DNA from: Bolinopsis microptera
Taxonomy: Eukaryota; Ctenophora; Tentaculata; Lobata; Bolinopsidae
Direction of reading: 5' to 3'
Length of the DNA stretch: 64,000 bases
Assembly (NCBI RefSeq): GCF_026151205.1
Contig: NC_087082.1
Coordinates: forward strand, 124,001 to 188,000
Shown piece after piece: positions 1-64,000 of the stretch (position 1 is the stretch's first letter; every line of letters begins with the position of its first letter). Made by a program: the position numbers and the translations under genes. A model generated the notes under the pieces. It saw only the letters and a list, made by a program, of their open reading frames with translations, was not told the DNA's origin and searched no databases.

Positions 1-510
1 CTACCAGGTTTTGTTAATTACTGGTACAAAGATGGTACACCACCAGCAAGTACCAAGTCTGGTTTCTATGTACACAAAATATTGACAGTTCATAGTATCA
101 TCGTAAAGAACGCATTAGTTTTTATACATAAGCTGAAAAACTTCCCAAGTCTAGTGCCTCCCTCTATAAAGAAAACAATACCTAACAGTGCACCAATATT
201 TAACGTCGCCGATCCGGATTCGAGTCTTACAACTTTATGGTCAGATGAATACGGTAAGCACCCTTACAATAATTCAGTATTCTACGAAGGTCCACTATTA
301 GCAATAAACAGATATAGTGTCGCAGCAACTTCCTTGCCAAGTCTATTCAACCTTAACATCTACAAAAGGTGCATAAAAAACATGCTCATTGATCAACAAA
401 ACGAGGGCATTGCAGACGAATGGCCTAACTTTATGTTATACAATATAACGGGACTAAGGAAATCAGAGCGCAACATCAACCGTAATGCTAATAATAACTC
501 TGTCCCATAA
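1..510 (+). CDS. LINE reverse transcriptase polyprotein, C-terminal part
   Basis: Open frame from base 1 to a TAA ending at 510. The translation matches the last 170 residues of the RT open frame at 60558-62567 with very few changes (for example Glu for Lys in the segment near base 287). This part lies downstream of the RT catalytic core and carries no catalytic motif. The first Met (base 82) is internal, not a start. It is part of a retrotransposon, not a host gene. Confidence 0.8.
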   Translation, partial: LPGFVNYWYKDGTPPASTKSGFYVHKILTVHSIIVKNALVFIHKLKNFPSLVPPSIKKTIPNSAPIFNVADPDSSLTTLWSDEYGKHPYNNSVFYEGPLLAINRYSVAATSLPSLFNLNIYKRCIKNMLIDQQNEGIADEWPNFMLYNITGLRKSERNINRNANNNSVP

Positions 511-903
511 GCACGCCATCACAGAATCAATTTCACTGCATACCATCTCAGTTACACTGCCATCAATTCGCCAGCAAAAACGGCATGACGCTATGCGACT
601 GATAACAGTCGTTAAATTTTAAAAATTTTGGAATAGCTAGCTAGCAGTAGCTATGCGCCTGTTTCCACTCTAACAACTCTAAAAGCATATTAATATGATA
701 ATTTCAACTAAAGGCAACTTTATAATTATATCTTTATATGTGCTCAGCTAAGTTTTGTTCGACAAGCTCTATTTAAATATACATTTTAATCGTTTTAATG
801 AGATCTAATCTTGTATGAGTTTTGAGTTTGAAATGATAACACTTATTATATATATTATTTTTTGAGTAAACATTGGCTGGTACTTCGGGCCGGTCCCCAA
901 CAA
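1..903 (+). mobile_element. LINE family A, 3' end (copy 1, cut by window edge)
   Basis: The 3' end of a non-LTR retrotransposon. It holds the last 170 codons of the RT polyprotein and about 390 bp of 3' UTR, ending in a conserved tail (acattggctggtacttcggg, then ccggtccccaac) and a short A run. The same sequence recurs almost base for base at 62059-62986, and its 3' UTR recurs on the minus strand at 9526-9907. The near identity of copies 62 kb apart argues for recent activity. The copy begins before the window, so its true length is unknown. Confidence 0.85.
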
Positions 904-923
904 AAAAAAGACGCTCACCCCAC

Positions 924-1002
924 GACCAGGCAAACAGTGGGATTCAAACTCGCAACCTCACGATTGCAAAGCTGGCGTTCTAACCAACTGCGCTACCTGG
1001 CC
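924..1002 (-). tRNA. tRNA-derived sequence (pseudo-tRNA or SINE head)
   Basis: On the minus strand this 79-nt stretch has a tRNA layout. The 7-bp acceptor stem GGCCAGG pairs with CCTGGTC with one G-U. An A-box-like stretch contains GCGCAGTTGGTTAG and a B-box-like stretch reads GAGTTTGAATCCC. The anticodon loop reads TTTGCAA, giving TGC (Ala) or, shifted by one, GCA (Cys). The D, anticodon and T stems have several mismatches, so it is probably a decayed tRNA or a tRNA-derived SINE head. A run of eight T, resembling a Pol III terminator, follows on the same strand and abuts the LINE-A tail. Confidence 0.45.
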
Positions 1003-3114
1003 GTTAAATTATTTACTTATAATTTAAAACAAAAATCGAACTGTTTGACCTATTTGTTAGATTTTAAGGGCCATTCAAAATGTGGACACCCTGTATAGTA
1101 ACGATAATAATAGTATAATAATTGTACAATTCGCTTGGTTTTGTGGTCTAAATCATGCAACTCACTGAATCAGTAAGGAAGTACGTTATGTGAAAAGTCA
1201 GGGCGAGATGTGCCAAGAGCACACAAGTGTGTAACACACAATTATAACCAAATGTCACAACCACTAGGTTAACTGGGGACACAGCCGTATTTCATGCCAA
1301 GTTTAAGCAGCCTGAAGCATGGTTGAAACTTTGGTTATGGTTATCATCTGCTGTGTATAATAATTGTACAATATAATATCTGTTATAGGTAAGTAAAGGG
1401 AATCTGTACAACTGTATACATTAACAAGTAACAAGTCTACATTAGATACACAAGATAACACCCACCCTCATTCCAACAAGTACACTCCTTATCAAGCCTT
1501 GTAATATCTCCATATTATGGGAGTACTAGTAATTACTCACCGTAGATGCTGAAGCCGCACCGGCTGGGATTTCAAAAATAAAAAATTCTGGATTTTATGC
1601 TGGCGCTTAATATCTATTATATAAAATGAAAGATTATCTTTGTATGTATTTATGTACGTCGTACGACCGCCCACGTACAAATCAAATGATAAATAGTAAA
1701 TCAAAAGGTTGTATAGCAACGGTGAACAGTGTTGGAATGCGCACGTGCAATGATTATTGAAACGGCATTTTGATCGGTTTTGTGGTGATTACGTTGTGTT
1801 TAAAGTGTTTTATATTTAAATCTTCGGTTGGAATGGATATTTTTGGATACTTAAAAAAAAAATACTACTAGCTTCTTCCCTGTTACCACGGGCTTTCTAG
1901 TATTATCCCAAAAATTTGTGTGCTAAAATTTTGGGCTCAATAAATTTGAGTACGAAAAATTTGGGCAAAAAATTGAACCTATTTGGGCAACCAAAAATTT
2001 GGCTAACGAAAAATTTGGGTGACCAATTTTGGCCCTAATAAATTTCAATTCTATTAGCCTTGGATTAATGAAATCAATTATTTTGCTTAATCAGTAACAA
2101 ATAAATGCAGTGAAATACAAGGTGATGAATAGTGGTTTACAGTATCAGATGGTCTAATATAAGAATGGTATTGGTTGTATCTTACTATATATAAAGCGAA
2201 ACGATATATATAATATATATATAATATATATGTGTTTATCCGTACCATTTTCCGCAAAAACCGTAAAAGATATACAGCTTTAATGGCCTCCAAATCAGTA
2301 TGAAAAAATAAAAAATTGGCCAAGGAATAGGAATTTTAGAGCCCAAAATTTGGACCCCCAATTAGTGGTGTCAAAAACGTGAATTAAATAGGTAATAATA
2401 ATTTTAGTCTCTTGAGTCTTGACACCATTTTAGGGTTATACAGGTTCCTGCTAGTAAATATTATGGCTCACTACTAATTAAAGCGAGACATGCTAGAAGC
2501 AAAACGAGTGTAAAGAATTGTGTACATTGAGATGATGTAATGTGTAAGTTATACTACGTCTACACAGCGTGCAAACTAAAGTATATAGTATAATATATAC
2601 TAAGGAGCTAAGGTATATATACTACTAAATTCAAATTAACTGTCATCTTACTCAAATTACTCCTATTATTCGAAAAAAGCAGAGTTACTTGTTAAAAGAA
2701 CGAATGACTGTGTTGAGAATTAAAATGTCTAACAGTATTTCACACAGGTACGAACAGAAAGTATTTTTCTACGGATCTAAGCATGAAAAACGAAATGCCA
2801 AAATTTTGGTTAAAACAAAAATTTTAGTAGATGTAAATTTTGGTTAACAATTAATTTGTGTGCGAAAATTTTGGGCGAACTAAGGTAACCGTAGTAGAAT
2901 GGATTAATCAATATTATTCAATAATTAAAATGTTACTAACACTATAAATAGGTGAAAATGATTTCTTACAACGTGTGGGCCGGATATAGAGTCACGAGTA
3001 AAGTTCTGTGCAGACATCCTGGCACGAGGTAAAGGCTTCTCCCTCTCACTAGAGTACCGCCTCACTACAGACCTCACACTTCCACCTGTGTTCGCATTCT
3101 TCGGACCACTGCAG
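1003..3114. other. AT-rich stretch without recognisable gene
   Basis: No reading frame here looks like a protein. Around 1890-2340 and 2800-2890 there are many degenerate copies of AAATTTGGG-like words in both orientations, and 2195-2230 is an alternating AT/TA tract. I see no exon, RNA gene or element end that I can defend. Confidence 0.5.
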
Positions 3115-4405
3115 CAGTCTAATACGCTGAAATAAGCGAGGTTATTTGCAGTCTAATACGCTGAAATAAGCGAGGTTATTTGCAGTCCAATACGCTGAAA
3201 TAAGCGAGGTAATTTGCAGTCTAATACGCCAAAATAAGCGAGGTTATTTGCAGTCTAATACGCTGAAATAAGCGAGGTTATTTGCAGTCTAATACGCTTA
3301 AATAAGCGAGGTTATTTGCAGTATAATACGCTGAAATAAGCGAGGTTATTTGCAGTCTAATACGCTGAAATAAGCGAGGTTATTTGCAGTCTAATACGCT
3401 GAAATGAGCGAGGTTATTTGCAGTCTAATACGCTGAAATAAGCGAGGTTATTTGCCGTCTAATACGCTGAAATAAGCGAGGTTATTTGCCGTCTAATACG
3501 CTGAAATAAGCGAGGTTATTTGAAGTCTAATACGCTGAAATAAGCGAGGTTATTTGCAGTCTAATACGCTGAAATAAGCGAGGTTATTTGCAGTCTAATA
3601 CGCTGAAATAAGCGAGGTTATTTGCAGTCTAATACGCTGAAATAAGCGAGGTTATTTGCAGTCTAATACGCTGAAATAAGCGAGGTTATTTGCAGTCTAA
3701 TACGCTGAAATAAGCGAGGTTATTTGCAGTCTAATACGCTGAAATAAGCGAGGTTATTTGCAGTCTAATACGCTGAAATAAGCGAGGTTATTTGCAGTCT
3801 AATACGCTGAATAAGCGAGGTTATTTGCAGTCTAATACGCTTAAATAAGCGAGGTTATTTGCAGTCTAATACGCTGAAATAAGCGAGGTTATTTGCAGTC
3901 TAATACGCTGAAATAGGCGAGGTTATTTGCAGTCTAATACGCTGAAATAAGCGAGGTTATTTGCAGTCTAATACGCTGAAATAAGCGAAGTTATTTGCAG
4001 TCTAATACGCTGAAATAAGCGAGGTTATTTGCAGTCTAATACGCTGAAATAAGCGAGGTTATTTGCAGTCTAATACGCTGAAATAAGCGAGGTTATTTGC
4101 AGTCTAATACGCTGAAATAAGCGAGGTTATTTGCAGTCTAATACGCTGAAATAAGCGAGGTTATTTGCAGTCTAATACGCTGAAATAAGCGAGGTTATTT
4201 GCAGTCTAATACGCTGAAATAAGCGAGGTTATTTGCAGTCTAATACGCTGAAATAAGCGAGGTTATTTGCAGTCTAATACGCTGAAATAAGCGAGGTTAT
4301 TTGCAGTCTAATACGCTGAAATAAGCGAGGTTATTTGCAGTCTAATACGCTGAAATAAGCGAGGTTATTTGCAGTCTAATACGCTGAAATAAGCGAGGTT
4401 ATTTG
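3115..4405. repeat. 34-bp minisatellite, about 38 copies
   Basis: Tandem head-to-tail array of a 34-bp unit beginning cagtctaatacgctgaaata. Copies are nearly identical, with scattered single changes and one unit that is 1 bp short. There is no spacer between units, so this is a minisatellite and not a CRISPR array. It encodes no open frame. Confidence 0.97.
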
Positions 4406-4509
4406 ACGTTTGATACGCTGGTTTATGTTTCAATATATACTTTCAAAACACTCAAATTAGTAAACAAGTATTATATCTATCAAACGGCGGAACAAAGTCA
4501 GCGGGTCTA

Positions 4510-4662
4510 GGATACAAGGATACAAGGATACAAGGATACAAGGATACAAGGATACAATGATACAAGGATACAAGGATACAAGGATACAAGGATACAAGGA
4601 TACAAGGATACAAGGATACAAGGATACAAGGATACAAGGATACAAGGATAATAAGGATACAA
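4510..4662. repeat. 8-bp tandem repeat (ggatacaa)n, about 19 copies
   Basis: Almost perfect tandem repeat of ggatacaa. Because 8 is not a multiple of 3, the repeat reads open in more than one minus-strand frame and gives spurious Tyr-Pro-Cys-Ile-Leu-Val-Ser-Leu peptides. Confidence 0.95.
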
Positions 4663-4792
4663 AAGTGATAATTACTTTACTGAGACTTACACAATACTAA
4701 TAGTTGTAATTCTGAAATAATTTAAGTTTTAAAAAATTCCAATTATTCACAAATGTTTTGAAGTACAATTGAGATTGGCTTTTATCTCCTCT

Positions 4793-4939
4793 GAGTAACA
4801 CAAGTTATAAATAGATAAAGATAAACCACCTAACCAGGCACGAGTAACACAAGTTATAAATAGATAAAGATAAACCACCTAACCAGGCACGAGTAACACA
4901 AGTTATAAATAGATAAAGATAGACCACCTAACTAGGCAC
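4793..4939. repeat. 49-bp tandem repeat, 3 copies
   Basis: Three direct copies of a 49-bp unit beginning gagtaacacaagttataaat; the third has two changes. The sequence just before the array (ggcttttatctcctctgagta) resembles the arms of the hairpin element at 19005-19122, so the array probably grew from the end of a copy of that family. Confidence 0.9.
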
Positions 4940-4941
4940 GA

Positions 4942-5469
4942 GTGAGAATCACACAGTACTTGAGTCTCCCATTTTATGTTAATGAACACCACAAACGGAA
5001 AGTGTACCAGATTCTACGTCAAAATGATCTATTGGACAAAACCAAAGTATCATTTTATCCGGACAAGAAACTGGGAGAGATACTTACTAGATCAGCACTA
5101 CACCCTACACCGTGCAGCAAACAGAGTGCTTCAAAGTGTTATGATTGTGACAATCTATGTATGCAGAAGAACATAGCGTACAAACTGACATGTAATGTGG
5201 ACTACTGTGGTGAAACAGGCAGGTTTAAACGAAATAGATGCTGGGAACACTTAAAATCAGTAAGAGATAAAAACAACAAGACGGCGATGGAAAAACACTA
5301 CCTTATTTCACACCCTGACATAAAAGAAATTCCTGATGAACCGTTCAAATTTGAAGTCCTCAAAATATGTAAGGATTATGTAGACCGAATGATCTGGCAA
5401 TCAATGTACATCAAGCAATTAAACACCCGACTCTCACCTGAAGCAGACTCGTGGCAAAAGACCACATGA
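4942..5469 (+). pseudogene. Penelope-like element, GIY-YIG endonuclease end (fragment 1)
   Basis: A 175-codon open frame with the features of the C-terminal part of Penelope-like retroelements. A basic linker is followed by a Cys cluster (CYDCDNLC), then a GIY-YIG-type core in which AYKLTC and YCGETGR hold the two signature positions, with a downstream R..EH. The enzyme would nick DNA to prime reverse transcription. There is no RT directly upstream and no proper start (the frame opens at a GTG inside repeat sequence), so this is a truncated remnant. It differs clearly from the second GIY-YIG frame at 6612-7100, so the two come from different families. Confidence 0.75.
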
Positions 5470-5656
5470 GCGATTATGTAAATGTTACCAACATGTATGA
5501 CGTGGCACTCTCTCGGTTTCTTGAAAGTGTTAGGAAGAAGGAAGTACAGTCACACTGTGTGTTTGTACTTTGTACCTTTTGAAACCTTTTCCCTTTTAAG
5601 GAGGCAGGGGGGGGGGGGTCTTCATGGAAAGTAGAGGGGAGTGATATATATCAGAT

Positions 5657-6201
5657 GCTTTTAATCCGATAGAAAAATATTGTTCCTAGCCGAAATTATC
5701 GCCGGTAAAAGGTCAGCTCTTGTGTCTAATTGTATTGCGTGAGTGATTTTCGATCGCGTGCCCTGAAAATCGAGTCTAAAAATCTATCTTCTCCTACATT
5801 TTTTGAGCAATCACCCTCAAACTTTCAGGATATGTTCTAAGGATCATTTAGAAGAGAAATTTTAAGATAGGCCTTTAAACATTTTTTATTCGATTTTTAA
5901 AATCTTGGACCTCGAAAAATCGTCAAAAAACCAGGTCCAAGATTTTAATAATCGAATGAAAAATGTTTAAAAGCCTATCTCAACATGTTGCCTGGACAAT
6001 CTCTTCTAAATAATCCTTAGAACATATCCTGAAAGTTATAGGGTGATTGCTCAAAAACTGTAGGAGAAGATAGATTTTTAGACTCGATTTTCAGGGCAAG
6101 CGATCGAAAATCGCTCATGCAATACAATTAGACACAAGCGCTGACCTTTTACCGGCGATAATTTTGGCTAGGAACAATATTTTTCTATCGGATTAAAAGC
6201 T
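5657..6201. repeat. Foldback element: 545-bp near-palindrome
   Basis: The two halves are inverted copies around a centre near 5928. For example gcttttaatccgatagaaaa at the left end is matched by its reverse complement at 6181-6200, and ccaagattttaa near the centre mirrors the left arm. Arms are about 270 bp with small mismatches. It encodes nothing and would fold into one long hairpin. A MITE or foldback transposon is the likely nature. Confidence 0.88.
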
Positions 6202-6225
6202 AGCTGGTACTACCAGACAGTTTTC

Positions 6226-6460
6226 AGCATGGATAAAGAAGTTCAACGAAAACATCGCTCCCGATGGCCTTGAAATAGATGAATTCCAAGCAGAAAATAC
6301 AGCTGAATATGTCAGTTTTCTAGATGTACAGTTTACTTTCGACCATCAAGGAGAGCTTCAAACTGATCTATACGTAAAAGAAACAGACTCCAGGTCCTAC
6401 CTACATTTCAGCAGTAGTCACCCCAATCACATATTCTCCAGAAATACGAAGGTCACTTGA
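6226..6460 (+). pseudogene. Penelope-like element RT fragment
   Basis: An open frame of 77 codons ending in TGA. Motifs typical of the late part of the Penelope-like RT are seen: SFLDVQF, then DLYVKETDSRSYLHFSSSHP and NHIFS. In intact elements this is followed by a thumb region and a GIY-YIG domain. Here the frame stops and about 100 residues appear to be missing before the next PLE segment. It is non-functional. Confidence 0.75.
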
Positions 6461-6474
6461 GACGAACTCGTAGT

Positions 6475-7100
6475 TTTAGTGAAAGTGAGAGTCAGCAAGC
6501 CACAAACTCCACCACAGCACCGAAAGGAAAAAATAAACTGTTTCAGTTTGTGAAGAAAACGGGATCTACGCTTAGATCTCGCCTCGTTACATCTAAACAG
6601 CTTGCCTTCTAGGTGCTAAACATGGTAAAACTGAACCCTGTCACAGAAGAAACTGCAAGTGTTGTAAAATGATCATGAGTAAGGACTCCATCACATCAAA
6701 TGGCAAAAAGATCAAATCAGCCCCTGGTTGTTGCAAGACCTATAACATCATCTATCTTGTACAGTGTTCGATTTGTAAGAAAAACTATGTGGGTAGTACT
6801 ATTAATAGCTTGCATAAAAGGATGGACGGACACAGGTCCAAATTTTATGAAATTATTGATGGTAGAGCATTTGATATTACTAGTGATGAGTATAATAGCC
6901 TAGGAGTTCACTTGATTGATCACGGTTTAGGAGTACATACAGATTTTAATGAAACTTTTAGAACTTTTATTTTAGAGAATCGCAGTCCCAGTACACTTGA
7001 AGTAAAAGAAAATAACTACATACATTTGCTTAATTCTCTTAGACCTTTTGGCCTTAATACTGTCAATCCCTTTGGATTACCTATATTCCATAAACCTTAA
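6475..7100 (+). pseudogene. Penelope-like element linker and GIY-YIG endonuclease (fragment 2)
   Basis: At 6475-6610 a frame contains TGSTLRSRLVTSKQLAF, the usual PLE linker before the endonuclease. It then stops and the sequence continues in another frame from 6612. That second frame (163 codons) has HGKTEPCHRRNCKCCK, a typical PLE Cys motif. The GIY-YIG core follows (YNIIYLVQC ... YVGST ... KRMDGHR), with a Glu and a terminal segment LNSLRPFGLN that is standard for the family. The frame break makes it a remnant. Its orientation and position agree with the RT piece at 6226-6460, so both are probably one decayed element with an internal deletion. Confidence 0.75.
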
Positions 7101-7640
7101 TATGATCTTTGTACCTTTTTCGGATTCTTAATTTTGTAACGGCTTGAGTTTCACTAACCTTTTAACATTTTTTAGGTTCAATGTCACTGGAGATGACTAC
7201 AATCGAAATATATTTGGCGAGAATCTGAATGTTTTCAGTGTTGAAAGTTTAGTTTCTTAAATCCTGGAGTAGTCATTCGTGTCCCTGATATTTGGGTTAA
7301 TTCTAACTCTAGCATCTGAAAGATATCACTCCCCTCTACCAATTAAGTTTTAAAAAAAATCGAATTTGTAGGGTTCAATTTTATTTTGAGGTCCTATAGC
7401 ATTATGCACTGGCCAGTATTTGAGTGGGAATCTGGGCTCTTATAGACATAGTAGGCTGTATAATTTTCGTTCATAGAGAGAATTGAATATATTGCTCTTG
7501 CTCACTTGCTGTGGCAATAAATTTAGTAGGGTCTAGAGTTTTATTGGAGAGCAAACCGGCTAGGTCATCGACATTTTTGGGATGGAAGTTTAATTTTTCC
7601 CTAACTGAGGAGTAGAGTGACCAGTCAAATAAAACATGGT
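7101..7640. other. Gene-free stretch
   Basis: The sequence after the PLE remnant runs through the right inverted repeat (7322-7340) and on to the 68-bp array. No coding or RNA feature seen. Confidence 0.5.
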
Positions 7641-7645
7641 CTATC

Positions 7646-8968
7646 TAATGCGGGGATATTGCCACCAGGTCTAACTCAAATCCTGGCTATTCTCACTCAA
7701 ATACCCGGGATATCGCCACCAGGTCTAACTGTCTAACTCTATCTGTCTATCTCAAATCCTGGCTATTCTCACTCAAATACCAGGGATATTGCCACCAGGT
7801 CTAACTCTATCTGTCTATCTCAAATCCTGGCTATTCTCACTCAAATACCCGGGATATTGCCACCAGGTCTAACTCTATCTGTCTATCTCAAATCCTGGCT
7901 ATTCTCACTCAAATACCCGGGATATTGCCACCAGGTCTAACTCTATCTGTCTATCTCAAATCCTGGCTATTCTCACTCAAATACCCGGGATATCGCCACC
8001 AGGTCTAACTGTCTAACTCTATCTGTCTATCTCAAATCCTGGCTATTCTCACTCAAATACCCAGGATATTGCCACCAGGTCTAACTCTATCTGTCTATCT
8101 CAAATCCTGGCTATTCTCACTCAAATACCCGGGATATCGCCACCAGGTCTAACTCTATCTGTCTATCTCAAATCCTGGCTATTCTAACTCAAATACCAGG
8201 TCTAACTCTATCTGTCTATCTCAAATCCTGGCTATTCTCACTCAAATACCCGGGATATTGCCACCAGGTCTAACTCTATCTGTCTATCTCAAATCCTGGC
8301 TATTCTCACTCAAATACCCGGGATATCGCCACCAGGTCTAACTCTATCTGTCTATCTCAAATCCTGGCTATTCTCACTCAAATACCAGGTCTAACTCTAT
8401 CTGTCTATCTCAAATCCTGGCTATTCTCACTCAAATACCCGGGATATTGCCACCAGGTCTAACTCTATCTGTCTATCTCAAATCCTGGCTATTCTCACTC
8501 AAATAACAGGTTTAACTCTGTCTGTCTATCTCAAATCCTGGCTATTCTCACTCAAATAACAGGTCTAACTCTATCTGTCTATCTCAAATCCTGGCTATTC
8601 TCACTCAAATACCCGGCCTAACTCTATCTGTCTATCTCAAATCCTGGCTATTCTCACTCAAATACCAGGTCTAACTCTATCTGTCTATCTCAAATCCTGG
8701 CTATTCTCACTCAAATACCCGGGATATTGCCACCAGGTCTAACTCTATCTGTCTATCTCAAATCCTGGCTATTCTCACTCAAATACCCGGGATATTGCCA
8801 CCAGGTCTAACTCTATCTGTCTATCTCAAATCCTGGCTATTCTCACTCAAATACCCGGGATATCGCCACCAGGTCTAACTCAAATCCTGGCTATTCTCAC
8901 TCAAATACCAGGTCTAACTCTATCTGTCTATCTCAAATCCTGGCTATTCTCACTCAAATACCCGGACG
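7646..8968. repeat. 68-bp minisatellite with shorter variant units, about 20 copies
   Basis: Direct repeats of a unit beginning ctaactctatctgtctatct and containing caaatcctggctattctcac. The full unit is 68 bp; a second class lacks about 16 bp (the cccgggatattgccac part). Long and short units alternate irregularly, a sign of unequal exchange. A piece of the unit (ctattctcactcaaataccc) reappears at 9501, where it starts the second copy of a local duplication. Confidence 0.93.
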
Positions 8969-9500
8969 AATCTATAATAATAGTAACACTGTCTACACAT
9001 ACGAGATTGGGGACGGGTTCTATAAACAAACACAAACAACACTGTCTACACTCTACACGTATGTAATATACATTGGCAGCCATATAACACAGCTTTAACA
9101 TAGGATTGGTATTTGCAGCCGACAATCATCTGCCTCAAACATTCTCTCAATATAATATGATCTATGAGGGCCGCTATTTCAGTATTTCGGTTCAAAGTTT
9201 CACGATCTGCGTTTTCTCGTTTTAGTCTTCATCTTTTTTCAGCTTATTGCATTTAAATCATAATGGGAGATATCTTCCTTGTAACGAGAATTCCAAGAAA
9301 GCTGTACAAAAAGCTACTTCTTGCATTGTTAAACTAAAGGGAATAGAGTGTAAAGCTTTGAATACAACATTACTCAGGCATACCCTGTTTAATGTTAAAC
9401 AACTTGGGAGAATCTTATGTTTTAACATTTATTTATAGTAAATACTGTACATTCCTAAAACTACTACTAAATAATAAATATACTACACATGATACAGAGG
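8942..9500. repeat. Local tandem duplication, copy 1 (about 560 bp)
   Basis: This block starts in the last minisatellite unit, passes through a conserved stretch (gcattgttaaactaaaggga and following) and ends near gatacagagg. It is repeated at 9501-10369 with few changes. A 63-codon open frame (9247-9438) is present in both copies with three amino-acid differences. I do not recognise it, and it may be a chance frame in duplicated DNA. Confidence 0.85.
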
Positions 9501-10369
9501 CTATTCTCACTCAAATACCCGGACGAATCTTTTTGTTGGGGACCGGCCCGAAGTACCAGCCAATGTTTACTCAAAAAATAATATATATAATAAGTGTTAT
9601 CAATTCAAACTCAAAACTCACACGAGATTAGATCTTATTAAAAAGATTAAAATGGAGCTTGTCGAACAAAACATAGCTGAGCACATATAAAGTTGCCTTT
9701 AGTTGAAATTATCATATTAATGCGCTTTTAGAGTTGTTAGAGTGGAAACAGGCGCATAGCTACGGCTAGCTAGTTATTCCAAAATTTTAAAATTGAACGA
9801 CTGTTATCAGTCATGCCGTTTTTGCTGGCGAATTGATGGCAGTGTAACTGAGATGGTATGCAGTGAAATTGATTCTGTGATGGCGTGCTTATGAGACAGA
9901 GTTATTATTTATAATAATAGTAACACACTCTACACTCTACACGTATGTAATATACATTGGCAGCCATATAACACAGCTTTACCATAGGATTGGTATTTGC
10001 AGCCGACAATCATCTGCCTCAAACATTCTCTCAATATAATATGATCTATGAGGGCCGCTATTTCGGTTCAAAGTTTCACGATCTCCGTTTTCTCGTTTTA
10101 GTCTTCATCTTTTTTCAGCTTATTGCATTTAAATCATAATGGGAGATATCTTCCTTGTAACGAGAATTCCAAGAAAGCTGTACAAAAAGCTACTTCTTGC
10201 ATTGGTAAACTAAAGGGAATAGAGTGTAAAGCTTTGAATACAACATTACTCAGGCATACCCTGTTTAATGTTAAACAACTTTGGAGAATCTTATGTTTTA
10301 ACATTTATTTATAGTAAATACTGTACATTCCTAAAACTACTACTAAATATACTACACATGATACAGAGG
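9501..10369. repeat. Local tandem duplication, copy 2, split by a LINE
   Basis: Second copy of the 8942-9500 block. The left edge is again the minisatellite piece ending in cccggacgaatct. There the sequence is interrupted by a minus-strand LINE-A 3' fragment and resumes at tataataatagtaacac. Outside the insertion the copies are close to identical, so the duplication came first and the insertion later. Confidence 0.85.
9526..9907 (-). mobile_element. LINE family A, 3' UTR fragment (copy 3)
   Basis: Reverse complement of the family A 3' end: it starts with tttttgttggggaccggccc (the tail) and runs back to the last codons of the RT frame (gagacagagttattatt). Only about 380 bp were inserted, a typical 5'-truncated LINE copy. 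It sits at the edge of the duplicated block. Confidence 0.88.
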
Positions 10370-11584
10370 CATGGAGTGCTACAACGGTGAACAGGTGCAT
10401 GACGTGAAGTGTGTAGGTATGTATCTAGTGTGGAGTGAAAATGGCGGGAATGGAACTGACCAATGAGAAGTGCGAAACGTGGGAGCCTAATATGGTTTTT
10501 TACGTTTTGAATTTGTAACACTTGGTTTTAGATCATGAATACGATGTAGTTACATTAAAAACGTCGAGTAAACTCCTTTCCCTAATAAGAGCATTTTCAC
10601 TTGTCGCAACAACCGGGATAAAGATAATTTTACACGGAATACATTACAACAATGCGACTCATAAATAATACTCCAATCCTGATTTTACATGTATTTCTTA
10701 CTTTCTTATGAATCATATTTCAGGTGTTTTTTATTATTGTAGTGTAAGTGTATTGGAGAGAAGAAATAGGAACAACTAGAAGGAGTGGCACCCTGCTGTA
10801 GTAGGAGTGTAAGCATCACGACAATAGAAGAGAGTAACCTAGAAGAAGAAGGAAGTGTATTAACATAGATTTAATTAGTATTATATTTTAGGAAGTAAAG
10901 ACGTTTAGTTCGGGTATTATTTAGTGATATTTTAGTGTAGTAGTTTTAGTTAATAGTTCGTTTATTGGCCACAAAATAGCAAAGGAGGCGGAAAGAGTCT
11001 GGAAAATAACAATTAACCATCAAATTAAAAAGTCGTGTAACCATGGAACTAAAGGGTAAGTTGTCGTGGTAAAAGTCTCCTTAAATTATTGATGGATGAT
11101 CTTAATGATCGTAATTTGGTTATGAACACTTCTAATTTCTAAACAACTGAGCAATTTTGTTTGCAAGAATAGAACAATATCTTTTTTTCGAAGTCTTCAA
11201 AGTTCTTTTTTTTGAGAAAGATGAAGCTATTTTAGCATTTGTATCGGTGATTAACACACTCTACAGCTCTCCAACCCAAAAGAAATGAACACAAAAAGCG
11301 GAGTAATACCAACGGAGCTAGGTGTTACTTCATGGTAACTCCACACACGGCCAACATTTTAACACAGCCGTGATCTCAGAGATAGAGGTAGTCTGCATCG
11401 TCACACACCCACACTAAAGACTTACAAATCAGCTGGGCTTCGGTGCGATGAGCTTACCCACACATTCCTTAGTGCCGAGTTAGTAAATTCTCAAATGGTA
11501 GTTAAAGATCATTAACGAGTCATTCAAAATCCAACTAACGACAATTACATTGTGTACTATACAGTACACCATTTAAACTATGTA
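10370..11584. other. Gene-free stretch
   Basis: About 1.2 kb without a protein-like frame, splice-consistent exon or repeat that I can recognise. Confidence 0.5.
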
Positions 11585-11980
11585 CAGTACACAACGTACA
11601 CCGTATACATCACACAATGCACACCGTGTACAATACACAATGCACGCCGTGTACAGTACACAATGCACACCGTGTACAGTACACAATGCACACCGTGTAC
11701 AGTACACAATGCACACCGTGTACAGTACACAATGCACACCGTATACAGTACACAATGCACACCGTGTACAGTACACAATGCACACCGTGTACAGTACACA
11801 ATGCACACCGTGTACAGTACACAATGCACACCGTGTACAGTACACAATGCACACAGTGTACAGTACACAATGCACACAGTGTACAGTACACAATGCACAC
11901 CGTGTACAGTACACAATGCACACCGTGTACAGTACACAATGCACACCGTGTACAGTACACAATGCACACAGTGTACACGA
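11585..11980. repeat. 23-bp minisatellite built on a palindrome, about 17 copies
   Basis: Tandem copies of a 23-bp unit containing gtgtacagtacac, which is self-complementary except for its central base. Every unit can therefore form a small hairpin. The first copies vary more than the later ones. The array is open in several frames on both strands, but these are by-products of the repeat. Confidence 0.95.
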
Positions 11981-12330
11981 CAATTACGAAGAAAGTCGTG
12001 TCAAATCACGGTAATGGTCGACTCATTAACAGTAACGGGAGGTTGTGTTACTCTTACGATACGCAAACTTGTCAACTACAATTTAGTAGTCTGTTACCTG
12101 ACGGTTGAAATGAGGTAAAATCAACAAGTCAGTAATGATGGTATATATATTAGTCTGTAAGCACAATTTAAATGCACGTCTCGCTAATTTCAAATGACGA
12201 TTTGAAGTTTAGACACTATAACTAATCAGAAAGTTGAGAAAGTAAACTGAAACTTACCATACGAGTCTGTTTAGTCTGATGAGTATGACTACTATAATGC
12301 ATCCCAGCACTAAGATTATAGTAAACGTTA
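11981..12330. other. Gene-free spacer between two arrays
   Basis: Unique sequence between the 23-bp and 43-bp arrays. No feature seen. Confidence 0.5.
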
Positions 12331-12770
12331 TTGTCATCACAACATCTGAAAAAGAAACTATATTATAATGGTGTAGTCATCACAACAGCTGAAAGAGAGA
12401 CTATATTATAATGGTGTAGTCATCACAACATCTGAAAGAGAGACTATATTATAATGGTGTAGTCATCACAACATCTGAAAGAGAGACTATATTATAATGG
12501 TGTAGTCATCACAACATCTGAAAGAGAGACTATATTATAATGGTGTAGTCATCACAACATCTGTGTAGTCATCATCTAATCTGAAAGAGAGACTATTATA
12601 TTATAATGGTGTAGTCATCACAACATCTGAAAGAGAGACTATATTATAATGGTGTAGTCATCACAACAGCTGAAAGAGAGACTATATTATAATGGTATAG
12701 TCATCACAACATCTGAAAGAGAGACTATATTATAATGGTATAGTCATCACAACATCTGAAAGAGAGACTG
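12331..12770. repeat. 43-bp minisatellite, about 10 copies
   Basis: Direct repeats of a unit containing gtagtcatcacaacatctga and agagagactatattataatg. One unit near 12560-12600 is rearranged, with a short internal duplication. Confidence 0.93.
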
Positions 12771-12993
12771 TATTTACGTCTTCAGTTTACAAATCAGTGA
12801 AACACAAACATACTATGCTGTCTGTGCGGGGGACTACAGACCCCCTCAAAGTCCTTTTTAACGTTACTGCCATGTTACATAGCACTCAAATTATTTGTTA
12901 TATAGTAGTGTTGAAAGTATTATATTATTTTGGATTTTGGCCAATGAATGGTAATATGTCTTGCAATATGACATTGTCATGCTCAAATAGGTT

Positions 12994-13036
12994 GTAGGGC
13001 CTAATGCGCAGTGGGCCCCAGTGCCAGTAAATAGGT
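12994..13036. repeat. Isolated piece of the 38-bp minisatellite
   Basis: About one and a half copies of the unit that forms the array at 17784-18424 (aggttgtagggcctaatgcg, then cagtgggcc). The 4.7 kb between the two places interrupts, or was inserted into, one ancestral array. Confidence 0.75.
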
Positions 13037-13979
13037 TGTAGGGTCACGATTATCCACTCCGAACCTCCACGTGGTGTGGCCCGGTTGGCACTAACGGGTG
13101 GTGTACTCTCTTAAGAGAGTATAAAGGCTGGGTCTTGCCAACTCAATCACCATAGAAACCAGGAAAGTAACACTAACAACTTTTAAGTCCCAGGGACATC
13201 ACCTCCGAACAACAGGTTTAGCAGGCACAAGACAGTACACGCATCGGATCCAGGGAACAATCAAGACAATATAAGTCCCCACGTCGAGGATTGGAACAAA
13301 GGAATTGTTTCGGGCTTTACTGTACCAAAACCCAGATCACTTACCGGAAGGCGCGTGGTAGACGTCTCAACTAAAGTTCTAGGAGTTAATTCAGCTGATT
13401 AGTTTAACGCGCACGTTTTCTCCTCGCAAGCGGCGCCAACCCCCTGGATCAAGCTAAAAACGCAACAGGAATTCAACGTACAGCAGAAGATCGTCTTCAA
13501 TAATTAACACTAGTTCTCCACTTTAGTGTCACTGTTTAGGCCGGCTCTCTCTTTTTCAACCTTCCTTGATTGATTGAAAGTCAACACTAACAGCTAACAA
13601 GCACCAGGAAAATTCTCTTTCAGATAACCACTTTTTAGGGGACCGGGTTAGCTTTACCACACTCTTTATTGAAGTGTGACTGGACGCTCTACATTCTTCT
13701 AGTAGCAGCAGAGTTTGACTGACATCCTTACTGGTTCTATTCAGTTTCTTCAGCGGAAGTTCTCAACACTCGAACACAGTTCATCTCGGATATCCTGCAG
13801 AGATGCTTTATCACAGCCTGCCCCATTCACGGGAACCCTTACATCTACAGTACCCTGGTGGGCAGCATAGCTCACTTAAGCATAGTGGACCTCTTTAGTC
13901 TGTGACGTAAAGCTAACCGGACCAGGAATAAACATCATTGCATTGCTTAGGGGATGCAACTAGGACTTACAACGTTTAA
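13037..13979. other. GC-richer unique DNA left of the TIR element
   Basis: Base composition is clearly less AT-rich than the surroundings. A TATA-like word (gagtataaaggctggg) lies near 13120. No long open frame is present. With 16811-17783 it may be the two halves of one older element (possibly a decayed retroelement) split by the TIR element, but I cannot identify it. Confidence 0.35.
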
Positions 13980-16810
13980 GGACACGTTCATTGAAGTTTG
14001 AGGAAATTGGTAAATTTCTAAAACAGCGATTTTGACGATAGTGGTTTGATTTTAACATATATTAATCTAGCGTGTTCATAAGTTCTGAACATTAGCCACG
14101 TGACCCATACTCCCATATGCACTGCTCAAAAATAAAATGTATTGTTTTCAGGCACTATTATGTAAAAAATGTCACATTTTTACCATAGCTGCCCAATTAG
14201 CATTTTTTGGTCTACAAGATAGTAGATTAGGTCAATCTAACAATTATGATACAATGTAGGCCTAAAGGGCAGTGATCGAACGGCTTTAAGGCAACATTTC
14301 GTAAACTTTGTCACACTCAGAATACGAGACCTCTTTTCTACTGTGAGGTGTCCTCAAAACCCTTTTAACTCATTATTTGATAGTTCTTCTGCCTATCATA
14401 GCCCTAAAATATGTTGTTTTGAAAAGTTAACAAATACATGCACTTAGCTATTGGGAAATGATGTAAATTCTGTCACATCATATGGAGTTTGAAATTCTGG
14501 GTGAATTTCCGAAATCATTTATATCTGATTTTGGGTTGGAAGGCGGGAAAACTCTATATATGAGGACGATACACGGATACAGTTGATTGAAGTATAGGGC
14601 AGTTGATGTAAACACTAAACATCGTCACAAAATTATACGAAATCGTAAATGGACACGTTCATGTTGAAGTTTAAGGATATTGGTAAACCAAAAAAAATAG
14701 CGTGTTCAGAAGTTCTGGACATTAGCCACGTGACCCATACTTCCATATACACGGCTCAGAAATACAATTTATTGTTTTTAGGCACTATAATGTAAAAAAT
14801 GTCACATTTTTGTGACTGTGTTAACCATAGCTGCCCAATTAGCATTTTTTGGTTTAAAATATAGTAGATTAGGTCATTCTAACAATTATGATACAACATT
14901 TGGCTAAAGGGCAGGGATCGAACGGTTTTAAGGCAATATTTTGTAAACTTTGTCACACTCAGAATACGATACCTCTTTTCTACTGTGAGGTGTCCTAAAA
15001 ACCCTTTCAACTCATTATTTGATGGTTCTTCTACCAATCATAGCCCTAAAATATGTTGTTTTGAAAAGTTAGCAAATACATGCACTTATTGGGAAATGAT
15101 GTAAATTCTGTCACATTATATGGAATTTAAAATTTTGGATGAATTGCCGAAATCATTTATATCTGATTTTGGTTTGGAAGGCGGGAAAACTGTATATAAG
15201 GACGATGCACGGATAGAGCTGATTCATTTAAGGGCAGTTGATGTAAAAATTGTCACAATAATAATAAGGGCAGTTGATATGAAAGAAAATCGATCTAACT
15301 AATGCAATAGCTGATGTGACGAAATTTACATTTCTTGACCCTATTTTGAAGAAACATGTCTCGATTAGAATTCAATATTCTTCCAGGAATTATTAGTAGG
15401 TTATTATTCAGCAGATCATCAGAACTCAAGTTTGACAATTCTGAGTTTAATTATACTAAGTTACCGAAATGTGACGAAATTCAATTTTCCTGCCCCAAAA
15501 GTATAATTTCAATGTAATGAAAAATGGGCATGGGTTTCTATATTTCCTTTATCTCTGAATTAATCATTTCAAACTGTAATTAGGACTGTTGATGTGAAAG
15601 AAAATGTAACTAAATTTTACAATGACGTATGTGACGAAATTCACATTTCTTGACCCTATTTTGAAGAACCATACCCCGATTAGAATTCAATATTCTTCCA
15701 GGAATTATTGGTAGGTTATTTTTCAGCAAATCAGAACTCAAGTTTAACAATGCTGAGTTTGATATCACTAATTTACCGAAATGTGACGAAATTTACTTTT
15801 CCTGCCCCAACAGTATAATTTCAATGTGATGAAAAATGGGCATGGGTTTCTATATTTCCTGTATAAATCCATTCCAACTATAATAAGGGCAGTTGATATG
15901 AAAGAAAATCTATCTAACTAATGCAATGGCTGATGTGACGAAATTTACATTTCTTGCCCCTTTTTTGAAGAATCATACCTCAATTAGTATATAATGTTAC
16001 TTTATCACCATCACTATGTCGATAAATTAGTTATTTTGCCAACACGGAGCAAATAAAGTTATAATATTTTTTTTGTGACGAAATTTACAAATTTTTACCC
16101 TGTTCAGGTGTTGAAATTTATCCAATGTTAACATATCACTGCCATATAATAATTTATATGACCGGCGTATGGTTGAAATATAGTTAATTGATCCATAGTA
16201 CGAAATATAGGGTGTTTAAGTTGGTATACTAATATTTACTCAATTTCACACATGTTGAGATATCATACAAATTTATGTGACTAAATTTACCTATTTCTGC
16301 CTTCTGTATTTGTATTTGCCTATAACAATGAAATATGTGAACAATTCCAAACACATTCAGCTCACAAAATAATGCTAGACTATTCGGCATTTCTTGTCAG
16401 GATGTCATAAACATCCCTCATATAAATTTCTTAAATGTGTGACGGAGTTTACATGGTGCTACCATTTAAGGCAAAAAGTCGCTAAATATGTAGATAATAG
16501 TCATATACAGCTATTCTATGAATTGGAAATTCGAAAATTTGGTCAAACACGGTAACAAGGGGTCCATATAAACTCCGTCACGTTTTTATAGTGTGACAAC
16601 GTTTACAACTCACTGCCGGCCGCATTTAAGCGATATCTTATCGTCTGATAAAGATATCGTTATGCGACAAAGTTTATCTAGAGGATGAAACGATTATCTT
16701 AGGGTTAGAGGGTTTATATAGTTTCATAGTGTGACACATTTTACATCATCGTGCCATTCAGTAGGGTCACTAATATTTACCAATATCCTCAAACTTCAAT
16801 GAACGTGTCC
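13980..16810. mobile_element. Non-autonomous TIR element (copy 1, with duplicated left end)
   Basis: The left end ggacacgttcattgaagttt is matched by the right end aaacttcaatgaacgtgtcc. The first 670 bp are repeated starting at 14651, so the copy looks like a partial element followed by a full one of 2.16 kb. There is no transposase frame. Across the element a motif of the form gtaaa-N-tttgtcaca recurs roughly every 100-180 bp. It reads in one orientation up to about 15250 and in the reverse complement (tgtgacgaaatttaca) afterwards. A shorter second copy lies at 19654-21556 in reverse orientation. Confidence 0.85.
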
Positions 16811-17783
16811 ATAACGATTTACTCGAACTTTTGATTCATTTTTTAGCTCGACGTTACATGGTTTCAATTCAGGACATTCCCAGGCTGCTTTTAAAGCGCT
16901 TAACAGCACCATTTTTAACTACAGGTTCGTTCTGAACATTTCAGACCAACTCAACTCACTAGGTTTTCTCATCGAGTAGAACTCCGTTCCAGGACATGAC
17001 TGAGTATACGGTAAAGAACTAGCGGACGAATTTGCTAGGAACGATCAATCCAACAAAATCCCCATAGGACCAGAAACCTTCCTCCCTATTAGGCCACTCT
17101 CAGTGACAAAGGAACATTCCACTTGTGATGTTCCTCCACGAATATAAATACAGGAACTTTAATTTTTCTGGAACTCACATCAGATGGCTAACATGGTCGC
17201 TTTCAGGATAGGTAACAGCCCACTAGTTTAGTTTCAGAACGTGGCATACAACGTCAAATTCGAGACGCAAGATTATGAACACTTTTCAGGAGAAGCAGAA
17301 CATCCCAGCACTCCCTCTGCAAGTGCATCCATATCATGACGTTCATAATGAGGATACCTTTACAACAGTAAACTACAACCATATCTTCAAATTTGTGGAA
17401 CAGTCGACAAGACTGGATAGGGATAACCCTTTTGGGTAACCTCCTAGGATTCTTCACCAGGAACTTTCGCTAAATCCCATACTAGGAACTCAATCTAGGC
17501 CCATCTCCGCATAGAGACATATCTCCCAGGCTTTGACCTTGCTCGGAAGTCCCTCGTCTGCCCGCAGAAGTACTACAACGGAAGTGGGTTTGCTTCGAGA
17601 CAGGTAGTGACAGCTTCAAGACTCCAGAGGTCTGTTGCATTGATATTTATTATTCTATGATTTCGTATATACTTTGGGAGTCCTGGAATGCAGCTAGCAG
17701 GAGTTGCATTCTGTGGGCACGGCGAGAAGGCCTCCCTCATTAAGTAAGAGGCCAGAAACCGTTGACCAGAACAAAGAGAGAGC
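16811..17783. other. GC-richer unique DNA right of the TIR element
   Basis: Continuation of the GC-richer DNA seen at 13037-13979. No convincing reading frame on either strand. Confidence 0.35.
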
Positions 17784-18424
17784 GCAGTGGGCCCGCAGTG
17801 CCAGGTTGTAGGGTCTAATGCACAGTGGGCCCGCAGTGCCAGGTTGTAGGGTCTAATGCGCAGTGGGCCCGCAGTGCCAGGTTTTAGGGTCTAATGCGCA
17901 GTGGGCCCGCAGTGCCAGGTTGTAGGGTCTAATGCGCAGTGGGCCCGCAGTGCCAGGTTGTAGGGTCTAATGCGCAGTGGGCCCGCAGTGCCAGGTTGTA
18001 GGGTCTAATGCGCAGTGGGCCCGCAGTGCCAGGTTGTAGGGTCTAATGCGCAGTGGGCCCGCAGTGCCAGGTTGTAGGGTCTAATGCGCAGTGGGCCCGC
18101 AGTGCCAGTGGAGTAGGGCCTAATGCACAGTGGGCCCGCAGTGCCAGGTTGTAGGGTCTAATGCGCAGTGGGCCCGCAGTGCCAGTGGAGTAGGGCCTAA
18201 TGCACAGTGGGCCCGCAGTGCCAGGTTGTAGGTTCTAATGCGCAGTGGGCCCGCAGTGCCAGGTTGTAGGGTCTAATGCGCAGTGGGCCTGCAGTGCCAG
18301 GTTGTAGGGTATAATGCACAGTGGGCCCGCAGTGCCAGGTTGTAGGGTCTAATGCGCAGTGGGCCCGCAGTGCCAGTGGCGTAGGGCCTAATGCACAGTG
18401 GGCCCGCAGTGCCAGTGGCGTAAC
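17784..18424. repeat. 38-bp minisatellite, about 17 copies
   Basis: Direct repeats of a unit containing gcgcagtgggcccgcagtgc and caggttgtagggtctaat. A variant with gtggagtagggcctaatgca alternates with the main unit. It probably lies within the minus-strand EGF gene, or just beyond its last exon seen here. Confidence 0.95.
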
Positions 18425-18760
18425 GTTGCCTGTTGGCGAAATTAGGTGATTTTAGAGGATACGCTGGTCGCTGGTAAAATCTCTAAAAAATGGTGTTTCT
18501 AGAGCAAAACGCACAGTTTTGCTAGTACCTCAGTTAAGATTTTCAAATTGTCACACATTCAAACGATGATTTGGCGCCGCCCTAAGATGGCCCCGCCCCC
18601 GCACAGCGGGGCCCTTTGTTACGTCACTGCACAGTGCCCACAGAGAATGTGCAGCACACAGAGGTGTGGTACGACACGACCACTGTCTAGTTGGTTATTG
18701 GACCAAAACCCCAAGATAATACAGATAAAGGCAACACATTAACAATAAGACGTGACTCAC
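18425..18760. other. Gene-free spacer
   Basis: Sequence between the 38-bp array and the nearest exon of the EGF gene. It includes a GC-rich patch near 18570-18610. No feature seen. Confidence 0.4.
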
Positions 18761-18841
18761 AGTCCCTAGACGTAGTGAAGAGTGGAGAGGAGGAGGAGTT
18801 GTTCCTCAGATTATATGTTTTATAGTCTCCATCACTTGATC
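18761..18841 (-). CDS. EGF-domain gene, exon (Ser/Asn-rich segment)
   Basis: On the minus strand an exon of 81 nt is bounded by an AG acceptor (ttgcag) and a good donor (gtgagt). It starts and ends in phase 1, agreeing with the phase-1 end of the preceding EGF exon. It encodes SSDGDYKTYNLRNN followed by a serine run and PLFTTSRD, which looks like a linker. The phase match and both splice sites support it, but it has no recognisable domain. Confidence 0.5.
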
Positions 18842-19004
18842 CTGCAACAAACATTATTTTACATTATTTTACGTGCGATATTTTGAAAAGTAACTATTGA
18901 AATGACTTAGTCTAACAAGCATTTTTAAGCTTTAAAGATATTAATTGAATTAGTAGCGCATATATGTCGCTTTGCCCTTATCAGAGGGTCTATCATGTTG
19001 AAGT

Positions 19005-19122
19005 AAAGTTGATATTGGCTTTATCTCCTCTGAGTAATACACAATTAACACAATCGACAATAACTAGTGTGTTAATTGTGTATTACAGTACACAGAAACA
19101 GATAAAGCCAATATCAACTTTA
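19005..19122. repeat. Hairpin element (MITE-like)
   Basis: Inverted repeat: aaagttgatattggctttat on the left is matched by ataaagccaatatcaacttt on the right, and gtgttaattgtgtattac is paired with its complement around a short loop. Related arm sequence occurs before the array at 4793. It lies in an intron of the EGF gene. Confidence 0.8.
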
Positions 19123-19418
19123 AAGATATTGTCACCATCAACACCTTAGGTGGCAACCTTGATGAGATAAATTATTAAAAGATTCTTGAAATTTACACAG
19201 AATTCAGCAACAGTGCCATGCAACAATTCCAAAAGAGTTTCTATGTTTTTATGCTTTTTTCACTGGAGTGAATCTTCGAACTCCAGACCAGTTCAAGTGC
19301 AAGGAAGTTGATAATTCAGTACCACTCTTAAGTCTGAACATTATGAACAAGGAACAATGAAGGTAGTTAATTATATTATGAAGAGCACAGATAACATTGT
19401 AATGTCAAGGGAAAATAC

Positions 19419-19553
19419 CGTAATTGTAATTTATCTGACAAGCTGTATTGTTGATGAGAGAATATCCAGAGTAACAGTCACATGTAACAGCTACGTTGTC
19501 ATGGTAACATACTTGATCGCATTCTCCGTTATTAACTGAACAGGGACTCTCAT
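19419..19553 (-). CDS. EGF-like domain exon of an unidentified gene
   Basis: A 135-nt symmetric phase 1-1 exon, bounded by cttag and gtattt on the minus strand. It encodes one EGF-like module with six cysteines: SPCSVNNGECDQVC, then CDCYSGYSLINNTACQ. The NNG-x-C spacing and the CxC followed by an aromatic and Gly are those of EGF domains. Such exons are usually inserted as complete modules in secreted or membrane proteins. The exon follows in phase from the one at 21659-21762. The TIR element at 19654-21556 fills most of the intron between them. The protein as a whole is not recognised. Confidence 0.82.
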
Positions 19554-19653
19554 CTAAGATACAGAGAATTATCGGAAAGTGGTTTCGAGAGGGATACAAA
19601 TAAAGCATGTCATGGAAATAGGGCCAGGGTCCCACCTCATCATAAATATTTAT

Positions 19654-21556
19654 GGACACGTTCATTTGAGTTTGAGGATATTGGTAAATATAAGTGACCC
19701 TATTAAAACGCACAGTGTAGTTGACTTTGTCACACTATGAAATTACACAAACCCTTGATGGTTAGGATAATCGTCTCATCCTCTAGGCTAACTTTGTCAC
19801 TTAACGATATCTTAATCAGCTGATAAGATATCGCTTAAATACGGCCGGCACGGAAATGGTTACATTGTCACACTATAAACATGTGACGGAGTAAATATGG
19901 ACCCCTTGCTGCCGTTTTTGACCAAATTTTTGAGTGTCCAGTTGATTGGATGGGTACATCTGACCATTACCTACATATTTGACGAGTTTTTTCGTTAGAT
20001 GGTGCACTCAGGTTTACTCTGTCACACATTTAAGAAAACATGTGAAGAATGTTTAGGGCACCCTGATAAGCAATGCTGAGTAGTGTAGGTTTATTTGATG
20101 GCCTGGAAGTGCTAGGAATTGTTATTATATCATATAGTCGTAAGGAATTAAAACACAGAAGGCACAAACAAGTTTACTTTGTCACATAATCTTGATGATA
20201 TCTGAACATGTGTGAAATTGAACAAATAATGATATACCAGCTTAAACCCCTTATATTACGTACTATGGATCAAACAACACTGCTAGTACCACGCACCAGT
20301 CACATAAATCATTATCGGGTGGTAATATGTTAACAGTGTCACAATTAAACTACCGCAACATGGTCAAAAATAGGGTAATTTCGTCACAAACAAATTATTA
20401 TAACTCTGTTAGCTCCTTGCTGGCTAAATAACTAGTTCATTGATGATAAAGTTACATAGTATTCTAATAGAGGTATAGCTCTTCAAAATAGGGGCAAGAC
20501 ATGTTTACTTTGTCACATCACTCATCAGTTATTATTAGAGTTAGGTAATCGTCATAAGATTAACAGATCTTTTTCGTAGTTTGGATTGATTTATATAGGT
20601 AATAAGGCAGCCTATGCTAATTTTTACACACTATCTTGAAATTTATGGGGCAGGAAAAGTTAATTTTGTCACATTTTTGGTGACTTTGACAAATTTAACC
20701 TAAAATTGTTAAACTTGAGCTCTGATGTTCTGGACAATATTCTACCGATTTTTTTCTGAAAGAATGTTGAATTCTAATAGAGTCATAGAATATATAGATC
20801 TTTAAAATAGGGGCAAGACATGTTTACTTTGTCACATCAGTTATTATAAGAGTTATTATAAGAGACTATTTCATTCTATAATCATTGTTTTTAACCTATT
20901 TACGATTTCGTATCATTTTTTGTGACAATGTAAACATCAACTGATCTTAACTTGCATCAACTACATTGTCATCATGTTAAGTTTTCCCGCCTTTCAAACC
21001 AAAAACAGATATAAATAATTCGCCCAAAATTTAAAATTCCATATATTGTGACAGAATTAACCTCATTTCCCAATAACCAAGTTCCTGTATTAGCTAACTA
21101 TTCGAAACAACATATTTTAGGGCTATGATTGGTAGATCAACCATCAAATAATGAGTAAAAAGGGTTTTGAGGACACCTCACAGTAGAACAGAGGTTCGGT
21201 ATTCTGAGTGTGACAAAGTTACCCAAATATTGCCTTGTAACCGTTCGATCCGTGCCCTTTAACCAATGTTGTATCATAATTGTTAGATTGACCTAATCTA
21301 CTATATTTTAGACCAAGGAATGATAATTAGACAACTGCAGTTAACTAAGTCACACAAAATGTGACATTTGAACCATTATAGTGCCTAACAACAATAGATT
21401 TTCTTTCTGAGCAGTGCATATGGGAGTATGGGTTACGTGGCTAATGTTCAGAACTTCTGAACGTGCTAGGTTAATAGATGTCAAAATTAAGCCACTATCG
21501 TCGAAAACGCTATCATTTTTGTTTACCAATATCCTCAAACTCAAATGAACGTGTCC
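19654..21556. mobile_element. Non-autonomous TIR element (copy 2, reverse orientation)
   Basis: The ends are ggacacgttcatttgagttt and aaactcaaatgaacgtgtcc. The flanking bases on both sides are ttat, a possible 4-bp target duplication. The inside corresponds to the element at 13980-16810 read backwards: the block around gcccaattagcattttttgg and the block catactcccatatgcactgctc both recur. The gtaaa/tgtcaca motif array is present, with the switch of orientation near 20900. No coding capacity. Confidence 0.85.
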
Positions 21557-21658
21557 TTATAACTCTTTCGTTGTGATTAGCATAACTCGATATAGAACTT
21601 TTAGAATAGATGAACGATAACATAAGTTGTCAATTATTATTAATGGCAAAACTCTCAC

Positions 21659-21762
21659 CATAATAACAGAAGTCAATGATACTGGAGGGACGAGCTAAGT
21701 TAAGTTTCAAAGACACCTCAGTCACTGACGTGTTAGCAATGGTCTCACACTCTTCGCCCTTC
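21659..21762 (-). CDS. EGF-domain gene, exon (Cys-containing extracellular segment)
   Basis: 104-nt exon on the minus strand between tttcag and gtgaga, entered in phase 2 and left in phase 1. It encodes KGEECETIANTSVTEVSLKL and continues to a final FCYY. Joined to its neighbours it gives an uninterrupted frame. It has no domain I can name. Confidence 0.65.
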
Positions 21763-21896
21763 CTGAAAATGTTAAATTTTAGTCAGATTAAAGGCATACA
21801 CTGAGGGCACATCCAGTCCTAGTGTGTACCATTAGGGACCACTTAAGGCACTGTAAGAGATACAAATCTTGGCGATAAAGATATAAAGTTACTTAC

Positions 21897-21999
21897 TTGA
21901 CCAAAGCAAAGGGAGGTTGAAGGGGGAAAACAATAGGATCACTGATACGCGTGGAGCAACACAACTCCATGTCTCCAAAATTAGATGACTTAAGAAAAC
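21897..21999 (-). CDS. EGF-domain gene, exon (FLKSSNFGDMELCC segment)
   Basis: 103-nt exon on the minus strand between cccag and a consensus gtaagt donor. It is entered in phase 1 and left in phase 2, which fits both neighbours. The peptide starts FLKSSNFGDMELCCSTRISD and ends PLQPPFALV. The two adjacent cysteines suggest a disulphide-bonded extracellular part. Confidence 0.65.
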
Positions 22000-22236
22000 C
22001 TGGGCAACACGGAATTTTTTAAATGAAATAACATTTAATAAAAATAACTGTATATTTAATATAATGGAAAACTACACTCCAGTATATTAAAGTATAATGG
22101 AAATAATAAATATTTGTGAAACTTAAATAAACAATAATTGTGAAACTTACTATCTGGTTCCTGTTGTGTTATATTGACAGTGTCAAAGTAACGGGGACAT
22201 GCTGACCTCCCTTTGAGAACACAGTAGTCACCTGAA

Positions 22237-22323
22237 GTAGGTGGTAACTAGGTGGTAACTAGGTGGTAACTAGGTGGTAACTAGGTGGTAACTAGGTGGT
22301 AACTAGGTGGTAACTGTGGTAAC
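22237..22323. repeat. 11-bp tandem repeat (aggtggtaact)n
   Basis: About seven perfect copies and a partial one, inside an intron of the minus-strand EGF gene. Confidence 0.93.
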
Positions 22324-22474
22324 TGAAGCAGACCATAAATCAAATAGAAGCAGACCACAAATGAAATATTTGATAACGCTTGTTTATGAAACATATTATC
22401 ATGTATTAAAAAGCATTCGTGTGTAGTAAAGATTTCATTCGTAAATTACTGGGATGATAGAACTTGGAAGTTAC

Positions 22475-22589
22475 CTCTCGGTAAATCTAATGATGCTTTA
22501 GCTTCACAGAATTTAAGAACAATTCGAGTTCCTGAAGTTGATACATCAATCCTTATTGAATTCTCGACTGGAGTAAGGAACACACCTGT
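22475..22589 (-). CDS. EGF-domain gene, exon (TGVFLTPVEN segment)
   Basis: 115-nt exon on the minus strand between atttcag and gtaact, read from phase 0 and ending in phase 1. It encodes TGVFLTPVENSIRIDV and ends KFCEAKASLDLPR. The frame continues without stop into the next three exons. The segment looks like a beta-rich extracellular domain, but I cannot assign it. Confidence 0.62.
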
Positions 22590-22881
22590 CTGAAATATGA
22601 TTACATTAGGAAAAGATGAGAAACGAGCTGAAGTTTGCTGATTCATATCATGCAGAAACCTGTTTGGAAATGGTATATGTTGCAAAAATGGGTAATGAAC
22701 TGATCAATTTGAACTTTGTAAATGCATTTTTCGATTAAAGGTCAAGGGAAAATGTATCAAGATGCTCAGCTCAAAGAAGTTGTCGTAGTATTATAAGGGG
22801 TGTGCCTTATAAATTTATAATGTGGGTTCGTTACAAGTGAATCTTACTGGACAGGAAGATTAGAGAAACCAATTCATTAAG

Positions 22882-23094
22882 CTAATCTAAATAAAAACTG
22901 GTAGACACAAAATATTCTTCTAATACAAGGGGATTATACAACAATAATTTGAAAACCTCATAATAATATAGGAGCCACCCGTGGGCCCTGAGGCCCTTTG
23001 AACAAAATGGTCGTCCACTTGATGATAAAAGTTCTGGGAAGAATATGCTGCTAACTGACGGCAAAAGAGTGGAGATAACCAAGCAGAGGAGCAT
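22882..23094 (-). CDS. Possible first exon with signal peptide
   Basis: Minus-strand open frame starting MLLCLVISTLLPSVSS. This looks like a secretory signal peptide (short hydrophobic core, small residues at the end) and would suit the 5' end of the EGF gene. However, no donor in this frame gives the phase 0 needed by the exon at 22475-22589, so an exon is missing or this frame is a coincidence. The true 3' edge of the exon is unknown. Confidence 0.3.
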   Translation of the reverse strand: MLLCLVISTLLPSVSSIFFPELLSSSGRPFCSKGLRAHGWLLYYYEVFKLLLYNPLVLEEYFVSTSFYLD

Positions 23095-23099
23095 CTTTA

Positions 23100-25985
23100 A
23101 AATTTCCTAAGAATGGTACTTTTTAGCTGCAGTAAAACACTGCAGTATATCGGGATTTCGATTGTTCATATCTATACTTTTATTGCAATACCATTTTTAT
23201 CATTAGTTTTATATTAAAATAATTTCAATGCAATTTTGCATGGGTGAAAAGTAACGCTTGATTCTTATAATAAATAATTATTATTTGAATAATTTAAAAT
23301 TAAAAAGTTAAAAATATCTTAAATCTCCCCGGCAACGGCCTAAAATTAAATAGAGTTAAAAACTAACAAATGGAGTTAAAAACTCGCGATTTAGCATGGT
23401 TATAGAAAAAGAATTTAAGTCTGATCTAGCATGTAAAGAATTTTGATTTAGGCCTTTTATGCTTGTTATTAACGTTGGAAGTGAGAGAAAATAGATCAAC
23501 ATCATTGCAATGATTTCATCGATTTACTCCTTTCTTGTGTCAAAATAGAGCGAAAATTTTTGTTGGTAATTCACCAGAAGAGAGGAAAACACCACTGACT
23601 GACTAGATCTGATTATACACTCACTTCATGAATACATATGATTTAATGGCAATCTGTTCAAATAAAAGGTTTTTTAAAGTTCCATGTCTCAAACCTTTTT
23701 TAGCACTTTGATTGAAATAAATTTTCGTGCACATACAGAATGAATGGTTAATAATTTAATATTATATATGTAGACCAAGCTCTGTGCACGGGATGCTTCC
23801 TGGAAGAATCCAGTTCTTTTAGCGGGGCACCCTACCTAAAGCCAAATTGAGATATAATAATCATATTCCTAGGGAAATAATCAGAAATCGAATACCAATC
23901 AAATAATATGATATATAGGAGTACCTTACAAGACTTTTTCATAACGTACGAAATGCGACGGTTTTCCCGAAATTTCGCCATATTTTCGGACCGCCAAAAT
24001 TTCGGTCGTCGTAATAGAATCCGTCGCATTATTTTTAGCTTATTCCAATAATTGTGGCTTCATCGATTCATTTTGTTCTTAAAAAGTTAGTGATATGATG
24101 GTGGGACAAATAAACACAATATTCCATGATGAATTTTATGTCAAGTAATACGTTTTAAATTTACAATAAATTACATTTATGTGCTAACATAAACGTCTTA
24201 TAAGAGACTAAGTCAAGATAAACAATTTAATACCAAACTCAATAAGTGAAACTGAAAGAGTCGAGCCGGACCCCTTAGAGGAAGATGAAGAAATCGATTT
24301 ATAAGTTTCATTTTGTTTCAACATGATTTTACCGATTTTTAGAAAATTTTGAATTTCCTTGGTGTCAGAAAACAAAATAATGAAAAATACCCTTATTTTC
24401 TGTGACGTCCGAAATGTGACGGTTTTTGTTCAATTTCGCCATATTTCCGGACCGCCAAAATTTCGGTCGTCGCAAATTGGTCCGCCACAAAAATGTCTTG
24501 TAAGGTAGTAACCATATTTACTATGCAAAATGCCCCAACCACATAGTGTAAATTTATATAAAATTCAAATTCCATATCATCATGGAGTGTCCAAGCTATA
24601 TCTGTACGGAAAGATAGAGAAAAATACAAATTTTTTGCTGAGCTACAGTCCCAGAACCGCACAAAGAAACATGCAAGAATTGTACTATTTTTTAAAAGAA
24701 TTTAAATTTTGAACCCCTTAAGAAATACATGACCAAATTCGTCAATTCACTTGATTTTTTGTATCAGCTATCTCAAGGCATATAACTGATACTATTCAAA
24801 AGGATTCGTGCCAACTCCTTATAGTTTTTCCTCCCGAAATTCAAGAATCGAATAGTTTTTTTTACGCACCCTGTATCTTGAAATAAGTATGATAATTGAT
24901 ACTCACTAGACTGCTAATAGGGGTGGGCACGGATGGCCATATTTTTGGGTCATGTCATGAATTTTTAAACGGCCCTGTTTTTTAGGTAAAGGGACCTCCG
25001 GTTTTTCGGTTTAGGGTAAAAAAAAGCCCAAAATAAATATTTCCCGCCTTGTTTTCGGTTAGCGGGAAGGTCATTTTTGACTAAAATTTGCTTTATTTAA
25101 TTCATTTTCACCTTTTATACCTAATTGTTACCCATGATTGTGAATTATTATTGATATAACAGGTAGGGTGGATGATTTCAGCCATCAAAAATCTATCTGG
25201 AGACCCCCATGGTGCCCGCATCTATGGAAACGGGTCATTTTGAAAAAATTCAAGCAAAATCAGCCAAAATTTTAGTTTTTACCCCTTTTAACCATACAAA
25301 GACTTTTCACATGGCCTAAATTATCCAGAAAGGTCATAATTGTACATTGTTACTTGTTTACCAACTATAATAAGTATAAAAACATTTATTTCACTATATT
25401 ATTATTATTTAGCAGTGCTAAATTATAATATTAATATAGTGAAATCGGATTTTAGGCGATTTCTCAAAAACTGAGCCTCTAAGGCCTTAAGTATGTTCAT
25501 AGCACTAATATAAACATGCATCTTAGGCACATTAAGGTTTATAGCGAAGGTCTGTATATCAATCAGAAGCTGAGATAATTTATAGTGGGGGTCGCGATAT
25601 GGGCGGTAAAAAAGGGCACGATTCCAGGAAATGCCCCACTAGTGAATAAGTGTACCCAGGTAAATAGTGTTATTTAGGGTCATATGAGTTGGATTACATC
25701 GAGAAACTTTGTGGACGTCCCAATGTGAGCGGGATTGTTGGAAGGTGGCAGATACACGATTAAGAAACAAATTAATAATTATTCACAAGAATTAGAATTC
25801 ACTAGAATATAATGCCTATCATGAATTTTTGTCCAGTCAGTCAAACATAATTTCAGTCGAAAACAAAATTTCAGTCAAACTTCAATTTTATGTCGTTTAT
25901 TGCAATAAATATTAGGGTAAAACGATTCAATTTGATATTTAAAGGAACTTGAAAGCCTTATGAGTAAGAATTATAATTAGAATTA
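23100..25985. other. Long intergenic stretch with short dispersed repeats
   Basis: No protein-like frame. At 23950-24030 and 24405-24490 two related blocks share about 50 bp (aatttcgccatatttnc, ggaccgccaaaatttcggtc). The first is flanked by an inverted word (atgcgacgg / ccgtcgcat), so these are probably two copies of a small MITE. Around 24919 aggggtgggcacgg resembles hAT-type ends, without a partner that I can find. Confidence 0.45.
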
Positions 25986-25988
25986 AGA

Positions 25989-26005
25989 GGGGGGGGGGGG
26001 GGGGG
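25989..26005. repeat. Homopolymer of 17 G
   Basis: Uninterrupted G run next to (attaga)-like sequence. Similar long G runs occur near 5609-5619 and 40748-40769. Assembly length here is likely unreliable. Confidence 0.9.
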
Positions 26006-26099
26006 CAACCATATTAAATTATATTAAAATGTAGGTTTTTTTTCTAAAGATTTTTCTAAAGATTCTTAAGCCACTCTAAAGAAAAGTGCCATTAATCCA

Positions 26100-26556
26100 A
26101 AATCAGTCCCCAAATTTAATGACAAAGGGATGTGTTGTCGCTGCAAAAGTAAGTAAAACAAAAAATTTTTCCACGCATGTTGTAAGGATAAGACTGGCAC
26201 ACTTATGCCCACGTCTTATGTCTATTTGTGCACCGACTTTCCTGAGGAATATTTTGCCAGTAATTCACAAATACGGTAATACATATTCCGAAAGATATGG
26301 TGACTTTGGTTGGACATGTACATGTCCTAACTGTGAGAAAGCTCTCCTTGCAAAAACTACTGTTAAAACTGCAGACTCAACTTGCAATACAAGCATAGAT
26401 AACACCAAGAGTATGGCTAGCACTAAGAGTGTGGCTAGTACCACCACTGATACGACTTCCAGCAGTGGCGATGAGAAGACCTTGATTGCAACATTGAGCA
26501 ACTTTAAAGTTAGCTTACTGAAGAACTTATTTCCATTAAACTTAAATCACATGTAG
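26100..26556 (+). pseudogene. Decayed LINE ORF1 with PHD-type zinc finger
   Basis: In one frame the sequence gives CCRCK, then FFHACCKDKTGTLMP; in another it gives YGDFGWTCTCPNC followed by a Thr/Ser-rich tail. Put together these are the cysteine and histidine pairs of a PHD finger, as found in ORF1 of CR1-like LINEs. An in-frame stop and a frame change separate the parts, so it is dead. It ends where the (attaga)n tail of a minus-strand LINE begins. Confidence 0.5.
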
Positions 26557-26654
26557 ATTCTTTGCTCACAGATATACCAAATTTAACACCAAGATCTTCC
26601 ACCCTTAGTAGTGCATCATCTATCCCCAGTAGTGCATCATCTACTTATACAAAA

Positions 26655-27385
26655 TCACTATACATTAGAATTAGAATTAGAATTAGAATTAGAATTAGAA
26701 TTATAATCAAATTTACACAGCAATACAATAAGAAGAATGTCAGCGGTTTCTAAATAGAGTGGCAGACCTCATCGCCAGAAAAAGAAAAGAGAGGTATTGC
26801 GATGTGGTAAGACATGTAAGGACAAGAATAAGATTCGCTATGTTAAGAACCACACTCATAGCTCTTCGAGGGTACAGAGGGAAAAAATGGACAGCAAATA
26901 TGAGACACCACTATCAGAAGTCTCTTATAACCTCATCCCTGCCCCTATGATGGAGTAGATGTGTATATATCTGATTGTTGATATTTAATATTATATAATA
27001 TTGGTAGCAGTGGACAATTTCCGTTACCTCTGTATTGTGCTCTGCCAATTGCAACACTTGAATTACTTTATTGTATATATATACTGTTTGACACGAAATA
27101 TTGTACGTTATACAATAAGAATAAAAAATATTTTAAGAAGCTTCAATCTGCTGTGCAGGACATTCAAGTCAGTCGAAAACTGTTTAAAGCAGAACACCCT
27201 TCTAGGGACATAAGGATATAGCATGTAAAAAATAATAAGTAATAAATTAATGAGTACTAATAAAATAAGATATGATTTAATAGTGAACTGTGGGCATGAA
27301 GGTAACAATTAATGTTGAAAATTACATAGATGCCCACTTTGGAATTTCGTTAGTAATATTATTTACAGTTATAATTTATCGAAAT
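26655..27385 (-). mobile_element. LINE family B, 3' end, carrying an insertion
   Basis: Minus-strand copy of the 3' UTR also seen at 39100-39645. It shares aattccaaagtgggcatcta, then gtccctagaagggtgttctg, then ctgcacagcagattgaagct, and ends in (attcta)n (here attaga, 26660-26700). The tail is split by 26737-27108, flanked on both sides by atacaataagaa. This is a 12-bp duplication typical of LINE-driven insertion. The inserted piece contains an Arg-rich frame (26759-26950) that I cannot assign. Confidence 0.75.
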
Positions 27386-27789
27386 CAGAGACAAAAAGTT
27401 CAGTGCCAACTCATGGCGCTTATTACATAGACTAAAAGTCAAAATACGATTCTTTATTGACTCTGAAAATTTGATGCGACAATATTAAGGAATGGATTTA
27501 AGTAATTACAAATCGAGCAAATTCGCTCTTGCGAAAAATGAAACCGAGATATTAGCAATTTTTAATGTTTTTTGTGGTTTTTTGCCTTAACTAATCACAT
27601 TTCAACAAATATTGAGGTACAAATTTTAGTGAATAATATGCAGTTTGGCTTTACTTTTCACATAAAATTGGTTTTGTATAAAATATTAATACTTGACCGA
27701 TACGATTTTTGGGCTGACATTTTATTATCGTGTATGCCCATTTCCAGAAAATTGAGAACTTGCCGGAACTTGTATTGGTTGATGATGTC

Positions 27790-28080
27790 AACTCATTGAG
27801 ATGGGTCGACGATGGGTTGACTTTTGCTTTCGATGCGAAGCAAGAATGCTAGTTCGCGCGGCGCGTCGAAGCGGCGAAATCCTCCAAGAACTTGTAGCGC
27901 TATGCATAGGGGGTGCAGTGCGCCATCGACAATAAGGCGCGCGCGCTGACCATTGAATGGTTTTTTTGCTCTTATTTCGGCCAGCACATTATTTTGGAAA
28001 CAATCGAAAAGTTATTATACTTCCCATATAACAATTTTGTTGAAATTTGGTCAGCTTACGTAAACACTTATGCTTTACTG
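27790..28080. repeat. Left arm of a large inverted-repeat element
   Basis: The reverse complement of this stretch matches 35100-35360 with moderate divergence (ttgtgctggccgaaat, then caatggcgcact). The word gcgcgtcgaagcggcgaaat also recurs at about 36780. It probably belongs to a repeat family that encloses, or was the target of, the CR1-like LINE. Confidence 0.55.
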
Positions 28081-28199
28081 AACCTAATTTAGTTTGAGCA
28101 ATTTTGATGCTCAGAATTTGAGTTATCAACGAATTTATACCTATTTTGTCATTTTTAGACCTCTTAATCAAGGTCAATCTCTCCCAACTAAATTAGGTT

Positions 28200-28800
28200 C
28201 AGTAGTTAAGTATGATTGGAAGGTTCTGACAAATTTTCAGCATGATTTATGTTTAGGAACCGAAGATATGACAGAATAATACGACAAAAATCAACGAATT
28301 TCGTCAAATTACGCGACTTTTACACCTAATTTGGCTCCAAAAGCCGCGCACCATCAAATATGGCACCTAGGCGAAATTCACTGATCATTCCAAAAAGGTA
28401 TGATAAATTTGTTACTGTGAAAATTCTCACAGTCTCTAGAAAACGATGGTACAAAAATTTTGAAAATCCGAGCAAGTTTATTTTATCGTGCACCGCCTAG
28501 ATAAAAATAAACTTGCTCGGACTTTAAAAATTTTTGTACCACTGTTTTCTACAGACTGTGAGAATTTTCCAAATACCAAATTTGTTATACCTTTTTGGAA
28601 AGATCAGTGAGTTTCGCCTAGGTGCCATATTTGATGGTGCGCGGCTTTTGGAGCAAAAGTAGCTGTAAAAGTCGCGTAATTTGACCAAATTTGTCCAAAT
28701 TTGACCATTTTTGTCGTATTATTCGGACATATCTTCAGTTCCTTGAATGAGATCATTCTGGAAATTGGCGACAACCTTCCAATAGAGCTTTCACAACTGT
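28200..28800. repeat. Foldback element: about 600-bp palindrome
   Basis: Two inverted arms meet near 28495. Mirror words include gcgcaccatcaaatatggca (left) with tgccatatttgatggtgcgc (right) and ataaacttgctcgg with ccgagcaagtttat. Arms are about 300 bp. No coding capacity. Confidence 0.85.
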
Positions 28801-29206
28801 CCGAAAAATTTGGTGGATATTGGAGTTGATATAGTGATCAAAATGGGGCAAATTACGCTGCTTTTAGCTGTAACATACCCAGATTTGATATTGAATAATT
28901 AACACTCTTTCGGCTTTGCTATTTGTGCTTGCCAGCCCTCACTTTCCACAACATCCTCCATACCATCCCTCACATCATCAATCATATCATCTCACTTTCA
29001 TATCATTCCTGTCTACGTTGGTATGTCAGTGTGTCAGTCTATGGATTCTTATTATAATTATTTCTATATATCTATAATATCGCACATTCTTATTCACGTT
29101 GCTCATTATTATACTCTATACTACTCTTCTCTCTCCCAGGTCCTGAGGCCTGTCTGACGGGACACCACCCTGAACGGTCCACCGGCTGCCCCCGCCTCTA
29201 CTGATA

Positions 29207-31210
29207 ATGGTTAATAAGCAAACAGAAAACAACAAGAAGAAGCTCAGCCTGAATAGCCCGAAGTTCAAGACGCCTGAAATCCGGAGTCCAATGTACGGCA
29301 AATCCCAGGGTAGCACCACACGGAGTAGATCCAGGAGTGAAGGTGACCAGAAGAATGTTAACTCAACATTAGCTACCACACCGACAAGTTCAGAGAACCG
29401 AAGCCTTCTGCAAGTATCCCTTCTCAACCGCACGGGAGTATCACCAGGAATATCACCACTAGCAACCCCCTTCTCAGATACTGAAGCAGAGACCTCAGCC
29501 TCAGACAGCAACAGTGCATCACCGAAACCCAAGCCCAAGAAGAGCAAATGCCCCTGCAAGGCAACTTCAGGCGGGAAGTCTTGGCTCTTGACATGTTCGC
29601 GCTGTAACCAAGTCTGGCATTCTGCTTGTGCAAACCTTAAGGGCAGTGAACTAGCTGGCCAGAAAGCCATTGATGAAATACTTAAGAGTTGGGAATGCCC
29701 TTGGTGCTACACATGCCCTCATCCCTGCCCAAAAACACATAAGTCTGCCAAACTTGCATTAAAACTGGAGTCTTTATCAGAAGCAAATCAGGTGTCAGCA
29801 TCAGTTATTGAATCTCTTGACGGCATGCTTAAGGCAAGATTTGCAGAAATCACCCAACCATCCAACAATCTGATTGATAGTATCCAGAAACAACTCAGCT
29901 CCCTGTCAGATCAGGTAAAGTCCATGCAGATCCCTCAGGCACCACCCCCACCACCCTCTGATATGCCCTCCACGTATGGACAGCAGCATCATCCAAGAGC
30001 ACCTCCATCAGTTCCAAGGATTGAAGTAAAGGATACCCCCCTTACTCATAATTTTAAATGCATAGAAGGGATAAAGGAAGATTTCTTAACTCCTGATGAA
30101 GAGATGGAGCTCACAGACTTTCTCAAAGCTGAGAGTTTCACTAAAGAAGGTAAGCATGCCACAATCCAGTATGGCCAACATTACCACTACATGGGTGCAA
30201 AATCGGAACCAAAGCCCATGCCCACCCTGATTGGCAACATCATGAAACGTCTTAACACTGAATTCTCCTCCACACACCCCCAGAAACAGTTCCACTATGA
30301 CCTAAACTCCTGCCTGGTTAACAGGTATGCAGATGGGAATGAAGCACTTCCTGAACATTCAGACAACGAGGGAGACATTAATCGGGTGTCATCGATATTC
30401 ACAGTTTCCTTAGGCTCATGTCGAACACTTAGCTTTCGTGAAACTTCTACAGATAAGATTACGGAGATAAAATGTCAGGGTAGAAGCATGTACCATATGA
30501 CAAAAGCAAGCCAGGAGTTTTTTAAACACTCAATCAAGCCTGAAACGTCTGATGAAGTAGGAATGCGATATAGTCTAACCTTTCGCTCAATCCACTGGTC
30601 AAATTTTAACTCCACAGTGCTTGTTGGAGATTCAAACTTTGGACAAATCAACTTTGGTACAGGTCGTGGAAAGATGGGACAAGCCACCCCTGGAGTTCGC
30701 CTCTGGGCAGCTACGGTTGAGGAGATCGATCCCTTGTCTTGTGTAGGTTACAGAAACGTTGTCATCATGGAAGGAACCAACAATTTAAAAGTAGATGGAA
30801 CGGATGAGAGAGAGTTGTATACCAAGTATAAGAACAAAATCGCTCAGATTAGGAAATACAACCCACGTTGTAAACTGATAATCTGTCCTGTGCTGCCAAC
30901 AAGGTCGCATAAGATCAATCGAAAAGTTAATGTTTTTAACCAGTATTTGTACAACGATCTCAGTCAATCTAATCTTAAAGTTCTAATTGTTGATAGCTTT
31001 TTGACATTTCTAGATAAAAGCACCAACCTGCTTAAGAACAGTCTAGCTAAGTCTGATGTGAATGATATTCTTCATATTAATGGCAAGGGCGTTGGTGCAC
31101 TAGTCAAGTTAATTAAGAACTGTATTTTTACATCCAAGGATCATAACAAGTTAGTAGGTAGTAGATTGTACAGCAACACACTAAGAGGAGGACCGCCAGA
31201 TGCAGTCTGA
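29207..31210 (+). CDS. LINE ORF1 protein: PHD finger, AlkB-like dioxygenase, SGNH hydrolase
   Basis: 667 residues. The first 110 are basic and Ser/Thr-rich. Residues 115-167 form a C4HC3 PHD finger (C115, C117, C130, C133, H138, C141, C164, C167). A coiled-coil-like stretch and a proline run (245-265) follow. Residues 280-465 resemble the 2-oxoglutarate/Fe(II) AlkB fold: LVNRYADG, then H384-x-D386 as metal ligands, SIFTVSLGSCRTLSF, H441 in FFKHSIKP, and R454/R460 in RYSLTFR for 2-oxoglutarate. Residues 470-640 look like an SGNH (GDSL) hydrolase: GDS with S476, GTNN at 523-526, and D620-x-x-H623. PHD and esterase domains are known in CR1 ORF1; the AlkB insert between them is unusual. All key residues are present, suggesting active enzymes that may act on RNA methylation damage and on esters or membranes; this role is inferred. 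Confidence 0.88.
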   Translation: MVNKQTENNKKKLSLNSPKFKTPEIRSPMYGKSQGSTTRSRSRSEGDQKNVNSTLATTPTSSENRSLLQVSLLNRTGVSPGISPLATPFSDTEAETSASDSNSASPKPKPKKSKCPCKATSGGKSWLLTCSRCNQVWHSACANLKGSELAGQKAIDEILKSWECPWCYTCPHPCPKTHKSAKLALKLESLSEANQVSASVIESLDGMLKARFAEITQPSNNLIDSIQKQLSSLSDQVKSMQIPQAPPPPPSDMPSTYGQQHHPRAPPSVPRIEVKDTPLTHNFKCIEGIKEDFLTPDEEMELTDFLKAESFTKEGKHATIQYGQHYHYMGAKSEPKPMPTLIGNIMKRLNTEFSSTHPQKQFHYDLNSCLVNRYADGNEALPEHSDNEGDINRVSSIFTVSLGSCRTLSFRETSTDKITEIKCQGRSMYHMTKASQEFFKHSIKPETSDEVGMRYSLTFRSIHWSNFNSTVLVGDSNFGQINFGTGRGKMGQATPGVRLWAATVEEIDPLSCVGYRNVVIMEGTNNLKVDGTDERELYTKYKNKIAQIRKYNPRCKLIICPVLPTRSHKINRKVNVFNQYLYNDLSQSNLKVLIVDSFLTFLDKSTNLLKNSLAKSDVNDILHINGKGVGALVKLIKNCIFTSKDHNKLVGSRLYSNTLRGGPPDAV

Positions 31211-31215
31211 TATAA

Positions 31216-34200
31216 ATGTTTAAGATTAACTCAACTAAGGAGAAATGCGGATGCTGTAGCAAAAACATTAATATTGGCCAAAGATTTCTTGAGTGCCAAA
31301 GTTGCCAAAATATTATCCACAAAATTTGTTTCAAAACATCTGAATTCAAGCTGACTGATTCCATACTTCTCTGTAAAGTTTGCTCAAAAAGAGAAAACTT
31401 AATTTACAACCCGTTTAAGGACCTTTGTACCACAAATGAGGATCTCTTCAAGGATAGCGAGAATGACAAATTTTACTCCGAAAATTGGTCTGAGGCTATT
31501 GGAAGTCTTCAGACTGCCTCCTCTATCTTGGACAAATGCAGCTATTATAGATTGAAATCCTTACACCAGCACACCCCTGAAAACTCTGGCTTAAAAACTT
31601 TATTTTACAACATTGATGGTAATAAATCGAATTTCGACTTATTCCTCTCGGAACTTGCCACTCAAAAAACGAAATTTTCTATTCTAGCTTTAGCGGAAAC
31701 AAATACAGATGCTGAGAACTGTGATGTTTATGCACTTGATGGATATTCACACTTTTACGGAGATAAACTCCAAGGCAAAGCTAAAGGCTCAGGCGTGTGC
31801 TTGTATATTCATGATTCCCTAAATGCAACAATTAATGACCAACTTTGCACAATCACACCAAATTTAGAAACCCTATATGTAACTATCAACCATGGAGATA
31901 GCAAACTCAATGTTGGGGTGTTGTACAGATCTCCAAACGGAGACTCAGTCAAATTTGATGAAGAATACACACAATTAATGTCCAAATTTCCAAAAAATGC
32001 AAAAACTATAACTCTTGGAGATTTCAACTACGATTTGCTTAAAAATCAGAGTAATAAAAAACAGGTTCAGAATTTCGAGAACACTATGCTCTCTTATGGT
32101 TACTTTCCTCTTATATCTCGTCCCACTCACTCAGTAAATGTAGGCCAAAGCTCCTGCATTGACAACATTTTTACTGATGAGATTGACTTGGTAACCCTCT
32201 CTGGAGTTATTGAAGACACTTCTTCCCATCATAAACCAATCTTTGCTTTCTTTGACATCAGTCATTTAACTTCTAGGAAAACTTCCCCTAAGCCTAAGCA
32301 ATTGCAAAGCTATGATTTCTCAAACCGAAATGTTGAACTACTAACAAAACACTTGCTATCTAAGAAATGCATACTAACAAACAATGAAAATCCAATTGAA
32401 TTTGACGAATTTTTTGAAATTTTTAGCTCAGCTATTGACTCATGTTGTAAACTCGACAAACCCAAACTCACCAAACGAAATCCTATAAGTAATCCCTGGA
32501 TATCCGACAGCATAATTGAAGCAATTGAAAAGAAAGGTCAGCTGTATGATAACTGGGTGAACTCAAAAAAGCTCCCTGACTTCAAGCCAGTTGGAGATCT
32601 GAAACTCCACAAAATTTTTCGTGATTACAGACGCTGTCTTAAAAAGATAATAAAAAACCAAAAAGATACCTATAACTGTAACAAAATTCTTGAAAATTCT
32701 GATAGTTCTAAAAAGATGTGGGAAGTAATAAATGAGATAAGAGGGAAAAGGAAAAAAACCATCAAACCCCAATTTATGGTAGATGGAGTCCGTGTTGTTG
32801 AAAGACGGGTGATAGCCAACAAATTTAATGAGTACTTTGCCTCTATTGCCTCAAAAATGAATGAAAATACTCATAATGGCCTTCTTTTAGAACCTCTTCC
32901 CTCTTTCCTCGAATTCATGCCACCAAAAACTCTCGATTCAATTTACTTCCATGACTGTAGTGAAGATGAAATTTCTGAGATTATAGCCAACTTGAAGAGT
33001 GGGAAAGCTAGCGACTTTCCCATAAGAGTAATCAAAAAACTATCGGGTATTCTTAGCCCAACTCTTGTTGTTCAATTTAATCGCCTAATATCTCAAGGGA
33101 TATTTCCGTCAGTTCTGAAGCTTGGCAAAATAACCCCAATATACAAAAAAGATAACGAAGAACTGATTGAGAACTACAGGCCTGTTTCCACACTTCCAAT
33201 TTTTGGTAAAATTTTTGAAAAGATAATATACAAACGTCTTTACAGCTTCTTGGTTAGTCAAGGAATCCTTCACGACAGTCAATTCGGATTCCGAAAGAGT
33301 CACTCAACATCACATGCACTTAACTACTCAGTTTTTCACATCCAAAAGGCCCTAAAGCAAGGTCTTCATGTTCTAGGAATTTTTATTGATCTAAGCAAGG
33401 CCTTTGACACAATAGACCACACAATTTTGCTTGAGAAACTTGAAATATATGGGATTAGAGGAGTGCCACTTAAGTTACTGGAAAGTTACTTGTCGGACAG
33501 AGAGCAGTGTGTGTCCGTCCTGGGCGAAGTATCAGACAGACTTCCTGTTCTCTATGGCGTTCCACAGGGGAGCTGCCTTGGGCCTCTCCTGTTTTTAATA
33601 TACATAAATGACTTAACAAACTCTCAACTCGATAACACTAGCTATGTCCTATTTGCTGATGATACAAACATATTTGTAGTTGCCAAAACTAGAGCAGAGG
33701 CCTACAATAATGCAAATAGGGTCCTACGATCAGTCCACGAGTACACATTGGCTAATAAATTACATGTTAACGCCAAGAAAAGTTGCTACATAGAATTCAA
33801 TACAGCTAAAAGAAAACTTGATGATCAATCTTTATTAATTGAAAATAGACTTTACCTCAACGGCCTACCTCTCTCAAAGGTGCAGGAAACGAAATTCCTG
33901 GGAGTAATTGTCGACGAAGGCCTAACTTTCAATCCCTATAGAGACAAACTAGTTAGAAAACTCTCGTCCTGTTCTGGGAGGCTATACATGATTAAGGATA
34001 AAATTCCATCATCTATCCATAAGGACCTGTACCACACACTTTTTGAAAGTCACCTATCTTATGGCATTACCGTTTGGGGAGGTGCAAGTAATAATAAACT
34101 TCAACCACTATTTGTAGCCCAGAAAAAGTGTGTTCGTATCATGTTTGGTGACAAAAAAGCATACCTTGATAAATTTATGACATGTGCTAGGACTAGACCT

Positions 34201-34617
34201 ATCAGTGAACAGAAACTTACTAGCAAATTCTTTGAGAGAGAGCACACCAAGCCAATTTTTGCCCGTCAATCACTCATGACATTGCATAATTTATACGCGT
34301 ATCACTGCTGCAATGAACTTTTTAAAGTCTTTAAATATCGAACACCAATTGCACTATTTGAACTTTTCTGTTTGTCTAAAAGACCCGGCAAAGAAACTCT
34401 TCTTATAACAACCATGCCCTCAAACAGTTTCGTTTACAAATCTAGTTGCCTTTGGAATTCATTCCGTCAGATGTTGGCACTGAACGACCTTGAAATCACT
34501 CATGGTGTATTCAAATCAAAGGTAAAAAAAGTCATTCTCTCGTCTCAGGGTAAAGGTGACAAGAATACCTGGGCCCCTTTGGCAAACTTTCTGAACTCAG
34601 GCAGCTTGAACGACTAA
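31216..34617 (+). CDS. LINE ORF2 polyprotein: zinc finger, APE endonuclease, reverse transcriptase
   Basis: 1133 residues. The N-terminus has a second PHD-like C4HC3 finger (C11, C14, C27, C30, H35, C38, C53, C56). An apurinic-type endonuclease spans about 125-350: FYNIDGN, E161 in LALAETN, GVLYRSPNGD, LGDFN (D269, N271) and the terminal SSHH. The reverse transcriptase spans about 635-910: NYRPVS, FGFRKSHST, FIDLSKAFDTIDH, GVPQGSCLGPLLF and the catalytic FADD (813-816). A C-terminal region follows. The order EN-RT without an RNase H is that of CR1/L2/Jockey-type LINEs. The frame is unbroken. The ATG lies 5 nt after the ORF1 stop, so translation may depend on reinitiation. Confidence 0.93.
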   Translation: MFKINSTKEKCGCCSKNINIGQRFLECQSCQNIIHKICFKTSEFKLTDSILLCKVCSKRENLIYNPFKDLCTTNEDLFKDSENDKFYSENWSEAIGSLQTASSILDKCSYYRLKSLHQHTPENSGLKTLFYNIDGNKSNFDLFLSELATQKTKFSILALAETNTDAENCDVYALDGYSHFYGDKLQGKAKGSGVCLYIHDSLNATINDQLCTITPNLETLYVTINHGDSKLNVGVLYRSPNGDSVKFDEEYTQLMSKFPKNAKTITLGDFNYDLLKNQSNKKQVQNFENTMLSYGYFPLISRPTHSVNVGQSSCIDNIFTDEIDLVTLSGVIEDTSSHHKPIFAFFDISHLTSRKTSPKPKQLQSYDFSNRNVELLTKHLLSKKCILTNNENPIEFDEFFEIFSSAIDSCCKLDKPKLTKRNPISNPWISDSIIEAIEKKGQLYDNWVNSKKLPDFKPVGDLKLHKIFRDYRRCLKKIIKNQKDTYNCNKILENSDSSKKMWEVINEIRGKRKKTIKPQFMVDGVRVVERRVIANKFNEYFASIASKMNENTHNGLLLEPLPSFLEFMPPKTLDSIYFHDCSEDEISEIIANLKSGKASDFPIRVIKKLSGILSPTLVVQFNRLISQGIFPSVLKLGKITPIYKKDNEELIENYRPVSTLPIFGKIFEKIIYKRLYSFLVSQGILHDSQFGFRKSHSTSHALNYSVFHIQKALKQGLHVLGIFIDLSKAFDTIDHTILLEKLEIYGIRGVPLKLLESYLSDREQCVSVLGEVSDRLPVLYGVPQGSCLGPLLFLIYINDLTNSQLDNTSYVLFADDTNIFVVAKTRAEAYNNANRVLRSVHEYTLANKLHVNAKKSCYIEFNTAKRKLDDQSLLIENRLYLNGLPLSKVQETKFLGVIVDEGLTFNPYRDKLVRKLSSCSGRLYMIKDKIPSSIHKDLYHTLFESHLSYGITVWGGASNNKLQPLFVAQKKCVRIMFGDKKAYLDKFMTCARTRPISEQKLTSKFFEREHTKPIFARQSLMTLHNLYAYHCCNELFKVFKYRTPIALFELFCLSKRPGKETLLITTMPSNSFVYKSSCLWNSFRQMLALNDLEITHGVFKSKVKKVILSSQGKGDKNTWAPLANFLNSGSLND

Positions 34618-35099
34618 ATTTGAAAAAATAAAACTTCTTGTCTGAATGAACTATTAGAACCTCAAGAAGCTGATCCGCATGTCTCCGCTACTAAAATGTT
34701 TAATGAGCCCAATCACTCATCACTTAACAGTTTAATCTTCAAAGTGAGTTGTACAATCTAGGTTGTTTTAAGTAGCTGTTGATAGTGTAAAACAGGAGTG
34801 ACTTGATCGTTTTCATAACTTCGATTTACAATTTGTACCATAATAAAACTAGCACTGCCATGGGGTTCAAAAAGGGTCATTGTAAGCCTCCAGCGTAATG
34901 GTCCTAAGTCTCTGCCCCATGCAGTGCCTGTCAGCATCAGCTAACAGAATAGCCCTAACATAACGATCAAGCCACAAATTAGGTTCTATAATGATTTAAT
35001 ATTGTTGAATAAAGAGATTTGAATATAATATTTGTTTTATTCTGAATATTTGTTTTATTCTGAACATAATGCAATGTTTGATGGTTGGATATGCTTTAA

Positions 35100-35400
35100 A
35101 TTTTTCGAGCACTTTCCTTATAAGTCTATGAGTGAGCTTACTAATTTTTGTTGCAATTGGATGTCGGGAAGAATACTCAATATCTATTTGTTTGAAGAAA
35201 ATTGTGCTGGCCGAAATTAGCGCTAAAAACCATCCTACAGTCGGCACGCGCGGCTCACTGTCAATGGCGCACTACCTACTATGCACTACTGGGCCACGCC
35301 GCGCATCCAATAATGCTTCTCGCAACCACTTTGCTTTACTTTTTGAGCGTCGCTGATCAGTCCGTCTTTCGCCGAATTTCTATTTGGGCTGAGTGAAATA
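35100..35400. repeat. Right arm of the large inverted-repeat element
   Basis: Inverted partner of 27790-28080; see the matching words there. Similarity is partial, so the two arms are old or come from two separate copies. Confidence 0.5.
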
Positions 35401-35486
35401 CGACCTCCATCGCACTAAAAAAAGTGCCGATGATCATTGGAAGTAAGTGCGCGCGTGAGGATGATTATTAATCACTCTACACTCAA

Positions 35487-35734
35487 CACAGGGGGAGCTG
35501 AAACCAGGTTTTCGATCAAACGCTGCCATGTGTAGTCAAACGTCGCCTAAAGTTGCTCTCGTCCAATGAAATCGCTGCATTATGTAAGCCAAGCTCCGCA
35601 TATGAATATATGTAATTCAATTATGCATACTGACTTGCAAAATGCAGCGATTTCATTGGACGAGAGCAACTGTTGGCGACGTTTGACTACAAATGGCAGC
35701 ATTTGATCGAAAACCTGGTTTCAGCCCCCCTGTG
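35487..35734. mobile_element. MITE with TCAA target-site duplication
   Basis: 248 bp with long terminal inverted repeats. The left end is cacagggggagctgaaacca and the right end tggtttcagcccccctgtg. The arms extend about 90 bp (ttgctctcgtccaatgaaat / atttcattggacgagagcaa). tcaa stands directly before and directly after the element. Non-coding. Confidence 0.9.
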
Positions 35735-35739
35735 TCAAC

Positions 35740-37240
35740 TGTCACGTGACTTTTTTAACGTCCTCTAGGTGGCTCTGAATGACTATTCGAAACTATTCGA
35801 TAAATATACAATATAGTATAATAGTGAAAACGTAAAATGAACGGCTACAATAGGTGAGTTTCACGGACGTGATCACGAGTATATTCAATATTTGATTGAG
35901 AAGGTTGTTAAATTGATAACAGACAACGTAGTAAGTGCAGACATTAAAATAACATTAATACGAAGTTACAGCTCCGCCTTAATTGATTACTGATAAATGT
36001 CAAAAAAAGTGAATACTTACCAAAATTGTCTACGACAAAACTTCACCAACTTGTGACAAATTTTATAAATAGTCATCAAACACTCCAAGAATTAAAAGTG
36101 ATTATCAATAAACGATTGTTTAAAGAAACTAACCTGGCAAGGCTGAGTTCAGATTAACCATAGTATTTCCGCAAATGATCAATCCAGCAAAAAATGTATT
36201 TTCTGGTCAAGCTGTTTCCGATTAAGAGCGTAGACTTCCAGACGATCTATATAACGGATAACCATTGTCACTTCCTGATGAAAGACAGTTAAAACACGAA
36301 AAGATACTGCAAAATATTTAATCTTGTTTTATTAATGAAAATATTTTGTCATTATTTACCAGACAGTGCATAGTTTGCTCTATCCAGAGCCCTTGTGCTT
36401 GCAGTAGCGCGCGCCCGCCTCACGGCGGTAAAAAGGTGAGCTTGCATGCTTGTGAATGTAAGTGTAAGTGGTAAGTACATTTGTACTGTAGTTTATACCT
36501 AATTACCCCTATAGAAACTGCAAAGCGCGGGAAATTTTGGCAACAATCGATGGGGGGTTGGTGCATGCACATGGTTAGGTGAAGTGCATAGTTAAGCCTC
36601 AAACACGCGTGGATGCTATTTTTAGAGATTACTCAGCCTGGGAACCTGTTTGCTGAAGAACCGAGCCTATTAATGTACATGTAATTTTATTGACGATGTC
36701 AACCCTTCCATATAGTTGCTCAGCTTTACGAATTAACAAAGCAACAATCTTATGCGAAGTAAAAATGATAGTTAGCGCGGCGGGTCGAAGCGGCGAAGTC
36801 ATTCAAAAGTGTAATCTGTGCACGGCTTGACGCACATCAGGAATCTGTGCGCGTTTTGTGCCAAAGTTAATACTTAATATTGATATATCATACCATTATA
36901 CCATACTTTATATTCATTAACTTATTATCTATAATTTATACTATATGTTTTGATTCTTAGTCCTTAGAAGGGCACTCTATTAACAGTTTTTGACTGATTT
37001 GAATGTCCACGTGGACGACATGGCCTTTGGCATGCACCAAAGGAACAAAGCAACATAAAACTAATAAATAAATTGTAATAATAAAAATTTAAGGGGCTCT
37101 TTTCTAAGCTCATGAAAATGTAGTGTCCGTTGATTTTCTTTTTTTTTCTATCCATTTTTGCAATTGGCATAAAATTGATCATATTGTTTTACTGATCTGA
37201 GATGACAAATCTATTATTCTCAAATCTTGTGTCATCGATA
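35740..37240. other. Gene-free stretch with repeat fragments
   Basis: It contains a short piece of the gcgcggcgggtcgaagcggc family near 36776 and a piece of the LINE-B 3' UTR at 36960-37015 (ccttagaagggcactctatt). No coding feature seen. Confidence 0.45.
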
Positions 37241-37841
37241 AGGGGTTGTCCACATATTACGTAATCAGCCGAGGGGGAGGGGGTTTCAAAATGCTTACGG
37301 TTGATTACAGCAGGGGGGTTTTATCGTTGATTACATATTTTATTGTTTCATTGTGCATTGAAAATTATTTTAATTCAAATTCCACTCAATTTCACTCTGA
37401 TAGTGATAAAATTTAGAAATTGATCGGATATCCGACTTTAGTAGGCAAGGGCGTGTCCAGGGGGCGGTGATGCAGGCGGTCGCCGCCCCCTTTTTGAAAT
37501 GTTGACCTATAATTTTTGTTGAAAATTGCTTTTTACAGCAACAAAATAATTTTATAAAAATTTTCACAAAAAAAATCAAACAACATCAAACACAAGTATT
37601 ATTTTTTAAACAAATGTACTAATTTGAACTAATTAAACTATGCTATGCGCATACATTTTCCATGGAAAGGCTGCCCCAATTCTAGGTAGCCACTCCTTCA
37701 TGGTTGGGTGGGAATCCTACATACTATCTATAATCATTCACAATTAATGATCAATTCTAATTCTAATTACGTTACCAGCATTCAATTGAAATTGAGAAGG
37801 CTGAAAATGGATTAAACATTAAACATAACATGCTAACATGA

Positions 37842-38953
37842 ATGCTAATATTTCCAGAATACAGTCAGAAATGGCAACATATTAAGAAACAGTTCAAGTT
37901 CAAAAGAGTCAAGAGATTAGAGAGAGGCAGATTAATATGGGAAAGAGGAGCTAAAAGTATCTACTATGATCTAGTATCTTCATGTGTGCCAGAGGGTAGC
38001 ATATTAGGGCCAATTCTATTTAGTTTATTCATAAATGATCTCAGTAGAAATTGCACACAATCTACTGTTTACTTATTTGCAGATGACAGTGCACTATATT
38101 TTGATAACATTTCCAGAGGCATATATGAGAATATAATTAAGGATATGAAAATTGTGTATGAATGGCTTAGAATCAACAAGCTGAGACTAAATGCTGCAAA
38201 ATCTTCATTCATTGTATTTGATAGATATCCTAATCTGGACACGTTGTCAATCCCTCTGGATTTGGAAAAAGAATGCCTTTTTATAGAAGAAACTAAATCT
38301 CAAAATATTTAGGTCTCATGATAGACAATTTATTGAACTTTCAAGACCATATAGATTATGTGAAATCAAAAATTGCTAAAAGAATAGGGGCATTATACAG
38401 GTCGAAAAGTCTTCTTCCACTGAAATATAGAAAAATGTTTGTAAATGCTCTTATGCTCCCCCAATTTGACTACCTGGATATAATATGGTGTAGGGCTGCC
38501 AAAACCAAACTTAATTCTCTTGATATATTATACAAGAAAGTAGCAAAAATTGCTCTGGATGTTCATTGGCAGGAACCATCAGTAAATGTATATCGAAATA
38601 TGAAGTGGTTACCCTTACACTTAAGAAGACAACTCCATCTATCAATGTATATGTATAAAATTCTTAATGAGGCTGCACCATCATCATTCACCGATAAATT
38701 TTCTTATGTATCCGGAGGATCACGTGATGCTGAGAGGTGCAACCTTTATATTCACAAATCCAGAACACACAAAACCTTTACATATTTAGGTGCAAAATGT
38801 TGGAATACAATTCCAGAGAACATAAGGACTATAGAATGTAGTGTAAAATTCTCACAATGTATGAAATCTAAATTTATGTCAGATGTAATTCAAGGAGTCT
38901 CATCCTATGAAATAAACAATAGTTTTGACTATTTCTTCACTCTAGCTATGTGA
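37842..38953 (+). pseudogene. LINE family B reverse transcriptase, frameshifted
   Basis: Two open frames make one broken RT C-terminal half. The first (37842-38312) has VPEGSILGPILFSLFINDL and LFADDSALYF, that is, the PQGS and catalytic ADD motifs. The second starts inside KYLGLMIDN and runs through the thumb to a TGA at 38953. A frameshift near 38300 separates them, and the endonuclease and fingers are missing. 3' UTR follows to the (attcta)n tail at about 39645. Other 3' pieces of this family lie at 26655-27385, 40985-41085, 42355-42450 and 42888-43420. Confidence 0.85.
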
Positions 38954-39645
38954 CAACTGAAACAAATTTTAAGGTGCTGGAGTTTTTGTCGGGTGGAAAG
39001 GCCACCTGCGTTATATGACCTATTTTCAGAAGTATAGAATTTTAAACATCTCCTTTATTCGTTCCCATTTGTTATCATTGCCATTCTAGTATTGTTCTAT
39101 ACTTCTCTGTGTATAACTGTAAATAATATTACTAACGTAATTCCAAAGTGGGCATCTATGTAATTTTCAACATTAATTGTTACCTTCATGCCTACAGTTC
39201 ACTGTTAAATCATATCTTATAATGATAATAATAATAAATTGAAATTTAATAACACCGCTTTTAAGATTAAACTTATACTCAGCAGTGTTTGAACTAGTCA
39301 TCCCAGAAAATATCATGAATACTGAGCTTAAAGATAACATATGCTTGAAAATATATCGTCAATACTAAAGCCCGAAAATGGTACTTAAATATGTATATTA
39401 TGTTATGCAAAGATCGAATTCCAAATATGACCACAAAAGTTATCGATAAAGTTTTTTTAAATTTATTTATTACTCATTATGTTTTACATACTATATTATC
39501 CTTATGTCCCTAGAAGGGTGTTCTGCTAACAGTTTTCGACTGACTTGAATGTCCTGCACAGCAGATTGAAGCTTCTTAAATTATTTTTTATTCTTATTGT
39601 ATTGCTGTGTAAATTTGATTCTAATTCTAATTCTAATTCTAATGT
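38954..39645 (+). mobile_element. LINE family B, 3' UTR and (attcta)n tail
   Basis: It follows the RT stop. Blocks shared with the minus-strand copy at 27.1-27.4 kb: gtgggcatctatgtaatttt, gtccctagaagggtgttctg, gcacagcagattgaagcttc. It ends with gtgtaaatttgattctaatt and further attcta units. About 220 bp (39260-39480) are not shared and may be an insertion. Confidence 0.75.
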
Positions 39646-40830
39646 ACAATGTTAGATGACTGATGATATAGATAGCCACTTGCATTGGTATCTGGGCTGA
39701 TAAAGTTCAGAAATTGAAACCTCAATCATCATTTAAAATTATATCAGAATCATGGGACATCACGATCCAGTTCCAAATAGCATACACTCCACCATACTGC
39801 CACTCTTCAGACTGGAGATTAGTTAAACAAAAATTTCAGTTAAACAAAAATTTCAATTTTATGCCATTTATTACAGATTAAACAAGTTTACAATAAATCA
39901 ATTTGATATTTAACAGAATCCTAATTCAATGTGCAGTATGGTTGTCACTCTTTAAATAGATTAGATATAGGTTGACGGGGCAAAGGAGTGTGCGTGCTGT
40001 TCGCTATTGCTCACACCAAACGGCAACCTAGTAAATGTTTTGTATGAACACCGGTCTCCATCACGATACAAAATTAGGATTGTAGAATTTATTGTATAAC
40101 TATTAGTGCGGTGGAGGTAGCGGTGTGGTGCATTAATAGAGCGACAGCCTACTGATTTAGAGTTGTTTTTAGGTGAGCATAATGGGTGTATTTTTGGATC
40201 TAATGGCAACTTTAAAATTGGTTCTTTTAATCATTTATTAAATATCAGTTTAAAAATATATAAATCTGGAATCTGTTCACACTGTGAACCAGAGATATCC
40301 GAAATAACTTAAAATTTGCCATCTTTAATCTTAATTTGTCCAATGTTTTGAAAATTAAAATATTTCTAATGCCCAAGTGTGTTATCAATTGCTTTGAACT
40401 TTCTGTATTGATATCCTATTAGTTTAGCATATAATTCCGTTAAAAATTTTCCGGGGGCTGCGCCACCAGGCCCCTGCTTGCTTTGCTCGCGGCAGTAGCC
40501 TCAGAGCCAGCGCATCGCGCCAACTCCTCGCTTACCCATTTCAAAAATCCTGTGCACGCCCCTGATAGTAGGTAGTTTGAAAGGTGCTTGGCCGGATATC
40601 ATAACAATGGTTTCGGCTCATCGTGATCAGGGTAGCATGAAACGTAAAGAAAAATGATTTCCAGGGAAAAAAGTCAAAGTTCAGGCCATGATTACGTAAT
40701 ATTGCTGTCAGGAGGGTGGGTTTGAGTCTTGATTACGGTTGATTACAGGGGGGAGGGGGGGGGGGGGGGTAAAAATTGCTAAAATATTGATTACGTAATA
40801 ATATGTGAACGACCCCTAATTAAATACCTC
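39646..40830. other. Gene-free stretch before LIG3
   Basis: Inside the TIR-bounded composite. It contains a GC-rich patch (40450-40570) that partly mirrors 37440-37495 and a long G run (40748-40769). No promoter element can be named with confidence. Confidence 0.4.
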
Positions 40831-40836
40831 AGGGAA

Positions 40837-40908
40837 ATGACCGAAAGAGATTACTTGTTTCGTTGTGATTATGCCAAAACCAACAGAAGTGCTTGCAAGA
40901 AATGCAAG
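40837..40908 (+). CDS. LIG3: LIG3 exon 1: start and first half of PARP-type zinc finger
   Basis: Encodes MTERDYLFRCDYAKTNRSAC-KKCK, then donor gtatgt, phase 0. The CKKC pair gives the first two zinc ligands. The ATG at 40837 is chosen because it stands at the position expected for the nuclear form. The frame is also open a little upstream and a possible acceptor (acctcag) lies 4 bp before the ATG, so this could be an internal exon. The TIR element ends 19 bp upstream. Confidence 0.85.
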
Positions 40909-43900
40909 GTATGTACCATACTTTTATAGCCTGTCCGTCGTCAATTGACAATTGACATGCAGAGCCTTTTGATAAAATTGTTACCTTACAGGGTGTCCCA
41001 AAGAAGCTTTAATCTGCTGAGCAGGACATTCAAATCAGCTTAAGAACTGTTAATATAGTGCCCTTTTAAGGACTTATGTATGTAATAAGTAATAAGCGTG
41101 TTGCAGTTGTTGTTATGTGTTGATAATCTAGCTCTCTTATCTCTATTTTATCGCTACATTATAACTGCCATTGTGCGGGTACTGTGTTTTTACTTTATAC
41201 AAGTACAAGTACACGATGGATGATGATGAATGGGATACTCTTCGAAGATTGTCAGGTTACTCTACCTGCATGACCGAAGAGCCTCAGGCCTATAACGATT
41301 GGGTTACTGAACTCGCGGAAGCTACGAACTGTGACAATAAATCAGAGTTTTCAGTTGAAACGTTCAAAAAGCCAGTGAAGGCAGTTTTAGTCAAACATTT
41401 GTATAATGCGTATCAGACTACCGATTATCATGTCAATATGTTTCTGGATATCAAGAAAGATATGGAGGAGTTGAAGAGCGGTCTTATCCGATCGCAAAGT
41501 ACTGTTATTAAGCTGCAGGCTGAACTTCTGGAAATCAAATCGAACCAGTTGGAATCCGTGCACTCCACCGTCAAGACCGCCGTTCAAGACACTGTCCAAG
41601 TTGAGATAAAGTCATACAGTCGATCTGTGTCTAAAACTGCACCTGTGCTTACAGAAGAGAGTTTGAAAAAGGTTGTACAGAATGCTGGATCGGAAGAGGA
41701 TCGCAGTAGGAATGTGCTCATCTTTGGTTTGAAGGAGACTGATGAAGAGAAACTGTGCGATAAAGTTGACGTGATTTTTCAGCAGATTGAAGAAAAACCA
41801 CGTTTCGCAGCTATCCGGGTTGGGTGGAAATCAGCCGACAAGAGGAGACCAGTCAAAGTTTCGCTAGGTAATTCTAGTACCGTTCATCAGATATTAGTAA
41901 ATGCCAAAAAATTGAGACTGTGAAGATCACAAAACTGTTTTCATATCTCCAGATCGATCACCTGAAGATCAAGCTATCCATCAGCGGTTGGTCTTGGAAA
42001 TGAAACAGATAGCCAAAGAAGACACAAAAAAACACTATTATATCAGAAGTGGTAATATTTGTAGTGAGGACAAGATGTTAGAGAGTGATACATAATAATG
42101 AGTGATATACGTCCATAAGTTTTTAATACCGTGTGTGATAAATTTTTTTTTCAAAATGTCAAATTTAAGTACTTTTGGTTTTTGTATTTGTTACTAGCAT
42201 ATTCATTATTGAGTATCTAGTTTTGGATTATATCGCGAGGCCAGCCGCTTTGACATGGGCAATCTTTATTTTTTATTTGGATTGTTGATATAAGCGGGAT
42301 AAAAATGCTTTATTTCATTTCATTTCAAGTTAATGGATATGGTACAGTGAGTAATAACTTGAAACTGTGGGCATGAAGGTAACCATTAAAATGTTACAAA
42401 AATTACATAAACACCCACTTTGACATTTTAGTCAGAATTATATACAGTTATTAAAAAAAGGCAAAATTGGGATGAGGTAAAATGAGGTAAAATATGAGGT
42501 AAAATGAGGTAAATCATCGAGTTTTCTGAGTCCTTTTTTAGAGGCAAAATAGGTTTATTCGAAGTCATTACACTACAATTCGAGGCTGTGCATTGTCTCC
42601 CATGCTATTTAATGGTTTATTAGGGGTGATGTGGCCCCTGGGATGGGGCAATTCCAGTTTAACCTATTTATTCTCCTTACTTGGGGAAAATACAACTTTT
42701 TCATTCACATTTAAAAAAATGTGCTTATTGGCTTTGTTAGAGTTTTGTCGAAACTATACCGAAAAAACCAGTCCCATATCTCTTACCGTTTTCTTGATTA
42801 AACTGTACACTCACACCTACAAATTTATTGGGATTATTAGTATAGATATAATATATAATGTAATTCTCATATTTTATGTTTGATGTGTCTCATCATATGA
42901 AATAAACGATAGCTTTGACTATTTCTACACTCCAGCTCTGTGATAACTATAAGGTGTTTCAGAGTTTTTGTTAAGTAGCAGGGTCCCCTGTGTATTTCTG
43001 ACCGAATTATCACGACTATATTTTTATATTATTAACATTAAACTACGGGCATGAAAGTAACTGGTTACTTTCACTTTTTTACACCATACATAAATCACCT
43101 ACACTTTTTTACACCATACATAAAAAAAGGCAAAAATGTAAAAATGTGTAGTGTAAAATAGCCTAAAAAAGCATTAAAAAGTGTAAGGATGTGTTTTACC
43201 TTTGGAAATGTACTATGTGATGACTGAACATAGTACAGTAATGAACATTTGGTGTTCATTACTGAACACCAAAAAATATTACTTATGCAAAGATAAAACA
43301 ATGTTTTGATGTCCTTAGAAGGGTACTCTATTAACAGTTTTTAACTGATGTGAATGTCCTGCAGCAGATTGAAGTCTTATTGTATTGCTGTGTAAATTTA
43401 ATTCTAATTATAATTCCAATCGAATAATTTATTTTCAGATAAAAATAGAAAAGGCTGAAGTAAGGATTGCGAAATTAAAAACCAATCCGTTTAGTGATGA
43501 TGGTGGCTTGATGACTGACTGGCACCACCCGAAATGTGTTTTTGAAACTTTTGCCAGGGCCAGGGTAGGTATGTGTTTATAATTAAATATAGACTTGAAT
43601 TTTACTTAGTGGACTCTGGTCTACTACTTCAAAAAGGTGACCATGAAAATGTTGATTTCTAAAATTATTGAAATCTATTGGTCATACTCACAAACAAGTG
43701 GTTTTTTCTAGTAATTCAATGTAACAAAAATAGCTTTTAAGCTGAATACGTCAACCACGAAATTCACGAAATTTCGAAAAAAGTATCGATCGGGGAATAA
43801 AACAAGGTCCAGTATAGTACTTATACTATGGTTTACTTCAATAAAACTAGGTACAGTATAGTGTACAGAGTGTGTGTAGTGTGTGTAGCTTACGTTGCAA

Positions 43901-46900
43901 TTATCAAGCTCTCTTATCTTTTGTAACTTTGCGATAAGTTCAGTTTGCTGCTACCGCGTAGTAAGCCTTTGCGTGTGTATACTTGTACATTACTATACAA
44001 TGTACACCACGGAGGATGATCTACATTTGACCCGATCTCAGAAGAAACTCAAGGATTTCAACTATGAAGAAAAGGAAGATGTAGAGGGCTGTGCTGATAG
44101 ATGGTTCACTTCGATGGCAAGTCTACTGAAATTAGAAAACTTCGAAATTCGTGGAGATATGGACCAAGAAATTCTCATGTCTCCGTCTATCTATAAAAGG
44201 TATATGGCAGAATGGGTTATGCAAGCAGCAGACCTCGTACGACGGCAGAGTAGTCAGATGAGCGCTATGATGGAAATCGTTGAGTGCCTCAAGACGGAAG
44301 CACTAGCAGACAAGGAAAAGATGGTCAGGTTGCAGGACCAGTTGCTAGTGCAGAAGGACGAACAACTACAGTTGTTTAAGACGTCAGTTGAAGAGACAGT
44401 ACAAACAACGGTGGAGACAGGGATTAAGAGCTACAGTGCCGCTGTACAAAAGAACAGCACAAATGGCGCGGTCTGCAACAGTAAAATTCTGAAGAATGTT
44501 ATGAAGAGTGTGGCTGCAGAGGAGGACAGGAGCAAGAATCTGATAGTGTTTGGACTGAAAGAAGAAGAGGGAGAACAGCTTCCAGCTCTGGTAGCCGCAG
44601 TATTGGAGGAGATCGGGGAGAAACCTCATTTTGAAGCGACTAGAGTCGGCTGGAAGAGGCCAGGTATCACGGCTATCCGACCAGTCAAGATCACCGTCCC
44701 AAGCTCAACAGCAGTTCATCAAATTCTGATGAAAACAGGGAGACTGAGGATGGCTGATGCACACAAAGATGTATGGATCTGTCCTGATAGATCCAGTGAA
44801 GAGCGTGCAGCAAGGAAGAACGTGGTAACTGACCTGAAGAAGAAGAGGGCTGAACAGACTCATCTCCACTACATCCGTAACGGGAAGGTCTGTAGCCGTG
44901 TTAAGAAGGCACCATGATGACGTAATTCATGTTTCTCGGACACCGATCAATATAATATGTACTTGTAGGAGTATTTTAAGAGTTTACGGACGTTATCTGT
45001 ATTTGAGAGACAATTATATTATATAAATACAATATTATTTGATTGTTTCACACTTTTCACGTTTCATAATTTTATTACTAGGTGGAGGTGATGTTATTGA
45101 GACTTTGGGCGGCCAAAAAACTTCTGTTCTGAAAGTTGTCCTCTGTACTTGTTTCACTGACCCACGCTTTTTAGCATTTATACATTTCGGCCCATTTTAT
45201 ATGTTTGTTCGAATTGCTGTACATTTGTATATTTGCTATTTTGTAAAAGTTTCAAATCAAATCAGTACTTATACTATGGTTTACTTCAATAAAACCAGGT
45301 ACAGTATAGTACTTATACTATGGTTTACTTCAATAAAACCAGGTACAGTATAGTACTTATACTATGGTTAACTTCAGGGAATAAAACTAGGTACAGTAGT
45401 GTACTTATGAAATCCCGCCCCCTGCCAAAAAATAGCTCATTAACTGGGGACCTTTTAATTTTAATTTTTTTTCATAATTTCTGAACGGAAAAAGACATCT
45501 TTGACTTTGTCACAATATTATGTTTCTAGTAGGGAACTGTCAAATTTTTTCTCTCAACACCAATTTACCTTTTTTCCCAAATTATGCAGATTGAGAAAAT
45601 TCTTTCTGATATGGCCATGGCTTGCTATGATCACTCATTCGAGGAATATAACATGTTAATTAATATTGATGTAATGTTATAAATAAACCCTGGTTTCGCT
45701 TGCCAGCACTGTGAAATTATGGCTAAAATATTCATTTTATATTTGGTGGGAGCTTTCAAAATACATATTGTGTAAATGGTCTTCATCTAATTTTATTTTG
45801 TACATCGATTTTATTATATTAACCTTTCCCCATCAGTTAGTGAATGTCATTTAAACCTGGACTTACCACAACTTTCACATCGCCCCTCACTCAATCACAG
45901 ACCAAACCATTTCATCACTCACTCACCAAATTGCCGACCCAATATCTATTGAAGTGGCGAAAATTTTCTAGACAAATGATATTTCGATATTATTGCTGCA
46001 GCAGATACAAATACCAACATTATTATATTCCCAAACGTTTGAACCTTTAAATTAACTAGGAAAGTCAATCCTCAACTTGACTTTTACTGTTTTAAACAGA
46101 TATGATGATATTAACTTAATTTATTATTATTATTATTATTTTTTTTTTTACATACTCCTTCTTAGTGTGGTGACTTGGGGTCCATAAATATAACAATACA
46201 AGCTGATAAACCAAAAAGAACAACTGGGGTAGGTAGGTAGCCCTGGTGGGTGCGTAAACTTTACGGTCTGCTCTCTCCAAGATCAGCCTGCTTCTCCATT
46301 TTACCGTGAAGCCTAATTTCTAGTTTTTATAAAATATACAATGCAAGTGCAGGTTTACTAATCTTAATCTACTTAACAACTCAATAGCCCAAGTCACCAT
46401 ACCCGTAGTATATTCCATGGTAATAGAAGAGCTTTAAAGTTTTTCAAATTGTTGCTATAATTGATTTAAATAAAAATTTGTTGTTTTCTTGAAAAAAATT
46501 TGTTGTTTTCTTGAGTTAAATGAAGTTTTAATTTAACAATTTATCAGGCAACCACAAAAAAGATAGAATCCTCGGACGACATTGAACATTTCGATCTACT
46601 AAAGTCAAAAGATCAAGATGTAAGAAGTGGTTTGAATTTAAGATGTTACCCAGCACAAAACTTGCTGTTACCTAGCATAAAACCCAGCACGGGGGAGGGG
46701 GGGTGTAGATCTTGCATTAAAACTTAATTTTACTCGAATCTGATATTTAGAATGTTTCATATTGCAGGTTATCGAACACCTCATCAAGAACTACCTTGCC
46801 ACAAGGAAAGAGTCTAAAGCACCCTCTAAAGCTAAAGCTGCTGCAGTACCTGTAGCTATTGTTCAAAGTAAACTGACAAAGTCTACACCAGCGTCTAAAG

Positions 46901-49900
46901 AAAATAACTCACATGTGAACGGAGCAACTGACAGACTCTTCCTGGTCAGTGAAATCTTATTGTTACATCAAATCTAGCAAATGTCATTCTCAAGTTCAGT
47001 GTTCACCACTCTAGCACATGTCATTCTCAAGTTCAGTGTTCACCACTCTAGCACATGTCATTTTCAAGTTCAGTGTTCACCACTCTAGCACATGTCATTC
47101 TCAAGTTCAGTGTTCACCACTCTAGCACATGTCATTCTCAAGTTCAGTGTTCACCACTCTAGCACATGTCATTCTCAAGTTCAGTGTTCACCACTCTAGC
47201 AAATGTAATTCTCAAGTTCAGTGTTCACCACTCTAGCACATGTCATTCTCAAGTTCAGTGTTCACCACTCTAGCACATGTCATTCTCAAGTTCAGTGTTC
47301 ACCACTCTAGCACATTTCATTCTCAAGTTCAGTGTTCACCACTCTAGCACATGTCATTTTCAAGTTCAGTGTTCACCACTCTAGCACATGTCATTCTCAA
47401 GTTCAGTGTTCACCACTCTAGCACATGTCATTCTCAAGTTCAGTGTTCACCACTCTAGCACATGTCATTCTCAAGTTCAGTGTTCACCACTCTAGCAAAT
47501 GTCATTTTCAAGTTCAGTGTTCACCACTCTAGCAGATGTCATTCTCAAGTTCAGTGTTCACCACTTTAGCACATGTCATTTTCAAGTTCAGTGTTCACCA
47601 CTCTAGCACATGTCATTCTCAAGTTCAGTGTTCACCACTCTAGCAAATGTAATTCTCAAGTTCAGTGTTCACCACTCTAGCACATATCATTCTCAAGTTC
47701 AGTGTTCACCACTCTAGCACATGTCATTCTCAAGTTCAGTGTTCACCACTCTAGCAAATGTAATTCTCAAGTTCAGTGTTCACCACTCTAGCACATGTCA
47801 TTCTCAAGTTCAGTGTTCACCACTCTAGCACATGTCATTCTCAAGTTCAGTGTTCACCACTCTAGCACATGTCATTCTCAAGTTCAGTGTTCACCACTCT
47901 AGCAAATGTCATTTTCAAGTTCAGTGTTCACCACTCTAGCAGATGTCATTCTCAAGTTCAGTGTTCACCACTTTAGCACATGTCATTTTCAAGTTCAGTG
48001 TTCACCACTCTAGCACATGTCATTCTCAAGTTCAGTGTTCACCACTCTAGCAAATGTAATTCTCAAGTTCAGTGTTCACCACTCTAGCACATATCATTCT
48101 CAAGTTCAGTGTTCACCACTCTAGCACATGTCATTCTCAAGTTCAGTGTTCACCACTCTAGCAAATGTAATTCTCAAGTTCAGTGTTCACCACTCTAGCA
48201 CATGTCATTCTCAAGTTCAGTGTTCACCACTCTAGCACATGTCATTCTCAAGTTCAGTGTTCACCACTCTAGCACATGTCATTCTCAAGTTCAGTGTTCA
48301 CCACTCTAGCACATGTAATTCTCAAGTTCAGTGTTCACCACTCTAGCAAATGTAATTCTCAAGTTCAGTGTTCACCACTCTAGCACATGTCATTCTCAAG
48401 TTCAGTGTTCACCACTCTAGCACATGTCATTCTCAAGTTCAGTGTTCACCACTCTAGCACATTTCATTCTCAAGTTCAGTGTTCACCACTCTAGCACATG
48501 TCATTTTCAAGTTCAGTGTTCACCACTCTAGCACATGTCATTCTCAAGTTCAGTGTTCACCACTCTAGCACATGTCATTCTCAAGTTCAGTGTTCACCAC
48601 TCTAGCACATGTCATTCTCAAGTTCAGTGTTCACCACTCTAGCACATGTCATTCTCAAGTTCAGTGTTCACCACTCTAGCAAATGTCATTTTCAAGTTCA
48701 GTGTTCACCACTCTAGCAGATGTCATTCTCAAGTTCAGTGTTCACCACTTTAGCACATGTCATTTTCAAGTTCAGTGTTCACCACTCTAGCACATGTCAT
48801 TCTCAAGTTCAGTGTTCACCACTCTAGCAAATGTAATTCTCAAGTTCAGTGTTCACCACTCTAGCACATATCATTCTCAAGTTCAGTGTTCACCACTCTA
48901 GCACATGTCATTCTCAAGTTCAGTGTTCACCACTCTAGCAAATGTAATTCTCAAGTTCAGTGTTCACCACTCTAGCACATGTCATTCTCAAGTTCAGTGT
49001 TCACCACTCTAGCACATGTCATTCTCAAGTTCAGTGTTCACCACTCTAGCACATTTCATTCTCAAGTTCAGTGTTCACCACTCTAGCACATGTCATTCTC
49101 AAGTTCAGTGTTCACCACTCTAGCAAATGTAATTCTCAAGTTCAGTGTTCACCACTCTAGCACATGTCATTCTCAAGTTCAGTGTTCACCACTCTAGCAA
49201 ATGTAATTCTCAAGTTCAGTGTTCACCACTCTAGCACATGTCATTCTCAAGTTCAGTGTTCACCACTCTAGCACATGTCATTCTCAAGTTCAGTGTTCAC
49301 CACTCTAGCACATGTCATTCTCAAGTTCAGTGTTCACCACTCTAGCACATGTCATTCTCAAGTTCAGTGTTCACCACTCTAGCACATGTCATTCTCAAGT
49401 TCAGTGTTCACCACTCTAGCAAATGTAATTCTCAAGTTCAGTGTTCACCACTCTAGCACATGTCATTCTCAAGTTCAGTGTTCACCACTCTAGCACATGT
49501 CATTCTCAAGTTCAGTGTTCACCACTCTAGCACATGTCATTCTCAAGTTCAGTGTTCACCACTCTAGCACATGCCATTCTCAAGTTCAGTGTTCACCACT
49601 CTAGCACATGTCATTCTCAAGTTCAGTGTTCACCACTCTAGCAAATGTAATTCTCAAGTTCAGTGTTCACCACTCTAGCACATGTCATTCTCAAGTTCAG
49701 TGTTCACCACTCTAGCACATGTCATTTTCAAGTTCAGTGTTCACCACTCTAGCACATGTCATTCTCAAGTTCAGTGTTCACCACTCTAGCACATGTCATT
49801 CTCAAGTTCAGTGTTCACCACTCTAGCAAATGTAATTCTCAAGTTCAGTGTTCACCACTCTAGCACATGTCATTCTCAAGTTCAGTGTTCACCACTCTAG

Positions 49901-52900
49901 CACATGTCATTTTCAAGTTCAGTGTTCACCACTCTAGCACATGTCATTCTCAAGTTCAGTGTTCACCACTCTAGCAAATGTAATTCTCAAGTTCAGTGTT
50001 CACCACTCTAGCACATGTCATTCTCAAGTTCAGTGTTCACCACTCTAGCACATGTCATTCTCAAGTTCAGTGTTCACCACTCTAGCACATGTCATTTTCA
50101 AGTTCAGTGTTCACCACTCTAGCAGATGTCATTCTCAAGTTCAGTGTTCACCACTCTAGCACATGTCATTTTCAAGTTCAGTGTTCACCACTCTAGCACA
50201 TGTCATTCTCAAGTTCAGTGTTCACCACTCTAGCACATGTCATTCTCAAGTTCAGTGTTCACCACTCTAGCACATGTCATTCTCAAGTTCAGTGTTCACC
50301 ACTCTAGCAAATGTAATTCTCAAGTTCAGTGTTCACCACTCTAGCACATGTCATTCTCAAGTTCAGTGTTCACCACTCTAGCACATGTCATTCTCAAGTT
50401 CAGTGTTCACCACTCTAGCACATGTAATTCTCAAGTTCAGTGTTCACCACTCTAGCACATATCATTCTCAAGTTCAGTGTTCACCACTCTAGCACATATC
50501 ATTCTCAAGTTCAGTGTTCACCACTCTAGCACATGTCATTCTCAAGTTCAGTGTTCACCACTCTAGCACATGTCATTTTCAAGTTCAGTGTTCACCACTC
50601 TAGCAGATGTCATTCTCAAGTTCAGTGTTCACCACTCTAGCACATGTCATTTTCAAGTTCAGTGTTCACCACTCTAGCACATGTCATTCTCAAGTTCAGT
50701 GTTCACCACTCTAGCACATGTCATTCTCAAGTTCAGTGTTCACCACTCTAGCACATGTCATTCTCAAGTTCAGTGTTCACCACTCTAGCAAATGTAATTC
50801 TCAAGTTCAGTGTTCACCACTCTAGCACATGTCATTCTCAAGTTCAGTGTTCACCACTCTAGCACATGTCATTCTCAAGTTCAGTGTTCACCACTCTAGC
50901 ACATGTAATTCTCAAGTTCAGTGTTCACCACTCTAGCACATATCATTCTCAAGTTCAGTGTTCACCACTCTAGCACATGTCATTCTCAAGTTCAGTGTTC
51001 ACCACTCTAGCACATATCATTCTCAAGTTCAGTGTTCACCACTCTAGCACATGTCATTCTCAAGTTCAGTGTTCACCACTCTAGCACATGTCATTCTCAA
51101 GTTCAGTGTTCACCACTCTAGCACATGTCATTCTCAAGTTCAGTGTTCACCACTCTAGCACATGTCATTCTCAAGTTCAGTGTTCACCACTCTAGCAAAT
51201 GTAATTCTCAAGTTCAGTGTTCACCACTCTAGCACATGTCATTCTCAAGTTCAGTGTTCACCACTCTAGCACATGTCATTCTCAAGTTCAGTGTTCACCA
51301 CTCTAGCACATTTCATTCTCAAGTTCAGTGTTCACCACTCTAGCACATATCATTCTCAAGTTCAGTGTTCACCACTCTAGCACATGTCATTTTCAAGTTC
51401 AGTGTTCACCACTCTAGCACATGTCATTCTCAAGTTCAGTGTTCACCACTCTAGCACATGTCATTCTCAAGTTCAGTGTTCACCACTCTAGCACATGTCA
51501 TTCTCAAGTTCAGTGTTCACCACTCTAGCAAATGTAATTCTCAAGTTCAGTGTTCACCACTCTAGCACATGTCATTCTCAAGTTCAGTGTTCACCACTCT
51601 AGCACATGTCATTCTCAAGTTCAGTGTTCACCACTCTAGCAAATGTAATTCTCAAGTTCAGTGTTCACCACTCTAGCACATGTCATTCTCAAGTTCAGTG
51701 TTCACCACTCTAGCACATGTCATTCTCAAGTTCCCTGTTCACCACTCTAGCACATGTCATTCTCAAGTTCAGTGTTCACCACTCTAGCACATGTCATTCT
51801 CAAGTTCAGTGTTCACCACTCTAGCACATGTCATTCTCAAGTTCAGTGTTCACCACTCTAGCACATATCATTCTCAAGTTCAGTGTTCACCACTCTAGCA
51901 CATGTCATTCTCAAGTTCCCTGTTCACCACTCTAGCACATGTCATTCTCAAGTTCAGTGTTCACCACTCTAGCACATGTCATTCTCAAGTTCAGTGTTCA
52001 CCACTCTAGCACATGTCATTCTCAAGTTCCCTGTTCACCACTCTAGCACATGTCATTCTCAAGTTCAGTGTTCACCACTCTAGCACATGTCATTTTCAAG
52101 TTCAGTGTTCACCACTCTAGCACATGTCATTCTCAAGTTCAGTGTTCACCACTCTAGCACATGTCATTCTCAAGTTCAGTGTTCACCACTCTAGCACATG
52201 TCATTCTCAAGTTCAGTGTTCACCACTCTAGCAAATGTAATTCTCAAGTTCAGTGTTCACCACTCTAGCACATGTCATTCTCAAGTTCAGTGTTCACCAC
52301 TCTAGCACATGTCATTCTCAAGTTCAGTGTTCACCACTCTAGCTCTCTAGCACATTTCATTCTCAAGTTCAGTGTTCACCACTCTAGCACATATCATTCT
52401 CAAGTTCAGTGTTCACCACTCTAGCACATGTCATTCTCAAGTTCAGTGTTCACCACTCTAGCAAATGTAATTCTCAAGTTCAGTGTTCACCACTCTAGCA
52501 CATGTCATTCTCAAGTTCAGTGTTCACCACTCTAGCACATGTCATTCTCAAGTTCAGTGTTCACCACTCTAGCACATGTCATTTTCAAGTTCAGTGTTCA
52601 CCACTCTAGCACATGTCATTCTCAAGTTCAGTGTTCACCACTCTAGCACATGTCATTCTCAAGTTCAGTGTTCACCACTCTAGCAAATGTCATTCTCAAG
52701 TTCAGTGTTCACCACTCTAGCACATGTCATTCTCAAGTTCAGTGTTCACCACTCTAGCACATGCCATTCTCAAGTTCAGTGTTCACCACTCTAGCACATG
52801 CCATTCTCAAGTTCAGTGTTCACCACTCTAGCACATGTCATTCTCAAGTTCAGTGTTCACCACTCTAGCAGATGTCATTCTCAAGTTCAGTGTTCACCAC

Positions 52901-55900
52901 TCTAGCACATATCATTCTCAAGTTCAGTGTTCACCACTCAGTGTTCTCCTTGGTCATTTCATGTTTAATTCCTGTTTAATTCCTCGGGTAAGCTCTTTTC
53001 AGTCAGTTCCTCGGGTAAGCAATCCAGCAGTCCTATCCACTATCCAGCGTACCACTTTCCTACACCGATAGTTTTGACAATGATGCTTGGGCGTATTCTG
53101 ACAAGAATACCTGATTCAAGTTGTAAAGCTCAATTAATCCAATTAATTTTTATATTTGATTTAAATCATTGGTTTCAGGTTGTACAGAAACTTTGTGAGA
53201 AGTTAAGAGCAGAGCCAAGTTATCTTGCTAAGAGTGAGATAGTGCGATCATACTTCAAGCAGAATCCAAGCTCCCCTGACGAAACATATCTGATGTTGAA
53301 ACAGATGATACCGTCAGTTGATAAACGAGTTTTCAATGTCAAAGACAAGCAGGTGAAACTGATAGTCGTTCATTTGTAGGGGGTCGCTCTATATAATATA
53401 TACACTCATAATCATATCCCCCGACCCCTCAATCTGAGTATGGTAACTTTGCAGAAAACGTACATTTAAAAATTGCTTGTATTGTTCTTTGCGAACATAC
53501 TGGACGACCCATTTTCGCACAGTAGATCATTACTTTCCCCGCCTCATCTCAGTTGATAAAAGTCCTTTCCTCTGTATTCTCCTCCTCACTGGACGACATG
53601 TCAGAGCATCTTGAGAAAGGAGACGTTGCAGAAACGGGACGAGTCTTCCACATCAGGAGCAGTCTGATTAAACCTCAATCTAGCTGTGTTACTATGAGAC
53701 AGGTGCAGTCTGATTAAACCTCAATCTAGCTGTGTTACTATGAGACAGGTGCAGTCTGATTAAACCTCAATCTAGCTGTGTTACTATGAGACAGGTGCAG
53801 TCTGATTAAACCTCAATCTAGCTGTGTTACTATGAGACAGGTGCAGTCTGATTAAACCTCAATCTAGCTGTGTTACTATGAGACAGGTGCAGTCTGATTA
53901 AACCTCAATCTAGCTGTGTTACTATGAGACAGGTGCAGTCTGATTAAACCTCAATCTAGCTGTGTTACTATGAGACAGGCCAGGTGCAGTCTGATTAAAC
54001 CTCAATCTAGCTGTGTTACTATGAGACAGGTGCAGTCTGATTAAACCTCAATGTGTAGTATACTCCGTATACCCTAGTAATAGTATATATATAGTATTAT
54101 AGCTACTCTGTATACTCCGTATACCCAGGTGGATGTGTTTCTAGAGAAGTTAGCTACAATTACAAAGGAGGAAGAACAACGTCTACACTTCAAGAGTATT
54201 CTGAAACACCTCACTCCGCAAGATCTAAAGTACTTGCTGTATCTAATAAAGAAAGATCTGCGAATAAACGCCCGGGAAAAGCATATACTAGAGGGTTTAC
54301 ACCCTGTAGCGTACAAAGCTTTCCAGATGTCACATGATCTCAGAGACGTGGTTAACAGATACGGCTCAGCAGGTTTTATTATCATTCTTAATATTATATT
54401 TGCTATTATTATATATTATTTGAGCTTGAGGTTAGTTAAACGGATATTATATAAAGGTTTGTAAACCGAATTAACACTCCGATGGTGCGCTGTGTGTACA
54501 AGTCTATATTCCTACGTAGCTAACTACAAGTCTATATTCCTACGTAGCTAACTACAAGTCTGTATTCCTACGTAGCTAACTACAAGTCTATATTCCTTCG
54601 TAGCTAACTACAAGTCTATATTCCTACGTAGCTAACTACAAGTCTATATTCCTACGTAGCTAACTACAAGTCTATATTCCTACGTAGCTAACTACAAGTC
54701 TATATTCCTACGTAGCTAACTACAAGTCTATATTCCTACGTAGCTAACTACAAGTCTATATTCCTACGTAGCTAACTACAAGTCTATATTCCTACGTAGC
54801 TAACTACAAGTCTATATTCCTACGTAGCTAACTACAAGTCTATATTCCTACGTAGCTAACTACAAGTCTATATTCCTACGTAGCTAACTACAAGTCTATA
54901 TTCCTACGTAGCTAACTACAAGTCTATATTCCTACGTAGCTAACTACAAGTCTATATTCCTACGTAGCTAACTACAAGTCTATATTCCTTCGTAGCTAAC
55001 TACAAGTCTATATTCCTACGTAGCTAACTACAAGTCTATATTCCTACGTAGCTAACTACAAGTCTATATTCCTACGTAGCTAACTACAAGTCTATATTCC
55101 TACGTAGCTAACTACAAGTCTATATTCCTACGTAGCTAACTACAAGTCTATATTCCTACGTAGCTAACTACAAGTCTATATTCCTACGTAGCTAACTACA
55201 AGTCTATATTCCTACGTAGCTAACTACAAGTCTATATTCCTACGTAGCTAACTACAAGTCTATATTCCTTCGTAGCTAACTACAAGTCTATATTCCTACG
55301 TAACTAACTACATGAAGAGTATCTTGTTAGAGTTTAAATTGCAAACAAAATCCAGGGAGCTCGGTGAAATCAGGAGACACCAGTGGGGTTGGATTACAAC
55401 TAATGACCCCGATCAGACCCATGCTGGCTGAAGCTTGCAGATCAATCGCTCAAGCTCTTGGCAAATGTCCTGAGGTAATAATAATAATCGTTTAACTATT
55501 GTTAAACGATTATTGCACAATTGCAAAATATAATATTCACTATGATAATATTTCCAAAAAGAAATCAAAGCAACCCCAAAAATTTTCCCAAATTCAAGTG
55601 CCATGGCCCATGAATCATATACATGCTTTGACAACATTTTAAAGTGCAGATAACATTAAATTTTATGTAATTTTGTATGTTGATTGGTTAATTTAACTGA
55701 CCAATTAATGAGCAACCCCCAGGGAATGTACAGTGAGATAAAGTACGACGGAGAGCGGGTACAGCTTCACAAACAAGGGTCCCAGTTCCAGTTCTACTCA
55801 CGCAGTCTTAAACCCGTCATGGCTCACAAGGTACAGCTTCACAAACAAGGGTCCCAGTTCCAGTTCTACTCACGCAGTCTTAAACCCGTCATGGCTCACA

Positions 55901-58900
55901 AGGTACAGCTTCACAAACAAGGGTCCCAGTTCCAGTTCTACTCACGCAGTCTTAAACCCGTCATGGCTCACAAGGTACAGCTTCACAAACAAGGGTCCCA
56001 GTTCCAGTTCTACTCACGCAGTCTTAAACCCGTCATGGCTCACAAGGTACAGCTTCACAAACAAGGGTCCCAGTTCCAGTTCTACTCACGCAGTCTTAAA
56101 CCCGTCATGGCTCACAAGGTACAGCTTCACAAACAAGGGTCCCAGTTCCAGTTCTACTCACGCAGTCTTAAACCCGTCATGGCTCACAAGGTACAGCTTC
56201 ACAAACAAGGGTCCCAGTTCCAGTTCTACTCACGCAGTCTTAAACCCGTCATGGCTCACAAGGTACAGCTTCACAAACAAGGGTCCCAGTTCCAGTTCTA
56301 CTCACGCAGTCTTAAACCCGTCATGGCTCACAAGGTACAGCTTCACAAACAAGGGTCCCAGTTCCAGTTCTACTCACGCAGTCTTAAACCCGTCATGGCT
56401 CACAAGGTACAGCTTCACAAACAAGGGTCCCAGTTCCAGTTCTACTCACGCAGTCTTAAACCCGTCATGGCTCACAAGGTACAGCTTCACAAACAAGGGT
56501 CCCAGTTCCAGTTCTACTCACGCAGTCTTAAACCCGTCATGGCTCACAAGGTACAGCTTCACAAACAAGGCTCCCAGTTCCAGTTCTACTCACGCAGTCT
56601 TAAACCCGTCATGGCTCACAAGGTACAGCTTCACAAACAAGGGTCCCAGTTCCAGTTCTACTCACGCAGTCTTAAACCCGTCATGGCTCACAAGGTACAG
56701 CTTCACAAACAAGGGTCCCAGTTCCAGTTCTACTCACGCAGTCTTAAACCCGTCATGGCTCACAAGGTACAGCTTCACAAACAAGGGTCCCAGTTCCAGT
56801 TCTACTCACGCAGTCTTAAACCCGTCATGGCTCACAAGGTACAGCTTCACAAACAAGGGTCTCAGCTCCAGTTCTACTCACGCAGTCTTAAACCCGTCAT
56901 GGCTCACAAGGTACAGCTTCACAAACAAGGGTCCCAGTTCCAGTTCTACTCACGCAGTCTTAAACCCGTCATGGCTCACAAGGTACAGCTTCACAAACAA
57001 GGGTCCCAGTTCCAGTTCTACTCACGCAGTCTTAAACCCGTCATGGCTCACAAGGTACAGCTTCACAAACAAGGGTCCCAGTTCCAGTTCTACTCACGCA
57101 GTCTTCAACCCGTCATGGCTCACAAGGTACAGCTTCACAAACAAGGGTCCCAGTTCCAGTTCTACTCACGCAGTCTTAAACCCGTCATGGCTCACAAGGT
57201 ACAGCTTCACAAACAAGGGTCTCAGCTCCAGTTCTACTCACGCAGTCTTAAACCCGTCATGGCTCACAAGGTACAGCTTCACAAACAAGGGTCCCAGTTC
57301 CAGTTCTACTCACGCAGTCTTAAACCCGTCATGGCTCACAAGGTACAGCTTCACAAACAAGGGTCCCAGCTCCAGTTCTACTCACGCAGTCTTAAACCCG
57401 TCATGGCTCACAAGGTACAGCTTCACAAACAAGGGTCCCAGTTCCAGTTCTACTCACGCAGTCTTAAACCCGTCATGGCTCACAAGGTACAGCTTCACAA
57501 ACAAGGGTCCCAGTTCCAGTTCTACTCACGCAGTCTTAAACCCGTCATGGCTCACAAGGTACAACTTCACAAGGTAAGCAGGCCTCCGTGCCTGCTTCTA
57601 GCTGCCTCCGTGCCTGCTTCTAGCTGCCTCCGTGCCTGCTTCTAGCTGCCTCCGTGCCTGCTTCTAGCTGCCTCCGTGCCTGCTTCTAGCTGCCTCCGTG
57701 CCTGCTTCTAGCTGCCTCCGTGCCTGCTTCTAGCTGCCTTCGTGCCTGCTTCTAGCTGCCTCCGTGCCTGCTTCTAGCTGCCTCCGTGCCTTCTCCTAGC
57801 TGCCTCCGTGCCTGCTTCTAGCTGCCTCCGTGCCTGCTTCTAGCTGCCTCCGTGCCGGCTTCTAGCTGCCTCCGTGCCTGCTCCTAGCTGCCTCCGTGCC
57901 TGCTTCTAGCTGCCTCCATGCCTGCTTCTAGCTGCCTCCGTGCCTGCTTCTAGCTGCCTCCGTGCCTGCTCCTAGCTGCCTCCGTGCCTGCTTCTAGCTG
58001 CCTCCGTGCCGGCTTCTAGCTGCCTCCGTGCCTGCTTCTAGCTGCCTCCGTGCCTGCTTCTAGCTGCCTCCGTGCCGGCTCTTCCCAGCTGCCACTGTAC
58101 TAGCACGTGATAATTGTGGCTCTTTTTAGCAACCTCTGAATGCTGCACTTTCTAGCTTCCACCGGCTCACAAATCTTTGCACGTGCACGTTCACCACCGT
58201 TACCATAATTACTGTGCAACTTCATATTTCTCATCAAATTTGCACGAGGGTGGTCGTACAGACAGACAGACATAATCTTTTGAATTATAATATAGATAAT
58301 TATTATATAATAAAGATACTGTATTCGAATAAACATTGGCTGGTTAATATTAATAAACCAGTCCCCCAATAAATAAAAATAGTTCAAAATTTATTGAATT
58401 ATGAATTAGTTCATAATTTATTAAATAATGAATAAGTTCATAACTTATTAAATAATGAATAACTTATTAATTAGTTTATTAACAAGTTAACCCCGCAGGT
58501 AGCAGATCTGACAGAGTCTGTTCCTAAAGCCTTCCCTACAGGTCAGGATATCATTCTGGATTGTGAGGTGCTACTAGTTGATAATATTACTGGTAAGTAA
58601 AATACACATAATATAATAGAGTACACTACTAGTTAGTAAAATACACATAATATAATAAAGTACACTACTAGTTAGTAAAATATAGTAGTATTGTGTAAAA
58701 TATAGTAGTATTATGTTTACTTATAGAATATGAGCTTGGATTTTTGTTCAAAGTAAGCTCCACTTACTTTGGAGTATGTCACACTATTATACTACTCACC
58801 ATATATTTGGAACTCCGTAATTGTGTCATAAATCCAGACTCCAGAGTTTTAAATTATATATTATAATACACATAATGAACATTTAATTTCCCTCAAAATT

Positions 58901-61900
58901 CATCTGAAACGATACAATAACAGGAAAACCACTGCCGTTTGGAACGCTTGGTATTCACAAGAAAAGTGCGTTTAAAGCAGCGAGCGTGTGCTTGTTTGTA
59001 TTCGATATCTTACTGCTTAACGGGAAGAGTTTAGTGAACGAGCCTATAAAGAAAAGAAGAGAAATTCTGAGGGAGAGTATCACAGAGATACCCAATAGAG
59101 TGATGCTCAGTGAGATGCAGTTGATAAAGACGGCAAGTGAGCTGGCAGGGATGATATCACACGTGTTAAGAGAGGGACTGGAAGGTCTGGTTCTGAAAGG
59201 TATTAACACCACTTACAAGCCTGGGGCGCGGCACTGGCTCAAAGTCAAGAAGGACTACCTACAAGGTTCAGCTTTATAATCATCTAGGGTAATGAGTATT
59301 GTTCATTCATTCAACATAAATTTGATATGATATTTTGATCAAAATTTCAAATAATGTTAAGTAAGTAGTGACCTGTGACCAATGATTACTGACCCTGTAT
59401 ATAAGTAAGTAGTGACCTGTGACCAATGATTACAGATCCTGTTTATAAGTGAGTAGTGACCTGTGACCAATGATTACTGATCCTGTATATATAAGTAAGT
59501 AGTGACCTGTGACCAATAATTACTGACCCTGTATATAAGTGAGTAGTGACCTGTGACCAATGATTACTGACCCTGTATATAAGTGAGTAGTGACCTGTGA
59601 CCAATGATTACTGATCCTGTATATATAAGTAAGTAGTGACCTGTGACCAATAATTACTGACCCTGTATATAAGTGAGTAGTGACCTGTGACCAATGATTA
59701 CTGATCCTGTATATATAAGTAAGTAGTGACCTGTGACCAATAATTACTGACCCTGTATATAAGTGAGTAGTGACCTGTGACCAATGATTACTGACCCTGT
59801 ATATATAATTGAGTAGTGACCTGTGACCAATGATTACTGACCCTGTATATAAGTGAGTAGTGACCTGTGACCAATGATTACTGACCCTGTATATAAGTGA
59901 GTAGTGACCTGTGACCAATGATTACTGACCCTGTATATAAGTGAGTAGTGACCTGTGACCAATGATTACTGACCCTGTATATATAATTGAGTAGTGACCT
60001 GTGACCAATGATTACTGACCCTGTATATAAGTGAGTAGTGACCTGTGACCAATGATTACTGACCCTGTATATATAAGTGAGTAGTGACCTGTGACCAATG
60101 ATTACTGACCCTGTATATAAGTGAGTAGTGACCTGTGACCAATAATTACTGACCCTGTATATAAGTGAGTAGTGACCTGTGACCAATGATTACTGACCCT
60201 GTATATAAGTGAGTAGTGACCTGTGACCAATGATTACTGACCCTGTATATGAGTGAGTAGTGACCAGGACCAGATGATTACTGACCCTGTATATAAGTGA
60301 GTAGTGACCTGTGACCAATGATTACTGACCCTGTATATAAGTGAGTAGTGACCTGTGACCAATGATTACTGATCCTGTATATATAAGTGAGTAGTGACCT
60401 GTGACCAATGAGTGAGTAGTGACCTGTGACCAATGAGTAGTGACCTGTGACCAATGATTAATTACCCTGTATATAAGTGAGTAGTGACCTGTTACCAATG
60501 ATTACTGACCCTGTATATAAGTGAGTAGTGACCTGTTACCAATGAAAATATGACCGTTTGAAAAAGTTTTGCACCAAACACGTTGACAAAGCCAAAAACA
60601 TACACTACAAAAAATTCTTTGAACAACACAAAGATAATTCTAAGAAGCAGTGGCAGATGATTAACGGACTTCTGAATAGGAAACCAGCCAAACCTACATC
60701 GATAAAACTGTCGGACGAAAACGGACAAGTCAGCACTCCGGCAGCAGTAGCAGAAAAATTTAATGATCACTTCTCAAACATCGCTCCAAAAATTAAATCT
60801 GAAATTAGTAGTAGGACCACTTTCGATCCTGGTGGGGCCCAGGGGACACTACGTAACCCTTCTCCAAATAGTATCTACATAAAACCAGTCACAACTACCG
60901 AAGTTCAAGACGTTATTAACCTATTTAAGAATAAAGCTACTCTTGACACCAAAATCCAACCACTCAAAATTGCCAACAGCTGTCATAATTTTACCACTGT
61001 ATTGGCCCACGTTGTTAACAGCTCGTTCGAACAAGGGGTCTTTCCTCAAGCCTTGAAAACGGCAAAAGTAGTTCCTGTACATAAAGGTGGATCTAAAACT
61101 GACATCAAAAATTACAGACCGATATCTCTACTTGCCACTTTCTCAAAAGTCTACGAAAAGCTTATGCACAATAGAGTCATAAATTTCTTGGATACCTACA
61201 ATATTCTTTGTGAAAATCAATACGGCTTCCGCCCAGGTAGGTCTTGTGAACATGCACTTCTTAATGCTAAAGACAGAATCCTCAATTCAATGTCTAAAAA
61301 GCAAGTTACTTTGCTCCTTTTGATTGACTTTAGCAAAGCCTTTGACCTTGTGGATCACTCCATACTCCTGAATAAGCTCGAGCACTATGGCATAAGAGGT
61401 CTAGCTTTAAACTGGTTTAAATCATATCTTATGAACAGAAACCAGTTTGTATCAATTGGATCCTCTGAATCCCCAGCCAATCCAATTATTTACGGTGTAC
61501 CCCAAGGTTCAATTTTGGGACCTCTCCTTTTTATAATCTACATAAACGATCTTCCTCAAATATCAGAAATAGCTAATTTCATCATGTACGCAGATGATGC
61601 AAACATTTTCTTAACAGGAGAAAATATAAACGAGGTTTATGATAAGCTCAAAATTCTTAGCGATGTCTTAGTTAAATGGGTAGATAGCAACGGATTAGCT
61701 CTAAATCTTAAAAAAACGAATTATATGATCTTTTCTCGACAAAGAAACCTCATTTATCGCGATGTAGTAATTTCTGGTGTCACAATCGAAAGAAAAACAG
61801 AAGCCCGTTTCTTAGGTGTTATAATAGATAACAAACTGAACTGGTCGCAACATATTTCTGCCATGAAAATGAAAATGGCCAGATACATTGGAGTCATGTA

Positions 61901-62670
61901 CAAACTTAAAAAATATTTGCCTCTGGAAGCACGTTTACAAATATATCACAGCTTTGTGCAGTCTCACCTTAATTACTGCTCCCTCGTCTGGGGTTTTGCT
62001 GCCAAATCCCATATAGAAACACTATTTGTTAAACAGAAAATGGGTCTTAGAGCAATACTACCAGGTTTTGTTAATTACTGGTACAAAGATGGTACACCAC
62101 CAGCAAGTACCAAGTCTGGTTTCTATGTACACAAAATATTGACAGTTCAAAGTATCATCGTGAAGAACGCATTAGTTTTTATACATAAGCTAAAAAACTT
62201 CCCAAGTCTAGTGCCTCCCTCTATAAAGAAAACAATACCTAACAGTGCACCAATATTTAACGTCGCCGATCCGGATTCGAGTCTTACAACTTTATGGTCA
62301 GATGAATACGGTAAACACCCTTACAATAATTCAGTATTCTACAAAGGTCCACTATTAGCAATAAACAGATATAGTGTCGCAGCAACTTCCTTGCCAAGTC
62401 TATTCAACCTTAACATCTACAAAAGGTGCATAAAAAACATGCTCATTGATCAACAAAACGAGGGCATTGCAGACGAATGGCCTAACTTTATGTTATACAA
62501 TATTACGGGACTAAGGAAATCAGAGCGCAACATCAACCGTAATGCTAATAATAACTCTGTCCCATAAGCACGCCATCACAGAATCAATTTCACTGCATAC
62601 CATCTCAGTTACACTGCCATCAATTCGCCAGCAAAAACGGCATGACGCTATGCGACTGATAACAGTCGTT

Positions 62671-62720
<50 letters not shown>

Positions 62721-63693
62721 GGAATAGCTAGCTAGCAGTAGCTATGCGCCTGTTTCCACTCTAACAACTCTAAAAGCATATTAATATGATAATTTCAACT
62801 AAAGGCAACTTTAAATGTGCTCAGCTATGTTTTGTTCGACAAGCTCTATTATATACATTTTAATCGTTTTAATGAGATCTAATCTTGTATGAGTTTTGAG
62901 TTTGAATTGATAACACTTATTATATATATTATTTTTTGAGTAAACATTGGCTGGTACTTCGGGCCGGTCCCCAACAAAAAAAAAAATGACTGACCCTGTA
63001 TATAAGTGAGTAGTGACCTGTGACCAATGATTACTGACCCTGTATATATAAGTGAGTAGTGACCTGTGACCAATGATTACTGACCCTGTATATGAGTGAC
63101 TAGATGACCAGGACCAGATGATTACTGACCCTGTATATAAGTGAGTAGTGACCTGATTACTGACCCTGTATATAAGTGAGTAGTGACCTGTTACCAATGA
63201 TGACTGACCCTGTATATAAGTGAGTAGTGACCTGTGACCAATGATTACTGACCCTGTATATATAAGTGAGTAGTGACCTGTGACCAATGATTACTGACCC
63301 TGTATATATAAGTGAGTAGTGACCTGTGACCAATGATTACTGACCCTGTATATGAGTGACTAGATGACCAGGACCAGATGACCAGGACCAGATGACCTGT
63401 GACTCAATGTGATAACTGTGAGTAGTGACCAGGACCAGATGACCTGTGACTCAATGTGATAACTGTGTCCAGTATATAAGTAACCAGATGACCTGTGACC
63501 TGTGACCTGTGACCAGGACCAGATGACCTGTGACTCAATGTGATAACTGTGTCCAGGCGGAGCTATGGCTGACAGTGCAGACTTGGTGGTGCTAGGAGGA
63601 TATCTAGGTACTGGTAACAAGGGCGGCATGTGCTCTATATTCCTCATGGGCTGCTTCTCGCCTGCTTCTAACTCCTGGAAAACTGTCTGTAAA
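40837..63693 (+). CDS. LIG3: DNA ligase III, twelve exons (partial at 3' end)
   Basis: ATP-dependent DNA ligase that seals nicks in base-excision and single-strand-break repair in nucleus and mitochondria, usually with XRCC1. Twelve exons join in matching phase: PARP-type zinc finger (exons 1-2), linker (3-4), DNA-binding domain (5-8), adenylation domain with KYDGER (exon 9) and its continuation (10-11), and the first OB-domain residues (12). Order and spacing follow vertebrate LIG3 almost residue for residue. The rest of the OB domain and any BRCT domain lie beyond the window. The gene spans about 23 kb for roughly 560 codons because introns hold minisatellites and retroelements. Exons 6 and 9 have tandemly amplified 3' ends. 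No promoter was identified; an upstream exon carrying a mitochondrial leader cannot be excluded. Confidence 0.93.
40985..41085 (-). mobile_element. LINE family B 3' UTR piece (minus strand)
   Basis: Reverse complement of the block with ctgcacagcagattgaagct and ccctagaagggtgttct. It continues after the ORF1-like retroposon at 42355-42450 (gtgggcatgaaggtaacc), so the retroposon landed inside this older LINE fragment. Located in LIG3 intron 1. Confidence 0.65.
41096..42349 (+). mobile_element. ORF1-only retroposon 1 in LIG3 intron 1
   Basis: A 1.25-kb insertion flanked by agtaataa on both sides (41088-41095 and 42350-42357), an 8-bp target duplication. It holds a LINE-type ORF1 but no reverse transcriptase. 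Towards its 3' end there are short catttcattt repeats. It must have been mobilised in trans, or it is a LINE-derived ORF1-only family. Confidence 0.65.
41216..42095 (+). pseudogene. LINE ORF1-like protein, frameshifted (retroposon 1)
   Basis: The frame from MDDDEWDTLRRLSGYSTC to about 41920 and a second frame from EDHKTVFISPDRSPEDQ to the TAA at 42095 form one protein broken by a frameshift. It has an acidic N-terminus, a coiled coil in the middle (about residues 80-130), then RNVLIFGLKETDE, RVGWK and RPVKVSLGNSSTVHQIL. The last segments resemble the nucleic-acid-binding C-terminal half of LINE ORF1 proteins. The intact relative is at 44000-44917. Confidence 0.75.
42888..43420 (+). mobile_element. 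LINE family B 3' end directly before LIG3 exon 2
   Basis: It starts within the last RT codons (SSYEINDSFDYFYTP), continues with 3' UTR and passes through ccttagaagggtactctatt and gtcctgcagcagattgaagt. It ends in attctaattataattccaat, the degenerate (attcta)n tail. The LIG3 exon 2 acceptor follows within about 20 bp. The middle (43020-43300) contains rearranged sequence. Confidence 0.7.
43439..43564 (+). CDS. LIG3: LIG3 exon 2: second half of PARP-type zinc finger
   Basis: 42 codons between ttttcag and gtaggt, phase 0-0. It encodes LKTNPFSDDGGLMTDWHHPKC and then VFETFARAR. The WHHPKC segment supplies the His and Cys zinc ligands. With exon 1 this is a complete C-C-H-C nick-sensing finger, and NPFSDDGG is a family hallmark. 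Confidence 0.92.
43806..43862. repeat. 44-bp unit, single copy left of retroposon 2
   Basis: tacttatactatggtttact, then caataaaactaggtacagta. The same unit occurs at least three times at 45260-45415, on the other side of the ORF1-only element. Confidence 0.85.
43863..45260 (+). mobile_element. ORF1-only retroposon 2 in LIG3 intron 2
   Basis: The sequence around and upstream of its ORF parallels retroposon 1 (ctctcttatctnt, then a run to the start codon through ttatacaa). It is flanked by one copy (left) and about three copies (right) of a 44-bp unit. These could be terminal repeats of the element, a tandem 3' tail, or a target minisatellite. No RT is present. Confidence 0.6.
44000..44917 (+). 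CDS. LINE ORF1-like nucleic-acid-binding protein, intact (retroposon 2)
   Basis: 305 residues from the ATG at 44000, chosen because it aligns with the start of the relative at 41216; the frame is open further upstream. Layout: acidic N-terminus, a helical part with a strong coiled coil at about 100-140 (heptads with KDEQLQLFK), SYSAAVQ, then DRSKNLIVFGLKEEEGEQ, ATRVGWKRPG, IRPVKITVPSSTAVHQIL, WICPDRSSEERAARKNV and a basic end. This is the architecture of coiled-coil plus RRM/CTD-type ORF1 proteins of LINEs, which bind their RNA as multimers. The ORF is intact although no RT accompanies it. Confidence 0.75.
   Translation: MYTTEDDLHLTRSQKKLKDFNYEEKEDVEGCADRWFTSMASLLKLENFEIRGDMDQEILMSPSIYKRYMAEWVMQAADLVRRQSSQMSAMMEIVECLKTEALADKEKMVRLQDQLLVQKDEQLQLFKTSVEETVQTTVETGIKSYSAAVQKNSTNGAVCNSKILKNVMKSVAAEEDRSKNLIVFGLKEEEGEQLPALVAAVLEEIGEKPHFEATRVGWKRPGITAIRPVKITVPSSTAVHQILMKTGRLRMADAHKDVWICPDRSSEERAARKNVVTDLKKKRAEQTHLHYIRNGKVCSRVKKAP
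45260..45415. repeat. 44-bp tandem repeat, about 3 copies, right of retroposon 2
   Basis: Three direct copies of the unit found once at 43806-43862. The last contains an extra agggaat before aaaactaggt, which also occurs at about 43797 left of the element. Confidence 0.85.
45416..46547. other. LIG3 intron 2, remainder
   Basis: Unique intron sequence, with a (tta)n/T-rich tract at about 46120-46150. I see no further exon; the protein joins perfectly without one. Confidence 0.55.
46548..46619 (+). CDS. LIG3: LIG3 exon 3: linker after zinc finger
   Basis: 24 codons between atcag and gtaaga, phase 0-0: ATTKKIESSDDIEHFDLLKS and KDQD. ATTKKIE follows the zinc finger in the family, so the splice is well fixed. 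Confidence 0.88.
46768..46944 (+). CDS. LIG3: LIG3 exon 4: basic linker to DNA-binding domain
   Basis: 59 codons between ttgcag and gtcagt, phase 0-0. It starts VIEHLIKNYLATRKESK, continues with an Ala/Lys/Ser-rich disordered linker and ends GATDRLFL, which joins directly to VVQKLC of exon 5. Intron 4 after it holds the largest array in the window. Confidence 0.85.
46974..52938. repeat. 37-bp minisatellite, about 161 copies, in LIG3 intron 4
   Basis: About 5.96 kb of head-to-tail copies of a 37-bp unit (ctagcacatgtcattctcaa, then gttcagtgttcaccact). Common variants are caaatgtaatt, cacatatcatt, cacatttcatt, cagatgtcatt and tcattttcaag. Blocks of variants recur in the same order at multiples of 37 bp (for example about 11 and 21 units apart), so higher-order duplications occurred. 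One unit (52342) has a 6-bp insertion. There are no spacers, so it is not a CRISPR array. Confidence 0.97.
53179..53352 (+). CDS. LIG3: LIG3 exon 5: DNA-binding domain, start
   Basis: 58 codons between tttcag and gtgaaa, phase 0-0. It contains LCEKLRAEPSYLAKSEIVRS, then YLMLKQMIPSVDKRVFNVKDKQ. This is the start of the helical DNA-binding domain of ligase III, with the conserved PSY..K..IV and PGV..VYN.NDKQ-type positions. Confidence 0.93.
53553..53702 (+). CDS. LIG3: LIG3 exon 6: DNA-binding domain; 3' end tandemly amplified
   Basis: 50 codons between atctcag and gtgcag, phase 0-0. It contains SSLDDMSEHLEKGDVAETGR and ends CVTMRQ. The last 46 bases of the exon, with the donor, are repeated about 7.6 more times in the following intron. 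As 46 is not a multiple of 3, reading on would break the frame, so the first donor must be used for a functional protein. It then joins exon 7 (VDVFLEKL) exactly as in the family. Confidence 0.9.
53657..54051. repeat. 46-bp minisatellite made from the LIG3 exon 6 end and its donor
   Basis: About 8.6 units. The first unit is the exon 6 3' end itself; each further unit carries the same coding-like sequence (agtctgattaaacctcaatc, then tagctgtgttactatgagac) and again the cag/gtgcag donor. One unit has a 5-bp insertion (gccag). Confidence 0.93.
54129..54372 (+). CDS. LIG3: LIG3 exon 7: DNA-binding domain, end
   Basis: 81 codons plus one base between cccag and gtttta, phase 0 to 1. It includes VDVFLEKLATITKEEEQ, LKYLLYLIKKDLRIN, AREKHILEGLHPVAYKAF and DLRDVVNRYGSA. 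All blocks align with the family. The donor is weak, but the next exon continues the frame. Confidence 0.93.
54498..55312. repeat. 28-bp minisatellite in LIG3 intron 7, about 29 copies
   Basis: Nearly perfect tandem copies of a 28-bp unit (acaagtctatattcctacgt then agctaact). A few units have cttcgtag or ctgtattcc. Confidence 0.96.
55356..55474 (+). CDS. LIG3: LIG3 exon 8: link into adenylation domain
   Basis: 119 nt between atccag and gtaata, phase 1 to 0. It encodes a short linker, then LQLMTPIRPMLAEACRSIAQ and ALGKCPE. MTPIRPMLAEAC is the conserved entry to the nucleotidyltransferase domain. Confidence 0.92.
55723..57573 (+). CDS. LIG3: LIG3 exon 9: catalytic lysine motif; 25 tandem copies of its 3' end
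   Basis: The exon starts after ccccag with GMYSEIKYDGER, ligase motif I; its lysine takes the AMP. The next 24 codons (VQLHKQGSQFQFYSRSLKP and VMAHK) end the normal exon, followed by donor gtacag at 55831. Family exons also end here, and exon 10 continues exactly. In this genome the 72-bp block 55759-55830 is repeated to 25 copies (to 57558), plus a 15-bp partial copy and a strong donor gtaagc at 57574. The frame is open throughout and every copy ends in aag/gtacag. Splicing at the first donor gives a standard ligase (exon 55723-55830); splicing at the last adds about 580 residues inside the adenylation domain. I favour the first donor; transcripts must decide. Confidence 0.88.
55759..57573. 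repeat. 72-bp in-frame minisatellite, 25 copies, with a donor at each junction
   Basis: Exactly 25 units of 72 bp followed by 15 bp of a 26th. Most are identical; several carry ctcagctcc or single changes (Lys to Gln in one). The high identity and the multiple-of-3 length keep the frame open for 653 codons. It derives from the LIG3 exon 9 3' end. Confidence 0.97.
57583..58092. repeat. 22-bp minisatellite in LIG3 intron 9, about 23 copies
   Basis: GC-rich tandem unit cctccgtgcctgcttctagc-tg with occasional ctcctag or gccggc variants. It starts 9 bp after the last donor of the 72-bp array, so two different arrays abut. Confidence 0.95.
58499..58592 (+). CDS. LIG3: LIG3 exon 10: adenylation domain
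   Basis: 31 codons plus one base between cgcag and gtaagt, phase 0 to 1. VADLTESVPKAFPTGQD, then IILDCEVLLVDNIT. The CEVLLVD segment holds the conserved Glu of motif III. An AT-rich sequence just after the donor is itself repeated twice (58596-58675). Confidence 0.92.
58924..59265 (+). CDS. LIG3: LIG3 exon 11: adenylation domain, motifs IV and V
   Basis: 342 nt between aacag and gttcag, phase 1 to 1. It contains GKPLPFGTLGIHKKSAF, VCLFVFDILLLNG, EIPNRVMLSEM, LREGLEGLVLKG (motif IV) and RHWLKVKKDYLQ (motif V, K-x-K). Nearly every block matches the family. The donor is weak but the junction with exon 12 is exact. Confidence 0.94.
59358..60545. repeat. 44/46-bp minisatellite in LIG3 intron 11, left part
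   Basis: About 26 copies of a unit containing gtgagtagtgacctgtgacc and aatgattactgaccctgtat; some units have an extra ta. The array continues at 62988-63370 after a LINE insertion. Confidence 0.95.
60546..62987 (+). mobile_element. LINE family A, 5'-truncated copy in LIG3 intron 11
   Basis: It splits the 44-bp array. The left junction is gttaccaatga, the right junction atgactgaccctg; an uninterrupted relative reads gttaccaatgatgactgacc (63191), so a duplication of about 4 bp (atga) is likely. The element starts within the coding region (no endonuclease) and ends in the ggccggtccccaac tail plus A run. Its 3' UTR has a run of about 38 T at 62676-62713 where copy 1 has only four. Confidence 0.9.
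60558..62567 (+). CDS. LINE family A reverse transcriptase, N-terminally truncated
   Basis: 669 codons without interruption. The pre-RT linker is followed by the RT core: [72 protein letters not shown] and the catalytic YADDANIF. The thumb and C-terminal region are the part also seen at 1-510. Missing is the APE endonuclease that intact Jockey/CR1-type LINEs carry, because the copy is 5' truncated. The nominal start is therefore not real. Confidence 0.9.
   Translation: [669 protein letters not shown]
62988..63375. repeat. 44/46-bp minisatellite in LIG3 intron 11, right part
   Basis: Continuation of the 59358-60545 array, about 8 copies, more irregular. Confidence 0.93.
63376..63556. repeat. 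Short repeats running into the LIG3 exon 12 acceptor
   Basis: The word ctcaatgtgataactgtgtc and cag occurs at 63453-63474 and again at 63535-63556; the second copy forms the real acceptor of exon 12. Interspersed are gaccaggaccagatgacctg repeats. The acceptor region itself has thus been duplicated. Confidence 0.75.
63557..63693 (+). CDS. LIG3: LIG3 exon 12: end of adenylation domain and start of OB domain
   Basis: It starts after tgtccag in phase 1: GAMADSADLVVLGGYLGTGN, KGGMCSIFLMGCF and SWKTVCK. This follows DYLQ of exon 11 as in the family. The 3' end is uncertain: gtaggc at 63694 or gtcagt at 63705 may be the donor. The 23 bp from 63694 are repeated immediately (63717-63739), duplicating the donor again. 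Later exons lie outside the window. Confidence 0.88.
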
Positions 63694-63739
63694 GTAGGCA
63701 ACGGGTCAGTTGGGTTGTAGGCAACGGGTCAGTTGGGTT

Positions 63740-64000
63740 GGCTTTTTTTGGGATTTTATGGTTTTTAAAAATTTTCCCCTTGTTTTTGTAACTTTATTTC
63801 GATTATTTTAAAATACAAAAATACATATATAATATATATATTATATATCAACGCAGCCAGAAGTTTCCATGATTGCATCATTTTAATACAATTTATCATG
63901 AGCTTTTGAAAACAGTCCGACGCTGAGCCCAAATTTCAGCAAAATAACGCCGTTTTTTTCGAACACTTTTTTTGATTCAAGCTGGTCAATCTGCAAGTTG
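63740..64000. other. LIG3 intron 12, start
   Basis: AT-rich intronic sequence, with an AT alternating tract at 63825-63848. No exon seen. Confidence 0.5.

Follow-up and report, generated by a model that had tools for sequence, protein, structure and literature searches.

An exon of the Bolinopsis microptera gene that matches LIG3 carries, over its 3' end, a stop-free array of 25 tandem 72-bp units with candidate 5' splice sites at the unit junctions; minisatellites that span splice junctions form a recurrent class in this genome, real but patchy. We consider it probable that the LIG3 array is a minisatellite formed between two GGTA words in the 3' end of the exon, with about 26 copies, and that splicing takes place at the exon-proximal donor, so that the rest of the array leaves with the intron. 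In such a gene, the cell must select the correct site among many near-identical ones. The choice of the spliceosome between identical 5' splice sites has long been of interest and has mostly been addressed in constructs and site pairs; natural ladders with 2 to 50 intact donors are available in this genome for the study of that choice, and LIG3 is the reverse case, with about 25 weak donors placed ahead of one strong donor.

The LIG3 gene and its exons

The window is a stretch of 64,000 nucleotides (G000:C11:124001-188000) and belongs to a 264.65-Mb assembly with 232 contigs. A profile built from eight pieces of glutamate receptors of this genome has its best match in ML032222a, a name of the Mnemiopsis leidyi type (174 bits, versus 79 for mammalian GluA2), in accordance with a ctenophore host; a single receptor had matched mammalian and other known receptors among the 60 matches listed, and STING gave no match. 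LIG3 is characterized by an N-terminal PARP-type zinc finger; its exons were sought from position 53179 onward, and ten were located in the window or in the 10 kb that follow it, all open in the joined frame. The joined product contains one 72-bp unit only, and the start of its fourth exon (55356-55474) was set by hand at 55356 for frame closure, with the phase of this start checked. When the first 572 residues of the product were compared to human LIG3, 560 residues matched (3l2p, 660 bits), whereas the best DNA ligase 1 and the best DNA ligase 4 reached 181 and 165 bits, respectively; thus, among eukaryotic ligases, the catalytic core is closest to LIG3. By these matches, the gene carrying the array is LIG3. 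The following exons are referred to below:

53553..53702, plus strand: upstream LIG3 exon, with its 3' end within a 46-bp array
55723..55830, plus strand: KYDGER exon of LIG3 if the first donor is the exon end (36 codons including unit 1; Pfam match and human colinearity)
58499..58592, plus strand: next LIG3 exon, starting VADLTESVPKAF, in phase 0 from unit 1
58924..59265, plus strand: LIG3 exon running from KPLPFGTLGIHKK to KKDYLQ, with an array-free donor
63557..63704, plus strand: LIG3 exon, starting GAMADSADLVVLGGYLG

The KYDGER motif, which we take to be the catalytic-lysine motif of DNA ligase, is present in the exon that bears the array, and this exon matches Pfam DNA_ligase_A_M (PF01068) with 44.6 bits. 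The alignment to human LIG3 is gapless at the joint SRSLKPVMAHK/VADLTE, which places the end of the colinear exon directly behind unit 1. An earlier, sequence-only reading had assigned the array to the KYDGER exon of LIG3 and had proposed that the next exon continues in phase after the first unit, restoring a normal ligase; both proposals agree with the bit scores, with the phase (0) and with the colinearity to human LIG3.

The 72-bp array and its candidate donors

The array and its immediate surroundings consist of the following elements:

55759..57558, plus strand: 25 tandem 72-bp units, stop-free in the coding frame
55831..55836, plus strand: first candidate donor, AAG/GTACAG, recurring at later unit junctions (24 in total), rank 10 of 81
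57559..57573, plus strand: 15-bp remnant of a 26th unit; 20 of 21 letters agree with a deletion model
57574..57579, plus strand: strong terminal donor, AAG/GTAAGC, probably ancestral, rank 73 of 81
57582..58080, plus strand: intronic 22-bp minisatellite, 22.7 copies, just 3' of the terminal donor

The 72-bp unit is purely exonic. Every full unit is exactly 72 bp long (25 of 25), and 20 of the 25 are identical, while units 12, 16, 19, 21 and 23 carry one or two substitutions each; the distinct changes across these variants comprise two synonymous and two amino-acid changes. The initial description of 25 exact 72-bp copies without a stop is therefore right in the count, the length and the open frame, which crosses all units, but not in the letters: because these five units vary, “exactly” is valid for unit length and not for every letter. 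The array is not a product of chance, given its Tandem Repeats Finder (TRF) score of 3574, with 99% matches and no indels, and, as a tandem of highly similar units in the 10-100 bp range, it has the properties of a minisatellite.

The unit junctions read AAG/GTACAG 24 times, AAG/GTACAA once and AAG/GTAAGC once, yielding 26 candidate donors. GTAAGC directly follows the 15-bp remnant, in line with the claim that a stronger donor lies past the last unit. When scored against 81 donors inferred in kinesin and myosin genes (see below), the internal donors of the array rank 10 (score 4.97) and the terminal donor ranks 73. Other weak donors in LIG3 are AAG/GTTCAG (rank 3) and CAG/GTTTTA (rank 4), and CAG/GTACAG occurs among the 81 as a myosin donor. 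An unused coding CGG/GTACAG at unit 1 has a score of 4.68, nearly that of the internal donors. As an acceptor, the junction CACAAG ranks 1 of 81 by sequence score. Use of the first donor would make the KYDGER exon 108 nt long, and use of the last one 1851 nt; among 41 internal exons sampled here, the median length is 150 nt and the longest exon has 421 nt. It should be noted that the strong donor comes last in the KYDGER exon, unlike in the other arrays.

Arrays at other donors

The suggestion that the array is special to one exon was not borne out: arrays also carry four further donors of LIG3 and, of the 81 kinesin/myosin donors, five. Among the placed LIG3 donors (between ten exons), 5 of 9 lie within tandem arrays, and the four besides the 72-bp array are:

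53654..54052, plus strand: 46-bp array, 8.6 copies, seven intact ACAG/GTGCAG junctions; stop 4 residues past the first donor
58588..58682, plus strand: 39-bp array, 2.4 copies, sharing 5 bases with the exon end; GT kept in the first copy only
63694..63740, plus strand: 23-bp repeat, two copies, over the donor CGG/GTCAGT of the exon 63557..63704; stop 5 residues past the donor
634-825 of locus L005: 38-bp array, 5.3 copies, the fifth LIG3 donor array

In these four arrays, a stop is encountered 2-7 residues beyond the first donor.

The kinesin/myosin sample consisted of 29 loci (174,027 bp) with 143 exon matches out of 182, the rest being outside the chosen loci. Introns were placed via protein continuity and splice words; 84 were computed and 81 kept, after removal of three by judgement (L026 2401, L013 721 and L029 1152). 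These 81 introns are computed placements, some of which may be off, and pairs of matches that are not adjacent in the profile were left unformed. Arrays span 5 of the 81 donors (38 bp x 2, 53 bp x 8, 53 bp x 2, 33 bp x 52 and 35 bp x 25), with a stop 1-18 residues past the first donor. Thus, in none of the nine donor arrays other than the 72-bp array does the frame stay open for more than 18 residues beyond the first donor, and those genes therefore need the first copy. The number of competing intact donor copies per array varies from 2 to 50; one first donor precedes 49 further ones. The period is divisible by three in 3 of the 10 donor arrays, which is the chance value and gives no support to a functional reading of the in-frame period of the LIG3 array. 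Large open-frame values were also considered as a sign of in-frame arrays and dropped, as several exons per locus share one value. Arrays of the LIG1/LIG4-type loci L001, L002 and L004 were left out of the exon comparison.

Genome-wide, tandem AGGTAAGT triplets (gaps of 10-40, both strands) number 1,347, compared to 11 for the reversed word. This is not a count of arrays, because the matches are clustered: among the matches listed, the triplets stem from 7 places and 5 unit types. Four of the places were inspected, and one (L057) is a coding exon end, whereas three are without a recognised exon. The exon at L057 belongs to a Reprolysin match (21.4 bits versus a cut-off of 20.8), and its EECDCG is presumably a disintegrin-like end. 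The seven CCT and dynein loci inspected have no array across the end of a protein match; this check covered overlap with match ends only, with introns unrefined, and the array L041 2407-2455 lies inside a gapped match. Given this negative result at the match ends of the seven loci, we regard the class as patchy.

Acceptors and the question of a bias to junctions

By script, an array spans the acceptor in 1 of the 81 kinesin/myosin introns. Three further clear acceptor arrays were found by eye outside the paired introns, at L014 706, L025 8398 and L023 5713 (the last with 3 exonic bases only), and the acceptor at L022 765 lies in a degenerate 27-bp repeat of two copies. Given these three arrays beside the scripted 5 versus 1, a donor-only phenomenon was rejected. 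TTTTCAGG triplets number 317 genome-wide, compared to 95 for the reversed word, a weaker excess than at donors; among the matches listed, they stem from 5 places and 4 unit types. An asymmetry of arrays in favor of donors over acceptors is only suggested by these comparisons.

In the 81 introns, the first intron base lies in an array at 7.4% of donors and the last at 1.2% of acceptors; arrays take up 17.6% of intron bases (mean per intron 10.5%), and at a position 40 bases inside the exon their coverage is 0%. Thus, in this sample, donors show no enrichment over introns at large (7.4% versus 17.6% of intron bases). Random birth of arrays combined with tolerance at junctions is the simplest view, and a junction bias is the bolder one. 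In its full form, the bolder view holds that splice junctions are the favored birthplaces of arrays in this lineage and that ladders of identical sites, probably polymorphic in length, have thereby arisen in many genes, with splicing restricted to the exon-proximal copy; LIG3, as a rare array that is both in frame and purely exonic, would also yield isoforms in steps of 24 residues; we consider this combination distinctly unlikely.

Origin and splicing of the LIG3 array

The coding sequence before unit 1 is gagcgGGTAcag and the terminal donor is cacaaGGTAagc; both share GGTA, and the two words lie at a distance of 72 bp within a single unit. The remnant equals a 26th unit minus the 57 bp between two TCACAA words, with 20 of 21 letters as predicted. 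Since the remnant fits this 57-bp deletion, the strong terminal donor is probably ancestral, and, in the simplest history, the internal junctions would be chimeras of the exon end and the exon interior. The proposed series of events is as follows: (i) a tandem duplication would have occurred between GGTA words 72 bp apart, one coding and one at the original donor; (ii) the array would have expanded to about 26 copies; (iii) a 57-bp deletion in the 26th unit would have left the 15-bp remnant before the ancestral donor; (iv) under recognition across the exon, the spliceosome would pick the exon-proximal donor; and (v) the later copies would leave as intron, with LIG3 remaining normal. Use of the exon-proximal copy is the probable reason why such arrays are tolerated.

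Use of the exon-proximal donor is suggested by the colinear one-unit product, by the nine arrays that need the first donor and by the 108-nt exon size. Human data point in both directions: according to the available text of PMC9225289, sites nearest across the exon are favored with long introns, and the stronger 5' site dominates in 86% of competitions. The 86% rule stands against exon-proximal use in LIG3, as do the order of donor strengths, the difference from the other arrays and the patchiness of the class.

As the internal donors are weak and the terminal one is strong, a translated array or mixed isoforms may occur. If the terminal donor or a mixture of donors were used, the array would be translated in whole or in part, with up to 581 residues (24 x 24 + 5) added to the catalytic domain, or would give a ladder in steps of 24. 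The frame open over all units, the ranks of 73 against 10 of 81 and the dominance of strength in the human competitions are compatible with this outcome, which we nevertheless consider rather unlikely: an internal exon of 1851 nt is far beyond the sampled maximum of 421 (n = 41), the insert would lie between conserved stretches of the nucleotidyltransferase domain, and coding past the first donor is impossible in each of the nine other donor arrays. We prefer removal of the array as intron over an isoform ladder, which is a minor possibility for LIG3. The in-frame condition of the array probably results from a period divisible by three by chance together with a purely exonic unit, and does not indicate function.

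A damaged LIG3 allele or pseudogene, knocked out by the array, would account for a strong donor that now stands behind 25 units, but is very unlikely, as all ten exons found are open in the joined frame and close to human LIG3, and other places with ligase domains in the genome are only on contigs C1 and C3. An assembly error at a true locus of one or few units is highly improbable: a 1.8-kb array at 99% matches is difficult to assemble, but the variant units 12, 16, 19, 21 and 23 are interspersed, and arrays of differing units occur at independent splice sites. Splicing of the array as an intron of its own, from the first to the last AG/GT junction and with the strong terminal donor still used, is extremely unlikely, since the required acceptor CACAAG ranks 1 of 81, even though all junctions are AG/GT, any pair of them removes a multiple of 72 nt, and the available text of PMC4974935 describes a fission-yeast intron that spans tandem 24-bp duplicates with AGGT.

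Comparison with known systems

Intron gain via tandem duplication of exon segments bearing AGGT has been proposed by Rogers (1989) and is illustrated by ATP2A1, fission-yeast 24-bp arrays and potato RdRp in the available text of PMC4974935. As in the Rogers model, LIG3 has a tandemly duplicated exonic unit ending in AG/GT, with the peptide preserved if the extra copies are spliced out. Unlike in that model, the colinear LIG3 gene already contains the intron, which the array on its donor lengthens, and no new acceptor is required; a usable acceptor from the duplicate is not found either, given the sequence score of CACAAG. The arrays described here resemble minisatellites and variable number tandem repeats (VNTRs) in having highly identical units of 10-100 bp placed head to tail, and differ from ordinary ones in that the units span exon-intron junctions and bear splice sites.

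In the available portion of PMC9225289, position decides among competing 5' splice sites of equal strength, as it appears to do here; that work concerns human site pairs, whereas the present arrays are natural ladders of 2-50 intact copies and, in LIG3, position and strength oppose each other. Because of this opposition, the KYDGER exon is the most testable member of the class. Tandem repeats make up 13% of the Hormiphora genome in the available text of PMC8527503. Among the papers listed in searches of the open-access literature on repeats, splicing and intron gain, none describes splice-junction arrays in ctenophores by its title or the beginning of its abstract, and the available parts of PMC12221973 and PMC6823432 contain nothing on such arrays. 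Spliced aligners, according to the available text of PMC10632439, invent junctions between repeats; therefore, splice-junction arrays can mislead annotation.

Repeat arrays at LIG3 and at a kinesin locus

A short way ahead of the first LIG3 exon found, on its upstream side, is an array of about 6 kb (46973-52939) that consists of 161 copies of a 37-bp unit. One of the LIG3 introns holds a minisatellite with a 44-bp unit (59358-63551), which extends as far as the next acceptor and is interrupted by a reverse-transcriptase frame at 60546-62567. At the other end of the gene, in the extracted locus that carries the downstream exons (L005, own coordinates), the final codons and the stop codon of LIG3 form the start of a 19-bp array of approximately 120 copies (1457-3730).

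An array of 112 copies of a 26-bp unit was observed at one of the sampled kinesin/myosin loci (L023, 2805-5715, gene strand), and its end falls on a kinesin acceptor. The acceptor TTACTTGTAG|GTA is present in the array copies that were read at this site, i.e., the last few only.

Retrotransposon and dynein frames

The window also contains a non-LTR retrotransposon with two long frames (29174-34617). The first frame encodes an AlkB-like 2OG oxygenase domain, with PHD and GDSL lipase matches that both fall below the cut-off; the second encodes a reverse transcriptase, with an endonuclease match below the cut-off.

Among the PF12781 matches in the whole assembly, several dynein heavy-chain ones have very long reported open frames, up to 3703 aa. 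These long-frame matches look as if they were nearly intronless, alongside intron-rich ones; the reported open-frame length may join exons into one value.
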